From Pythium myriotylum (taxonomy: Eukaryota; Oomycota; Peronosporomycetes; Pythiales; Pythiaceae), in assembly GCA_023091665.1 (NCBI GenBank), contig JALJCQ010000013.1, positions 3,100,001-3,164,000 of the forward strand: 64,000 nt of DNA, read 5' to 3'. The position numbers and the translations under genes are program-made. The notes under the pieces were generated by a model. It was not told where the DNA came from. It searched no databases and worked only from the letters and a program-made list of their open reading frames with translations. Position 1 is the first letter of the stretch, and each line of letters starts with the position of its first letter. Shown piece after piece: positions 1-64,000 of this stretch.

Positions 1-850
1 TGACAGCTATGGTAAATAGACTTCCATTTTCACCGTCAAGTCCGCAAGCAAGCCGCAAGACTTGGCGAGGAACGTCGACACCAAGGCTCGCCGTCACCAA
101 CAGGAGGTGACGTTAAAGAAGATCCGGTGGAATCTGGCTATTGCAGTCGGAGGAAGCCGAAGAACCGCTCAAGGAGCAGCCGATTTGAAGCGCTGGAGCA
201 AGTCTGCCCGCGGCGTCGGCTGCGCAAGTCAAGGCAAGGTCGTGTGCGCCGGTGGGATCGTCCCCCCGCCACGATCCAAGGAGTGCTACGTTCTCTGGTA
301 CCTCTGCTCCAGGCGAATACGCCCAAGGAAGCCGCAGCCCGGTCTCACCGGCTGCGCACAAGTGCACCGAGCCCCTGCGTGTTGAGCAGGTGAGTTTCTC
401 GGCCCGTACGACCCCCCGTACTTAAGGCAGCTGGTGACAGCTATGGTAAATAGACTTCCATTTTCACCGTCAAGTCCGCAAGCAAGCCGCAAGACTTGGC
501 GAGGAACGTCGACACCAAGGCTCGCCGTCACCAACAGGAGGTGACGTTAAAGAAGATCCGGTGGAATCTGGCTATTGCAGTCGGAGGAAGCCGAAGAACC
601 GCTCAAGGAGCAGCCGATTTGAAGCGCTGGAGCAAGTCTGCCCGCGGCGTCGGCTGCGCAAGTCAAGGCAAGGTCGTGTGCGCCGGTGGGATCGTCCCCC
701 CGCCACGATCCAAGGAGTGCTACGTTCTCTGGTACCTCTGCTCCAGGCGAATACGCCCAAGGAAGCCGCAGCCCGGTCTCACCGGCTGCGCACAAGTGCA
801 CCGAGCCCCTGCGTGTTGAGCAGGTGAGTTTCTCGGCCCGTACGACCCCC
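1..850. repeat. 434-bp direct tandem duplication inside the LTR remnant
   Basis: Bases 1-434 are repeated from 435 with period 434; the copies stay identical until the second runs into the C tract at 846. Identical shadow reading frames at 62/496, 113/547 and 127/561 confirm the copy. The near absence of differences points to a recent duplication or an assembly duplication at the window edge. Confidence 0.9.
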
Positions 851-1132
851 CCCCCCCCCCCCCCCCCCCCCCACCCCCCCCCGACCAGTTCTGCTAGACG
901 GTCTCCTAGCGGGCTACAGTTGTCGGAACCCCAGAGGCTTCACGACCCTCTGGTTCCCTCCCCGACTTTCGGCGGCAGATATCAGCCCACGGTTCACCCC
1001 CACAGCGACTTCACGTGGGGTGTAACGCCAGTGGTTACCACCCAGCTCCAAGAATCTGAAGGTCTGTTGGTGAGGGGTCAGCGATCACGAGCAGTTGCTG
1101 TGCTGTGATTTGTGCCGACCCTCTCTACCACA
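1..1132 (+). repeat. Divergent gypsy LTR remnant (E3-related)
   Basis: This stretch aligns by eye with the 3' two thirds of the E3 LTR (about 38590-39240): the same order of blocks around TAGACTTCCA, CACCAACAGGAGGTGA, GTGTTGAGCAGG, GGTTCACCCCCACAGCGACT and the LTR terminus CTCTACCACA (1123-1132). It is clearly diverged from E3, so it belongs to an older copy or a sister family. The left end lies outside the window. No gag follows the right end, so it is either a solo LTR or the 3' LTR of an element lying to the left. Confidence 0.85.
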
Positions 1133-1480
1133 GAATGAAGCACCGCGCCTCACCATTGACGGCGAACGCGGCTTGCTCGGAGCGTGAGCACGCGCCCGTC
1201 ACCGCCCCACCAACCACTGATGCGCGGGCCACTGACATGTGGGCCAAAGCCACGCTGACCAGTGGATGCATGGACCGCTGGCCCACAGGCCTGTGGATGC
1301 GCAAGGCGTTCGCGCGCGGGTCACTGCCGAGCGGGCCACCGCCCGCGTAGTGATGTGCGGACAGAGCCTCGCGGAGAGGTGCATGCAGAGGTGTTCTGGA
1401 GGTCGAGAATAGGCGATCATTGACGGGTATTGGAGCCCCCATCAATAAATAATTTTTGACAATTTATTTTTCAATAACGT

Positions 1481-1804
1481 TTATTGATTCCCAACCCTGC
1501 TTGAGGTCAAACCAAATATTCTCTCGTTCGCGAATGGCGGTTTTCTGGCTGCCGATGCTCTAGATCCCAATGGAAAGAGTGGAGCTGGGCCACGACAACG
1601 GCGCTCGGTGCCCTTGGTGTACTTTGCCACTTCCTTGTTTAGCACACAATTGGTGGTACCTGCCGAGTTGGCCACCTCGTGACGGTCATCACCTCCTACA
1701 ACGCGTAGGGCCGCAGCGAGAATGGCTTCAGACGTGTACATCCTCCGCCTGCCAGCCATTTTTGCCTCGCGGGAAGTTTTGGCTTGGGAAATCGGTGGTT
1801 CCAA
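1481..1804 (-). pseudogene. Decayed DNA-binding fragment of a pogo/CENP-B-like transposase
   Basis: The reverse frame holds a block reading AGRRRMYTSEAILAAALRVV, followed by a region ending TERRCRGPAPLFP. This resembles the helix-turn-helix plus GRGPxP linker seen at the N terminus of many oomycete DDE transposases of the pogo/CENP-B group. There is no DDE domain, and the frame ends without a catalytic part, so it is a fossil. The rest of 1133-2533 shows no convincing gene: an AT-rich patch near 1440-1490 and, from about 2130, the presumed promoter and leader of the RING gene. A database search of the frame would settle the family. Confidence 0.35.
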
Positions 1805-2533
1805 TTCAGAACCACCAAACTTCGTATCGATTTGGAGAGGAATATGGGCTGAACAGTTCTAAAGTGGGCTAGGGTTTTGAGACTCTCAAACTGGTGCGAG
1901 ACTTTTGAACTGATGCATACCTTATTAGGATTGACGTTTCTGGGAGGGGAAGTGTATGGTGAAAGAGCGATACTAAAATGGGTCACTTGTGTCGTGTTGT
2001 GTGCCTGCTTCAATCATACAGCACTGTCATGTTGCAGAATTACTGTGTGTACAGAAAGTTTGCAGCAACGCAATTCAGGCTCAGTCCCGAAACCTTCTAG
2101 AATATGTGACATGTATATTCTACACTATTTTTTGAGAACGTTTATCGCCCTTTCCCACACCCATCTCCAACAACCAACCTCTTTCTGCCATTTCCCAGCT
2201 CAAAAGAAGCTTTATGAACTGCGCGTGCGGCGCCGCCACCTCACGCGCAGTTCACAAGCCTTACGTGCTTGCGCTTACCACTCCGCACCAATCCTGGGTC
2301 GTCGCGGCAGGAGCGACGTGGACGTGCGCGTTTCCATCTGGTGGTCGTGTATACTTTAAACCTCGATTTTTTTCTTGTTATCCGGCTATACACCCCGTGC
2401 CTCTGTTACGAACCGTCGCGCGCTGTATACCGGTGTATAGTGCCTGGAGCCCAAACGCCGAGAGTGGCGGGAACGGCAGCATTGCCGTTCATGGCCCCGC
2501 GCCGCCTGCCGCTGGATCGTCTTTTTCCCCGCG

Positions 2534-3802
2534 ATGGCGCCGCGCAATCCGTACGAGTTCACGCGCGAAGAGTACAACGCGCTCGTGCGCAAGATCCCGC
2601 ACCCGGTCTACAGCCAGCGCAGCGACTACGAGGAGATCGAGCTCGTGGAGGACTGCACGCTCTACGACCTCTACCGCCAGCCGCGGCAGCCCGTGACCGA
2701 CCCGGCCGTGACTCGCACGCTGCCCGTGCGCGTACTCAACGCCGACCTCACGTGCCCGATCTGCCTCGGCATCATCCGCAAGACAGAGGTCGTCATGGAG
2801 TGTCTCCACCGCTTCTGCGGCGAGTGTATCCAGCGCAGTCTGCGCGCCAAGCGCGAGTGCCCCTCGTGCCGCATGCACATCCCGTCCAAGCGATCGCTGC
2901 GACCCGACAAGAACTTTGACGACCTCATCGCCAAGATCTACCCGAATCTGGACGAGTTTAACGAACAGGAGGAGAAGCTCATCGCCGAGCTCAACAAGCG
3001 ACACTTTTCTAACAACTCCATGACCGACAGCACCAAGAAAGGCGTCCAGAACCAGCAGGAGATCCGGCGGAATGTGCGTTGTGTGGTTCTCGCAAACGGT
3101 GCCAGTGGTTGGTTTGGGCTGGCTGACGTGATGGAGTTTCTGTGGTCCCAGGGAGGCAAAAAGAAACTATCGTCGGACGCAGATGGGTCCCCCTCGTCAG
3201 ATTCCTCGTCGCCCAATGGTCACAGCGACAAGCGTGGTGCGTCGTGGGCGAACGCATCCGCCGAGAGCAACGGCAACTCGCCGCCAGACGATGACCATGT
3301 CGCATCTGACGCCACGGCTAGGAAGCGGCAGCGAACACAAAGAAACGGAAGCAGCTCAACAACATCGAGCGCGGACAGCACGCCGACGGATGCGAGTAAC
3401 AAACAAGTTGACGACAAGGTCAACGTCCGCGTGTTGGTTCATCCAGAAGAAGGCTCGGATGTGCCCAAACTGACGCGTACACTCTTCCGAACGGGCTATC
3501 AACTCAAAATCCGCCACCTGAAGAAGCACCTCATCTCGCTACTCAAAGTCCACTCGATCGAAAATATGCGCATCGTGTTAGCTGCAGACAACTGCGTGAA
3601 GAGCGGGTTGACCGCCTCTGAAAAGAATGGGGCGGCCATACGAAAAGATCTAAAGTACGACCAGGAGCTCGAGGACTACGTGACTCTCCACGATATTTAT
3701 GAGCAGTACGGAATGGGCACCAAGTGGGAGCTCTTGTTGTACTACCACTTCTCCGACAAGATTTTGAACGGAGTCGCTCAGTTCATCGCCAGCGGTGTCT
3801 AA
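2534..3802 (+). CDS. RING1/RNF2-like E3 ubiquitin ligase (PRC1 core type)
   Basis: The N-terminal half carries a C3HC4 RING finger with C74, C77, C90, H92, C95, C98, C109 and C112, preceded by a conserved arm (residues about 35-70) typical of RING1/RNF2. The last about 100 residues (from VRVLVHPEEG) look like a RAWUL ubiquitin-like domain, which in Polycomb repressive complex 1 binds CBX/RYBP partners; RING1 monoubiquitinates histone H2A in the nucleus. The frame is open for 422 aa, but 3074-3151 looks like a 78-nt intron: donor GTGCGT, branch CTGAC at 3123-3127, acceptor CCCAG. As 78 is divisible by 3, retention keeps the frame open. Splicing gives 396 aa and removes a hydrophobic stretch that fits poorly in the low-complexity linker. 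Convergent with PTAR1, 106 bp away. Confidence 0.88.
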   Translation: MAPRNPYEFTREEYNALVRKIPHPVYSQRSDYEEIELVEDCTLYDLYRQPRQPVTDPAVTRTLPVRVLNADLTCPICLGIIRKTEVVMECLHRFCGECIQRSLRAKRECPSCRMHIPSKRSLRPDKNFDDLIAKIYPNLDEFNEQEEKLIAELNKRHFSNNSMTDSTKKGVQNQQEIRRNVRCVVLANGASGWFGLADVMEFLWSQGGKKKLSSDADGSPSSDSSSPNGHSDKRGASWANASAESNGNSPPDDDHVASDATARKRQRTQRNGSSSTTSSADSTPTDASNKQVDDKVNVRVLVHPEEGSDVPKLTRTLFRTGYQLKIRHLKKHLISLLKVHSIENMRIVLAADNCVKSGLTASEKNGAAIRKDLKYDQELEDYVTLHDIYEQYGMGTKWELLLYYHFSDKILNGVAQFIASGV

Positions 3803-3908
3803 AGTAAATCCCCGAATCAACAATTATCTGTCGCTATCTCGCACGAAAAAATTGCCACAAAGCGCTCTATTGGAAAGACCTCATATTGATCCCGGACGAG
3901 GGTACACA

Positions 3909-5307
3909 TCATGTCTTCCAGAGATGCTCTAGCAGAGCATCCTCTGTCGACAACGAAATGCGCATCAAATGATTTAGCTCGTTGAAACTCAAAGATGACT
4001 TGGTCTGCAAACGCTGGAGAAGCCATGCAGCGAAACGCCTCGCAAACCGATTGCCACATCGCCACGCAATTGCGATGTCTTTCACCATGCTGGCACCAAC
4101 AGTGCTGGACTGACTAATAAATTCTTGTACTTGTTTCCACTGATCTGCGAGCCAGTCAACCCTCTCATTATTCTCAATCGAAACCACGTCTTTGAGGGCG
4201 CTGTTTAGAGCGTCAACGAGTCCGTCCGAGCCGATGTCGTCGTACTGATTCAGCAATTCCTGCATCACAAACCGTCGATGGCACCAGAGCGCCTCGTGCA
4301 TCGGGTACTTGGAGAGGATTCCTGAGAGAAATTCAAACTCGGCCAACAGTCGCTGTAGCTTTGGTTCCCTGGTGTCCCCATAGGCTGCGAGCAGACACTT
4401 GATTGTGTGCTGCCGGTGGTTCCAACCAGAGTTGTCTGTCAAGTGAGTCTCGCACCACCTCTGCATAGCCGCGAGTTCTTGTTCCAGTTGGCTCATAGAA
4501 GCAAACCGGGAGACGATCCAGTGACGGAAACTCCATGCATGGTAATTCCGTGGGAATCGCTCGGTTAACACAGCGCACAGCTCTACCTGGGCCTGAAAGA
4601 AAACCTCAAGCTGTTGTGCGTCGCTCTGCTTCCACTGCTCGACGAGAAGAGTCGCGAGCCAACGCCTAGAGAGCACATTACCTCTCGTGATACAACTGAA
4701 CTGCCGTCAACTCTTTCTTCGTACAGCCTTTGACTCACCGATATGCCCATGTGTCAATGCTCTTTGGGTGAAGAGTGAAGACCAAGTTTGTGAACGTCAC
4801 CTCGTCGGTCGCCTTTAGCCATCCTCGGCGCACAAAATTCTTGCTACTCGACAGTTGACACCATTCAGTCCGTACATCTTGCCACACAAACACCCCCTTT
4901 CTCAACGTACCGAGTGTTCCAGGCCGTGTAAAAGTCGGCGCAGATGAGGAGAACGGCTCGAGTACACGCCAGCAACTCATCTCTCGCGCTCGAATCCTCG
5001 TCCGCGATCGCTCCACTGTGGAGCTGCGCGTTTAGCTCGTGGAAGCGCGTGCGCGCGGCGCGGAAGACGGCTGGCCCGGCGCTGAACGCGACGCCGAGCT
5101 TGTGCTCGGCCAGCATGAACGCCGTGTCCACGGACAAATCTTCAGCCTCGATGCCGAAGAGCAGACCGATCTCATCGCTTGGTGAAAGCACGCGCGTTAG
5201 GTAATCACACTAGAGAGACGGGGAGCGCAGTCGCACATCGCTGGATCCTCTCGGAAGAGCGCATTCAGTCGCCCGAGGAGCTCGTCGCCGAGAGATGAGG
5301 TTGCCAT
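3909..5307 (-). CDS. PTAR1: Protein prenyltransferase alpha-subunit repeat protein (PTAR1-like)
   Basis: Four exons: 5307-5237, 5177-4911, 4843-4739 and 4665-3909, joined over introns of 59, 67 and 73 nt (donors GTGCGA, GTACGT, GTGAGT). The phases match exactly and give 399 aa, close to the usual size of PTAR1 (about 400). The product has PPTA repeats with the Trp-x-x-x-Arg signature: DFYTAWNTR, SIDTWAYRRW, NYHAWSFRHW, NSGWNHRQHT and EALWCHRRFV. The N-terminal joint reads DPAIDEIG, a conserved PTAR1 motif, which supports exon 1. PTAR1 pairs with RabGGTB to form geranylgeranyltransferase III, which modifies the SNARE Ykt6. Downstream neighbour on the same strand of the PUB gene, 150 bp apart. 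A CCACTTC initiator-like motif sits at 5331-5325, about 18 nt upstream of ATG. Confidence 0.92.
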
Positions 5308-5457
5308 GTTGATCTTTTTGATGGGAAGTGGGGGTCTCGACTAAGTTAAAGCTCTCCCTCCACCTCAATTGAGCAACTTGTCTTCGCACGATTCACGTGG
5401 GTACTCTATTTCGACAACTGGAATCAGTTGAAGAGTTAACTTATGTGAGACTTTAAG

Positions 5458-6635
5458 TCAGATCCCAACCGAGTCGACGCGGAGCTGCATCAGCGCGACC
5501 TCCGTGCGGTCTACTGCCGACTTGACTCGCTCGGCGTTGAAGTTGTCGGTGGAAAGCACGAGGAAGCTATCGCCCTCGGTGGTCGAGTCGGCGAAACCAG
5601 CTTCCCGGAGGATATCCAGAGCCCCAGGCACTGCGACGAGCTTGGTCTGGATCGTCGCATTCGACAATCGCACCCGCCGAAACTTGTCCTCCTGCAGAAC
5701 ATTCGAATCGTCAGAATCCATAATCAACATCACGTGGTTCTCATAGGTAGATGTGGCTTCTTACCTGCGGGTTCTGCAGAATGTTGTTGAGCATCTTGAT
5801 GATGGTCTCAGCTGCAGTGATGGCATTTGGTGGCTCTTGACGGAGGAGCACGTACACAGCTCCATTTTCAGAGGGTGCTACTGCGGTGGCACTGGTGGCT
5901 GACTGACTACTCGCTGGGATAGCCGAGAAAGGAGCGGGTGGTGGGAGGACTGGCTCGGAAGCGCCGCCGATCGCGTTGGTCGTTGAGCCAACCTCTGTAG
6001 ACGAAGCAAACACTGGTGCGTACGGATTAAAGCCGAATTGTGCCTGAGCATTCTCGAGCTCGCGCCGCTTGACCTCTTCGTTCGACAAGATGCTCGCCGG
6101 GAGATTCGTCGGTGAGTTCGCTCCGCTCGACGTTGTCGACGGCGGCAAGTGGTCAAACTTGTTTTCGGTCTCTTCTTCCTGCTGGAGCCGCACTTTCCTC
6201 GCCGTGTTGACGCGTTTATCCCACGCGTTCACGCGAGCCTCGGCCGCTTTCGTCTTCGGAAGAGCAGTTCGTCAGTTTCCATCTTCAACCGAAAATCCCG
6301 TCGCGCGACCTCACCTGCATCTCTCGCCGCCGCGCCTTCTCTTCCTCGGACACGGGCGGCGGCGCCTGCTTCACGAACGGCACCTGCAGACGCCAGCGAG
6401 CGACGCCCCTTTCTCAGCACCCAGTCCTCATCCCTACACGCCGTTCGTTCCGTTCAAACGGCCGCACCTTGAAGCCCTTGGGAGCCGATCCGCCGCTGCT
6501 CGCAGCTGCCGGTGGCGGCGGCGCGCCCTCGCCTCCTCCGAGAACGTTCCCCTCGCCCTTGAAGGCCGTGCGCTTGTTCTGGAGCTTGGCCGCCGCCTGC
6601 TTGGCCTCCTCCTTCTTCTTCTTGAGCCAATCCAT
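5458..6635 (-). CDS. PUB-domain protein (UBXN6-like p97/VCP cofactor)
   Basis: Four exons: 6635-6468, 6383-6315, 6253-5765 and 5691-5458; introns of 84, 61 and 73 nt, all phase 0, giving 319 aa. The N terminus is a Lys/Ala-rich helix (MDWLKKKKEEAK) followed by a Gly/Ala/Pro linker. A second helical block (TKAAEARVNAWDKRV) opens exon 3. The C-terminal about 115 residues form a PUB/PUG domain, with the helix AAETIIKMLNNIL and the block KFRRVRLSNATIQTKL, where the p97 C-terminal tail normally binds. No UBX domain follows, so it may act as a PUB-only adaptor in p97-dependent ubiquitin handling. Head to head with SERINC, 155 bp between ATGs. The family name is inferred; the PUB call is firm. Confidence 0.83.
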
Positions 6636-6780
6636 GACCGAAATTGCTGTCAAACGCAGCAACCGAAATTATGATTCTTGTCGGGATTAATGTTGCATTC
6701 CAGAACATAATGTGGAGCGCTCCACACTGACTGTGGCACACGCGAGAAAGAGTCACAACCATTCCGAGCATATCTCACCA

Positions 6781-6787
6781 TCATTCC
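6781..6787 (+). promoter_or_regulatory. Oomycete initiator (Inr) TCATTCC of SERINC
   Basis: TCATTCC matches the oomycete Inr consensus YCAYTYY and sits 3 nt upstream of the SERINC ATG. If transcription starts at the A, the mRNA leader would be under 10 nt; a downstream in-frame ATG (codon 17) could then matter for initiation. Confidence 0.5.
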
Positions 6788-6790
6788 CAC

Positions 6791-8513
6791 ATGGCACTTT
6801 GGAGCTGCTCACCAGAGCCACTTCGGCTCGTGGAGACCATGTCGCGCGTCGCCTACCTCTCGCTCTTCTTCGTGAACGCGGTCGCGGCGGGGCTGCTGCG
6901 CCAGTACGGGTCCTGTACGTGAGCCGTGCTGAGTCTCGGTCTCTCGAGACGTGTCTCATTGTGCTCGCTTCATGGAAATAGACGTGCTCTCTTCACTTCA
7001 CTCGGTGCTGCCGGGCGTGATCTCCGGATGTGATGCGTACGAAGACAACACCGCGTGCTTCGGGAACCAGCTCGTCTATCGGTACGATCCTATTCTTTTG
7101 ATGTTGCGAGCATGTGTCTGATCATGTGGGCGTCCAGCATGAGTTTTAGTCTCGGCTGCTTCTTCGTGCTCACGACGTTGTTGAGTGTTGCTCTCGCACG
7201 TGGCTACGAGAATTGCTGCTGCCTTTTCTTCTTTCAAATCCCATTTTATGCCGCGATGCTTTTTGGGTCCCTCTTCATTCCAAATCGTGAGTGCTCTGCT
7301 GCGAATTATCATCACTCCATGTGATTCACTCTGTCTCCCCAGCTTTCTTCGACGGCTACGTCGATATTGCTCGCGTCGCTTCCGGCGCGTTCATAATCTT
7401 ACAGATCGTGATTATCGTTGACTGGGCGTGTGCGTGGGCCATCTTTGCGTGCGCAATGCAGGAGCAGTAGGTCTTCTAAACTTGTGCTTTTCCTAGACAA
7501 CCTCCGAGACTTTTTCCTCGACAAAATGGAAGATTCCGATAGGGACGACGAAGCTCGCCAGGCGCTAATCGAGTCCAACTACGATAATCTCGGTGAATCA
7601 AATACGGCGCAGTCTTCGAAATGGTGGGGTCTTACGTACTTCGTTGAGTGAAATGTCACTGCTTACCTACGATTGTCACGGGCCTGGTTAGGGAAGCGGG
7701 GTATCTCGCAGTTGTGTTCATTTTCGTCGCCGCCTCAATCGCTGGACTTGTGATTATGCTCAAACAGTACGCTGGATGCGAGCTCAACATCACTTTCGTG
7801 TCGATCACGATTTTTGCGATGATCGTTGTCAACGTATTCAGTGGTACGCTCTAATTCTCCAAGCGATTTGACTGACGTAGTTGACAACAATTGTAACTTG
7901 GCACAGTACTCTCATGGGTGAACGTTGGTCTCCTTCCGTCAGCTGCAGTGTCATGCTATTTGGTGTTCATGTGCTACCAAGCAGTTCATTCGAACCCGGA
8001 TGAAACCTGCACTCTCGTCGACACGTCTTCTGCCAAGAGCATTCAGAAGAGTGCGCTGTTGAACGCGGCACTGGCAGCCTTCACAATCACGTGGACCAGT
8101 TGGCGTACTTCTGCAACCAAGACCAACTTGCTGTCACTTTCGCCGTCGACGCCACGGACTCGTAACTTTGGATCAAACGATGAAGATGAGGTGATCGTCG
8201 ACAAAGAGGAATCCACGGGGGAGGTTAGTGCGACAACGACAGTACCAGAGTACCAGTTCCACCTGTTGATGGTGCTTTCAAGCTTCTATATGGCTATGGT
8301 CATCACAAACTGGGGCTCGTCGTCGGGGTGGGTGCTCTCTTTACTCGAATTCAAACGGAAGTCTGACAGGAACTGGTTTCTCATGTCAGGATGGATATGG
8401 CGAGTGATCAGGAGTTCTCTATGTGGGTTAAGGTTGTTTCGCAGTGGGCAGCTGTTGTTGTCTTCATGTGGACCCTTGTTGCTCCTAGCGTTCTTACAGA
8501 TCGGGAGTTCTGA
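6791..8513 (+). CDS. Serine incorporator (SERINC/TDE1 family) membrane protein
   Basis: Eight exons: 6791-6914, 6982-7081, 7138-7286, 7343-7429, 7497-7635, 7692-7843, 7907-8327 and 8390-8513. All seven introns (54-70 nt) have GT..AG ends and matching phases, and the spliced product is 431 aa, within the family range of 390-500. Family blocks across joints include YRMSFSLGCFF, SLFIPNPFF, IVIIVDWAYNLRD and NWGSSSGMD. The end WTLVAPSVLTDREF is a SERINC hallmark. About ten hydrophobic segments are visible. SERINCs are multi-pass membrane proteins linked to serine-lipid handling and lipid scrambling. The acidic loop before the last two helices (SNDEDEVIVDKEE) is presumably cytosolic. Intron density is high for an oomycete gene. 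Convergent with the RBM45-like gene, 73 bp apart. Confidence 0.93.
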
Positions 8514-8586
8514 AAGGTTTTCCTGTACGGTACCTAAAATACGTGCATAAATATCATTGGAGGTCAATGAAGACAATACTGCATAT

Positions 8587-11494
8587 CTACTTGCGCCTTC
8601 CTCGCTGATCCAAACGCTGACGCTTGCGGCGACTGGGTGGGGGGCGATTACCACTTGCGACAGCTACTCGCAGTTTACTGCCATTACACATAGTTCCATC
8701 AAGTTTGCTCACTGCTTCCGCTGCTTGTCCAGGCTCGCCAAAGTCGACAACAAAAGCCACGCCGTCCTTCTCCTCTTTCGTGAATCCGACCACGCCAGGG
8801 CATTCCTGAATTGCCTTCATGAGAGACGACAAGTCCAACGGGCGAGAGCTTGACACGAAGATCGACGTAATCTCTGGCTGAGTCGCCTGCGGATGGCGAG
8901 TTGGATCCCACATGTACTGATTATACTCACTTTCACGAGACCAGGAAGGGTATGATGCCTCATAGCCCCACGTGTGGGGTCGAGGTCCAAAGGAGCCCTG
9001 GTGATAAAATGCAGGTGGGTGGGTCGAGTGGGGATGAGACTGATGAGGTGAGGAAGAGGCTGCATATGGATACGGCTGGCCAAACTGGAAGTACCCGTAC
9101 GGTGATGCGTTGGAGCCTTGTACAAATGGGTTCAGTTCCATAAACATCCCCGATCTTGGATACGTTTGGTTTGGCCCATCATACGCCTCGTCAAAAGGGA
9201 CGTGATGGGCTATGCTACTGTGTTGCTCGTTTGGACCACTCATGAGATGAGCAAAGCGTGCCTCAACAAATCCCAAGTCGCCATCCTCCGAGTAATTTTC
9301 TTGACGAATGGTCGGCTCAGCACTGGAAGAGGCACTAGTCCCATGAGAAGTGCTGAACAATGCAGGGTCTGCAATCACGATCGCTTGAAGAAACTTCCTC
9401 GTACCAACAGGAAACTCAGAGTTGTGGAGTCGTCGTGACGCGGCTTGCGCAAAATACTCGCTCTCAAACTTGACAAAGGCAACACCTTGCGACTCCCCCG
9501 TACTGCGAAACATCTTGATGTCCATGTACTCCATCCCTTCACAGGAAGTCGCACAAGAGGAGATTGTCTCGTTGCTGATTGTGCGGTCGTATAGGACCAT
9601 GAGCCAGCAATGCTCGTCGGCTTGAATTGGGGTCGGCTGTGTAGTTGGAATTTCACTTGATGTCGATTCACCAGCTGTGCTCATGAACTGACGCCGTCGG
9701 GAGGACGGCGGGTGTACAACTTGAGTTGTATGTTCTTCTGTATCAGCAAACACCAGCTAACGATGCCGGAGTCACTTCAGCAACAGCTCTTGTGGTATTT
9801 ATCATAAGCAAATTAGACGCACCTTCATCATTCCATGATCTTCGCCTTCATTGTCCTCTAAGAACGATGTGAGCACTAGGCTTGCTGCTGCCGCAGTAGC
9901 GTATGCGACGTAAGCCATTGTTTTCACTCGACCGAAACTTTTGACTGGCTGCACGCTTTCGAATTGGTCGTAGATGGAAAACATAGCCTCCAGCTCTTGC
10001 TCTGTGAACTGAGAGATCCAAAGGGGCACGATGAGTGTATATCAGTTGACACATCAGTAAGATAGTACGGACCTTTACCGTGGATGTGAAAAACAGTTTG
10101 GAATGAGGAGTATTACGGCGTCGGCGGCTCGAAGTAGCTGCAGGTGGTGGAGGTAATACTGGATACATGGGTCCGATGGGAGGGAAGGGCGCTGCATGGA
10201 AAGGTGGGAGCGAAGATGAAGATGAACCTGACGATCTTCGACTACACCGCTTTTTGGATGTTAGAGGAGACGAGATTCCTGCGGGAGATAGACTGAGCTC
10301 GCTCAGATCTGAGAGTCTTCGTCTCGAAATTGATGCCCCGACTCCTTCGCTGTCAGCTTCGTCGGGCTCGGTGTTGCTTCGCTTGCGTCGACCCACGCTT
10401 GCATCGGACGCATCATCGACGCTGGAATCACTCTCGTCAACCGTGACACGACGCCGCTGATGTACGCCGAAATGCTCTCGAGGGTGGCGAAGGGGAGTAG
10501 CTTGTTCGGCAGTCATACGCTGCGATTTCTGCTTGTTCGCTGCCAGCTCATCACCACCATTCTCCTTAGTCGTGGCGCTGCGATGCGATTCTTTTGTATT
10601 TCCATCATCGAGTACAGAGATGCCCAAACCAGGTGGGGCCTTTCGTTTCGCGGCGGCAGGTGTCCCCGATAGAGTACCTGATGATACAATTCTCTCTTTT
10701 TCGGTTGAGTCCAGCTGATTCATTTTCTCCACCTGAGAAACAATTCCGTTGAGTATATCTTTGATTTCTTCCTCTGGTGCATTTTGATACACGGGGAGGG
10801 TGGGAGCGAAAGGCGAGGTGCGTCTCCACACTTTTTGGACCATTGACGACGCTACAAGGGAGCTTGGTGGAGAAGATCGCTGGCGTTTCCCTTGAAACGA
10901 ACTCCCATCTGCTGCGCCATCATGATCACCACTGTCGTCGTCGTCATCCTGCGAGTGTTGATTCCGCTTCAGCTTCCCTGGTTGAGGTGGTTTGGCAATG
11001 GTAGCCACAGTTGTTCTTGTTTTCTCTCTTGCTACGGTGACCTACGAGTATACAATTCTCGCTGAGCGCATGCACTGACGCCACGTGGGATTAAACTAGC
11101 ACGGACCTTGAGAACGTGGCCGTCGCTGAGCGTCGTTTTGTCGAACTGCCTGATGGCCTCCGTGGCACTGGACGGATCTTCGTACTGGAGGAATGCGAAG
11201 CCCTGCACATCCGTCGTTGTCAGCCGCCCCAGACATCCACAAATCACACCAGCTACTCCACAGAGCTAGACGCACCCGGGACTTGTTGCTGCGGTCGGTC
11301 GCGAGATGCAACTGGCGGATCGTGCCGCAGCGAGCGAACATTTCGCGCAATTCCTCGACCTTCCGTTCTCGCCCGCACAAGATAAACAGACGGGGCGGAT
11401 CGCCCGACGGCGGCGCGTCCACTGGTGGCAGTTTCGTCTCCGTCGCGCCTCTGCTCGCGTCGCTCTCGGCCTCGGAAGGCGCCGCGCTCGCCAT
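8587..11494 (-). CDS. Four-RRM RNA-binding protein (RBM45-like)
   Basis: Five exons: 11494-11276, 11202-11107, 11041-10073, 10008-9823 and 9756-8587; introns of 73, 65, 64 and 66 nt, all phase 0; 879 aa. RRM1 (about 34-107) has RNP2 RLFILC and RNP1 GFAFLQY and is split by intron 1. RRM2 (about 420-490) starts KLFFTS, with AYVAYAT as a weak RNP1. RRM3 (about 539-625) has RNP1 GVAFVKF. RRM4 (about 785-865) has GVAFVVDF. Between RRM1 and RRM2 lies a 300-residue disordered Ser/Asp/Pro-rich linker; between RRM3 and RRM4 there is a Tyr/Gly/Pro/Ser-rich, prion-like segment. The tail is Arg/Lys-rich (SRRKRQRLDQRGRRK), a likely nuclear signal. The order resembles RBM45, a nuclear RNA-binding protein, but this protein is nearly twice as long, so orthology is tentative. 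Confidence 0.85.
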
Positions 11495-11664
11495 GGTCGC
11501 GTGGTATCCCTTCGCGTCAAGAACTCAACAACCTTGGGGGCAAGTTCTCATTAATGACCATCACTCTGGATCAAACAGCCAAAGTACCGTTGGACCTGTA
11601 GTGAAGCATACAGGTAAATTTACATTGGCAATTGTCAGGAATCATGGATTGAAATACTGTATGG

Positions 11665-13017
11665 CTACTGCTTTTTGCCCTGCTTCTTCTTCTTGGGCTT
11701 GGTCGTTTGTGTTGCCGTGGGCGGAGCGTCTGCCTTGCGTTTCTTGTTGTTTTCCTTTTTCTTCTGATGCTTTGGCGTCGGCTTGGCCGTCTGATCGTCA
11801 AGTTCTACGACGACTCGCGGAGCTGCGGCCGAGGCTGCGGCACTCACAGCCTTTGGCTCGGCCTTTTTGACCTTCTTGACCTTTTTGACCTTTTTCTCCG
11901 AGCTCTCAGCGCTGGCGTCGCCCGCAACTACGCAGGCAGACAGGCAGGTCAAGCGAGGCTTGCTCAGGATCATCGTGGATGTCAGAGGGTTGGCCGATTC
12001 ATTAGCCTCCTCGGGAGCAAGCGGATCCAGCTTGAAGGTAGCGAAATCCCACACCTGGACCACGCCGTTGGACGTAGCCACGATAATCCACGGTTGTTTG
12101 TCCTCTCCGTGCGGGTACACCGCTTCAACGTGGCGGATGCGAGTTGTGATCTCCTCGTTTTTGATCTTAGCGACAAGCCTGAAGAGATGGAGTTGTTAGT
12201 ATGTTTATTCCTCCATGCAAAAGGGAGAGATACGTACGTTCCGTTCGCCTTCCATACATAAATATGCTTGTCTTCCCCACCACAGACCACGTACTCGTCT
12301 GTCGCAAACGCCAGGGCGTGGATCTTGTCAGTGTGGCTGAGCACTCCGACGACCTCGGCGTTTGCACTGCTGAACACGGACAACTCCGAGCCAAAGCACA
12401 GCGCATACCGCCCGCCAGTCTGGGACATTTTGACAAGGCTCGCTTCCTTCTCAAGTCGTCGAATGTACGCGATACGGCCTTTCACCAGGTTCCACATTCG
12501 CAATGTGCGATCGCGTGCAACAGAGAATGCCAACTTGCCACTCGGATGCACGGCCATCGACGTGACCTCGCCCTTGTGGCCACCGAGGATGTGCAAGCAG
12601 TTCCAATCCGCCGTGCGCCAGATGCAGATCGTGTTGTCCGCGCTGCCGCTGAGCATGTGGCTCTGGCCGAAGAACTCGACACACGTCACAGCGCCCTTGT
12701 GCTCCATCAGCGTGCCGACCTCGACGCGCTTATTCACGTTATAGATCCTGAATAAAACCAAGCCACAAATATTATAAGCATTCGCCCTAGTTCGAAAGCC
12801 ATCCACGAGTTCAGCGAACGCACTTGATGGTCTCGTCATTTCCGCCTGAGACGAGCGTCTTGCCCTGTTTGGCCCTCATGAACGCGACACTCTTGATGCA
12901 CTCGGCGTGCGCCGCGTAGCCGAACGTGAGCTTCATCTTGGCGCCGTTCTCCGGCAGCTCCCAGCCGTAGAGGAGCCCCTCGTACGTGCCCGCGACGATG
13001 CGCACGGTCGTCGCCAT
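11665..13017 (-). CDS. WD40 ribosome-biogenesis protein, PAK1IP1/MAK11 family
   Basis: Three exons: 13017-12824, 12747-12238 and 12178-11665 (introns of 76 and 59 nt, donors GTGCGT and GTACGT); 405 aa against about 390 for animal PAK1IP1. WD repeats are visible: AGTYEGLLYGWE, SGGNDETIKIY, SGSADNTICIW, VARDRTLRMW, GGEDKHIYVW and ATSNGVVQVW. The C-terminal tail is strongly basic (KKVKKVKKVKK and KPKKKKQGKK), as expected for a nucleolar protein. Family members act in 60S subunit assembly and, in animals, bind PAK1. The gene starts 301 bp from, and head to head with, the calponin-homology gene. Confidence 0.92.
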
Positions 13018-13318
13018 GGTGTCTGAGCTGCTCGTCCGCCTTTCGTGCCTGTTGGTGGTCAACCAGTGGCTGTCAACGTAGCGGAGGACTCCGATTAAGT
13101 ACGGGTCACTGTATCGAGGTAAACGTGAATGTGACATGGATACATCTCAGCTCCCACCCAAAATACTCGAGACCACGTCGCATGGGAGTGAGAAGCACGC
13201 ATGCGATGTGGCCTCGCGCGGCGTGGCTGCGACCGCACGAGTCGCAACTAAATGCAGATGGAGTGAGGCTCTCAGTTCTCTTGTGTGCTCGTTGGTGCGA
13301 AGACGAGCGCACGCTGCC

Positions 13319-15113
13319 ATGAATCTCAGTCTCGACCTGGCGCCGGAAGATGGATCAGAGGGTGGACTCGGCAACGGGTTGGCGTCTCCTATGGGCGGCA
13401 AGCACCAGCGGGACCTATCTCTATCTGCCAAGTGGGCCAACAACAAGGCTCTCGCTCTGGAATACCTCAAAAGGCAGCGGGTATGTGAATATTGGCTCCA
13501 AATCACTTGAACCGCAGATGAACCGGAAGTCTTCTGCTTTTTTTTGTTAACAGGAGGCGATTCTATGGATCGAAAGTGTCCTGGATCGAAAGCTACCTAC
13601 GCGAGATCTCTTTGAAGCGCTCAAGTCTGGCATCGTGCTTCGCGAACTGATTGCGAAGCTGTATCCGGAGCCGACACAATGCCGATCACCAATCAGTCGT
13701 CGATACAGCTTGACGATGGCGCCGTGGAAAGAACGTGAGAACATTACAGTTTTCCTCAAGCACTGCAAATCGTGCGATAACTATATTCTCGCTCTCAAAA
13801 TTCCGTATGCTCATCATCTGTACTGTCGTATAGATTGGGGATGAATGATTGTTTCTTATTCTGTACGGATGACTTGTACGAAGGCACCAACATGGTTCAA
13901 GTTCTGTTTAGCGTTCAGCACTTCATGGCCTTCTCACAGGAAAAATCGAGCCATCTCTTTAAACCTATCATCCAGGAAGCCGTCACTTTCTCCAATCAAG
14001 AAGTAAGAAAATGCTATGAGTCTAGGGCTTCTCACTAATGAGCTGACACAGAGTTGTTGGATTCGGTAGCTCGAAATGGCGATGTCTAAGATAGAACAGG
14101 CGGGAGTGGATGTTAATGCGCTGCTATCAAGCGCTCCTCCCAGCACTGCACCATCACCTGCAAAACCGCAGACAGAACAAGACGAACGGGAAAGCGACGA
14201 TACCCCGTCAACGGCAAGCAGTGAAGAAGATATCGATCATGTCGAAGAAAAAGCTGACTCGAACGAAGTGTCAGAATCTTCGGAAGATTTCATTGTTTCA
14301 GCTAAGGCAAATTTTGAACCTGAAGAAGATCATCAGATCCTCAGTGATGGTGTCGGAGCATTGGAGGTTTCCCAGTCTGAGTTGCCGGACCACAAGAACA
14401 ATAACAGCGATGAATCCAACGACGACTCGGTTGAAGAGTTGGTCGATGCTTTATGCTTTTCCCACGAAGAGATTGTAGCAGAGGAAGAGGGATGCATCCA
14501 GAATGAGCGAGATAGTCGTAGTGAAACAAAGGGAGATGGAGAGGATGCGATACAGGAGACTGATCTCCACGAGCACGATTTCGAGCGAAAAAGCAAACTG
14601 ACAACTGTTGAAGATGAACAACTGACAACAGTTGAAGATGAACTAGAGATCTTACTCAACCCCGAGAAAGCTCAAGGCTTCGGCGGAGACAAAAACGGCA
14701 TCATTACCATTGTATCTGAAGCGATCAACGAGAATATCGTCTTGCTCGAGGTCGTGGGAGAGATTATTGACCGGGTTGAGATCTACACTGAAGCCGCGAT
14801 TGGAACGGCTAGTAAAACTCTCGAGCTTCTCTTGCCAGACGATTTCGAGTTCGCGCATGCCGAATCAGCTACGATGTCCGAGCTGACAGACAAGCACGAT
14901 ACCTATGTGGGAGATTCACTCGCTCCTACTGTGATCGACACTCAAGCGACTGCTGAGACCGAGATATCAGGAAACAAGTTTGCGAGAGCATCCCAAGCTG
15001 CAAAGAAAGTATCAAAGGCCGGCAAGGGGATCAATCGCGAAGTCTTAGATGAACAGCTTGACGCGGAAGCCATGTCTAAGTGCACCTGTGGTGGAAAATG
15101 TTCCATTATGTAG
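13319..15113 (+). CDS. Calponin-homology protein with acidic tail and C-terminal CaaX box
   Basis: Four exons: 13319-13480, 13554-13771, 13834-14002 and 14070-15113; 530 aa. Residues about 55-165 form a single CH domain, with ILWIESVLDRKLPTRDLFEA, LKSGIVLRELIAKLYPE and DDLYEGTNMVQVLFSV; a single such domain usually binds actin regulators or microtubules. The remaining 360 residues are very acidic, predicted disordered or coiled, and contain an 8-residue direct repeat (LTTVEDEQ/LTTVEDEL, about 14599-14646). The protein ends CTCGGKCSIM: CSIM fits a farnesylation-type CaaX box, and two nearby cysteines could be palmitoylated. This suggests a membrane-tethered cytoskeletal linker. I do not recognise a named orthologue; a CH domain plus CaaX is unusual. 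Confidence 0.85.
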
Positions 15114-15203
15114 AGCTTCTCGAGTGGGATCCTTGCAGTGTGTTGTATTGAAAGATCTTTCAGAAAGCTAAAGAAGTTACCTCGGGGAGTATTTTGTTTA
15201 CTC

Positions 15204-15888
15204 CTAATCGCTGGCTGCAGCCAACAAAGGGTCCCCGGTGATCTCGAAGCTCGGTGTCTCGTTTTGTTTGAATGACAGCATCAAACTCTTGAACTCTTCG
15301 AAATCAGAACAGCTCAATAGCACGTCGACAACATCGATTGGAATCTCGTCTTCGTGCTCCTGCAACTGGCGTGTCAGTTCCTCCATGGAAAAATTCTGGT
15401 TATTCATAATGATGTCAGCTAACAGACTCGAGCACACGCATTCACTGAGTATAATTACCTCGATCTTCTCCATGAGACGTCTTTCTAGATAAGACTCTAT
15501 TGTACACGTTGGTTAGGCCTCTTTACTCCAATGATGTCCGAAACACATACCGATCAACATGATGTACTCTTCGTGGATCTGTGTGTAGCAGAGCTTGTTC
15601 TCCGCCTCGTTTTCGAACTCCTCTGCACTTGCCTCATCACAGTCAGACGTGCTGCTGTTTTATCGCCAAAACTCAGCCAGGTTTACCACAGTTATTAAGG
15701 CAAAACTCGGTTTGGAGGTCGACGAAGGTTGGATCGATGAGAGTGTCTTGGAGTACTCCGATCATCTCATCAAAGAGGCTTTCGTCCGAGTTACGGTCGC
15801 CGACATCGTCACAAATTACTTCTTCCTCCTCCTCGCCGTCCAACTTGAAAGCATCAACGACTTCTGGCTGCTCTACGATGCTCGCCAT
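15204..15888 (-). CDS. ARL2BP: ARL2-binding protein (BART domain)
   Basis: Four exons: 15888-15687, 15622-15551, 15496-15459 and 15395-15204; introns of 64, 54 and 63 nt with consistent phases; 167 aa, matching the usual about 163. The spliced protein has the BART pattern: LFDEMIGVLQDTLIDPTFVD, LQTEF, ENEAENKLCYTQIHEEYIML, LERRLMEKI, then DVVDVLLSCSDFEEFKSLML. The first joint uses donor GTAAAC and acceptor GTGCAG, with branch CTGAC. It is the only splice choice I found that keeps the frame and family spacing. ARL2BP binds GTP-bound ARL2/ARL3 and works in ciliary and mitochondrial trafficking. It lies directly beside DRC1, another ciliary gene, same strand, 191 bp downstream. Convergent with the CH gene (90 bp). 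Confidence 0.93.
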
Positions 15889-16079
15889 CGTGTTTTCAGC
15901 TGGAGGTGGTTCTTGGAATCGACTCCAAGCGCCACCGTCTCTTTGAGTTCAAACGGTCATGCGTAACCGCCACAAATGTTTCAGAACCTGCGTGTCCAGT
16001 CGTGGTGCGTGAAGACTACCCGAAATTCCAAGAGAAATTCCAGGATTACATTAATTCCCTCGTAAATCGTTGCGTATTC

Positions 16080-18314
16080 TCACTGATACATCTGCATTTG
16101 CGTCGGAGGGACGAGTAGATCTTCGTTAATTGGAGCACCAAGATACTTTTTGAGCAGGTTCTTGAGTTCGCTGTTCTGGTTCTTGAGCGCTGTGACATCG
16201 TCAATGAGCTCTTTGCGCTTGAGAAGGGCGTGGTGATAAGATGTGAGTCCTCTTTCCAATGAAGACATGACTCGAACTGATCGTGGGGGAAGCACTTTGA
16301 CAACTATGTCCCAGTACTTCTTATCGGATCGCTTAGCTCGGACTTTGTGCGCTTCTCCCAGTGGGCCAGATGAAGTGGCCTTCGACATCCTACTCTCTGA
16401 GCTATCAGCATGTATCGAGGGGTGTCGCAACATTCGTGCAATCGGGGCCGATCGCTTTTGCTCACTTAATTCCTGACAGAATAAAAAAGACTGTTGTCAC
16501 GAGAGACCACTATAGCACGGCTTTTCCGAGCCTACCTGCACAAACTGGGTACAAACACGAATGACATCTTCAGCACCGACGAGAAGTCCCCATTTCTGCG
16601 ATGGAATCTGCGGTAGTCCTCCAATTGATCCCGTACTTGCATTACCGTACTCAACAGGGACCTCTGCTCGAGGATCCTCGTAGAAGAATCCCATCAGTCG
16701 CTCCATCTCCACCTCGCTCTCGACTCCCAACGCACGCATGATCATATCAGCTTTCACTAGCTCAGCTTCATCGTCGGGGAGCTGATCCAGTGCTTGATTG
16801 ACATTTGGATTCACAAGAAAGCCCGCCTCAGATGCCAACATCCTCAGCATGTGCTTGAGTTTTGCTCCGGAGATCTTCTTCTCTTCTGGAGGCGCATCGA
16901 TATCGCTGAAGACGTCATTCATCGAGTTCATACTACCAAGTTGGTTGCTTCCACTGCCACTACCGCTTTCTGGTCCGTGATCATCAGACCGAGAGCCAAG
17001 AGAGCTCTCCGACTTTTTCTTCATGCTATTGGTTTGCCTCCACTGCCGAATGGAGCGAGATGGCCCTCTCCAGCTCAGACCAAGCTGTTGTTCATGAATA
17101 ATTTTGTCAGCCTGGAGCAGTTTCTCTACTTTCTGGACAGCTTCCTCTTCATGCATGGTCCAGATCTCTTCGAACTTTTGCATATCGCTTGCTTCAAAAT
17201 GAGCGTACTTCTTTTGGAGGTCTTTATATTGTTTTGTAATCCGCCGGTATTCTTCTGTGAGTTCTTCATTCTGATTCCTGTCACGTGAATCGGTCTGGTT
17301 GTACTTGGTAATCAGAGTGCTGAGGGTGTCCTTGAGCCGCGCCAGTTTCCTCTTTTGTTGGCTTAGTGTGGCAGAATTCTCCATATCTCTCTCTGTGAGC
17401 ACGCGATAGTTGTATTCGAGTTTCTCAGTGTTGAGCTGATACGTAGCACGCATTTCCTCCAGCTGCTGCTCTAATGTCTGGATATTGGTCTCCAATTTAA
17501 TCTTGAGTTCGTTGTAATCCTCTGCGTCTTTCACGCGTAGGTCCTCAATCTCTTTCTGGTACTGTTCATCTCGTACTTGCTTTGCTTCCATGTAGACCAT
17601 CTCCATCTCGCGTCGTTTTTCGAACAGCGAGTCGATCTCCAGCTTGTTGTTCGCTATCAACTCGTCTCGTTCTTTGAGGAAAGCGTCTTCCATCTGGTCC
17701 AGCTCCATTTCATACTCTTCTTGCATTTCTCGGTACTGCTGACTCATGCGCTCTACCAGCTTTTCTACGTCTTCGGCCTGAATTTTAAGTGCAGTCACGT
17801 ACTCTTCATCTTTCGCTTTCAGTTGCGACTGAAATTCCTTGATGACTCCATCTTTCGAGGCCAAGATCTCCGCACAGGCTCGATTCTGAGCCTCTAATTC
17901 CCGATGCAATTCTTGCGGCATGCTGTAGTCAAACAAATCCGACCATCTCATCTCCACTGCGGCGTTCTTGGCTCCGCTGTCGATCGCTTCTTGTTGCAGT
18001 CTCTCGACGCGCCTGTGGCGCCGCTCCTCCTCTTCGACGCGACGCTTGTTCTCGGCATCGTCTGCTTGCACACGGATACTGGTTACGTGTTGAATGCTGG
18101 AGAACTTGCGCCTATCAAGCTGGTTTAGACTGTCGGCGATCTGCTGCTGCCCGCGGCTCATGCGCTTGGACTCGGCCACTTGCAGCTTCTTCTTGCGCGT
18201 CTCGTCGTCCTTGGATGCGTTGCGCGTCTCGATGCGCTGGCGGCGCGCCTGCACGCGCGAATCGCGGTCGTTGGACTCGCCCGCCGGCTCGTGGGCCTTG
18301 CTCGCGGCCTCCAT
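16080..18314 (-). CDS. DRC1: Dynein regulatory complex subunit 1 (DRC1/CCDC164)
   Basis: Two exons: 18314-16536 and 16472-16080 (63-nt intron, GTAGGC..GTCAG, phase 0); 723 aa against about 740 in animals. Nearly the whole protein is charged coiled coil. Family signatures are the block from KLEYNYRVLTERD to KLARLKDTL, then KYAHFEASDMQKFEEIW, and the C-terminal DKKYWDIVVKVLPP followed by YHHALLKRKELIDD and a near-terminal PPTQ motif. DRC1 is the scaffold of the nexin-dynein regulatory complex between axonemal doublets and is needed for motile flagella. Its presence argues that the organism makes swimming zoospores. Head to head with the Mediator-like gene, 169 bp between ATGs, suggesting a shared promoter. 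Confidence 0.93.
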
Positions 18315-18483
18315 CCCTGCTCACTTGCGTTGTACGCAGCTCTTCGCGTTCAGAAATGGCTTCATTTACCTCTGAAACGGACTCGCTTATGTTGCACGGT
18401 ACCATAAATGGTGTGGTGCACACGACAGTCGCGCCGCTGAAAATTGCTCCAGTGGGCAGCTACACTCACTACATTCGACCGAC

Positions 18484-19299
18484 ATGACCGAGGAGCTCGA
18501 GACCCCGCCGGCGGCTCCGCCCTCGCAGCCCGGACGCGGCGGCGCGCAGCTTCTCCACGAGCTGCTGGCCATCGCGTACCACGTGTTCGAAGAGGCCAAG
18601 CAGATGAACCTCAAGCCGCCGCTCCAGCCGAGCTCGCGCATGTTTTCGCTCGACGCCATCAACTCGACGGGCCCACAGTCGCCGCCGCGCTCGCCCGGAC
18701 CGCCCGACTCGCCGTCGGACGAGAGCATGTCGGCGGCCGACATGAACGGGTCGTTCCACTCGACCACGACCCACGGCCACCACGGCTCAGGAGCCATGCA
18801 CACGCCCGTGATCCCGTTCTCGCCCGAGGAGATCCAGGACTCGTTCACGCGCATCGCTACGCTCAAGAGCCAGTACACGAAAGTGAGCACGGAGCTGCTC
18901 GAGTTTCTCAAGCAACTTGAGGCGCGTCGCCAGGACCCAGAGCTCGCGGCAAAGCACGCAGCAGATGAAAAGGTGCGTTCGATGGCGAAGTCGACTGGAG
19001 CTCACCCGAGAAGAGCGGTTCTAACATAGGCGCTGACTCATTCCAGGAGACCATCGAAAAGCTCACCGAAAGGAGAAATCACCTTCGACGGGTACGAACA
19101 GAAGCCTCCACCTCGCGTATCGTTGTGGCGTGTCGTCTTGGATGACTAATGCGAGGGATTGCGTGTGTTGTAGGAGGTCTACGAGCGCAACCTCGTGATG
19201 AAGGGTCTGATCGACCGCCTGAGGCATCTCCAGTACTCGATGCGGCTCATCCGCGGTGGCAGCTCGAACCCGCCACACATCGTCATGGAGAGCGTGTGA
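18484..19299 (+). CDS. Putative Mediator subunit 30-like protein
   Basis: Three exons: 18484-18972, 19047-19091 and 19174-19299; introns of 74 and 82 nt, phase 0; 219 aa. The N-terminal helix (QLLHELLAIAYHVFEEAKQM) is followed by a Ser/Pro/His-rich linker, then a helical hairpin (IQDSFTRIATLKSQYTKVST onward). The C-terminal coil contains YERNLVMKGLIDRLRHLQY, which resembles the helix near the end of MED30 where it packs in the Mediator head. The match is to a pattern of short helices, so the family is uncertain; another Mediator head/middle subunit or an unrelated coiled-coil protein is possible. The middle exon is only 45 nt. Confidence 0.6.
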
Positions 19300-19423
19300 G
19301 CACTGACCAACAGTAACAATCCAACATTCATCTTGGCGCCAACACTCTTTCCCTGATTTCTCTCGTGTGGTCCACTTGGGATTCCTGTGACGTTGCTCGG
19401 CTTTGACCTGCCGAGGAGATCCG

Positions 19424-19430
19424 TCATTCT
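19424..19430 (+). promoter_or_regulatory. Initiator-like TCATTCT upstream of the 114-aa gene
   Basis: TCATTCT fits the oomycete Inr consensus YCAYTYY and lies 39 nt upstream of the ATG at 19470. With only 170 bp separating this gene from the Mediator-like gene, the promoter must be very short. Confidence 0.45.
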
Positions 19431-19469
19431 TCAACTAGCCCCGCCACGCCGTCGACGAAGAGCCCGACC

Positions 19470-19814
19470 ATGATCCCGCCCAGCTACGTCAAGAGTGTCG
19501 CCGTCAAGAACACGACCGACCACCGCGTCCAGATCACGGCCACGTTCGGCTCGGACGAGCAGGCCGCCGGCGGCAACGCCAAGATCGTCGAGACGCGCGA
19601 GCTTGGAGCCGGAGAGGAGACCACGTTCGCCGAGCAGGAGTACGACATGGGCTCGTGGACGGCTGTGGCCGCGCTCGATGCACTCGACGTCCAGGTCGTC
19701 GGCTCGAACGACCACAAGGCCGCGTTCAAGCCGCAAGTCACGGGCATCGTCGACCTGCTCAACGTCGAAGTCAAGGCGCAGGCCTCGGGCGCTCTCCACG
19801 TCGCTGCGCTGTAG
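19470..19814 (+). CDS. Small conserved-looking protein of unknown function (114 aa)
   Basis: Intronless frame from ATG, with strong GC3 bias like the neighbouring genes. The protein is hydrophilic, with no signal peptide or membrane segment. Alternating polar/hydrophobic stretches (VKSVAVKNTTDHRVQITATF, TTFAEQEYDMGSWTAVAAL) suggest an all-beta fold. I do not recognise the family. The clean start, codon bias and Inr-like motif 39 nt upstream make it a credible expressed gene. The 365 bp after the stop (19815-20179) hold its 3' flank, T-rich and A-rich runs, and no gene. Confidence 0.7.
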   Translation: MIPPSYVKSVAVKNTTDHRVQITATFGSDEQAAGGNAKIVETRELGAGEETTFAEQEYDMGSWTAVAALDALDVQVVGSNDHKAAFKPQVTGIVDLLNVEVKAQASGALHVAAL

Positions 19815-20179
19815 AGCGACCACAGCCCTTGCTTTTCCCCCCTGCGATGATTGCAGGCGTCGCTTTGCAGTTGTTTTTTTTCATTTCGTTTCGTCTTCCG
19901 AGCTCATCCATGGCGTGCACACGTCTCCACGAGACAAGAAAGAAAAGAAAGTGTACCCATTCATTGACCAATAATTCAATCCAAAAAAGCAAAATAAAAT
20001 CCAAAGTGCGATGCTGTCTCCCCGTCTTCGTCTATGCAGTGATGTGTTCTACGCGTTCTCGGCTCGTCGGCAGCGGCCGGTCACTTTTAAATACGATCGA
20101 ATCGCTTGTACAACCGTGGGAGATCTGTGTTACAACGTGTGTGGGCCAAGTGGTGTCTCAACGTGCCTGGGTCGATGTC

Positions 20180-21932
20180 TCACACGACATGACTCTCTGG
20201 TTTATCTGTTGGCCGCCCATACATCACGACCGACGACTGGCGTTCGACGTCAGAGAGTTCGGATAAGTAGGCACTGCTAGGGTCGGACCGAGGAGACCGA
20301 GGAGTTCGAGGCGCAGGCACGTAGCTGATCTCCTCAGGGTGGTTGCCGGGAGTTCGCACGAATGACGCAGAATCGTTCGACGCAGTAGCACTCTGGAGAC
20401 TGCCGTCCGGATTGAAGTTGACATGGACTCCGAAACCGCGCTGGACGGGCTTCCCGATCTGCAAGCTGCCGCGAGGATCGCCCACATCGCCACTGCGCGC
20501 GCTGAGCACCTCTAGATCTTCGTCAACTTCAGCTTCGATGGCAGCTTGCTCTTCGGTTTCACTATTGAAGGACGCACGGGACGCACGCTCGCTCCTGTTG
20601 CCCGTCTTGTTGATTTCATCTACAGCGCCCTCGCGTTGGCAACAGAGGCGAGCGTAGAGGAGCTTCCACCACGGAGCGCGTACCTAAGCATCCCAGGCAA
20701 GCGGAACGCGAACGGACAACGCACAGCCACAAGTCAGTACCGTAGGTCCGGCGTTGTAACAACACATGAGAAGCTCACCGCCAGTTCGAGCACTGGCCGA
20801 TGAGCATTCTCACTCAATGGGGTGCACACGTACAGCATTCTCGCGTTCCTTCTGCAGCTTGCGCTTGCGCTTGCGGACGATGTAGTCGTAGGTGGTAATG
20901 TTTTCAATACCTGAAAGGTTGTCTTCATGAATTTGTCGTCATCGACTAAAAAAAAGGATGTGGGCCTACTTACATAGTTGGAAGTGGAAGAGGGCGAGTT
21001 GTGCGATCAGGAAGCACCACGGGATGAGCATGGCCAGGAGCACTCCGTGGATGAGGCGTATTGTCACCAGCGTCACGCGGTACTCGCCGTCGACGCAGAA
21101 ACCCGTCGAGTCGTCGAGGCTGCTTCGGCATCCGTAAGCACTGGCGGCTGGGGATTCGAAAATGAGCCACTGCGACCACCATCGACGAACTGAATCAACG
21201 TACATCTTCGGCGGGTGACATCTTTGTCCGAGTATGAGTTGGAGAGCACGAAAACTCCGAACCCCACCTGGATGGCAAGCAGGACCGTCGCACCGACAAC
21301 CGACGTCAGGAAAAAGCTGATGATTCACATAGCAGCACGCCTTCGATCAGTGCCCGGTTTTCCCCTGTTTACAAATCGATACTCATGGACGCACTGGTAG
21401 TTTTTCTTGCCGACGCAGTTGTTCAGCCACTTGCAGTGGTGATCGAAAACTGAGACGCATTTGTCGCACAGTCGGCAGTGGCGACTCTCCTTGTGGCTGG
21501 CATTTAACATCCACGTTAGATTCCCGCTCGCTCTCCCTCTCCATGCCGCCGCACTCGTCACGTACACGTATTGCACGCAGACGTTGCAGTAGAGCTGGTC
21601 TTCGTCGACCTGCGCGTGCGGGTCGTTCTGCTGCTACACGAGTCAAGCGTCAGCGGGCCGACCATCGCTTCGTCTCCAACGACTCGAGAGGGAGCGCGGC
21701 GTACCCCTCGTCGCAGCACGCTGTCGTCCGACGGGTCCGTGCCCGTGCAGCGAACGACGGCGAAGATGACGAGAATACAGACGACAGCGTAGACGATGGA
21801 GGCGACGTAGGCGGTCGTGGCCTCGAGCAGCGGCGTCGAGAAGGCGAAGAAGAGCGCCATGATCGTGGGGAAGAAGACCCAGGTGATCACCTGCAGGTAG
21901 TGGAACGGCGCCTCCCACCCATTCGTGCGCAT
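20180..21932 (-). CDS. zDHHC-type protein S-palmitoyltransferase
   Basis: Seven exons: 21932-21705, 21633-21566, 21496-21395, 21316-21204, 21147-20974, 20910-20834 and 20683-20180, giving about 421 aa. Two hydrophobic helices lie in exon 1; then comes the Cys-rich domain, spliced from two exons, with [14 protein letters not shown] and the active-site DHHC in [12 protein letters not shown]. Two more helices lie in exons 4-5. The motif [10 protein letters not shown] after the last helix corresponds to the TTxE motif of the family. The cytosolic tail is Ser/Pro-rich. The enzyme acylates Cys side chains at Golgi, ER or plasma membranes. The second acceptor (21634) could shift by 3 or 6 nt within a CAGCAG run. 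The 150-nt last intron is long for this locus and may hide a small exon. This is the last intact host-type gene before the repeat island. Confidence 0.9.
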
Positions 21933-22259
21933 GGTGCTCGGCGCGGAAATAGCGCTGCCCGACGACTGAGGAGCTACGCGAAAAAGGTAACCACGTGACA
22001 CGAGCGAGCAGAGGAACAGCGCAAGGGGGGGTTAAAACCTTAGGGAGGGATCAAAACCTCGGCACAGAGACGCGGCAGAGTGTCCCAAGGGGGCAGGACA
22101 GACAGGGGTAGGGAAACTGACTCGCAAGGTACCACGAGGTGGGTACAGCGGAGCCGGTTTTATTTTTTTTTTGTGGAAAACGGACTCAGACGCCAGCTCT
22201 GATGAGGCCGACCAGACGCGGAAAGGACGAAGAGTCCAAGAGGGGGAAATTCCTAATCG

Positions 22260-22900
22260 GTGCCTGATTCCTCGAAGTTTTCCCAAATCAGTTCCAAACG
22301 TGAAGCCATGTACCTAATTAGTGCAAGAGATAAGTTTGGACACAAAATGGTCGTTTTATCGAAGGGCAGGCAAACTAACTGCGTGCCGTGCGGAATCATC
22401 AGCACAGCCTCGCTCTCGCTCAGAGAAACCATTCTTCCAAAGCACCTGAAGACCTTACCTGCAAGAAGCGATGGCAATCGAGTGAGGGTGGACTTGGAGG
22501 TTGGTGAGGTTTTCGACTCCATGGCAGAACTCAAACAAGAGGTTGCACGGCACTTGGCCCACAGGAAAACGGGTTTTAAGTATTCTGGTTTCTGCCCAAA
22601 CTTGCCGATCCTGGGTGATTTGACACCGCCAGAGAACCGCTCTAAAACGACCCGAGTGATTCGGTTGGTTGAAAATATGCCACTGCTGCTGCTGCGGCCT
22701 CTGCTACCACCGAGTCCTGCGACGTTGAGATCGTGGAGACTGTTCTACCTATGTGCGCTATTTCCTTGACAATCTGCGTCAATCGGGCCCGACCTGGGGC
22801 ACCCACAGGTTTTGTCCGGCCTGCTACGACGAGTAGTAACTCGTGAGCCGCTTGAACACGGACCAAGAGATGTTCTGCCCAGCGTGCGGTGGTGCTGTTG
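22260..22900 (+). pseudogene. Decayed MULE-like transposase N-terminal fragment
   Basis: The frame contains VGEVFDSMAELKQEVARHLA, followed by a Tyr/Phe-rich stretch and RSKTTRVIR. This looks like the FAR1/WRKY-type DNA-binding module at the N terminus of Mutator-like transposases. Farther on, broken frames still read like a zinc-binding remnant (RFCPACYDE, 22807-22833). No catalytic domain follows. The opposite strand also has an open frame (22253-22534) that I take as a shadow. Family assignment is by motif feel only. Confidence 0.3.
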
Positions 22901-24403
22901 ATGTTCTATCAGAGAATCCACGCCGAGACCGAGCTCGCGCGCGTTCGTCTGGTGGTCGTGGACGTGGGGTGCTTGTCGTGGTCGTCATCGTGGTCGTGGC
23001 TATGGCCGTGCCCGTGGGAACGTGCAGGGTGAAGCTGCATGAGCAGGTAGTCTGTTAGTAAATCATAGTCACTTTCACACTTGTTCTGTTATCTTAGTAC
23101 TTTTCGAAATTCCGAAATAGTCATAAGATAAGTAATACTGATTCAGCAGTCGTAACATATATTATTTTACGGCTGCAAAATCAGTGATCCCAACGCATTT
23201 ATATTGAACATCTACTTTTATATGAAGAATAGGCTGATATATGAGCTCCGCGCACATCACCGATCTAAACGCTCTTGATACATTTTTCGACGCCGGTTCA
23301 GGATCGTACGGCAGGACGAAACACCGGCGCCTCCGGATCGGACGATCGGGTGGCAAAGATCTATACAAGATCCAAGTCACTGTTTGCCTCTGTGTCGTTG
23401 GACTTAAGGCTAGCCTCAGTAAATCCTAGTCGTACTACAGTGAGCGAAATATCAAATTAAAAAAAAAAGAATTGCTTACGTGTCGTACGACTGCGGGGAG
23501 AGTGACCCGCCTCCACTTTGGACGAAAAAGAACCACTTCTCAAATTATAAGTAGCATATATTTTGGTTCTTATTCGTTCGACGTGGAGGTGTACACGCGC
23601 ACTGTCTATGGAACGGAGGATGGACTATGCAGCATGCACCATACTGAAATCCGGGTTACCTACTACTCGAACTCAAGATCGAACATGTTCACCGGGTACC
23701 AAATGCCTTCAACACACTGTCACTTCGTGAGGTCTCGGGTATCTTCTGCGTAACACGGGAGTCGGTCACGTAGTTGCGTTGGGCACGTACGCTTTTTATG
23801 CTCTAGTTCACGACACATCGAGCAACGTGAGCCTTGTTCAATTGTGTCATTCGGTGTTTCATGTGTAAAATTAGTTCTGCGCTCGCCCGGTTAGAGGCCA
23901 TTTTCCTCTGCAGTAATCTCTCGGTTATCTTGTTGCGTCGTTTGATTCGGTGCACTTGTCCGTGCAGCCTCGTCATCCGCGCCACGAAAACAATTAACCC
24001 GACGCCGCCCTAGCTTGCCCAGTACCACCGGAGGAAAGGCGTCACCGTCTCTCGCACACACGTAACGTCGACGGGAGTAACCGAGGAAAAGGTAAAATCA
24101 CAGCTAGACCGGTGAAAATCAAAGCCACGAATGGAGCAAATCAAAGTTCCGTGTCAAAGTATTGTGGTAGACAGGCCATGTCGTGATTCAAACTTAGTCA
24201 CTCGCAAGAGTTAGAGCAACTCTCTCCCACGTTTCATTGGCTGTGAACTACTGTGACTACGATATGTGGTTGACTACCACGGATGAACGCAAACAAGATT
24301 CTCTATTTTCACTCGCACATCGATCTTGAGCACCTCGGCGCAGAGTTTGCGCGGGCACTGGCACCAGTAGTGCTGCTACTGGCTGCACAACCTGACGGAC
24401 TCG
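22901..24403. other. No recognisable gene; decayed sequence
   Basis: Only short overlapping frames on both strands, none with a recognisable motif or codon bias. Base composition drops compared with the gene block. A run of A (23458-23469) and scattered AT-rich patches are the only visible structure. Likely old transposon debris. Confidence 0.6.
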
Positions 24404-24563
24404 GTGGACTGCCGCAACAGTTATGTTTGCATGACTAGCGCTTCTCGAACGACCACGCGGACAAGTATCAGACACGGTATGGTGACAGACTACTGTATTC
24501 CCATGGCTGCTGAGGCGACGCCAAGGTACCGTCGTGCAGCTGGCTACACATGCTATTGCCTGA

Positions 24564-25235
24564 TTGTGTGTCAGACTTGGTTTTGCTGGTCAACTGCAGC
24601 AAAACCGACCGACAACAGCGATGACGACGCGAATGATGGTACAGCTGTCGACTTGCCACCCAGTCCTGGCCAGACGACCGATCGATCCGAGAATCTGCGA
24701 ACGGGTATCGGAAGCGCAACAAGATACGACTTCAATTGGCGGCGAAGCTGAAGAAGACGGCAGACTTCGCCGGTGGGGGCCCAGGATCACGACGACGAGT
24801 TTGGTGACCCCATCCCCGAACAGATATTTAATCATTGGCCGCCGCATGTACCATATTGGGGCCAAAGCCGAAATCCTAGAAGCGTTCACTTCACCAACTT
24901 CGACCTGGGAGCTTGTAAGTGCTCAAGCGTCTGCACCCGTCCCTACTGCGACTACACAGAGGAGGCCGTCTTCTGTGATGGCACTAATTGCTCGGCCGGC
25001 TCGACTTGTGGGGGTCGACTTGGCGACTGGTCATCCCTCGGTTCTCGCTTACGTTAGAGCTCACCCTACTTCCTATATTGACGAGCCCCAAGATCACATT
25101 CGCGCGGAATTCCCTGAACTCAAGGCGACATCGGATGCCACAATCTGCCGTGTTCTTGGCTTTAACTTGAATTTGTCACCCAAGGTACTGGCAAAGGTCG
25201 CGATAGAGGCCGTGCCACAGAAAATTACCGTGTAA
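24564..25235 (+). pseudogene. Decayed Tc1/mariner-like transposase N-terminal fragment
   Basis: The last 75 codons read as a helix-turn-helix region: YVRAHPTSYIDEPQDHIRAE, then TSDATICRVLGFNLNLSPKV. This is the DNA-binding pattern of IS630/Tc1-type transposases repetitive in oomycetes (short helices, then DxTICRxLxxxxLSxKxL). There is no ATG at the frame start and no DDE domain before the stop. An overlapping frame (24773-25057) has a Cys-rich patch (CKCSSVCTRPYC) recalling AWS/post-SET motifs but is too short to call. 25236-25734 shows nothing further. Confidence 0.4.
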
Positions 25236-25734
25236 CAAGCGAAGTTAAAAGCGATCTATTCGTTTTAAGAACAGCTACGTATCGAGGAGACATCCAAGGA
25301 CGGCCGGCACGCATATCGTTAATATACACATTCGCCCAGGAGCACCAATTGGTCTTCCTTTCCGGGGAGTTCGCGGGCTTTCGTCGTGGCTGTATTTTAT
25401 GTCAGCGGTTTCATCTCATGGGACTCCATCGACCATTTTGTTAATTTGTCTAGTTAGTTGCGCGAGATCCAAGAAAATGTCTCCACCAACGAAAATGTCT
25501 CCACAAAGGTCATTAACCTCGTACCCACAGTGTAGTAATGTGTCGGAGCCAAAAGTCGAATGCAGAGACGCATTGCAATCGCGGGAACCTTTTCGGGGTA
25601 GAGTGAAAAAGCCAAGTTCACGAAGCGTTGGTTCCATTTTAAGTTTTTAGAGACTGAAATCCGAGTTCGATCGGGTTGAGCTGTGGACCTGCGGAGGCAC
25701 CAAGAGGAGTCGAGCGCCACGGTGGTGGTTCATC

Positions 25735-26037
25735 TGTAGCGGGGTACACAAGTTATACTTGCAGTTACATAGGTAGTGTGGTTACATAATTAGGGTGGTC
25801 CACTTAGGGGAAAAGTTACCCTAAGTAGTGACTCAGGTTTATCAGATTTCAGTAGGTAATATCCCCGGTTTATTTACCAGGGATATAGGGCTCTAGGGTT
25901 AATCCTCAGAGAGGATTAATATATGGCAGTTCGCCTTTTGCCAAGTCTTTGGCGCTCGTCGACAGGGGTCGACTCGGAGCGGCTGCTCTCGCTTCCTCCA
26001 AGCGAAGTGCTGTGTAGTGGTCACGTGGACCGCTACA
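25735..26037 (+). repeat. E2 5' LTR
   Basis: 303 bp, starting TGTAGCGGGG and ending GACCGCTACA; identical to the 3' LTR except for one transition. Should contain the promoter and transcript start; a repeated CTAAG/GGTTA-rich section lies in its first half. Several open frames overlap it but all are shadows. Confidence 0.97.
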
Positions 26038-26039
26038 CT

Positions 26040-26056
26040 TGGTAGCACTTGTCGTC
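26040..26056 (+). other. Putative E2 primer-binding site
   Basis: TGGTAGCACTTG begins 2 nt after the 5' LTR, at the place and with the TGG expected for pairing with a tRNA 3' CCA end. I cannot identify the primer tRNA from memory; matching it to the genome's tRNA set would. Confidence 0.5.
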
Positions 26057-26076
26057 AATCCGACACCGACATCGCC

Positions 26077-27213
26077 ATGTCCGAAGCTTCCGACTTCGCG
26101 ATGGCGTCAAGCCATCCGACGCTGTCGCGTCAAGACCATCAGTATCTGGATGACGCCCAGTGGGCCTATCTCCAGAAGATGGAGGCCATCAATGGCCGAG
26201 CAAGCATCAACGAGCTGCTTCAACGCGGCTCTGGCGAAGTCCTCGCTCACATCGCGCGATTCCGCGACTATGAGATTGCTCTGGAGCAACACGTGCTCGA
26301 CGTTGTTACGTCTCGCGTCGCCGCAGCTCAAGCGACTCAGGCTGCGACGGTGGCTCCCACCATCAGCTATGTGCCCTCTCGGGCACCCCCGGAAGGCCCG
26401 AAGCCCGTTCGAGTCACGGTCTCCCAGTACTCTGGGGCTGAAGGCGAGAATCTCGTCTTTTGGCAGCGCGAGGTCGAGCTCGCAATGGCGGCAGGTCGTA
26501 TCCGCGACGAACGTCAGAAGGTGACCTTCGCGATATCCAACATGAAGGATCGCACCAAGGTCTGGGCCTTGACTTGTGAGACTTCACAGCCCGGATTCTT
26601 CCGCGATTGGCCATCACTCGCCGATGCCATGAAGTTGATGTTTCAGCCGCCGAACGTGGTGCACCGCCAGCGCGCGGCATTCCTTGCCTGTCGCCAAGGC
26701 AATCGCGACCTGCGCTCCTTTGTGCAGGAGTTGCGACAACTCCGTGCCAACATGGCCGCGAATACTCTCGCCGAGGACGTGATGCTCACGACCTTCATGG
26801 AAGGGATGAATCCCGGCCCCGAAAAGGCCGCGGTTTTCCGCGAAGAACCGGCGTTCTTGGAAGACGCGTTCGTCGTCGCGCTGCGAGAAGACTACGTCCA
26901 GCGCCTCGCACGGGGTCTACCCGCGAATCCGGCAGCGCCGTCTCCGGTTCCTCCGGTCCAACCTCCGGCTTCGGAGCCGATGGATCTGAGTGTAATTGAC
27001 CTCAGCGGAGTCGATCTGAGCACGTTCGACTTGAGTGCGATCGACGTGAAGGCACTTCACATCAAGTGTTTCACTTGTGGGAAGTTTGGCCACTTCCAGC
27101 GCGATTGCCCGCGCAACAAGGGCAGTGCACGCGCCCGTCGTGGAAGACCACGTCGCTCGGTAGGCCGAGGCGGACCCGCCTCCGCGTCTCAGGGAAACGA
27201 CAATTCCCAGTAG
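26077..27213 (+). CDS. gag: E2 Gag polyprotein
   Basis: 378 aa from the first ATG after the LTR (MSEASDF); the upstream frame into the LTR has no ATG. Residues about 110-290 look like a retrotransposon Gag (capsid) domain, including VFWQREVELAMAAGRI, then FFRDWPSLADAMKLMFQPP and the helix pair ending RLARGLP. A curious DLS-repeat segment (VIDLSGVDLSTFDLSAID) comes just before a CCHC zinc knuckle CFTCGKFGHFQRDC, followed by an Arg/Gly-rich RNA-binding tail. Gag packages element RNA and builds the virus-like particle. The frame stops at TAG 27211-27213, inside the frameshift hairpin. Confidence 0.9.
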   Translation: MSEASDFAMASSHPTLSRQDHQYLDDAQWAYLQKMEAINGRASINELLQRGSGEVLAHIARFRDYEIALEQHVLDVVTSRVAAAQATQAATVAPTISYVPSRAPPEGPKPVRVTVSQYSGAEGENLVFWQREVELAMAAGRIRDERQKVTFAISNMKDRTKVWALTCETSQPGFFRDWPSLADAMKLMFQPPNVVHRQRAAFLACRQGNRDLRSFVQELRQLRANMAANTLAEDVMLTTFMEGMNPGPEKAAVFREEPAFLEDAFVVALREDYVQRLARGLPANPAAPSPVPPVQPPASEPMDLSVIDLSGVDLSTFDLSAIDVKALHIKCFTCGKFGHFQRDCPRNKGSARARRGRPRRSVGRGGPASASQGNDNSQ

Positions 27214-27233
27214 ACGCGGGGCAGTCTGCTGGG
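27192..27233 (+). promoter_or_regulatory. Programmed -1 frameshift signal of E2
   Basis: Heptamer GGGAAAC (27192-27198) lies in the gag frame as G GGA AAC, the canonical X XXY YYZ slippery form. After a 7-nt spacer comes a hairpin: 27206-27215 (CCCAGTAGAC) pairs with 27224-27233 (GTCTGCTGGG), 10 bp with one U-G, loop GCGGGGCA. The gag stop TAG sits in the stem. GGGG in the loop could pair with CCCC at 27241-27244 to form a pseudoknot. Pol is exactly in the -1 frame. Confidence 0.88.
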
Positions 27234-30200
27234 GCGATCACCCCTCGCTCCGCGAGATCGAACACGACATCATCGCGAGGCGGGCCGCCCCCTAGAGAAG
27301 GTCTCTTCTCGGCAGCTGACAAGCAACGTGTCAGTGGCGAACTCATCGTCGTCACTGCTCAAGTGAAAGGATTCTCACGTTCCTTTAAGGTCTTAATAGA
27401 CTCTGGTGCGACGCGCAATTACGGTCGCAAGCAAAGTATTGCTGAAAATCCTTCTCTGTTTGCTCAAGCTTGTGAGCGAGATCTCGGAAGAGTCTCTGTG
27501 CGTCTTGCGACGGGAATCGTCGCAGAGACGAGGAAGATCGAGGTCGATCTACGCATTGCGTTTGTCGATTTCGACTCAGTCGAGCGCTTTACAGTGCTCG
27601 ACATGGATGAGAGGTTTGATCTCATCCTCGGAATGCCGTGGCTGGAGCGCCATGAGCCGTGGATCGACTGGAGGGCCAAGTCGATTGGGAGCACGTCTCC
27701 CGGCAGGAACGGAGTTCAGGAGCGTCATGAACCCTCCTTCGTCCGCCGGCTGACGAGCCCCATCAAGGATGATGAAAGTGCTTACTTCATTGGCGTAGTG
27801 AACGCCATGGACACCTCGAGTGTTCCGGAGACGGTCGTGCCGTCTGCCGTGGAGTACGGCGTAGAAGAGGGCGTCGAGTCGTCTCCGCCCCCTCCGAGTA
27901 CCAGCATGGAAGATGCTTCGGGGATGTGTCCCCCTGTCGCGTGCCCGCGTGCGGTTGAGCCGTCTTCACGCCCTTCGGAAACGTCCGAGCACATGGCTGA
28001 GCAGCTCCCGCTCTCGAGGGCATCGTATGATGTACACATCGTTGACGTGATGACGGGGTCGTCGATCGACCCGTCTACGGTCGATATGGCACCATTGCCA
28101 GAGTTCTCCGAGCTTACTAGCTTGGAGGAACTTCCTATGGACGATTTCGTCCGCGAGCTCAAGGTTGGTGAGATCGCTGAGGTCGTGATCCTCCGATCTG
28201 AGCGAGACCTCGCTCAACTCAACACCTCGACGGTGATTGACGAGGATGTCCTCGTTGAGTTTCGTCAGAAGTTTGACGCTCGCCGTGGTTCGGGAATCCG
28301 AAGGATCAGTTCTATCCGCTGGTCAAGCGGTTTGCGGAGACTTGCCTCAGCAAGAACCCGCCGGCGGGGCTTCCCCCTGATCGTGGCGTTCGCCACGAGA
28401 TCAAGCTCAAGCCTGGCTCGAGCTATGCGACCGTTCGCCAGTGGGCTCTGCCGGCCGAACAATCGGACTTCATTGATGAATTCTTTGCTAAGAAAGCCAA
28501 GGCTGGCCTGGTGCGCGAGAGCGTCTCGCCTCACAGCGCACCAACGTTCTGTGTGCGCAAGCCAAATGGCAAGTGGAGGATTGTCCACGCGTACAACAAG
28601 TTGAACGCGCAGACGATTCCTGCGTCCACTCCGATCCCTCGGAAGGATGTGATCATCCACCGGATGTCCGGCGCAAAGAAGTTCAGTTCTCTCGACTTGG
28701 TCGACGGTTATTACCAAGTGCTCATGGAGCGTGGGGATATCCCCAAGACAGCCGTCAGTACGCCGAGCGGTATGCTCTGGGAGTGGCTAGCGATGCCACA
28801 GGGCTGTCGAACGCCCCAGCGACGTTCAATCGCTTGGTGACCCATCTGTTCCGTCCCCTGCGAGCGTTCGCGCAGACGTACTTTGACGACATCTACGTCC
28901 ACACGAGGCCGGAGCCCGGTCGTGATTTGGATGCGCTCCATGAGGATCACCTCCGTCAAGTTCTCGAATGCCTCGAGGAGCATAAGCTTTATGCCAACTT
29001 GGATAAGTGTATCTTCGGTGCCGAAGAGATCCCAGTGCTTGGGTGTTTCGTCGGAGTCGACGGTGTTCGGGCGGATCCCGAGAAGGTGAAGGCAATCGCC
29101 GAGTGGCCATCGCCACGGTCTGTGAAGGACCTACGCAAGTGGTTGGGTCTCGCCAACTACTTGCACAGGTTCACGAAGAACTATGCCGAAATGGCTCGGC
29201 CGCTGACTCAGCTGCTCAAGAACGACGTTGAGTGGTCGTGGTCCCACGACACGGAAGCGGCCTTCCAAAGGATCAAGGAGAGTCTCCTCCAAGCGCCGAT
29301 CCTGGCGTTGCCGGATGACTCCGCTCCGTATAGCGTCGTCTGCGACGCCTCCGATTATTCGATCGGCTGTGCACTGCTGCAGAAGGACCAAGAGGGTCAT
29401 GAGAGAGTCGTCTCTTACCAGTCTCGGCAGCTCCAAGCGGCCGAGAAGAACTATCCAGTTCACGACAAGGAGTTGTTGGCGATGAAGTACGCCCTGGTGA
29501 AATTCCGCGTTCACCTTCTCGGCGCGTCGCCGTTCGTGGTCTATACGGACCATGCGTCTCTACGCACAGCGACACAGTCCCCACACTTGTCGCCGCGAAT
29601 GGCTCGCTGGTTGTCATTCTTCTCAGAATACAACTTCTCAGTTGAGTACAAGCCGGGTCGGATTAACGTGCTCGCTGACGCACTCTCTCGGCGTCCCGAC
29701 TACGAGATGAATCATCTCACATCAGTAGTGTCTGATGTCTACGAACTGATTCGTGATGCCTATGAGGGCGATGCACAGTGTGCAGCGATCATTCGCGCGC
29801 TTCAGGACCCGCACGCTGCGAAGTCTCTTGCTCCCCGCGTTCGGGCTCGAGTACATCGTTACTCTTTCCGCGACGGCCTCCTGAGGTATCAGACGTCGCC
29901 TGGCGAAGAAGATCGCATCGTAGTACCCTCAGATGAGGATTTACGATATGTGATCGCTCACGGCGTTCACGATGCTCCCGGAGCTGGCCATCTCGGCCGT
30001 GAGAAGACGTACTCGCTTCTCAGCCCAAGGTTTTGGTGGCCCAAGATGTACAAGTGGGTATCGCGGTATGTCCGCACATGTGACGTGTGTCAGCGAGTGA
30101 AGCCAAGTGCACACTCCCAGGCGCCGCTCCAAAGCTTGCCTGTCCCCAGCGATTGGTGGCGCTCTGTGAGCATGGACTTCTTCTTCGGCATGCCGAGAAC

Positions 30201-31673
30201 GTCCAGAGGGCACAACGGTGTGCTGGTCTTTGTTGACCGTCTCAGCAAGATGGTCCATCTTGCCCCGGTGTCTGACACCTGCACAGGTCTCGACTGTGCA
30301 CGACTGTTCGTTGACGTCGTATTCCGTCATCACGGGTTACCCGATTCGATCGTCTCCGATCGGGATCCCAGGTTCACGAGTGATTTTTGGGAAGGACTCT
30401 TCCAAATCCTGGGGTCCAGGCTCGACATGTCGACCGCGGATCATCCGGAGACCGACGGTCAGACCGAGCGCGCCAATCGCGTTGTCGAGGATATCCTCCG
30501 CTCATATTGCGCGAGCGATCCGCTCTCGTGGTGCGATCACCTCCCCATGGTGGAGTTCGCCATGAACAATTCTGTTCATGCCTCGACAGGCTTGTCTCCA
30601 TTCTATGTGAACGGTCTCCGCCATCCGGCGCTCCCTCTTTGCCTCATGGGTGAGTTCGAGGCTGGCTCAAGTGGAGCTCGGCAACTCCTTGCTGCCCAAC
30701 TCAATGGGATACCCAAGATCGCGGAACGCCGCAAGTTGGATGACTTCCTGACGACACGTGTTAACGTTGTCTCACGCGTACGAGACGCCATGGCTGCTGC
30801 CCAAGATCTGCAAAAAGAACAAGCAGACAAGCGAGGTCGCAAGAACACAATGGTGTTTAAAGAAGGGGACTTTGTATTAGTCAATACGAAGAACTTCTCT
30901 CAGAACGCGGTCTCGCGTCTCGACAGCACGAAGCTGTTGCCGAGGTTCATCGGTCTCTTCAAAGTGGTGGAGAGGAGTGGCAACCCTATCGTCTGGATCT
31001 GCCAAGCTGGATCCAGACGCATCCGACGTTTTACGTGGGCTTACTTAAGCCGTACCTTCGTCCCGTGGAGACGGAGGAGGAGTCGGGTGAGGCCCCGAGT
31101 GGCGACTTCCCTGATGGCTTGCCGCCGACCACGAGCGTACCGACGCAGGCGATCGAGATCGCGAACGGGGACGCCGTCCCTGCTGGAAGCCAAGCTGTTG
31201 GCGGAGGTCGAAACACTCCCGCTCGAGATGCTCGATGCGACGATGAAGCGTCCACAGGGCCTCTTCCTGTCTTGCGACGATCGGCGCGAGTCGCTGGAGC
31301 TCGTCGAAGTTCGACCGGATCCACCGATCCGCCTCCCTCGACCTATCGTCGAGATCGACCAAGTCGCGTCGGAGCTGATACTGGGCGTCAGCAGCGGGGT
31401 ATAAACCCGCAGGGGCTGCGTAGCCATACCAAGCGGAAGGCGCGGCGACCGATCCGCGAGCCGCTTCCGGTGATCGACCGTACTGGGACTCCCCACTTCC
31501 ACGTTGAATCGCTTGGTCGCGTGCGTGCGTGTCGCGGGAATCGCGAGATCTTGGTGAAGTGGCTGGGATATCCCAAGTCCCAGAGTTCGTGGGTTGAGGA
31601 GCAGGTGCTTCGCGAGGACTGCCTCGACTTGCTCCGCGAGCACGAGCGGAACCACCCCGAGTGGTTCCAATAG
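27198..31673 (+). pseudogene. pol: E2 Pol (protease-RT-RNase H-integrase-chromodomain), frameshifted
   Basis: Entered by -1 frameshift from gag. Protease motif DSGA at 27399; RT with YFDD at 28879-28890; RNase H with CDASDYSIGCALLQ and YTDHASL; integrase with HHCC zinc site (HDAPGAGHLG..CDVCQ) and catalytic D30175, D30358, E30466 (D-35-E spacing); chromodomain at about 31500-31640 (FHVESLGRVRACRG, ILVKWLGYPKSQSSW). The frame moves by -1 nt three times: about 28270-28294, about 28801, and about 30985. Each equals one missing base, and the latter two abut G or C runs. All domains are otherwise intact, so either the copy is freshly inactivated or these are base-calling errors. Overlaps the antisense frame from 31045. 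Confidence 0.93.
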
Positions 31674-32496
31674 CGGCATCTGCCGTGCGGTGAGAAGAGT
31701 CTCGAGAAGGTTGACCTTGAGCAGTCCCCACAGGGTGGGTCAGAAGTGCAGCTTCAATGTCAGCAGTGACTCTGTTGTCGACGTACAACTTGGCGAAACG
31801 AATTCGCATATCACGGAGCTTCTTCACTTCCCCGACGTACGTCGGGCTGCGCATCCGCGCCACGTCGACACGCTTGGTGAGCTCGACCCACCTCCAGAAC
31901 TGAGTGTTGAACTCGTCCGGCGAGCGGCCGGGCTCGACGATAATCGGCACGCCGAAGATCGGTCCACGCTGGTGGTAGCGCCACTGGTTGAATGTCGCTC
32001 GCGACATGTGTCGCTCGGCGAGGGCTTCGCCAATCGTACAGGGAGCACCCAGGCCGAAGTCGTAGGTGCTCACCCTGTCGGCGACGCGGACGGGTGAGTC
32101 CTGGCGAGTCGCAGGCGCTGGGCGCCGTCGATCTGGGCTGTCGAACGCGCCATCGCGGATGTCACGGTGCGTGACCTTTGGCTGAGCCATCAGCAGGCGC
32201 TGCTCTCGCAGGCGCGCCTCGCGCGCGAGCGCCCACTCATCTTGAGCTTGCGGCGTCGGGTCGCGCGGTTTCTCTTCGTCGTGGGTCGGTGGGGCGGTCT
32301 TCCGCTCGCGATACTCACTGGGCGTCATCGTCTTCGCGTCGGCACGCCCGCGAACTTCGCCTTCCTCGACGTCTTCGAGCGCGCGGTCGCGCGGGCGTGG
32401 CGGTGACTCCGCCGGAGGTGGTGAGTTCATCGGTTGGTCTTCGTCGTCGTTGGGGCCGGGGTCGGCAGCGGCCGCTGCGGCTCTTGGGGTGGACAT
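31045..32496 (-). CDS. E2 antisense ORF, 483 aa, unknown function
   Basis: ATG-started frame opposite to gag-pol. Residues 1-274 lie in the non-pol region before the 3' LTR; residues 275-483 lie antisense to the pol C terminus including the chromodomain. Sequence features: a Pro/Arg/Glu-rich disordered N terminus (about 1-130); a compact middle (about 140-265) with GRSPDEFNTQFWRWVELTKR and SPTYVGEVKKLRDMRIRFAK; a coiled-coil-like stretch near the end (FDELQRLAPIVARQEEALWT and on); and a basic SR-type C-terminal region with RRPRSRSRSPAS. No family recognised. It starts 211 bp from the 3' LTR, like the E3 antisense ORF (213 bp). Being open opposite a GC-rich gene can occur by chance, but the 822 nt outside pol has no such excuse. 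Confidence 0.6.
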   Translation of the reverse strand: MSTPRAAAAAADPGPNDDEDQPMNSPPPAESPPRPRDRALEDVEEGEVRGRADAKTMTPSEYRERKTAPPTHDEEKPRDPTPQAQDEWALAREARLREQRLLMAQPKVTHRDIRDGAFDSPDRRRPAPATRQDSPVRVADRVSTYDFGLGAPCTIGEALAERHMSRATFNQWRYHQRGPIFGVPIIVEPGRSPDEFNTQFWRWVELTKRVDVARMRSPTYVGEVKKLRDMRIRFAKLYVDNRVTADIEAALLTHPVGTAQGQPSRDSSHRTADAAIGTTRGGSARARGASRGSPREAPAPQPTNSGTWDIPATSPRSRDSRDTHARDQAIQRGSGESQYGRSPEAARGSVAAPSAWYGYAAPAGLYPAADAQYQLRRDLVDLDDRSREADRWIRSNFDELQRLAPIVARQEEALWTLHRRIEHLERECFDLRQQLGFQQGRRPRSRSRSPASVRSWSAASHQGSRHSGPHPTPPPSPRDEGTA

Positions 32497-32696
32497 GCGT
32501 CCCTTGTCGCAGCTTGTGTTGTGCTGCTCGCGGCGCTCCGCGCTACCGTGCCGACTGCGGACGGCCTTCGGAAATCTCCGTGCGCGGGCGGCGCGCTCTC
32601 GTCTTGGTGCTTCTCTCGGTTTTTCCTTCTTCTCCCTCTCTCGCTCTCTCTCCTTGTACCGTGACCTGCTCCATTAAGCCCCCGGTCTTCTATTTT

Positions 32697-32707
32697 GGGT
32701 GGGGGGG
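32697..32707 (+). other. E2 polypurine tract
   Basis: GGGTGGGGGGG directly abuts the 3' LTR start TGTAGC, the position where plus-strand DNA synthesis is primed. Confidence 0.7.
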
Positions 32708-33010
32708 TGTAGCGGGGTACACAAGTTATACTTGCAGTTACATAGGTAGTGTGGTTACATAATTAGGGTGGTCCACTTAGGGGAAAAGTTACCCTAAGTA
32801 GTGACTCAGGTTTATCAGATTTCAGTAGGTAATATCCCCGGTTTATTTACCAGGGATATAGGGCTCTAGGGTTAATCCTCAGAGAGGATTAATATATGGC
32901 AGTTCGCCTTTTGCCAAGCCTTTGGCGCTCGTCGACAGGGGTCGACTCGGAGCGGCTGCTCTCGCTTCCTCCAAGCGAAGTGCTGTGTAGTGGTCACGTG
33001 GACCGCTACA
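32708..33010 (+). repeat. E2 3' LTR
   Basis: 303 bp, TGTAGCG to CGCTACA, followed by the TCATC duplication. One substitution relative to the 5' LTR. Confidence 0.97.
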
Positions 33011-33015
33011 TCATC

Positions 33016-35708
33016 CTTATTGTTCTTTTGTGTTTTGGTCACCGTTTTTTTGATCAAATGCGCAGCATGGACAATTCTGTACGAGAAAATGTCGTGCACA
33101 AGAAGACAGACCAATCGCAGCGTGCTTACATCCACTCTAAAACTAATGCTCGCACGCCAATGAGAGTTGTTATCGTGCTGTTGGTCCAAAAGACATTTGA
33201 TGGGCGAACATCTACGCGCAACGCCGCACGGCTGCCGGGTCAAGCCGTGCGGGTGAGATAAGACGCGTCTTTGTGTTACGAGCCGTCAGTTTCGGGAGTG
33301 GTCGTGTGGGCGACTCGTGCCTGAAACGGCCTAGCGCACGCGAGGTGGCCACTCCTCCACATCCTTCGGCAAACCTGTGGCTGTGAGCCACCCTGTAGGA
33401 TTAGGATCTGGCTAATCTTAATTTTAACCAATAGTTGGTTTCCTTAATTACCTCCAACTAGTTCCACCTGTAACACTTAAAGCTATTTTCTCACTTTACC
33501 TCGAGAAAAATAATTAAAGAGGTGGTCCTGTCTTGTAGCGACGGATGTAGGTGACACGGACATACTGGTCTTGCGGGTCATTTTGTACTTCAAGTGGGCG
33601 TCGCTATTGCCTGCAGCACGGACTGGCGCTTGTTTATTTGCTCCGATACGATACACACAAAAACACGACAATAACTGCGAACTCTTCCACATCTGAGAGC
33701 ACGAAGCGCTCCGTGTAGCCGCCACGGGCTTGTCCGTGGCGCTCATTTGTCGGGGAGTAGGCACAGCATAGGAGAGCCGGTGGCTTGGCTTCCATCGTTC
33801 GAATTCCCAAATGGTATCCTGTCTAGGACCATAAGGTTCAGTCGGAGAACAAATCACTCGTTTTGGTCCGTTTTAGATGGGGTCCAATTTCCTAACCCAG
33901 GCCCCATCATTGCATTCTTTGTCAAAAGCACAGTAGTACCCCATGATGCTTTTACAACGGCATGTGAGGTTGTGAGCTCGTGGTAAGAACGCATTTGGGC
34001 GCACAGGTGCAGCTAAACAGAGTGAAGGTAGCAAGACGTTTGAGCCGGGTATCCTCGATGGACAGTCGAAGCGTCACCATTGCTACTCCCTTCGGGGCAG
34101 GCTGGTTAGCCTTGACGTGGGTGGGCATGCCTATAGATTAGAGTTCATACTATCACTTACATCCCGAATGTGTTGGAGTGTGTCGTGCAGTACTTACCAA
34201 TGCAGACTTGGCAAAAGAGCGGTATATGTGACTCGTCTTGATAAAGAGGAGCTGCCTGAGAATAGGCACCTCACTTCGCAAAAGACGTCGCGAAAGCTGT
34301 GCAGATATGATCTACACCTTTTGCTGAACGCCGAATATGCCGAGCTACAGCTCTGACCACCATCTTGTTTGTCGCAGAGCGCGTCTTGTTGTCAGTCGAG
34401 ATAATGTGTAGGGCCCAGGGAGCACGGGATGAGTGAGAGCATCTGCTTCAAAGTGAGGCTATGTTGCTGCGGCAGTCATTTGTTTATTGCTCTAAGCGCG
34501 CACTTGCAAGCCAGGATTACCACTCTGGGTCTTGTTGAAGAACACCCTCATCCTAGCACTGGATATGTCTTACTACTAATTATAAAGTGAATACCTGTCA
34601 TGCGCCATGAAAATATGTTGAATTCCTCGTCGACCATGCAGGTCCAAGAGATCTACCCCACGTCTCTACAGGAGGTGAAGACGGCCATCGTGGTGTGGTC
34701 GCAAGCATTCAAGCTGCGAGGCGACCTCGCCACCCTCGTGCCCGAATTTTCTCGATCTGCAATGGCGACAGATGAAGTTTCTCGCAAATCTACCGCCTTT
34801 TGTAATAAACCCTCGCAAAATTGCAAACTGGTTTCGAGGTCATTGTTATTTAACCTCGAAAGGTTTTAAGGTTATGTTTGAGGTTTTTGCGAAACTTCAA
34901 TGACGGGTTTTGCAAAACGTGTAAAATTTACACGTTCGGAACGTTCTGAGGGCGTCAACCACACCAAGTTATGAGACACCCACGGAACCAGTAAAATCTG
35001 CACGGTTGATTGAGAAAGGCAAAAGGAGGTAAGCTCAAAAATCACGACTTTCCCGGCCTCGTCCACTTTGGAAGGGGACACACCACACCCGACCACTTTG
35101 AAATGTGTGCTGTGAGCTGTGTACGGTTGCCTACTAGCCGGAACCGTGACGTGGGTACTCAAGCCCTAAGGAGGACCGAACTTTACGTATTGTCAGAGCG
35201 CAGGTAAGACTGTTTATGTCCCTCCTAGGCTTGTCCACAATCTGACAACCACGTCAGGGCTCACTAATGATTCGCCCATGGCGTTTGTAAAACGAGCTGC
35301 GACTCTTGCAACAGCTGAACCGGATCAATATCATGACACTGAGCGAGAGGCGGCTCATTTGTGTGTATCCCGATAAGTCAATCTTGGGGGGGGGAGGGGG
35401 GGGGGGGGGGGCTCGTCGGAACCCGGCTCAGCGCAGCTCGCAGTTCTATCAATTGCAGAAGCGGTAACGTGGCAAGAGCATGGGCGCACATCCGCCCTGA
35501 GCGAATATGTGAGGTGCAAATGCATTGGATCAGAGCTCTAATGGTAGAAATTTCAGCTGGTGGTCAGATTGGCTTCAGCTGGGATGGTGCCGCTGGAATT
35601 CTCCCATGCAGACTGCCTCCGAAATCCAGTAGTTGGTCACAAGCACGCTCGTACTCATGACCTGCTCATGCGTCGGTGCCAGTCGAAGGAAATCAAGAAA
35701 GGGCTTGA
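33016..35708. other. Intergenic repeat debris, no gene recognised
   Basis: Short unrelated frames only. Visible structures: a G-rich tract at 35386-35411 (9 G, A, 16 G) and a perfect 19-nt palindrome ACGTGTAAA-A-TTTACACGT at 34917-34935. Nothing has codon bias or a domain motif. Confidence 0.55.
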
Positions 35709-36861
35709 TCAACGAGGCAAACAGATTGCTGTCAGACAGCTTGACCGCTTGCTTCTTCGTTGTAAAACGAAATGTGGCGAGAAGAGCAGCAGTTTCACTC
35801 GGGGCCTAATAAACACAAATGCAGATGTTATTGCGTCGGAATAATCCAGGCTGCCAAAACCAACTGAGAGCTTGGTGTCGAACAAGTCACTAGCACAGCG
35901 ACGTAGGGCATCAAACAGCATCGCGTACGCCTTAGTGCACTCGGACCGAACGAAACATATAGACCCACGACACAAAGTTGTGGCGGAAGTGATGGTTTTT
36001 CAATCCTACAGTCTCTGTACTGCAGTCGACCACCACAATAAAACCTGTATGCCCCGTCTGTCGCAATAAGGAGGTGCTTCCCTTGGTCTCGAATCGACTT
36101 CACCATGTTGCAGAGGGGTTAGGGAGATGTGACGACCATGCAGAATAAAATTGGCACTTCGTCACCGTCGACCTTGATCATTAACGCATTGATGATGGTT
36201 ATCCCATTCTTGCCTCTATCAGCCTCACCGAACGTGAGTTGCTCCTTTGTCACACGCATTCGGGAACTTGCCCAGTCGAGAAATGGTGCGTGATCGACAA
36301 CCTCCCAAGTCTTCCGCTTTGAGGTGTAGCTTTTGCGGTTCTCCACTTGCTTTGCCGATGGCAAGACGGCACGCATGGCGGAATCTTCGTCAAACTTTGT
36401 TGACAAGAAGGTTCGAATCATCTTCGGGTCCATGCCGATCTTGAGCAGACAATCAACTTCATCTTTGAGATTTGGATAGATACCGCGTGGTTTCCTGTGG
36501 ATACGCGCTTCGGCGAGGATCCCAGTCTCTGAAACCGTGAATACATACCCCTTCAGTGCAGCCTGCGTGTGCGAAATCTTGAGCGGTAGCCACAGTCGAC
36601 ATGCGTAGGTGCACATGACAGTAGTCCGTCTTGTATCGAGTGGTGTATATGCACACAACGCCGCCCTAGTCGTCGCAAACCTTCTTTGCGTCCCGCAGAG
36701 AACATTCTCGATTGCCAGGTCAAGAATGTAACTGCCACCCAGACCTTACACTCAGAAGCGTATTCTTCCATAATAGCCTGCATCCCAGAAATACAAACAG
36801 TCGCAAAACAAGCTCGCACTAGATATGAAATACCTTCGGGCAAATCCTTCAGCAAGGACAC
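35709..36861 (-). pseudogene. Decayed Mutator-like (MULE) transposase
   Basis: Read on the minus strand, successive frames give a recognisable MULE order. 36861-36690 carries MEEYASECKVWVAVTF. 36658-36119 carries RGIYPNLKDEVDCLLKIGMD, KMIRTFLSTKFDED and PSAKQVENRKSY. 36106-35990 carries KHLLIATDGAYRF, where the first catalytic Asp of MULE transposases lies. 35975-35800 carries FVRSECTKAYAMLFDALRRC then LDYSDAITSAF. At least three frame changes and lost spacing mean it is dead. No terminal inverted repeats were found by eye. Confidence 0.72.
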
Positions 36862-38222
36862 GCAAGGGGGTTGCTCCTTGTTTCGCGCCCTAAACCGCGA
36901 ATAGCCTGTACAAACGATTAGTCTCGTATATCATTTAGTCACCGCGCAAACTTTGGTGTGCGCCAACCTCACCAGCGCTAACCCGATCTAACACATGTAC
37001 AACAAATTCCGTGGAGATTAGACGGTCCATACCTTTTTATTTGTGGGATTCCTAGGGAGAAAGGGTGCCCTTGACGCCGACGGCATCTCGTACTCACGAA
37101 AGGCGATTGTCCTGTTGTCACTTCGATCCGGATTGTTTTGAAGGCGGAAAGTTTATTAATAAGAGAAAGCAAAGCAGAGGCAATGTCAAACCTCGAACAT
37201 CTACCACTTGCCTAGGGAGAATGCAAGGGACTTGAGCACACGCCGGTGGGTCGCACTACTGGGGCGACGCCCAGTGGCGCATCCTGAGCCGGACCACCGC
37301 GTGGCAGCCATCAAATACAGTTGGTAATCGCGCCGGCCACAATCACAACGGCACCCATCAAACGATGGGTGATCGAGCCGAGCGCAATCACCACGAGAGC
37401 AAACACGTGCACAAGCACTTGGAGAATATAGAGAGTAAACAAGGGATCCCTGCAGAGAACCCGACACAGGAGCCGCCACTGAGCCGGGGGGGGGGGGGGG
37501 GGGGGGGCAAACTTGGTGTGGATGGAGTTGCGCAGCCGCACCGTGAGCCGGGCGCTCACGGTGATGATGCAAGGGCTGATCCAGGGCGACGGACTCAACG
37601 AAAAGCGATCAGACACCCAAGCAGTTGCGACCTTTGTGCGGTCTGAACAAAGGACGAAACGGTAGGTGGGAAGTGAAACTACTTCATGCGCATCTACAGG
37701 AGATTGTCGGGAGGTATCCAAGTGATTTCAATGGAGGCTCAAATATTATTGTATAGCCTAAATTCAATGGATTTTTGTTTTTGCGCAAAGAGCTGCTAAG
37801 ATATGCTAATAATATTGATTATTCACTTCCAGAATCGGCCTGGGGTGGACCTAAATGTTAAAACGCGGTTGGTCGAGCCAATCAGATAGCTGAAATCAGA
37901 ATTATTCATTGGATAAAATGCCATGATGGACCAATTAAAGATCACCAAGTTTTTCAAAAATGTGAATATTCACGTGCACAGGCTACAAAACCTCGGGTCT
38001 CATGAAGTGAGCTGATTCATTGGAAGTGATCCCTACGTCTTGCGCTCTGCCCGAGCACACCAGCTATCAGGTCGCGGCTTGCGCTTCATGCTATGGCTGT
38101 AGGCTCTGTCCGATGCGCGACGTAGAGTGTCAAGGTCTTCATATTGGCTACACCAATCCGGGGAAGCTGGCGAACAGGAAGCCAATGTGCAGAAAGAGCG
38201 GGAGAGCGCGTACACGAGGCAT
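36862..38222. other. Non-coding flank with poly-G tract
   Basis: No gene recognised. A 22-G tract occupies 37486-37507. The minus frame 37721-37311 across it has a hydrophobic end (LVHVFALVVIALGSITHRLM) but no family resemblance. 37740-38000 is AT-rich. The E3 target site GCAT is at 38219-38222. Confidence 0.5.
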
Positions 38223-39240
38223 TGTGGTAAAGCGGCCGAGAATTTTAGGGGCACTAGACCGAGGTGATAGGCAGAGACTCTGGGTAGTACCGTAGGAGGC
38301 TCCAGACTAACCCATACTATTACTATACTCGGTATCAGCCGCCGGTATTACCGGCGGAACCGATACTGAGACGATTGTGCCATCCCATAGCCGATTGGCT
38401 AAAATGGGGGTCGATTGCGTAGCCGAAAGCCGCAGTCATCACCTGAATACAAGGGGGATGATCGGCAGGATACTGGCTGAATCGGCAGAAAAAGGGCATG
38501 TATTCAGCAGTAGTAATGGGTGTAGAGCCGGTAGCGAACTTAGGGCAGCCGAACTTAGCGTAGGGGTAGTTAGATCAGCTGATGAGACCAAGGTAATAGA
38601 CTTCCACTTTCACCGCCAAGCCCGCAAGCAAGCCGCGTCGTCTTGGCAAGGAACGTCGCATCAAGGCTCGCCGTCACCAACAGGAGGTGATGTTAAAGAA
38701 GACCCCGGTGGAACCTGGCTATTGCTGTCAGGGGAAGCCGACGACTCTCAAGCGGCCGACTTGAAGCGCTGGGGCAAGACTGCCAGCGGCGTCGGCTGCA
38801 TCAAGGACAAGGACACTCGTGTGCGCCGGTGGGATCGTCCCCCCGCCACGACAAGGCAAGGTTACGGTCTCTAGTGCTGAGCACTAACAGATCTCACGCC
38901 CCAAGGAAGCCGCAGCCGTCTCATCGGCTGCGCACAAGTACTCCGAGCCCCTGCGTGTTGAGCAGGCGTGTTTCTCGGCCCGGTACGACCCCCGGCCCAA
39001 CTCTGCGAGACGGTCTCCTCGCGGAGCTCAGCTGGCCGACCCCAGAGGCCTCACGACCCTCTGGCTTCCCCTCCCCCGACTTCGGTACCAGAGCGCCCAC
39101 GGTTCACCCCCACAGCGACTTTCGTGGGGTGTAACGTCTGTTGGTAGCTCACTAGCACCAAGAACCCAAGGCCTGTTGGCGAGTGGTCAGCTGTCACAAG
39201 CAGTCGCTGTGCAGTGATTTTGCTGACCCACTCTACCACA
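38223..39240 (+). repeat. E3 5' LTR
   Basis: 1018 bp from TGTGGTAAAG to CTCTACCACA. It contains an open frame of 165 codons (38377-38874) preserved in the other LTR simply because the LTRs are identical; no sign that it is a gene. A related diverged LTR lies at 1-1132. Confidence 0.97.
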
Positions 39241-39241
39241 G

Positions 39242-39258
39242 TGGTGCGTATGCCAGGA
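39242..39258 (+). other. Putative E3 primer-binding site
   Basis: TGGTGCGTATGCCAGG starts 1 nt after the 5' LTR, with the TGG expected for tRNA priming. The primer tRNA is not identified. Confidence 0.5.
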
Positions 39259-39270
39259 GCTAGTGGCTAG

Positions 39271-41460
39271 ATGGCATCGAAGTCGAAGAGACCGCCAAGG
39301 TCGAAGTCACCTGTCCAAGCGGTCGCAGGTGACTTAGACTCGAAACGAGCTAGGCCGCAACCGAGTTCTGCTGGAGGGCCCCCAGCTGAGCACGGTGACC
39401 AAGAACATGTCGATCTCGAAGGGCCCCCACGCGTGAGCGTGGTCGAAGGACGGTCGACATCGGGTGACTCCATCACCCGCAACCTCCTCCCAGACCTCGA
39501 CGAAGAAGCCAAGGACGGCGCCAGCGACGTTGGCTCCGAAGACGTCGACCTGAGTGGTGACATCGCGGAGCTGAACGTCGGCGACGACGCGACGGCTCCA
39601 GCGACCCCGATCACCCGTGCCGTCAACTCGGTGCCGGTGAAGATGGATCCCACCAGGCCGACAGCCGTGCCGGCACGGATGATCGAGGTGATCATGTCGA
39701 AGCACGATGGTCTCAAGCACCTCCAGGTGACCCGAGTCAGCGCCGCTGCCGATGTCCGCGACCCTGGCTTCGCGTCGATGAAGACTCAGCAGCAGGTGCT
39801 GCACGGCATCATCGGTGTCTTCAACACCGCCGGGTACAGCGTGACCATCTTGGACAACGCCAAGATCCTCGCGACACGGCGCGACAAGCTGATCGCGGGC
39901 GCTCAGGCGATCTTCGAGCTGTTCCTGCGCCACCAGTCCCAGCGCAAGCTCGAGCAAGCCATCGGTGCGAACCGTGGCGGGCTCATGGATGCTGAATCGC
40001 TGCAGAAGATCGCGGAGCAGGTCATCGGACGCTCCAGGGAAGAAGTCAAGCAGATGGAAGAAGAGATCATGCTGAAGGACAAGATGCTCAAGGATCTCGA
40101 GAACTACCTGCAAGACTTCGCCGACAGGGTCGCATCAGGCGAGCTGACCGCAGCTCAACTTGCGTCAGTGTCGACTGCGGCCGCGCCGACCGTCGCCAGT
40201 GCCGAGGCGAAGCCAACGGTCAAGCCAGAGCCGAAGGTCAAGGCCGAGAAGCCGACTCCAGTCGCTAAGTCGCCGGCAGCCTGGTCTTCGACCGACTACT
40301 TGGCCGACATCTACGACGAGTGCGTCGCGCCAGGCGTTAGCGCCATGACTCGCCTGCGGCAGTCGGCCTGTGCCGATCTGAAGTCGTTCGACGGCAAGTC
40401 TCGCGACGAATATCGCGGCAAGGCCTTCATCAGTTCGGTCCGTTCGGCGTTCCGCCAAGACGAGATGACTGACGGCCAATGCTGCTTGAAGTTCCCCGAG
40501 CTGCTCACTGGCGCGTCGAAGATCTGGTACAAGCAGCTGAAGAAGTCGACTCGTGCCAACTGGTCGCTCCTTCAAACCGAGTTCGAGCGTGAGTACTGCG
40601 GTGCGACGGTCACAGCTCACCAGCGCTACTACGAGCTGCGCCGGAAGCCGAACGAAGAGCACCTCGACTACCTGTACCGACTCAACGTCCAGGCCATCGA
40701 AGCCGGCATCGACTATGAAGGTGCTGCGGCATCCTTCCACGTGACTCACTTCCTCGACACGTGTGAAGACGCCGAGCTCGCACGCCAATTCGGTCTGGCC
40801 AAGCCGACGACGGAGGAGCAGCTTCGTCAAGCGTTGAAGGAGCTGCTGCGCCAGAACCAGCGGTCGAGGCGCGATGAGTCAGCCAAGTTGCGTGCGGACA
40901 AGCGCGACAGCAAACCGAAGCCGTTCATCGCCGGTTCCAAGCAGCGGCCGATCGCCGTCAACGCGTTGGCGAAGCTGCTCGGGTCCTCGAGTCGAGCTGC
41001 CGAAGTCGACCTGTCAAGCGTGTCTGAGTCAAGCTTGGATGGCAGCGAGTCGGAAGACAGCGGAGCTGAAGATGGCGAAGATGCAGCGGAAGCTGCCGGC
41101 TTGGCGACGATGCTGGCGCCCGAGTCCGTGCAGGCGCTGATCAAGCTCGTCGCCGCCCTCCAAGGTCGTGACAGGGTGGGCAAGCCGAAGGGTGAGGTGT
41201 CAAAGCCTCAACACCCATGCTCGCATTGCGGCTCGAAGCGCCATCAAGACCGCGATTGTTGGAGCCGTATCACTTGTACGGTGTGCGGTCGGCTCGGTCA
41301 CCCGGCCGACTATTGCTACCACCGTTGCAAGGGGTGCGGCAATGTCCACGATCGCGGTGCTTGCCCGCTGGAAGAGCTCGCAAATCACCTGAAGGCGTGG
41401 TTCGACCCGACAAAGCACGCTGGCGTCCTGCCGGCGGCCGTCGAAAAGTGGTTAAACTAA
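39271..41460 (+). CDS. gag: E3 Gag polyprotein (729 aa)
   Basis: First ATG after the LTR. An unusually long N-terminal arm of about 340 residues precedes the capsid: Lys/Arg-rich start (MASKSKRPPRSKSP), an acidic stretch, a helical block and a Pro/Lys-rich hinge. The retrotransposon Gag domain follows (about 375-540; AFISSVRSAFRQDEM, IWYKQLKKSTRANWSLLQTE, YYELRRKPNEEHLDYLYRL). A Ser/Asp/Glu-rich segment then leads to three zinc knuckles: CSHCGSKRHQDRDC, CTVCGRLGHPADYC and CKGCGNVHDRGAC. The knuckles bind RNA. The stop TAA (41458-41460) directly follows the slippery heptamer. Confidence 0.92.
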   Translation: MASKSKRPPRSKSPVQAVAGDLDSKRARPQPSSAGGPPAEHGDQEHVDLEGPPRVSVVEGRSTSGDSITRNLLPDLDEEAKDGASDVGSEDVDLSGDIAELNVGDDATAPATPITRAVNSVPVKMDPTRPTAVPARMIEVIMSKHDGLKHLQVTRVSAAADVRDPGFASMKTQQQVLHGIIGVFNTAGYSVTILDNAKILATRRDKLIAGAQAIFELFLRHQSQRKLEQAIGANRGGLMDAESLQKIAEQVIGRSREEVKQMEEEIMLKDKMLKDLENYLQDFADRVASGELTAAQLASVSTAAAPTVASAEAKPTVKPEPKVKAEKPTPVAKSPAAWSSTDYLADIYDECVAPGVSAMTRLRQSACADLKSFDGKSRDEYRGKAFISSVRSAFRQDEMTDGQCCLKFPELLTGASKIWYKQLKKSTRANWSLLQTEFEREYCGATVTAHQRYYELRRKPNEEHLDYLYRLNVQAIEAGIDYEGAAASFHVTHFLDTCEDAELARQFGLAKPTTEEQLRQALKELLRQNQRSRRDESAKLRADKRDSKPKPFIAGSKQRPIAVNALAKLLGSSSRAAEVDLSSVSESSLDGSESEDSGAEDGEDAAEAAGLATMLAPESVQALIKLVAALQGRDRVGKPKGEVSKPQHPCSHCGSKRHQDRDCWSRITCTVCGRLGHPADYCYHRCKGCGNVHDRGACPLEELANHLKAWFDPTKHAGVLPAAVEKWLN

Positions 41461-41499
41461 GCCGCCCGCCAGTTTGGGGACTGGTACGCGCCGGGCGGC
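41451..41499 (+). promoter_or_regulatory. Programmed -1 frameshift signal of E3
   Basis: GTTAAAC (41451-41457) reads G TTA AAC in the gag frame, directly before the TAA stop. GTTAAAC is a known functional slippery site in arterivirus ORF1a/1b. Three nt later starts a hairpin: GCCGCCCG (41461-41468) pairs perfectly with CGGGCGGC (41492-41499), and inside it CCAGT (41469-41473) pairs with ACTGG (41480-41484). Pol lies exactly in the -1 frame. Confidence 0.82.
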
Positions 41500-44400
41500 G
41501 ACCCGAGGTCGCAGTGTTCTATAACCAGAAGTCCCATCGCCAAACCATCGTAAGGGCGCAGATCGACGACCATAACGCGAGGGTCCTGTTGGACTCGGGC
41601 GCTGAGGTCTCGATCCTCGACTCCGACTTTGCGCGTAAGATCGGAGCCGAGGTAGACACCAGTGTGTCTCTGCACTGCGAAGGTGTTGGAGGATCCGGCT
41701 GTCCCACCGAGGGCCGGGCCTGGATAAAGGTGGTGCTGGCCGGCGAGCTGGCGTACCAGGCCGAGGTCTGGGTCGGTCGCCTTGGCAACGTTCAGGCGAT
41801 TCTCGGTACCGACTTCATGACCCCGGCCGGCATCCGCCTCGACTTGGCCGAAGGCGTCGCCCTCATGCCGGACGAAGTTCGCGTCCAGTTTGAGGGCCGC
41901 CGAGCCGTCTACAGTGACAAGGCAGAGCAAGTCAGGGTCAAGCGAGAGGTGACGATCCAGCCAGGCGCGTCACACTACCTGCGGATCAAGCCGAACGCCT
42001 CCAAGAAGCTGTGGGTCTGCCGCGACGAACGCTGGGTCACGACTGCCGAGTGCAACGAGCGTGGCCTGCCGACGCGGGTCAAGGTGACCAACATCTTCAC
42101 GGTGCCGGTCACCTTGCCCACGCAGACGATCGTTGGCCTCTGGCTGAGCTCGGGCGCCGCACCTCGACGCTCCGGATACGTCTCTCTGGGCTCGAGGCGG
42201 TACGACGAGTGGTGCACCCTCGTGTACGAGGCCGAGCCCGAACCGGAGCTTGAGGCACGGCGCCAAGCTGAAGCCAACGCGATCCGGGCTGCGCAGCCAC
42301 CGGCGGTCGAACGACGCCCGTATGTGGTGCCGCGCGCGATCTTGAAGCGTGCCGACGCCGCGGTGGCGACGCCGCCGAGGGCGGGTGACTCGAGGAGTGA
42401 GCTCAAGGTCTCCGTCGAGGACACGCATGAAGGTGCGACATCCGGCGACGAAGACCAAGGCGACGTCACGACGAAGCCGAGAGCCGGACGGCGTGTCGTC
42501 ATGACGAAGATGACGACGTCCGACTGGGCCAAGGTGGCGATACTCTTCGTCGCAGCCAAGTCCCCGGCCGAAGTCGTCGATGGTCAAGCCGAGCTGAGCG
42601 AAGCAGTCTACGTGCATGAAGGAGGCGATGTCAGTGCTGAAGACATCGACGGCCAGATGGCCATGATCCCAGAAGTCCCGGCTGGGGACGACGAGATCAC
42701 GCCTGCCGACATCAAGATCGCGGCTGGCGAAGATGTCAGTGCTGAAGACGTCGAGCGTGTCCGCGAGATGGTGTGGAGGCGACGCCCGTACCTCATGGGT
42801 AAGGGCAATGCTCGGCCGTTGCCGGCCAAAGGCGTCGTCTGCGACATAGACGTCGGCGACGCCAAGCCCATCACTCAATCGTGCCGCAAGGTGCCGCCAC
42901 AGTACGTGGAGAAGCTCTACGAGCTCCTTAAGGGACTTCTCCAGGCGGGCTTCATCGCGCCATCGACATCGGCTTGGGCGTCTCCCATTGTGATCGTCGT
43001 CAAGAAGAACGGTGTTGATATTCGCCTCTGTATCGATTACAGAATGGTGAACGCCCTCACTAGGCTGATGGTCTACCCTATGCCTGTCGTTCATGACCTG
43101 TTGGAAAATCTCGGCTCGCTACGATGGCTTTGTTCACTAGATATGGCGTCAGGATTCTGGGTCGTGCGAATGACTGCACGGGCTCGGGCGATTTCGGCTT
43201 TCGTGACACCCTTCGGGTTGTTTGAGTGGCTAAGGATGCCGTTCGGGTTGAAAAACGCTCCCCAGATATATCAACGGCTTCTTGATAACGCGCTCTATGG
43301 CTACCTGAAGCTGACGCCCAAGCACCTGCAGGACAAGGAAGCTGATGTGTTCGAAGATGGCAAGCCGGCCGGAGCCGAGACGCGACCAGCGATAGGTCGA
43401 AGATCGTATATTGACGACATCTTGTTCGGCGGCGAGACTTGGGATCAGATGTGTGAGCGGCTGGAGAGATTGCTGCAGGCCTGCGAGGAGTGGGGGCTTT
43501 CGATCAGCCTCCCGAAGAGCGAGTTCGGCATGAGCCGTGTCGACTACCTAGGGCACTCGGTTTCCGCGGAAGGCATCAGAGCGAAGCCGAAGAACCTCTC
43601 CGAGCTGCTGCAACTCGAGTTTCCTAAGACTCTGAAGGGGATTCAGTCGTATTTGGGCTCTCTGAACTATTATCATCAGTTTATTGAGCACTTTGCGGTC
43701 TATGCGGCCGCACTCTACGAGGTTACCCAGGCAGACTTGGCCAAGGATGCGCTAGAGCCCGGTCATCTCGCGTCTGCTCGACGGGCCTTCGCAGAGCTCC
43801 AGCAGAAGTTGGCGAATGCGCCGATCCTGAGGCACTTCGACGCCGAGAAGCAGCCAGTGGTCATCATTTACTCGAATCCGTGGGCTGTCGCTGCCACACT
43901 GGCGCAGGAACACGATGGGAAGCTGATGCTGGTGAAGTTCTTCAGCAGGGTGCTGAAAGTCCACGAAGCCAAGTTCTCGCCAGCCGAGAAGGAGATCCTT
44001 GCTCTGCTCCACGTGCTGTCCGGAGCGGCGAGTATGCTGAGTGGCCGCGCTATCCAGGTGCTGACGCGGTTCTCCACGTTCGGTTGGTTGTTCAAGGCGA
44101 AAGGTCTTCAAGGTCGTTTGGAGCGGTGGGCTACTGTGCTGAGTTCATGGACGCTCGAGATCGTGAAGGTCAAGAAGGACGAAGATGGCTTGAGCGGATT
44201 GGTCGCAGCCGCCACGGGCCCTGCGGACAAGATGGACGAGATGCTTGGCGATATTCAGCCGAGGAAACGCGTCGTGGGCGAACGACATCGACTGCCCGTG
44301 CCGTCATTAGCGAAGAACGAGGCCGCGTGGGTCGTGTCTTTCGATGGATCGGCGAAGCCGAAGCGGAATGGGGCAAGTTGCGGCGCCATCCTGTGGTCGT

Positions 44401-47143
44401 TGCCGACGTGGAAGATTGTCGCCGCCGAGACGTGTTTCTTCGCCGACGGAACGGTTAATGAAGCCGAGTACAGAGGTGCTATAGCTGCCATGGATCTGGC
44501 TACACGACACGGCGTCCAGGATGTGATCGTCTGCGGCGACTCCCGCATCGTGATTCAGCAGCTGAGAGGTGACATCGAGTGCCGTACAGCAGGGCTCCAG
44601 GTTCTACGCGCCGAGGCGCTGGCGAAGCTGAGCGTGTTCAAGTCGGCTTACCTCGTACACGTCGCTCGAGACTTCAATGCCGCCGCCGACCTCATCACGG
44701 GCAAGGCGCTGCAGCGCTGTGCCGGCGGAGTCGTCGACCCGGCCGAGCATGCCGGTATGAGAATGCTGAACCGCCTCCCTGAAGTCCTCAGGCCGAGTGA
44801 AGACGAGCCGGCTGCGGCTGTCCACGTGGTGACGCGCGGTGGTGCTGCCACGGGCGCCGATCATGGCCAAGACGCGACTCGACAGCACGAGGAGGCTGAA
44901 GGGCAAGCGGGGAGCGGTGATCGAGCTCACGGGCGTCGCCGGCGACGCACAGGCGAAACTAGCGGAGTCGAGGGAGCTGTGGCATCGCCACAGTCGACAG
45001 AGATCAACGAAGACGTTGACGGAGCGACGGGGCGCACGGGCGCACGTACGGCGAATAGCCGGGACGTTCCAACGCTCCAGCACCCTGAAGAGTGGCGTGG
45101 GAATACGAGCGACGGGGCGTCCACAAGCGACCCGAGCCGGCGAGTCGCGTTCGATCTTCCAGCAGTCGGCAGTGAAGCTCCAGACGATTCCGTCGATCGT
45201 CCAGCAGTGCGCGAGCGTCCAGCTATCAACGAACGTCTGCCTGCTGACGCGATGGCTACAGCTGAGAAGGGCACCGATGGACGCGTCGCCAAGGCTCGAG
45301 AGTCAGTTGAAGATTCAGCGATGTACCCAAGGGACATAGCCAGGCGCGGTGCGCATCATCAAGGAGCGACACGGCCAGATGATGACGAATCCAGTATCGC
45401 AATCAATGATGACGCGAACATAGCCAAGGCGGACGGTGCGCACTTCGGCGTTGATCAGCGTGATGACTGCGCAAGCCCGTGGGACACTTCGCGGGACCCG
45501 ACAGTTGAGTCCAGCACGGCGTGGGTCGAGCGACTGCGCGCGGAGCGCATCTCGACGGCGCAAGACGAAGAACGATGGAGCGCCAACGTCAAGCGCTTCC
45601 TCGCGGGCGACGTCGCCGCGCTCAGCGACCAAGAGCGCGCGGCGTGCGAGAAGCTCGCAACGTCGTATGAAGTCGTCGATGGCTTGCTGTACTACGTCGG
45701 CTACCAGAAGGCGAAGGATCGAGAGCGACGCGAGCTGCGCCTCCGTCTCGTCGTGCCGTCTACTCTACACCGTGAAGTCCTGCATCACTACCATGTCAGC
45801 TTGGCCGGCGGCCACCAAGGGGTGAGTCGCGTGTACGAGAAGGCCCGCCGTTATCTATTCTGGAGGAATATGTACGCTGACGTTCGCGACTACGTGGCTG
45901 CGTGCCCAGATTGCCAGTCCGGCAAGGGTCAGCCGCGGATTCAAGTCCCGTCGCCGGGGAATATCGTCGCGACTCGGCCATTCGAGGTGGTCGGCATGGA
46001 CCACGTACCGTCGTTGCCTAAATCGCATCGCGGGAACACCGAGCTCTTAATTTGGGTGGATCAGCATACGGGCTTCGTCATCGTATCGGCAAACCGGTCT
46101 CGAGAGGCTCAAGAAGTGGCGGAGTCCTACGAGCGTTGCGTGTACAGGCGCTTCGGTGCGAGCCGAGTCATTCGACACGACCGCGAGTCGGCATTTATGT
46201 CGGCCGTCTTCCGCGCGTTCAATCGATTGATCGGCCAGAGGAGCCGTGCTACGCTCGCCTATCGGCCCCAGTCTAACGGCATGACGGAGCGAATGGTACA
46301 GACGGTCGTCCACGCCGTCAAGCTCTATGTGTCCGATCCTCAGCAAAGAGACTGGGACGATTACGCAGAACGTCTCACGATCGCGTCCGCGGCGACTCGC
46401 CATTCTACCTGCTACACGGGTGGGAGCCTCGAACGACTCTCGAATCTGTGCTGCCGACGGCAGACCAAGACGGCCACGCCGATGCGAGACGATGGCGATC
46501 GGCCGTCCAGATCCAGTACCAGAAGGCACGGCAAGACGTGGTTCGGCTACTTCGTCAAGCGATGGAAGAGCGTCGAGAGGCGAGCGAGTCAGCAGCCCGC
46601 GGCGACACGTCCGCGATAGTCCCGGGCGCTAAGGTGTGGGTCTACATTGACCAAGTCAAGCCAGGTTTCGCACGTAAACTCGCACATCTATGGCACGGCC
46701 CATTCAGAGTGCTAGAGCGACCGGCCACGCACTTGGTCAAGCTGGAGATCGAGGGCTCGACTTACCGTATCTTCCCCACCGTTCACGTCTCGCGCTTGAA
46801 GCTGTGGCGCAGCTTCGAAGATCGCCCCATCACAGAGCTGGAAGTTCCAGCTGACGCTCGACTCGACTTCGACGAGGCGCTGCTTCCCGAAGACTCGCTC
46901 GAGCCGGACAACGACGAAGGACATTACGAGGTCGAGGCGATTATCGGCCACCGCGGCGTACGCTCTGCTCGCCAAGGGCGGCCTATTCGCGAGTACCACG
47001 TGAAGTGGGTCGGCTGGGACTCGACAGACTGGATCGCCGAAGACGACATGAACGCGCCGAGCCTCATCGAAGAGTACGAGCGACAGCTGCGCGCCGAAGG
47101 ACGCTTTGCCGCGATGGCGACCGAGGTCGAAGAGGAGGAATAG
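41457..47143 (+). pseudogene. pol: E3 Pol (protease-RT-RNH-aRNH-integrase-chromodomain), one frameshift
   Basis: Frame continues from the slip site. Protease DSGAEVS at 41592; RT with CIDYRMVNAL, FGLKNAPQIYQRL and YIDD at 43407-43418. About 35 extra residues (LTPKHLQDKEADVFEDGKPA onward) sit between the LLDNALYGY helix and YIDD. The first RNase H (about 43800-44070) has lost its Asp pattern (VIIYSNPWAVAATLAQ). A second RNase H follows (44325-44710): SFDGSAKPKRNGASCG (Asp at 44343), NEAEYRGAIAAM, VCGDSRIVIQQL, RDFNAAAD. Integrase: HHCC (VLHHYHVSLAGGHQG..CPDCQ), D45999, D46179, E46287 (D-35-E). At about 46380-46394 the frame shifts by -1 with apparent loss of several codons; it then continues to the GPY/F module and a chromodomain (HYEVEAIIGHRGV, YHVKWVGWDSTDWI) ending at 47143. 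Confidence 0.92.
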
Positions 47144-47460
47144 TACTCGGCCAGCTGCGCAGTGATCAACGCCGTCCAGGAGGCGGCGTCCGATGCTGTG
47201 CGGCTCCGAGTTGGCGTAACTAACGCCCGGGTTAGTCAGGTCATTGCCCTGGCTAGCTGACTGCGGCGAGGTTGTGGCCGGTGGGAGGCACCGGCAAGTC
47301 ATTTGGTGGACATGCATATTGTATAACGTGACGTGAAAAGATGAAGGTGACAAGTTCGACTGCCTATGGATCAAGTGAAGAAGAGGGAAACGGAGTGATC
47401 ATTACGATTATCTGCGAAGACGATTTCCTATGGTGTTCAACTGCTACCAAGCTAACAGCG

Positions 47461-50208
47461 CTAGATCTGTGCAGGAGCGGCCTTCCCTGGGCTGGTACTC
47501 GAAGCTTCAGCAGTCGACCCGGCACGGGGCGCATCAGCGGTAGCGGGAGGCAGTAGGCTCGAGGGAGCCGCTGACGGCTTGGCAGACGCGGGCGTGGTCG
47601 GTCCTTGAGGCGCCAAGCTGCTTGAAGGCGAAGGTGTGCGACCGCCAGCAGCGGTCGGCGCGTCGGCTCCTGTGCGACCCGACGGCTTCGTAGTATCGGC
47701 AGGTTGAGATTTGGTCGTGGCCCCGCTGGACGTCTTCGGCTTGCCGCTGCTCATGGGCGACGAAGGAGCGCTCTTCGTGCGCCGTGGCTGCTCATCTGTC
47801 GTCAAATCGTCGTCGCTCTCCTCCACGCCGTCTTTCTCCTCCTCATCGGAGGAGACCTCGAGGCGCTTCCGCTTCCCTGACGCACGGCTCGACGCCGACG
47901 GAGACGACGGGGCACTCTTGGACGGCGAATCGCGCCAGAACTTGTGGTAGATACGGCTGCGCACCGAGTGGGAAGGGTGAGCCTCCGGCTTGAGCAAGAA
48001 GAAAGCACGCTCTGGTTCGGCTTGATCGACACGATCAGCAGCTGCAAGCACAGTCTCGTTGGGCATCGGCAGCAGGTACACAGTGCCAATCGGCGGAGCA
48101 ATGAGGAAGAAGGGGTCCAATAGTAGATCGGCGTCGATGTCGGGATTGTCGTCAAGAAACTTCGACAGGCGCCGACAATGGGCCTTGACTTGAGTCTTCG
48201 TAGTCGAGTGCCGCTGCTTGCGCTCCTCGCGCCACTGACGATCGATCGACGACGGCACGACCAGGTAGTGCGTCCGCTCGTAGAAGGTGCGAATCACCAG
48301 CCTGTAAAAGGCCATGGTCTCAGTGTAGAGCCCCACGAAACGATCGTCGGCATAGTTGAAGGTGATCGGCTTGGGGATCATCTTCAGGAACTTCTTCCAC
48401 CGACCCGCGGCATTCCAAAGGGTGATCTCAGCAGCGCCGACGTTGAGGCGAGCATTGGCCTCTGTGAGGAATTTCGTATCTTGGTTGTAGTTCGGGGCCA
48501 CGGCTTCGCAAGGGAACAAGCCCAACCGCCACGCGAGTCGCTCGATCTGATCAGCCGACAACGTCGAAGGCGGTCCACTTTCCGGCCATCCAGCTGCCCA
48601 GATCGGATAAGACTCGCGCATCGAGTTCAAGGTCGACTGAGAGACGTAGTTGGCGCCTCTCTCGGCCGACGGGCCCACGGTAGTGGCTGAAGACTTGCGG
48701 CCCTGATTCTTCGGCACCGGTGATCCACGCGAGTCGGTGAGATCCACGACGTCCTGGGGAGTCGGATCCGGTGAAGGTTGGCTCTGCGGCTGCGCCGCGA
48801 CAGCAGCCCCCTCTCGGTTCTTCTTCGCCTTCTTCTTCGTAGGTGCCTTCGTGCCCGCCGGCGCAACACGACCAGAGACAGCGGCGTCCGGGCTCGGGCT
48901 GCGGGCGGAGTTGCCGCCTCGCGCCTGCAACGACGGAGCCGCGCTGGCCGAAGAGTCGCCCGATGAGCCTAGCTGTCCGGCGATAGTGCCGCCGAAGCCG
49001 CCACCAAAGAGGGAGTCCTGCTCGAACAGCGACTCGAGCTCGCCGCCGCCAAGATCTTTCAAGAACTGCTCGATGTCGTCGTCTGGCCGAAGATTCTCAA
49101 TCTTCTCCATAAGACGAGTGCAATCGTTGACGATCTTCTGCCGTATCATGAACGTGTCGGTGGGCACGGAGGGGTCGGCCTTCGATATCTCGGCAGCCAT
49201 CGTGGTCAAGGCATCCGATCCGTTGATCCGAAAGCCGTCCGGTGTGAGGCGTGATACCAGTTGATCAAAGACAGGCGTCAAGAACCCCAGGTTGACACGA
49301 GGAGCCGAAGGGTTCGCTTCGCCGCGAAGCCTGTTGAGGACACCGAGAGCCGTCGACGTTGCGCCTGCCTCGCGAAAACCAGTGAGCAAGACAGGGCCGA
49401 TCAGCTTTTCATACTTGAGCAAGGCGGGTCGCGCTTGGGCCAAGATCGCCTGTAGGAACGCGATGGTCACGGCATCGGCCGTCATCCGCCGACGAATTGC
49501 TCCTACCGTGCCGAAGCCGCGGTAGTTCGCAATCTCCTGGTTCACCTCACGGAGCGAGCCCAGACTGCCGAGGCGCCTGTAGGCCTTGTACTTCTGCTCG
49601 AGATCCGCTTGCTCCGCCGTCGCAGCTGCGGCCACTTTCTCAGCCGCGTCGAGCCGGTCGCGCAGTGAATCGCGCTCCTGGGTTACAGTCTTCAGCGTCA
49701 AGGCGTCACGCTCGCGCTCATCGCGATAAAGCTCGAGTCGACGGCGAAGGTCAGCCACCTCGTCAGGAGCAGAGGTCGACGAAGGAGCATTCGCAGGTGG
49801 AGGACTAGCAAGTTGTCGACTGGCCTCAGCCTGGGCACCGGAGTCAGCTAGAGAACGGAGGCGGGCGGCACGACGGACGGCAGCGATGTGTAGACGCACC
49901 TTTGACCGTTCAAGTTCTTCGAGGCGCTGAGCCTTGGCCCGCAGGTCAACGAGCTCGACGTCCGCACTCTTCACTCGCGCCTTCAACGAGGCGAGCTCGG
50001 CAGCGAGCGTGCTGCTCACAGACTCGAGGAAGCTTGAGCAGGCGTCGGAAGACTGAAGAGCGGTCGAGGCGCGTTCCAACAGCGTAGTCAACCCGCGTAG
50101 TTGCTCGACGGACAGCGGGACTGTCAGGTCAGAAATCGCCTCGAACAGATCACCCGCGACGCCTGCCAGCTTAGAGCGCGCGAGTTTGACCAAGCGCGCC
50201 TCACTCAT
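47461..50208 (-). CDS. E3 antisense ORF, 915 aa, unknown function
   Basis: A single uninterrupted ATG-started frame on the strand opposite to gag-pol, filling most of the space between pol and the 3' LTR and not overlapping pol. Regions: residues 1-120 and 150-225, heptad-rich coiled coil (SLKARVKSADVELVDLRAKA; LYRDERERDALTLKTVTQER); about 225-390, helical block (GFGTVGAIRRRMTADAVTIA and on); about 400-520, low complexity with DVVDLTDS, which resembles a SUMO-interacting motif; about 530-750, folded-looking segment rich in Trp/Tyr (YPIWAAGWPESG; WKKFLKMIPKPITFNYADDR; RTHYLVVPSSIDRQWREERK); then a Ser/Pro/Lys tail with a nuclear-signal-like GKRKRLE and an acidic patch. No family recognised. 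It starts 213 bp inside the 3' LTR, so an LTR-borne antisense promoter could drive it. Absence of stops in 2.7 kb in a young element argues for function. Confidence 0.8.
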   Translation of the reverse strand: MSEARLVKLARSKLAGVAGDLFEAISDLTVPLSVEQLRGLTTLLERASTALQSSDACSSFLESVSSTLAAELASLKARVKSADVELVDLRAKAQRLEELERSKVRLHIAAVRRAARLRSLADSGAQAEASRQLASPPPANAPSSTSAPDEVADLRRRLELYRDERERDALTLKTVTQERDSLRDRLDAAEKVAAAATAEQADLEQKYKAYRRLGSLGSLREVNQEIANYRGFGTVGAIRRRMTADAVTIAFLQAILAQARPALLKYEKLIGPVLLTGFREAGATSTALGVLNRLRGEANPSAPRVNLGFLTPVFDQLVSRLTPDGFRINGSDALTTMAAEISKADPSVPTDTFMIRQKIVNDCTRLMEKIENLRPDDDIEQFLKDLGGGELESLFEQDSLFGGGFGGTIAGQLGSSGDSSASAAPSLQARGGNSARSPSPDAAVSGRVAPAGTKAPTKKKAKKNREGAAVAAQPQSQPSPDPTPQDVVDLTDSRGSPVPKNQGRKSSATTVGPSAERGANYVSQSTLNSMRESYPIWAAGWPESGPPSTLSADQIERLAWRLGLFPCEAVAPNYNQDTKFLTEANARLNVGAAEITLWNAAGRWKKFLKMIPKPITFNYADDRFVGLYTETMAFYRLVIRTFYERTHYLVVPSSIDRQWREERKQRHSTTKTQVKAHCRRLSKFLDDNPDIDADLLLDPFFLIAPPIGTVYLLPMPNETVLAAADRVDQAEPERAFFLLKPEAHPSHSVRSRIYHKFWRDSPSKSAPSSPSASSRASGKRKRLEVSSDEEEKDGVEESDDDLTTDEQPRRTKSAPSSPMSSGKPKTSSGATTKSQPADTTKPSGRTGADAPTAAGGRTPSPSSSLAPQGPTTPASAKPSAAPSSLLPPATADAPRAGSTAEASSTSPGKAAPAQI

Positions 50209-50408
50209 CTGCAGAACGGTGTGAGCAAGCGAACACCTCCATGATGACCGGAGAAGGAGCGATGCGTACCGTCAAGGGGAGACCGGAGGAGAAGACGAAG
50301 TGAAGGGGCCGAAAGCTGTGCGGCTGCTCCAACGGCGTGATCGGCTGATGTGTGGTGACTCGGCCAAGAGGAGTTCTCCCATCACCCAAGGTCTGCGACC
50401 AGGCCGAC

Positions 50409-50418
50409 GGGAGACGGG
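50409..50418 (+). other. Candidate E3 polypurine tract
   Basis: GGGAGACGGG lies 3 nt before the 3' LTR (50422). It is interrupted by one C, so the call is weak, but no better purine run is adjacent. Confidence 0.35.
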
Positions 50419-50421
50419 CGC

Positions 50422-51439
50422 TGTGGTAAGGCGGCCGAGAATTTTAGGGGCACTAGACCGAGGTGATAGGCAGAGACTCTGGGTAGTACCGTAGGAGGCT
50501 CCAGACTAACCCATACTATTACTATACTCGGTATCAGCCGCCGGTATTACCGGCGGAACCGATACTGAGACGATTGTGCCATCCCATAGCCGATTGGCTA
50601 AAATGGGGGTCGATTGCGTAGCCGAAAGCCGCAGTCATCACCTGAATACAAGGGGGATGATCGGCAGGATACTGGCTGAATCGGCAGAAAAAGGGCATGT
50701 ATTCAGCAGTAGTAATGGGTGTAGAGCCGGTAGCGAACTTAGGGCAGCCGAACTTAGCGTAGGGGTAGTTAGATCAGCTGATGAGACCAAGGTAATAGAC
50801 TTCCACTTTCACCGCCAAGCCCGCAAGCAAGCCGCGTCGTCTTGGCAAGGAACGTCGCATCAAGGCTCGCCGTCACCAACAGGAGGTGATGTTAAAGAAG
50901 ACCCCGGTGGAACCTGGCTATTGCTGTCAGGGGAAGCCGACGACTCTCAAGCGGCCGACTTGAAGCGCTGGGGCAAGACTGCCAGCGGCGTCGGCTGCAT
51001 CAAGGACAAGGACACTCGTGTGCGCCGGTGGGATCGTCCCCCCGCCACGACAAGGCAAGGTTACGGTCTCTAGTGCTGAGCACTAGCAGATCTCACGCCC
51101 CAAGGAAGCCGCAGCCGTCTCATCGGCTGCGCACAAGTACTCCGAGCCCCTGCGTGTTGAGCAGGCGTGTTTCTCGGCCCGGTACGACCCCCGGCCCAAC
51201 TCTGCGAGACGGTCTCCTCGCGGAGCTCAGCTGGCCGACCCCAGAGGCCTCACGACCCTCTGGCTTCCCCTCCCCCGACTTCGGTACCAGAGCGCCCACG
51301 GTTCACCCCCACAGCGACTTTCGTGGGGTGTAACGTCTGTTGGTAGCTCACTAGCACCAAGAACCCAAGGCCTGTTGGCGAGTGGTCAGCTGTCACAAGC
51401 AGTCGCTGTGCAGTGATTTTGCTGACCCACTCTACCACA
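50422..51439 (+). repeat. E3 3' LTR
   Basis: 1018 bp, TGTGGTAAGG to CTCTACCACA, followed by GCAT. Two differences from the 5' LTR noticed. Confidence 0.97.
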
Positions 51440-51443
51440 GCAT

Positions 51444-53510
51444 GTAGGAACATCAACGAAGCGTTCGCAACTTTAATTCTCGAATCAACTCAACGTAGAT
51501 GCGAAGCGAATGATGATATCGCACAAGATGAAGCCACCATTTGGCCGGAACACGAGGACGGTCGGGAGGACACGATGATAGAGGAATCTTCGTATGATTT
51601 CAAACGCTTCAGAAGGCTCTGGGAAGAGCTCCGAATATGTCATCGTCCGCACCCCACTGCTCCCAAGTGAGTCCATGCGCTAGTGCCGAATCTCGAATGC
51701 CCTCAATGAACCAGCAAACAGCCATGGCAGCTGCCACTCCATCGTCGGGGAAGGGGAGGGGGGTCATAGCCGGGAGAACCACCTGTTGAGTAACTGTACC
51801 ATCTACCATCATGGTTTCTGGCGCGAGAACAGCAAGTGCCGTCTCACTGGCCATTTCTGTCTCTGTCTGCATTGGAGTGGGTTCGTCTGCACCAGCCGGG
51901 GTGGACAGCCACCCTTTTCTCGCAGATGGAACTATGTCACTCGCAGTTGGGGAAGGTGGCTCACCTCGTTTACCAAATGAGCATCTCTGGATCCACGTAG
52001 GGGATGGTCGCGAGTGGAGCTACACATTCCACCTGCGGTGCCGAGTTGGCTCGACCCGAGTCTTGTCGTGTCGTCTCTGTCAACAGTTTCACTTGTGCGG
52101 TCGCCTCCCTGTTCTGAGTTGGCGAGCTTGCGTCGATAGAGTTGCCGAAATGTCGGAGCGTTGTCCGCGCCAGATCTGGCGCTGCCACTTCTCGTAGCTT
52201 TGTGATCTGTCGTTCGGATTTCTTCGTTGAGATGGCAGCAGTAAGCTGAAAGACCTCAGCTTTAGGTACTTCGAGTGTGAGAGTGCAGTTCGCTGCTGAG
52301 ATCTCCGCAAATTTGTGTTTACAGTCTTTTGTCAAGTGGCGGATGATAGGACACATGGTATAGGCGCCCGATGCGAAGCCCACGTATGATGGTGACGTCT
52401 ATCATGACCACGATGTTGTCGTAGAACACCTGAATTCGTCGAACACGTTCAAGCGGGGTAGGACAAGTGATCAGGTCAAAAGTCAGCTTCCACCTCATGG
52501 GGTGAAATGTCGTGCATTCCGATAGAATGAATAAGCCGAGCGATGAGGACGGGCATGCTAGCCGCCGTTTTACCAATAGCTCGAACAGCATGCTGTACGA
52601 GATCTAGATCGCCGTGGAAGAAGGCATGATACAATAGCTTTCGAGCAGGGGCGCCAAAACCGATCTTGGGGATGCCCGTGGTAAGCGAGTCTGTGGCTTG
52701 CACTCAGTGATAGAATCCCGTTCGGCCGCGATGCGCGTTTCCGTGATGAGGTTCATTGGCCGTTTGAGAGGCAACTGGTGATTCATCCACACATAAAGTT
52801 TTTCCTTTTCCTGCGTGGTTGATCACCGTCCCGGCGTAGGTTGGTTGGCTTGGTCGCGCACATGTAGGGCCTCAAGAGAGCCGGTTCCGGTGGCTGCAGC
52901 GAGGCTGAATTCGACGGCGTAGTTGGGTGCAAAACCGATCCACTCAGTTTGGCACGCAGCTGCGCCGCCCCGGCTTTGCTCTAAATCGCGCTGGAATCAG
53001 TCGTCTGGCTTCCCTCCGGGTACTGGCGCTGTGCGCTTGTCTTGTCAAGGCGCTCACTCTGGGGTTTGGCCTTGGGCGCGGTCTTTTCATCCAGCTTCTT
53101 CGTCGCCGACGATGATGGTGTTGTCGACGGCGCTCGAAGCTGATGATTTCCGCTTGTAGGGACGTGATCATCGGCGTCTTGGGCGTGTTCAACTGGTGAG
53201 CGGCTCCTTCCATCTGCATGTCTCCATCTTCTTCGTAGCGGCGCGAAACTGGCAGGTTTTGATCGGTGGAGCTTGTTTGTAGTTACTGGTGCAGCTGGGA
53301 CGTCGATGCCGGTGTAGGCGTCGGCGTGGCTGTTGAGAAGTCATCAGTAATTGAGGGAGTATCGGGCAGTGACGGTGAAGAAGAGGCTGGCGGACCTTGT
53401 TCTGCCTGCTGTTGCGGAGGCATTTGCTGCGAAGTATCAGCTCCCGATACTGTCGCTGCTGCGGTCATGGCCGCAGCAGCGTCTGGTGGTGGGCCAGTGG
53501 CCACAAGTGG
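51444..53510 (-). pseudogene. Decayed reading frames of an unidentified repeat protein
   Basis: A chain of minus-strand frames (53504-53283, 53219-52944, 52792-52476, 52591-52319, 52383-51970, 51872-51609) follows one direction with changing phase, as in a fossil gene. The first is Pro/Ser/Ala/Gln-rich (SQQMPPQQQAEQGPP). Later ones look globular (ARKLLYHAFFHGDLDLVQHA; FVGWEQWG-like Trp patches near 51650). I cannot name the family; a gag-like or ORF1-like transposon protein is plausible. Confidence 0.3.
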
Positions 53511-53513
53511 CGC

Positions 53514-53909
53514 TCACCTCTCAAGAACCTTCCGTGATAGTCGCAGGTCGAACTTGAGCGCCCGGAGAATCAACGCATGAAAGACAGGGTGAGCGCGGCC
53601 TTTGAGCTCCCTCTGTAGCTCTGCCTGCAGCTCGTCCACGTAGAAGCAGGGAAAAGACTTGACGTTGGGGCTGATGAACTCGAGAACGCCGGGCGGATAC
53701 ACGTTCCGCCTCCGCCGGGAGAGGCCATTGACGCTGCCTATCGTCTTGAACATGACGTACCACCGGCGGAGAGTCCGCACGGACACGCCAAGCACACGGG
53801 ACACGATGGAAACCTCTCCGCCGTACGCGTAGATCAGCGTGATGGCCCGCCACCGCACGTCCGAGGAGAACATCCTTGGGGGGCAAAGTTTGTGTGATCC
53901 GCGCCACAA
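53514..53909 (-). pseudogene. Tc1/mariner (IS630-type) transposase, N-terminal fragment
   Basis: 131 codons with a homeodomain-like helix-turn-helix: SSDVRWRAITLIYAYGGEVS, then SRVLGVSVRTLRRWYVMFK. A second DNA-binding block follows (VDELQAELQRELKGRAHPVF, LRLSRKVLERR). This is the paired-like N terminus of oomycete IS630/Tc1 transposases. The frame ends before any DDE domain, so the copy is truncated. The neighbouring DDE fragment at 55263-56263 may belong to another copy of the same family. Confidence 0.65.
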
Positions 53910-54715
53910 GTCACGCTCGAAACAAAAGCTAACCTATGGTTAACTCGACTTCACCCTGGAATACGGTTTTCTCACACCCAGTTTTGTGAGCTTTCTTCGC
54001 CCTCATTTACAAGACTCCAAGCGGTGGCAATATGTTTTTGGTTGTCCAGAATCTGCAGTCCAGAGCCTCAACGCTCGCGGATATCCGCTCGAGACGCGGA
54101 CGGGATGGTGACTCCGGAGAGATCGCGACTCACAGCTGCCATGGCCCCAGGAAACACCACGGAGCCGCGCAGCCAACTTGTTGGCAGACCAACCGGAGAT
54201 GGGTTCCAACTATTAGATGTGATTCTGCTCGCGATTCTTTTGCGATGGTAGGCGAAACTATGAGCTTGTGGTGACAACGCGTTCAGAAGCACTAGTGAAA
54301 CTATACACAGCAAAGGTGGCATGAAGCTTGAGCCATCTTCGAGCAAAACCGCGGGGATGGGGTGGAAGAATTCGTAATCGTCCGAGCTCGCAACTGCCCC
54401 GAACTACCGTAGCCCGTGATGAGTGTTTATTTTGGAGAGGGGGCGTGCAACGCGTGTGTGCCGACTTGACGCAGGTGAGCCGGCCGCAGGGTTGTGATAT
54501 TGCTCTCGCCACATGAAATGGCGCTCGACTCACGGAGCCACAACTCTGTCAATTTTATGAATCTGGATCCCAAAAGTTCACAGGGTCGAGATCGACAAAG
54601 GGCCTAGAACTTTGCAAAAGCGCGTCCGGATTGGAGAAAAAACTGCAGAACAGCATCATTTCTGCCAACGGCATTGGAATAGGGTTGGTTTTGCGACTGT
54701 TGGGAGCGAAGAAGA

Positions 54716-55100
54716 TTTTTTGGGTCAGATTCCGACCGGGTCAACTGATTCGACCCAATATTAATTACATAAATATACAAATCAATAACTACAGATAGAC
54801 ATTGAGTTTGTGCGTAATTACACTGACGACAAATGGTCTGTGAGCACTTAGAGAGCAGAGCCCCACCGCAGCGAAGCTGAGGTCGGGGGCGCGGCGCGTA
54901 GCGCGGAGTACATATGCTCCCCGGGGAGGGTCTATCTATTATGGAGCCACCGGAGCGAAGCGGAGGTCGGCGACTTGGGAGCGCTCTAGCGGAGCGGGCG
55001 CGGCTTAGCGGCCCGCCGCGATCAGCGGCGGTCATGGATATTATTTACAATTGTAGACTGGGTCGAATCAGTTGACCCGTTCGAAATCTGACCCAAAAAA
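54716..55100. mobile_element. Non-autonomous inverted-repeat element (MITE-like), 385 bp
   Basis: 42-bp terminal inverted repeats at 54716-54757 and 55059-55100 match at 40 of 42 positions; each includes GGGTCAACTGATTCGACCCA. The outer ends are T6/A6 runs, so the true end and target duplication are unclear. The core (54848-55035) is a GC-rich island of short dyads, with two versions of a 25-nt block around GAGCGAAGCGGAGGTCGG (near 54867 and 54952). It contains no coding frame. Confidence 0.75.
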
Positions 55101-55262
55101 ACCTTACCTGTTGGGAGGTGGACAGGTGCATCGGAGGATTTTGATTGGATAATGGCAAAAAAAACAGATGGCACGCGGGGTTGAAATATGTCGCAGGCTG
55201 ATTTTATGGAATTATCGGAATTGGTTCCTCATTTATGAATTTCATGAAAACGGAGGAACCGG

Positions 55263-56263
55263 TCAGAACGAATAATTCACTGCATCGCCAACATTCTCTC
55301 GGAAGGGGGCTTGAAAGCCGTTATGAAAATGAAAGTGGAGATCAAGGGACTCATTCGGCTGCGTGATGTGCGTAGCAATGACACCAACGGACTCACTATA
55401 GTCTACGTCCACAGTCTCTTCCTCATCTTCTCCTTTGGAGTCGTCACCCGTTAACACTGCTGTGTCGCCGACGCTTTCTGCCTTCTCGGCAGCAGCCTCG
55501 AAGGCGACCTGGGCCTCCCAGTACTTGTCCTCAAACCCTTGTGCCTTTCTGAAAGCTTGCTCCCATGTGTGTGAGCTGAGCTTGTTTGCAAAGAGTGTAC
55601 GTAGTTCCGTGACCAGCACTTTCATCGAGCAAGGAAGAGAGGCGGCTTCGGCGTTCTTCACAACTCCCCTGGCGATTTCAACCGGCTGGAGTTCGGGGTG
55701 GTATGGGGGAGTGATGAACACGCGGTGTCCATAACGAGCCGCAATCTCAACGCAAGAGTAAAATTTTGGCACAAATTGCATCTTGGAAAGGGCAAGAAGC
55801 TCAGTTTTTTTTTTTTTGGCATGGATGGATGCCAGTAAATGTCCTTGTCACTCAGCCATGAGCAAATCTCGTCCACATGCCAGCTAGTCGTGGGCACTGG
55901 GTTTCCGCTTTCAACGTAGGCTGTAGAGGTAGCCGAGTCGAGCCAAGTTGCCTTCCTTGTGTAATTTATGTGACCATAACTCTCGTCGAGATAGATCTCT
56001 GACAATACGGAGGCCATCGGACCCACGATTTGCAAGCTTCAGACGTAGATGCTTGGTCCGCAGCCTTTGCACCTCGCCACTCTCGGCGAGAACGTTGCGC
56101 TTCTTGCCGGTTCCAAAGTAGAATCCCGACCGCTGAAGTAGTCGATGCAAAGCCCTCTCAGAAATAGTACCCGTCGAACATGATTCGGGAATGGAAGCCA
56201 AAATGAACAGACGTTGGCTAGCTCTTTAAATTTCTCTGCGATGATGTTTCGAATTGTCGTCAC
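55263..56263 (-). pseudogene. Decayed Tc1/mariner-like DDE transposase
   Basis: Minus-strand frames carry the DDE region in order. 56035-55910 reads EIYLDESYGHINYTRKATW, where the first Asp of the triad is expected in YLDESY. 55781-55640 reads FITPPYHPELQPVEIARGVV, the second Asp being replaced or displaced and the YHPELxPxE motif kept. A 170-residue C-terminal helical and acidic tail follows. Frame changes at about 55990 and 55790 (beside a T11 run) make it non-functional as read. Confidence 0.7.
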
Positions 56264-57335
56264 ATCATCCTCACCATAAGATAACAGGGGACGACCGCGA
56301 GTGGGGGGGGGGGGGGAGAAGCCTCACCAAAATCTTCACCACGCTCGTTGTACTTAGCCAAAACACGAAGTTCACCTCCGCGGGAAAGCCAATCCACCAC
56401 ACGAGACAACGCACATTGCGTACACGACTCGTATACCAATCCTCACGCACCACTGCACCCGCACGAATCGCTCTGCAACTACCCCTCTAAACCCCCTGCA
56501 TAACTCGCTCTGCAACTACCCCTTGACGAGTTGCTCTGCATTCGGGCACCTCATTGGATAACAGCACGACCTGCTCTGCGATAGCACGACTCGACACACT
56601 CTCTCGCCTACCATGTACGACTTGCTTTGCACACACAACTCTCTCCGTGGATGACTAACGCTGCGCGATTCTACCACTCATCGTCACTCACTCTCACTGC
56701 TGCCCTATACACACATCAATCTATACAGTGTGCTTTGCCCACACTGACGATAAACGCTGGATGTATTAGTTGTCAAGATGCAGCAACAGTAGCTCACACT
56801 ACAATGGAAATCTACGCATCACACACATGTGCAAGCACACTACCATTATTGACTGCGTGAGTTGCGTCGCTGTGCACGTTCTGCACGACTATTTCGTTCA
56901 TACGCACGCACATCAGCCTGGCCAAGGTCCGCAGTCGCAACCCACGAGTCATGCCAGCCCACACGACCGCACCACACATCATTGATAAACGCCCATCCAA
57001 TGACGTCCTCGTAAGCACAGTACCCCTCCGGTAGGCTATCATTGTCAGTGGCACGAATGTAGCGGCCATCGCTCACCGGAGGAAGAACAGCAACCTGCAC
57101 ACCATTTGGTTCATCTACAAAGTCGACACAGAGGTTGTGTCTATAGTTTTTTAGACCGGGTCACACCCCCGGTCACGATACCAAATAGAACGTTCAGTGT
57201 GATCCGATTGTGCAACACATTATCATGTAGGGGTAGGTTTTAGATTACGTCTCTGGTTGAGAAGTGTGAAAACGTGGGATAAAGTGGAAAGGGAAAAGGA
57301 GGTTTTATTTTTTTAAGCATCGCTAGTTTGCCGCG
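56264..57335. repeat. Degenerate short repeats, no gene
   Basis: From 56460 to 56640 a motif around GCTCTGCAACTACCCC recurs in diverging versions (CTCTGCAACTACCCCTC, TGCTCTGCATTCGG, TGCTCTGCGATAGC, TGCTTTGCACACAC). A 14-G tract lies at 56303-56316. No coding feature is supported. Confidence 0.45.
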
Positions 57336-57920
57336 TTAGTTGGCCGCACGCATACGATTCGTGCGGCGAGGAAGAGGCTGCTCTTCGGTGGACGCGTTCG
57401 CTGTCTTCCTCGACGTCGTCTTCGGCTTCTTGGTGGCGGGCGGAGGGGTGGCTGACTCGTCGTCGGTGGGGCGGTCCGGCTTCGAAGGAAGGAGTCGGAT
57501 AACTTCATCGCCGCTCGAGTCAGTCCCGAAGTCGACTTCGGCGTCGGAGTCGACTTCTTCTTGAGCATTTTCGTCCGCGCTCCCCTCCTCCTTGCCCTCC
57601 TCACTCTCTCCCCCGGCATCCCCTCCTCCCTGACGCGCGCTTGAGGCCGTGCTGCCCGCGTCGCGGGCCAACTCCAAAATCGCGAAGTGGTCGGCCATCG
57701 CGCACAGCACGGCCTCAATCGCAGTCAGACGCTGGACGATGTCCTCGAGGTGCTGGACCTTGAGGTGTGTGCGGAAAGCATAATACTTTAAACGCTTTCC
57801 GCACGGCTCAAACCTCTTGCCCTCGGGCTTGCCGACTTTGATCGGATAGATGCAGCGATGGATTTTATCGGAGCACGGAGCCTCCGCGTGCTCCTTCTTC
57901 TTCGACGACGACGCTTGCAT
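57336..57920 (-). CDS. Hypothetical zinc-finger (BED-like) protein, 194 aa
   Basis: Intact frame from ATG at 57920. Near the N terminus is a C2H2 arrangement C23-X16-C40-X11-H52-X4-H57 preceded by Lys-rich residues, similar to the BED/hAT-type fingers in transposon-encoded proteins. A short amphipathic helix follows (DIVQRLTAIEAVLCAMADHF), then a long acidic Ser/Glu/Asp linker and a basic tail (TKKPKTTSRKTANAS; PRRTNRMRAAN). No transposase domain is attached. It may be a solo accessory protein of a DNA transposon or a domesticated remnant. Codon use is GC-rich like the host genes, unlike its AT-richer flanks. Confidence 0.55.
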   Translation of the reverse strand: MQASSSKKKEHAEAPCSDKIHRCIYPIKVGKPEGKRFEPCGKRLKYYAFRTHLKVQHLEDIVQRLTAIEAVLCAMADHFAILELARDAGSTASSARQGGGDAGGESEEGKEEGSADENAQEEVDSDAEVDFGTDSSGDEVIRLLPSKPDRPTDDESATPPPATKKPKTTSRKTANASTEEQPLPRRTNRMRAAN

Positions 57921-58019
57921 CCTTCGCTTCTCAGTTTCCCAAGTGGCGAAGACCACTCACACGACGCCCGTTAGGAACAACTTTTGTTAATGCTTGAAGC
58001 GTTATAAAATGGAATGTTA

Positions 58020-58115
58020 TTATCGTGAAGTGTTATTTACTGTCAAACCTTCAAAGTGTTATTTACTGTCAAATCTTTGAAATGTTGTTTACTGTCAAAC
58101 CTTAAAGTTTTATCA
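58020..58115. repeat. Short tandem repeat (about 32-bp unit)
   Basis: Three imperfect copies of a unit around GTGTTATTTACTGTCAAAC lie in tandem, with a weaker fourth (GTTTTATCAACTGTTATTT). Confidence 0.75.
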
Positions 58116-58565
58116 ACTGTTATTTGTCGAGCACAGCGCTTACTCCCTGGGTCTTTATCTCCTTCATCCGTCGATCAAGCGTCAATCCTCGCACGCGGTG
58201 TATCTTCTCTAGAAGCTGAGCGACAGTTGCCTCGGAAATTGAATCTCGTGCCGATAGAAACTTAATACTGTCGTAGAAAATTTTCCTGCGGGAGTAATAT
58301 TGGCGTTCCGATTGAGAAAAGGTCAAGACTATCCAGATTTTGAGTGGTGACTGACCATCTTTTTGGACATCAACTGACTACCGAAATCCTAGCCACGGCG
58401 TGACGCTTCAGTTCGGTCCCACTGTGGGACTCCCACACCCAATGTACGGTTCGGTAACGAGAACCACCCGTCGGACGGGTGGTCCCTGACGAGAGAACCA
58501 TCCGTGCGAGTGCAACGCGCACTAGAGAATCAACGTCGGGAAAGACAACGGAACGACAAGCGTAA

Positions 58566-58842
58566 GAGCATCTCCACCAGTGCGGTTAAAAGTTAAAAGT
58601 GAAATCGAAGCTTTCAATACGTGTATAAAGGATGAGAGGTAGAACAGTACCGTGACTGGTTATTTTAGTCCACCACAGTCAAAACCCACCAGATCTGGTG
58701 GGATATGACTGTAGATTGTACCTTCTATGTCGGCATGTTATATGTTGGCTATCCACCCTTTCGGCAACCTGCTGAAATTTATGAACGCAGCCGTAATTTA
58801 CCAGTTTGACCTGAGTTTGACTTTGGACTGGTGGAGATGCTC
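58566..58842. mobile_element. MITE, PIF/Harbinger-like, 277 bp
   Basis: Perfect 16-bp terminal inverted repeats GAGCATCTCCACCAGT (58566-58581) and ACTGGTGGAGATGCTC (58827-58842), flanked by TAA on both sides (58563-58565 and 58843-58845). A 3-bp TAA/TTA target duplication and GAGCATCTCCA-type ends are typical of PIF/Harbinger MITEs. No coding capacity. Confidence 0.8.
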
Positions 58843-59861
58843 TAACAGACAATGTGAGTGACTCAGAGACGGCCGTGTCGAGCTTGTGTATTGGACTGAC
58901 GATCACCATGGACTGCGCTCTAGACATTCATTTACACTGCATCTCATTCGTCACGTGGCGGTTTATATTGGGAGGCGATTGCTTGCTTGACCGCGTACAT
59001 TCCGCTCAATCGAGCGTGACGAAGAAACCAGTGTTGAGCTTTCGCCCAACATTGCCGCTTGCGGAAAACTTTTTCTTTTCCGAGGTCGCAACCTTGTCAA
59101 ACGTCTTACTGGAAATGCAAGCGTTCGTTGTCTTGTCTTCAGTCGGAGTTGCCCGAACATACTTCAGGAGATATTTTGAGGTACCCTCCACACTGAATAG
59201 CGTTGTTCGCCCTGGCTTCACCATCTTTTGAGCTGCAGTGATCACATCATTCGCTGGCTTGGGTGAGAAATTGAAACACTTGTCAGCGCCAGAATCTTCC
59301 GGCCAACCACTGACGTATAAAATACTCTCGGAAACCCGTAAGCTCCAGGAGACGTTGCCAGCGGAGGAGCTCCGTCGCGTATTTGCGTAAACTCTTCCAA
59401 GGAGAAAGCATAATGCATGTCGTTGACTCTCGTCATGGTCACCATACGGAGAGAAGAGTGGAGGTGCCTTCTCTTCTTCCACACATTGTAGAGTACATGG
59501 CGAAGAAGTGCCTGGTCTATTCGAAGTCGCCACCCACCCAGCCGATGATGACCAGCCCCCCCCCCCCCCCCCCCCTCCCCAGGCCTCCCCCTGGGTCCCT
59601 GGCAGAACCTGGCTGAGAAAAATAGGAGTAACAACCGTTTTTGAGTATAATCTGTGGTTGGTGAGGTGGTAGTATCCATGGCACAGTGTACCACTCACCT
59701 GGTACCACCCGAAACATGCTATAAAAGAAGGTAGTTCCTAGATCTAGTCACAAAAATAGCAAGGAACATTGAGAGCCAGCTCCACTGGCTCTCTTAGGGG
59801 GCTAGCCCACTTCGCTTTTTACCGTAAACCGCAATCGTCAGCTCAAGCCCCAGGGAGGACG
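58843..59861. other. Unassigned region with poly-C tract and hairpin
   Basis: The longest frame is 59698-59006 (minus, 230 codons), which runs through a Gly tract created by C20 at 59556-59575 and shows no recognised domain. At 59771-59793 GAGAGCCAG and CTGGCTCTC form a 9-bp hairpin with a 5-nt loop. No gene can be supported. Confidence 0.45.
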
Positions 59862-60688
59862 TGCACTCGGGGGGCCTCGTTCGCACTCACTCGGTGAACA
59901 ATGCGTATCGAAGCACGCACGCCACGCGTCAATATGTATCACCCCGACTTGGTTTGCACGCATACCCGATCGTCCATGCCGACAGTCGAGCACGAGGATC
60001 CTCTGACACCGATGTGCCTACCTCAAAATCTGCGATGTCGCTCTGCTTTGCAGCCCGCATCCCATCCTCCCCCACGCCTCCGTTCTAACATTTGACTTGA
60101 GCTGGAGCGCAAGAGTGATCGTGAGCGCGAGCGTCAGCCCAAGCGTCGCCCCGAACGTGAGGCCGAGCATGAGTGTGAAACGCGAGACCACACTGCTCGA
60201 TACCCGCGCATATACCAGTACCTGGTCGTGGGGCTATGGCAGTCCTAGGGCCATTCGGAGGGCCGTCGGTCGCAGCTCCAAGTCGCAGAACTTCGGATCG
60301 GTCCAGAAAGCTCACTTCGAGTCCGTTGGGGTCATTTGTTGTACCGCATCCCCTGTCGCGCTGGACATCAGCTCAATGACTCTATCAATCTGACGTGATG
60401 TGTTGCGCAATGTTTTGGAATATTTCGGTAGCGCAGTGAGCCTCGGGTGTGGTGGGGTGATTAGTAGTGAAGTGTGCAGTGGTTGTGCGCCAGAGAGGTG
60501 TGTGTGAGTGTGTGAGTGTGTGAGTGTGTGTGTGGTCTACTTGTGTGTGGGATTGGTTGTAGTTTTGTTGGTTGTTGTGTGTCTGCGGTGTAGTGTATGG
60601 TGTTGGCGGTGTTGTGGTTGTGGTATTGTTGTTGTGTGTAGTTTGTCGGTGTTTGTTATGGCTGTGAGGGCTAGGAAATGGTTATCGC

Positions 60689-60760
60689 GGCCGCGTGGTC
60701 TAGTGGTATGATTCTCGCTTCGGGTGCGAGAGGTCCCGGGTTCGATTCCCGGTGCGGCCC
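60689..60760 (+). tRNA. tRNA-Pro (CGG), copy 1
   Basis: 72 nt, folding as a cloverleaf: acceptor GGCCGCG with TGCGGCC (one G-U), discriminator C, anticodon loop TTCGGGT giving anticodon CGG, T loop TTCGATT. A box TGGTCTAGTGG and B box GGTTCGATTCC are present, no intron, no encoded CCA. A T5 run at 60762-60766 is the Pol III terminator. Confidence 0.97.
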
Positions 60761-60910
60761 CTTTTTGCTCCAGATCCTTTTTACTCCATTTCACCACCTC
60801 GCAACACACCTGCACTGCACTGCGCCTCCATCAACACACACTAACACCACCCACTCCAGCCAGTCTCCCATACCACTCCCGCACATTCGCCGTGGGACAC
60901 ACACTGTCCC

Positions 60911-60984
60911 ACTCGACACTCGCCACTCGCCACTCGCCACTCGCCACTCGACACTCGCCACTCGCCACTCGCCACTCGACACTC
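60911..60984. repeat. 7-bp minisatellite (ACTCGCC/ACTCGAC)
   Basis: About ten copies of ACTCGCC or ACTCGAC in head-to-tail order. The same tract recurs in units 2 and 3 (near 62252 and 63595) and is two units shorter in unit 3. Confidence 0.9.
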
Positions 60985-62029
60985 CGCGCCTCGGACGCTC
61001 CGGGTTGTCCATCCCCCCTTGGTCTCCCTTCGATTTCTTGGGTCTCTCCTGACCTTTCGCCTGGACTTGGTCGTCCGCCCCCTTTCCTGGTCCCGTCACG
61101 CGACCGCAGTTCTTGCTTTTGATGTTCATCTTCGCCGTCGGTGCTGTCTGGCGTGTCTGTCGATGTGGTCGAAAGGACCGCACTCGACCCACGACTCCCA
61201 CATGCACTCGGGGGGCCTCGTTCGCACTCACTCGGTGAACAATGCGTATCGAAGCACGCACGCCACGCGTCAATATGTATCACCCCGACTTGGTTTGCAC
61301 GCATACCCGATCGTCCATGCCGACAGTCGAGCACGAGGATCCTCTGACACCGATGTGCCTACCTCAAAATCTGCGATGTCGCTCTGCTTTGCAGCCCGCA
61401 TCCCATCCTCCCCCACGCCTCCGTTCTAACATTTGACTTGAGCTGGAGCGCAAGAGTGATCGTGAGCGCGAGCGTCAGCCCAAGCGTCGCCCCGAACGTG
61501 AGGCCGAGCATGAGTGTGAAACGCGAGACCACACTGCTCGATACCCGCGCATATACCAGTACCTGGTCGTGGGGCTATGGCAGTCCTAGGGCCATTCGGA
61601 GGGCCGTCGGTCGCAGCTCCAAGTCGCAGAACTTCGGATCGGTCCAGAAAGCTCACTTCGAGTCCGTTGGGGTCATTTGTTGTACCGCATCCCCTGTCGC
61701 GCTGGACATCAGCTCAATGACTCTATCAATCTGACGTGATGTGTTGCGCAATGTTTTGGAATATTTCGGTAGCGCAGTGAGCCTCGGGTGTGGTGGGGTG
61801 ATTAGTAGTGAAGTGTGCAGTGGTTGTGCGCCAGAGAGGTGTGTGTGAGTGTGTGAGTGTGTGAGTGTGTGTGTGGTCTACTTGTGTGTGGGATTGGTTG
61901 TAGTTTTGTTGGTTGTTGTGTGTCTGCGGTGTAGTGTATGGTGTTGGCGGTGTTGTGGTTGTGGTATTGTTGTTGTGTGTAGTTTGTCGGTGTTTGTTAT
62001 GGCTGTGAGGGCTAGGAAATGGTTATCGC

Positions 62030-62101
62030 GGCCGCGTGGTCTAGTGGTATGATTCTCGCTTCGGGTGCGAGAGGTCCCGGGTTCGATTCCCGGTGCGGCC
62101 C
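62030..62101 (+). tRNA. tRNA-Pro (CGG), copy 2
   Basis: Identical to copy 1 at a distance of 1341 bp, with the same T5 terminator at 62103-62107 and identical flanks. Confidence 0.97.
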
Positions 62102-63372
62102 CTTTTTGCTCCAGATCCTTTTTACTCCATTTCACCACCTCGCAACACACCTGCACTGCACTGCGCCTCCATCAACACACACTAACACCACCCACTCCAG
62201 CCAGTCTCCCATACCACTCCCGCACATTCGCCGTGGGACACACACTGTCCCACTCGACACTCGCCACTCGCCACTCGCCACTCGCCACTCGACACTCGCC
62301 ACTCGCCACTCGCCACTCGACACTCCGCGCCTCGGACGCTCCGGGTTGTCCATCCCCCCTTGGTCTCCCTTCGATTTCTTGGGTCTCTCCTGACCTTTCG
62401 CCTGGACTTGGTCGTCCGCCCCCTTTCCTGGTCCCGTCACGCGACCGCAGTTCTTGCTTTTGATGTTCATCTTCGCCGTCGGTGCTGTCTGGCGTGTCTG
62501 TCGATGTGGTCGAAAGGACCGCACTCGACCCACGACTCCCACATGCACTCGGGGGGCCTCGTTCGCACTCACTCGGTGAACAATGCGTATCGAAGCACGC
62601 ACGCCACGCGTCAATATGTATCACCCCGACTTGGTTTGCACGCATACCCGATCGTCCATGCCGACAGTCGAGCACGAGGATCCTCTGACACCGATGTGCC
62701 TACCTCAAAATCTGCGATGTCGCTCTGCTTTGCAGCCCGCATCCCATCCTCCCCCCCACGCCTCCGTTCTAACATTTGACTTGAGCTGGAGCGCAAGAGT
62801 GATCGTGAGCGCGAGCGTCAGCCCAAGCGTCGCCCCGAACGTGAGGCCGAGCATGAGTGTGAAACGCGAGACCACACTGCTCGATACCCGCGCATATACC
62901 AGTACCTGGTCGTGGGGCTATGGCAGTCCTAGGGCCATTCGGAGGGCCGTCGGTCGCAGCTCCAAGTCGCAGAACTTCGGATCGGTCCAGAAAGCTCACT
63001 TCGAGTCCGTTGGGGTCATTTGTTGTACCGCATCCCCTGTCGCGCTGGACATCAGCTCAATGACTCTATCAATCTGACGTGATGTGTTGCGCAATGTTTT
63101 GGAATATTTCGGTAGCGCAGTGAGCCTCGGGTGTGGTGGGGTGATTAGTAGTGAAGTGTGCAGTGGTTGTGCGCCAGAGAGGTGTGTGTGAGTGTGTGAG
63201 TGTGTGAGTGTGTGTGTGGTCTACTTGTGTGTGGGATTGGTTGTAGTTTTGTTGGTTGTTGTGTGTCTGCGGTGTAGTGTATGGTGTTGGCGGTGTTGTG
63301 GTTGTGGTATTGTTGTTGTGTGTAGTTTGTCGGTGTTTGTTATGGCTGTGAGGGCTAGGAAATGGTTATCGC

Positions 63373-63444
63373 GGCCGCGTGGTCTAGTGGTATGATTCTC
63401 GCTTCGGGTGCGAGAGGTCCCGGGTTCGATTCCCGGTGCGGCCC
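63373..63444 (+). tRNA. tRNA-Pro (CGG), copy 3
   Basis: Identical to copies 1 and 2, 1343 bp after copy 2 because of two extra C in the flank; terminator T5 at 63446-63450. Confidence 0.97.
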
Positions 63445-64000
63445 CTTTTTGCTCCAGATCCTTTTTACTCCATTTCACCACCTCGCAACACACCTGCACT
63501 GCACTGCGCCTCCATCAACACACACTAACACCACCCACTCCAGCCAGTCTCCCATACCACTCCCGCACATTCGCCGTGGGACACACACTGTCCCACTCGA
63601 CACTCGCCACTCGACACTCGACACTCGACACTCGACACTCGCCACTCGACACTCCGCGCCTCGGACGCTCCGGGTTGTCCATCCCCCCTTGGTCTCCCTT
63701 CGATTTCTTGGGTCTCTCCTGACCTTTCGCCTGGACTTGGTCGTCCGCCCCCTTTCCTGGTCCCGTCACGCGACCGCAGTTCTTGCTTTTGATGTTCATC
63801 TTCGCCGTCGGTGCTGTCTGGCGTGTCTGTCGATGTGGTCGAAAGGACCGCACTCGACCCACGACTCCCACATGCACTCGGGGGGCCTCGTTCGCACTCA
63901 CTCGGTGAACAATGCGTATCGAAGCACGCACGCCACGCGTCAATATGTATCACCCCGACTTGGTTTGCACGCATACCCGATCGTCCATGCCGACAGTCGA

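Follow-up and report, generated by a model that had tools for sequence, protein, structure and literature searches.

Antisense open reading frames (aORFs) located between pol and the 3′ LTR have been described in the plant elements Grande, RIRE2, Retand and PvRetro13 (PMC7264820), and 97% of the recently active Retand clusters encode the TRP28 domain (PMC11963269). The Grande aORF has a nuclear product, and a regulatory role has been proposed for the plant Tat-lineage aORFs (Grande, RIRE2, Retand), which are long and carry coiled-coil-type annotations. Outside plants, Boty of Botrytis cinerea has been named as an element with an antisense aORF (PMC7264820), and the HTLV antisense genes, such as HBZ, are read from the 3′ end and have a nuclear regulatory product (PMC11963269). 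In both cases the likeness to the locus presented here is one of description, and for HTLV no relation is claimed. The oomycete elements that come closest are the Chronos elements, which combine a dual RNase H with a chromodomain (Ustyantsev et al. 2017, PMC5348765). The main text of that paper contains neither the word "antisense" nor "additional ORF", and a literature search by title and opening lines of the abstract, mostly among freely available papers, turned up no description of an antisense gene in an oomycete element.

We analyzed a 64,000-nt window of the Pythium myriotylum genome that contains a gypsy LTR element, E3, with an antisense gene at this position (Table 1). The LTR ends were set exactly by base counting, and the two LTRs differ at positions 38231 and 38887 only. 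Because of these two mismatches and the flanking 4-bp target duplication we consider E3 to be young, in agreement with the initial annotation, which had placed the gene inside a very young gypsy element. By Pfam, E3 pol has two RNase H domains, and the chromodomain follows the integrase in the next frame. In the unaligned translation, read by eye, the catalytic residues of the first RNase H look degraded and the set in the second looks complete. Judged by its architecture, we take E3 to be a Chronos-type gypsy element: it shares with the described Chronos elements a dual RNase H and a chromodomain that closes pol, and it adds an antisense gene to that description. The window also holds a tandem array (59859-64000) of 1,329-1,343 bp units that are mostly 99-100% identical and run off its end.

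Table 1. Features of element E3 in the window (aORF, antisense open reading frame)
Feature	Position	Strand	Basis or remarks
5′ LTR	38223..39240	+	TG...CA, 1,018 bp; target duplication GCAT at 38219-38222
gag	39271..41460	+	Retrotrans_gag E 8e-5, just below Pfam cut-off
pol: protease, RT, two RNase H, integrase	41217..46619	+	ORF list and Pfam
polC: end of pol in another frame, with chromodomain	46448..47143	+	PF00385 E 2.3e-7, above cut-off
Stretch between the stops of pol and aORF	47144..47460		Pairwise copy comparison
aORF: antisense accessory gene, 915 aa	47461..50208	-	ORF, dN/dS, shuffles
Conserved core of aORF, residues 520-770	47899..48651	-	dN/dS 0.06-0.22 in four pairs; aligned in FA, FB, F48
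Coiled-coil stretch of aORF, residues 34-199	49612..50109	-	Outer limits of high-scoring windows
VVDLTDS motif in aORF linker	48730..48750	-	VDLT present in FA too
Putative 61-nt intron GTACGC...TGCAG, ending at aORF ATG	50209..50269	-	Predicted from sequence signal
Initiator-like TCACTTC, 95 nt before aORF ATG	50297..50303	-	YCAYTYY in 7/7 copies; motif per PMC3599244
3′ LTR	50422..51439	+	Target duplication GCAT at 51440-51443

The initial annotation had described an uninterrupted 915-aa frame on the strand opposite to pol, lying between pol and the 3′ LTR without overlapping pol, and this was confirmed. The aORF begins with an ATG and runs for 915 codons without interruption (936 between flanking stops), and it is separated from the sense polC/chromodomain frame, which stops at 47143, short of the aORF limit at 47461. 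HBZ overlaps other frames, unlike the E3 aORF, which is clear of pol. The GC content of the E3 antisense region is 0.61, and high GC stretches random frames, but the probability that the aORF is open by chance or reflects codon bias is negligible: in 1000 dinucleotide-preserving shuffles of the 3,275-nt region 47144-50418 the longest frame averaged 217 codons and never exceeded 462, there is no sense gene opposite, and dN/dS is low, as reported below.

When the E3 protein was used as a query, at least 53 places in this genome were matched, some at just 30-43% identity. Inspection of both flanks at 11 such places placed the aORF directly behind the chromodomain in 10; the eleventh (C17:3081k) is a decayed piece without pol on the expected side. 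With five antisense proteins as queries, 107 of the 126 matches listed in this genome were antisense and no more than 6 kb downstream of an integrase-chromodomain, three were in sense orientation (two fragments of 33 residues each and a fragment from a copy with indels), and the other 16 had no chromodomain nearby. These 126 are the best or selected matches from each query table (53 of 53, 16 of 40, 6 of 8, 5 of 6 and 46 of 48 listed), the 24 dropped from the table of 40 being places already on the E3 list or small fragments. That LTR elements capture genes is known (PMC7264820), but a host gene recently captured by E3 is extremely unlikely, with the aORF at the same place in many diverged families and no full-length stand-alone copy among the 16 listed matches that lack a nearby chromodomain.

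We also took the chromodomain as the starting point, using 116 of 132 listed matches and leaving out 16 further fragments. Among the matches listed, 69 of the 116 chromodomains were accompanied by an antisense match, and the share by chromodomain identity to E3 was 15/16 at ≥88%, 8/8 at 67-70%, 7/9 at 56-65%, 11/15 at 47-51%, 19/27 at 42-46%, 8/16 at 40-41% and 1/25 at ≤39%. Three chromodomain regions without an antisense match were opened, and long sense frames were found in two and only shorter ones in the third. A second RNase H lay upstream of the chromodomain in all 14 hand-picked representatives (11 with the antisense gene and three without), a check that used roughly the stronger two thirds of 150 listed matches. 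The initial annotation had treated the aORF as a feature of E3, where it is indeed present, but this was too narrow, as the gene recurs across many chromodomain gypsy families. We conclude from its shared place and orientation in many Chronos families of this genome that the aORF is old.

Other arrangements were seen in this genome. Sense frames occupy the aORF position in two families of dual-RNase-H chromodomain elements, one of more than 1,000 codons (L040:1479-4490, plus strand; chromodomain 40% identical to E3) and one of more than 800 codons with a sub-threshold Myb-like Pfam match (L038:2037-4448, plus strand; chromodomain 37% identical). Eight copies of the 37% chromodomain family lie within G000:C22:648483-804403 in both orientations, mostly spaced at about 21.4 kb, which represents either a duplicated block or an assembly effect.

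Compared with E3, the sister family FA shows about 63-76% identity in most segments of pol and gag and about 31-51% in aORF segments, with 39% identity of the aORF over the alignment, and the antisense protein thus evolves faster than gag and pol, yet holds its position. Antisense frames also follow the chromodomain in F48 (958 codons), F45 (721 codons, with open frames of about 1,000 codons in other F45 copies), F41 (1,119 codons), F43 and F40, and protein identity between distant aORF families is 17-39%. Profile comparison joined E3/FA/FB with F48 in the core (E 2.7e-7). Further matches in the core linked E3/FA/FB with the F45/F43/F40 group (P 0.0014) and with F41 (P 0.0018), and F41 with the F45 group (P 0.0009); the best match of the F45 group to F48 (P 0.0008) fell instead in the coiled coil. 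Controls with gag, the sense ORF and shuffled sequences gave best values of 0.24-0.61, and the reversed control gave 0.023. Because the links to F45, F43, F40 and F41 are suggestive, it is likely, not proven, that the antisense genes of these Chronos families form one protein family. Three FA copies (L010, L011 and L013) are truncated immediately 5′ of the antisense gene and continue into a common, 98% identical flank with ORFs, of which the one scanned (L010:3813-5642) has a Crinkler N-terminal domain that, like the Chronos architecture, fits an oomycete host; these are segmental duplications carrying the element together with effector-like genes.

Selection on the aORF was assessed at 12 E3-family places, 11 of them near full length (E3, L002-L008 and L029-L031) and one partial (L032). 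Against E3, the eight copies that had 20 or more synonymous changes gave a dN/dS of 0.17-0.29 (L003 0.23, L004 0.17, L005 0.22, L006 0.21, L007 0.26, L008 0.19, L030 0.29 and L031 0.23) and the partial copy gave 0.21, while the two closest copies, with only 5-6 synonymous changes, gave 0.62 (L002) and 0.40 (L029). When the same substitutions were placed at random in six of the pairs, none of 500 trials per pair reached the observed nonsynonymous share. The remaining reading frames of the region had dN/dS values of 0.98-2.47 in four pairs, with the exception of the mirror frame (0.22-0.29), whose third positions coincide with those of the aORF and which holds 26-27 stops. Within the protein the core is the most constrained part; the linker evolves fast (0.28-0.63) and the tail, residues 770-915, is little constrained (0.42-0.62). 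As a yardstick, the chromodomain frame gave 0.11-0.20 in four copies and 0.62 in two.

The initial annotation had named a dN/dS near 1 and stops or frameshifts at a neutral rate in most copies as evidence against the gene. The first is contradicted by values of about 0.2. On the second the picture is mixed, since 9 of the 11 near-full-length copies carry a stop or a frame-breaking indel (E3 and L002 are lesion-free), but internal stops, counted by hand, numbered six where about 13 would be expected at random from six permuted copies. These lesions are the ordinary decay of inserted or dead transposon copies. We conclude that the aORF is a coding gene under purifying selection at the amino-acid level in E3's family. 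Its retention by selection, both among copies and across numerous distant sister families, makes it very probable that the aORF yields a protein used by the element. That the antisense RNA alone matters and the frame is a passenger is very unlikely: non-coding antisense RNAs of LTR elements are known (PMC7264820), but what is preserved here is amino-acid sequence, both in the selection within E3's family and in the identity kept between families.

Two local patterns accompany these comparisons. Copy L008 (G000:C8:1470692-1475680) is very close to E3 in its chromodomain part (dS 0.025) but has a diverged aORF (dS 0.136), which suggests recombination between copies. The stretch 47144-47460 is just 2.5-4.1% divergent in three copies with an aORF dS of 0.14-0.18; constraint, perhaps from the 3′ ends of both transcripts, or recombination could underlie this pattern.

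The coiled coils proposed in the initial annotation were recovered, as the best heptad score of the E3 aORF (a simple score of our own) was not reached in 100 shuffles. The same was true in 7 of 8 families, the exception being F41, where 11 of 100 shuffles scored as high. E3 has four NLS-like K/R motifs (459, 462, 663 and 779) against 1.2 expected by shuffling; one lies at the start of the tail, which the initial annotation had called nuclear-signal-like, and the others lie in the linker and core. Such motifs occur in 7 of 8 families, with none in F43 and counts barely above shuffles in F45, F41 and F40. The linker motif VVDLTDS is what we take to be a SUMO-interaction-like motif.

As had been noted initially, no domain is recognized in the E3 protein at the Pfam cut-off; it and five other family proteins gave sub-threshold names only, mostly coiled coils. 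Against PDB sequences, E3 alone gave a weak match to zearalenone hydrolase (E 0.24) and the family profiles gave weak matches only, mostly to coiled coils. Protein-database searches, each scoring the roughly 8,000 candidates with most shared words, found no relatives elsewhere. Scans of viral contigs found none either, which says little because the pol scan was empty as well. Predicted alone and without an alignment, the core had a mean pLDDT of 33. Homology of the aORF core to gag, and of the aORF to the sense third ORF or the E1 antisense ORF (see below), was rejected because profile comparison gave no match. Retand aORFs carry TRP28 (PF04195), whereas the E3 aORF and five family proteins have no match to it at E up to 1; the plant Tat elements belong to a different host kingdom and to an RT lineage distant from Chronos (PMC5348765). 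The comparison with the Tat lineage made in the initial annotation is therefore apt as an analogy, with the same antisense position and no common domain found: the E3 aORF may work like the Retand-type genes, and, because TRP28 was not found, there is no evidence that it belongs to them.

We considered whether the selected product is an Env- or Gag-like protein, structural or part of the particle, that is expressed in antisense. The aORF lies where an env gene would be, and structural proteins often have coiled coils, but we regard this reading as quite unlikely given the antisense orientation, a lack of env or gag domains by Pfam and of a gag match for the core, and no strong membrane segment in seven sequences (highest 19-residue hydropathy 0.94-2.02; E3 1.72). 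A product that blocks silencing of the element, countering double-stranded RNA formed by the opposed transcripts, is unlikely as well. From the anatomy, the antisense transcript would complement the 3′ part of the genomic RNA, and the fast-evolving linker fits such a role; however, Pfam identified no silencing-suppressor domain in six proteins, the core is strongly constrained, and the averaged dN/dS carries no sign of positive selection.

Signals that may direct antisense expression were found in the leader. The oomycete initiator consensus is YCAYTYY (PMC3599244), and the E3 heptamer still fits it in 7 of 7 E3-family copies examined, although by a rough estimate one such motif would occur by chance in about one 210-nt leader in five and is not rare. 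E3 and FA have the heptamer TCACTTC in common, 118 and 113 nt from the LTR, respectively (for FA, in the four copies with a retained leader). Elsewhere the consensus is present at -32 in F48 and twice beyond -330 in F41, and it is absent from the 400 nt preceding the F45 start. Both ends of the putative E3 intron are kept in 7 of 7 copies. In FA, a 58-nt GTGAGT...TTAG stretch is present in 7 of 8 copies, and its removal brings an upstream ATG into frame; because FA copies are recent and three of these seven are segmental duplicates, its sharing is weak evidence of constraint. Under a single rule, an intron-like signal was found on the antisense strand of 4 of 5 leaders (F48 being the one without) and on the opposite strand of 0 of 5, compared with 2.4-6.8% per leader in shuffles, which is support and not proof because the rule was set after seeing E3, FA and F45. 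These signals lend partial support to an antisense promoter and a 5′ intron in the Chronos aORF unit. Such an intron would survive retrotransposition, since the RNA that is copied would be the opposite strand, and the predicted introns offer a clean test, being removable from antisense RNA only.

Taken together, we propose that E3 comprises two opposed transcription units, with gag-pol read from the 5′ LTR and, in the space that separates pol from the 3′ LTR, an antisense unit of its own. The latter would encode an accessory protein of about 770-1,110 aa in which a variable linker connects a coiled coil to a conserved core. The antisense unit most likely starts at the initiator just inside the 3′ LTR and would have a small 5′ intron. 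Its product is most likely a nuclear protein that associates with itself and regulates transcription, RNA or chromatin of the element that encodes it. As a whole, the explanation of an ambisense Chronos element with an old, selected antisense gene for a coiled-coil and probably nuclear regulator is one we hold with moderate confidence. The role taken alone, self-association in the nucleus and regulation of the expression or chromatin of the element itself, is a tentative assignment.

A second, unrelated gypsy element with a chromodomain, E1, lies in the window (300-bp LTRs at 25735 and 32708, one mismatch). Near its 3′ end is an antisense ORF of 483 aa (31045-32496, minus strand), which overlaps the sense frame 31035-31673 and has residues 1-274 outside the overlap. 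Residues 1-483 were matched at twelve places, 10 of them stop-free (four of the 10 in a tandem series), and a relative 69% identical over residues 1-463 is also open. Because E1 has its own antisense gene at the same place, antisense accessory genes may be a general strategy in this genome.

A bolder possibility, which we offer as speculative, is that Chronos is a true ambisense clade, with an independent, intron-bearing antisense gene that encodes a protein family without known relatives and is needed for propagation, and that a dual RNase H and an antisense gene were joined twice, in plant Tat and in oomycete Chronos elements. If true, the pairing would hint that the second RNase H is functionally tied to the presence of opposed transcripts. 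Antisense genes between pol and the 3′ LTR have so far been known mainly from plant elements, where their role is unknown (PMC7264820, PMC11963269). That a protein family of another kind occupies this position in a different kingdom, and is clearly under purifying selection, is an argument for such genes being functional, and the oomycete aORFs provide a comparison set for the antisense genes of plants.
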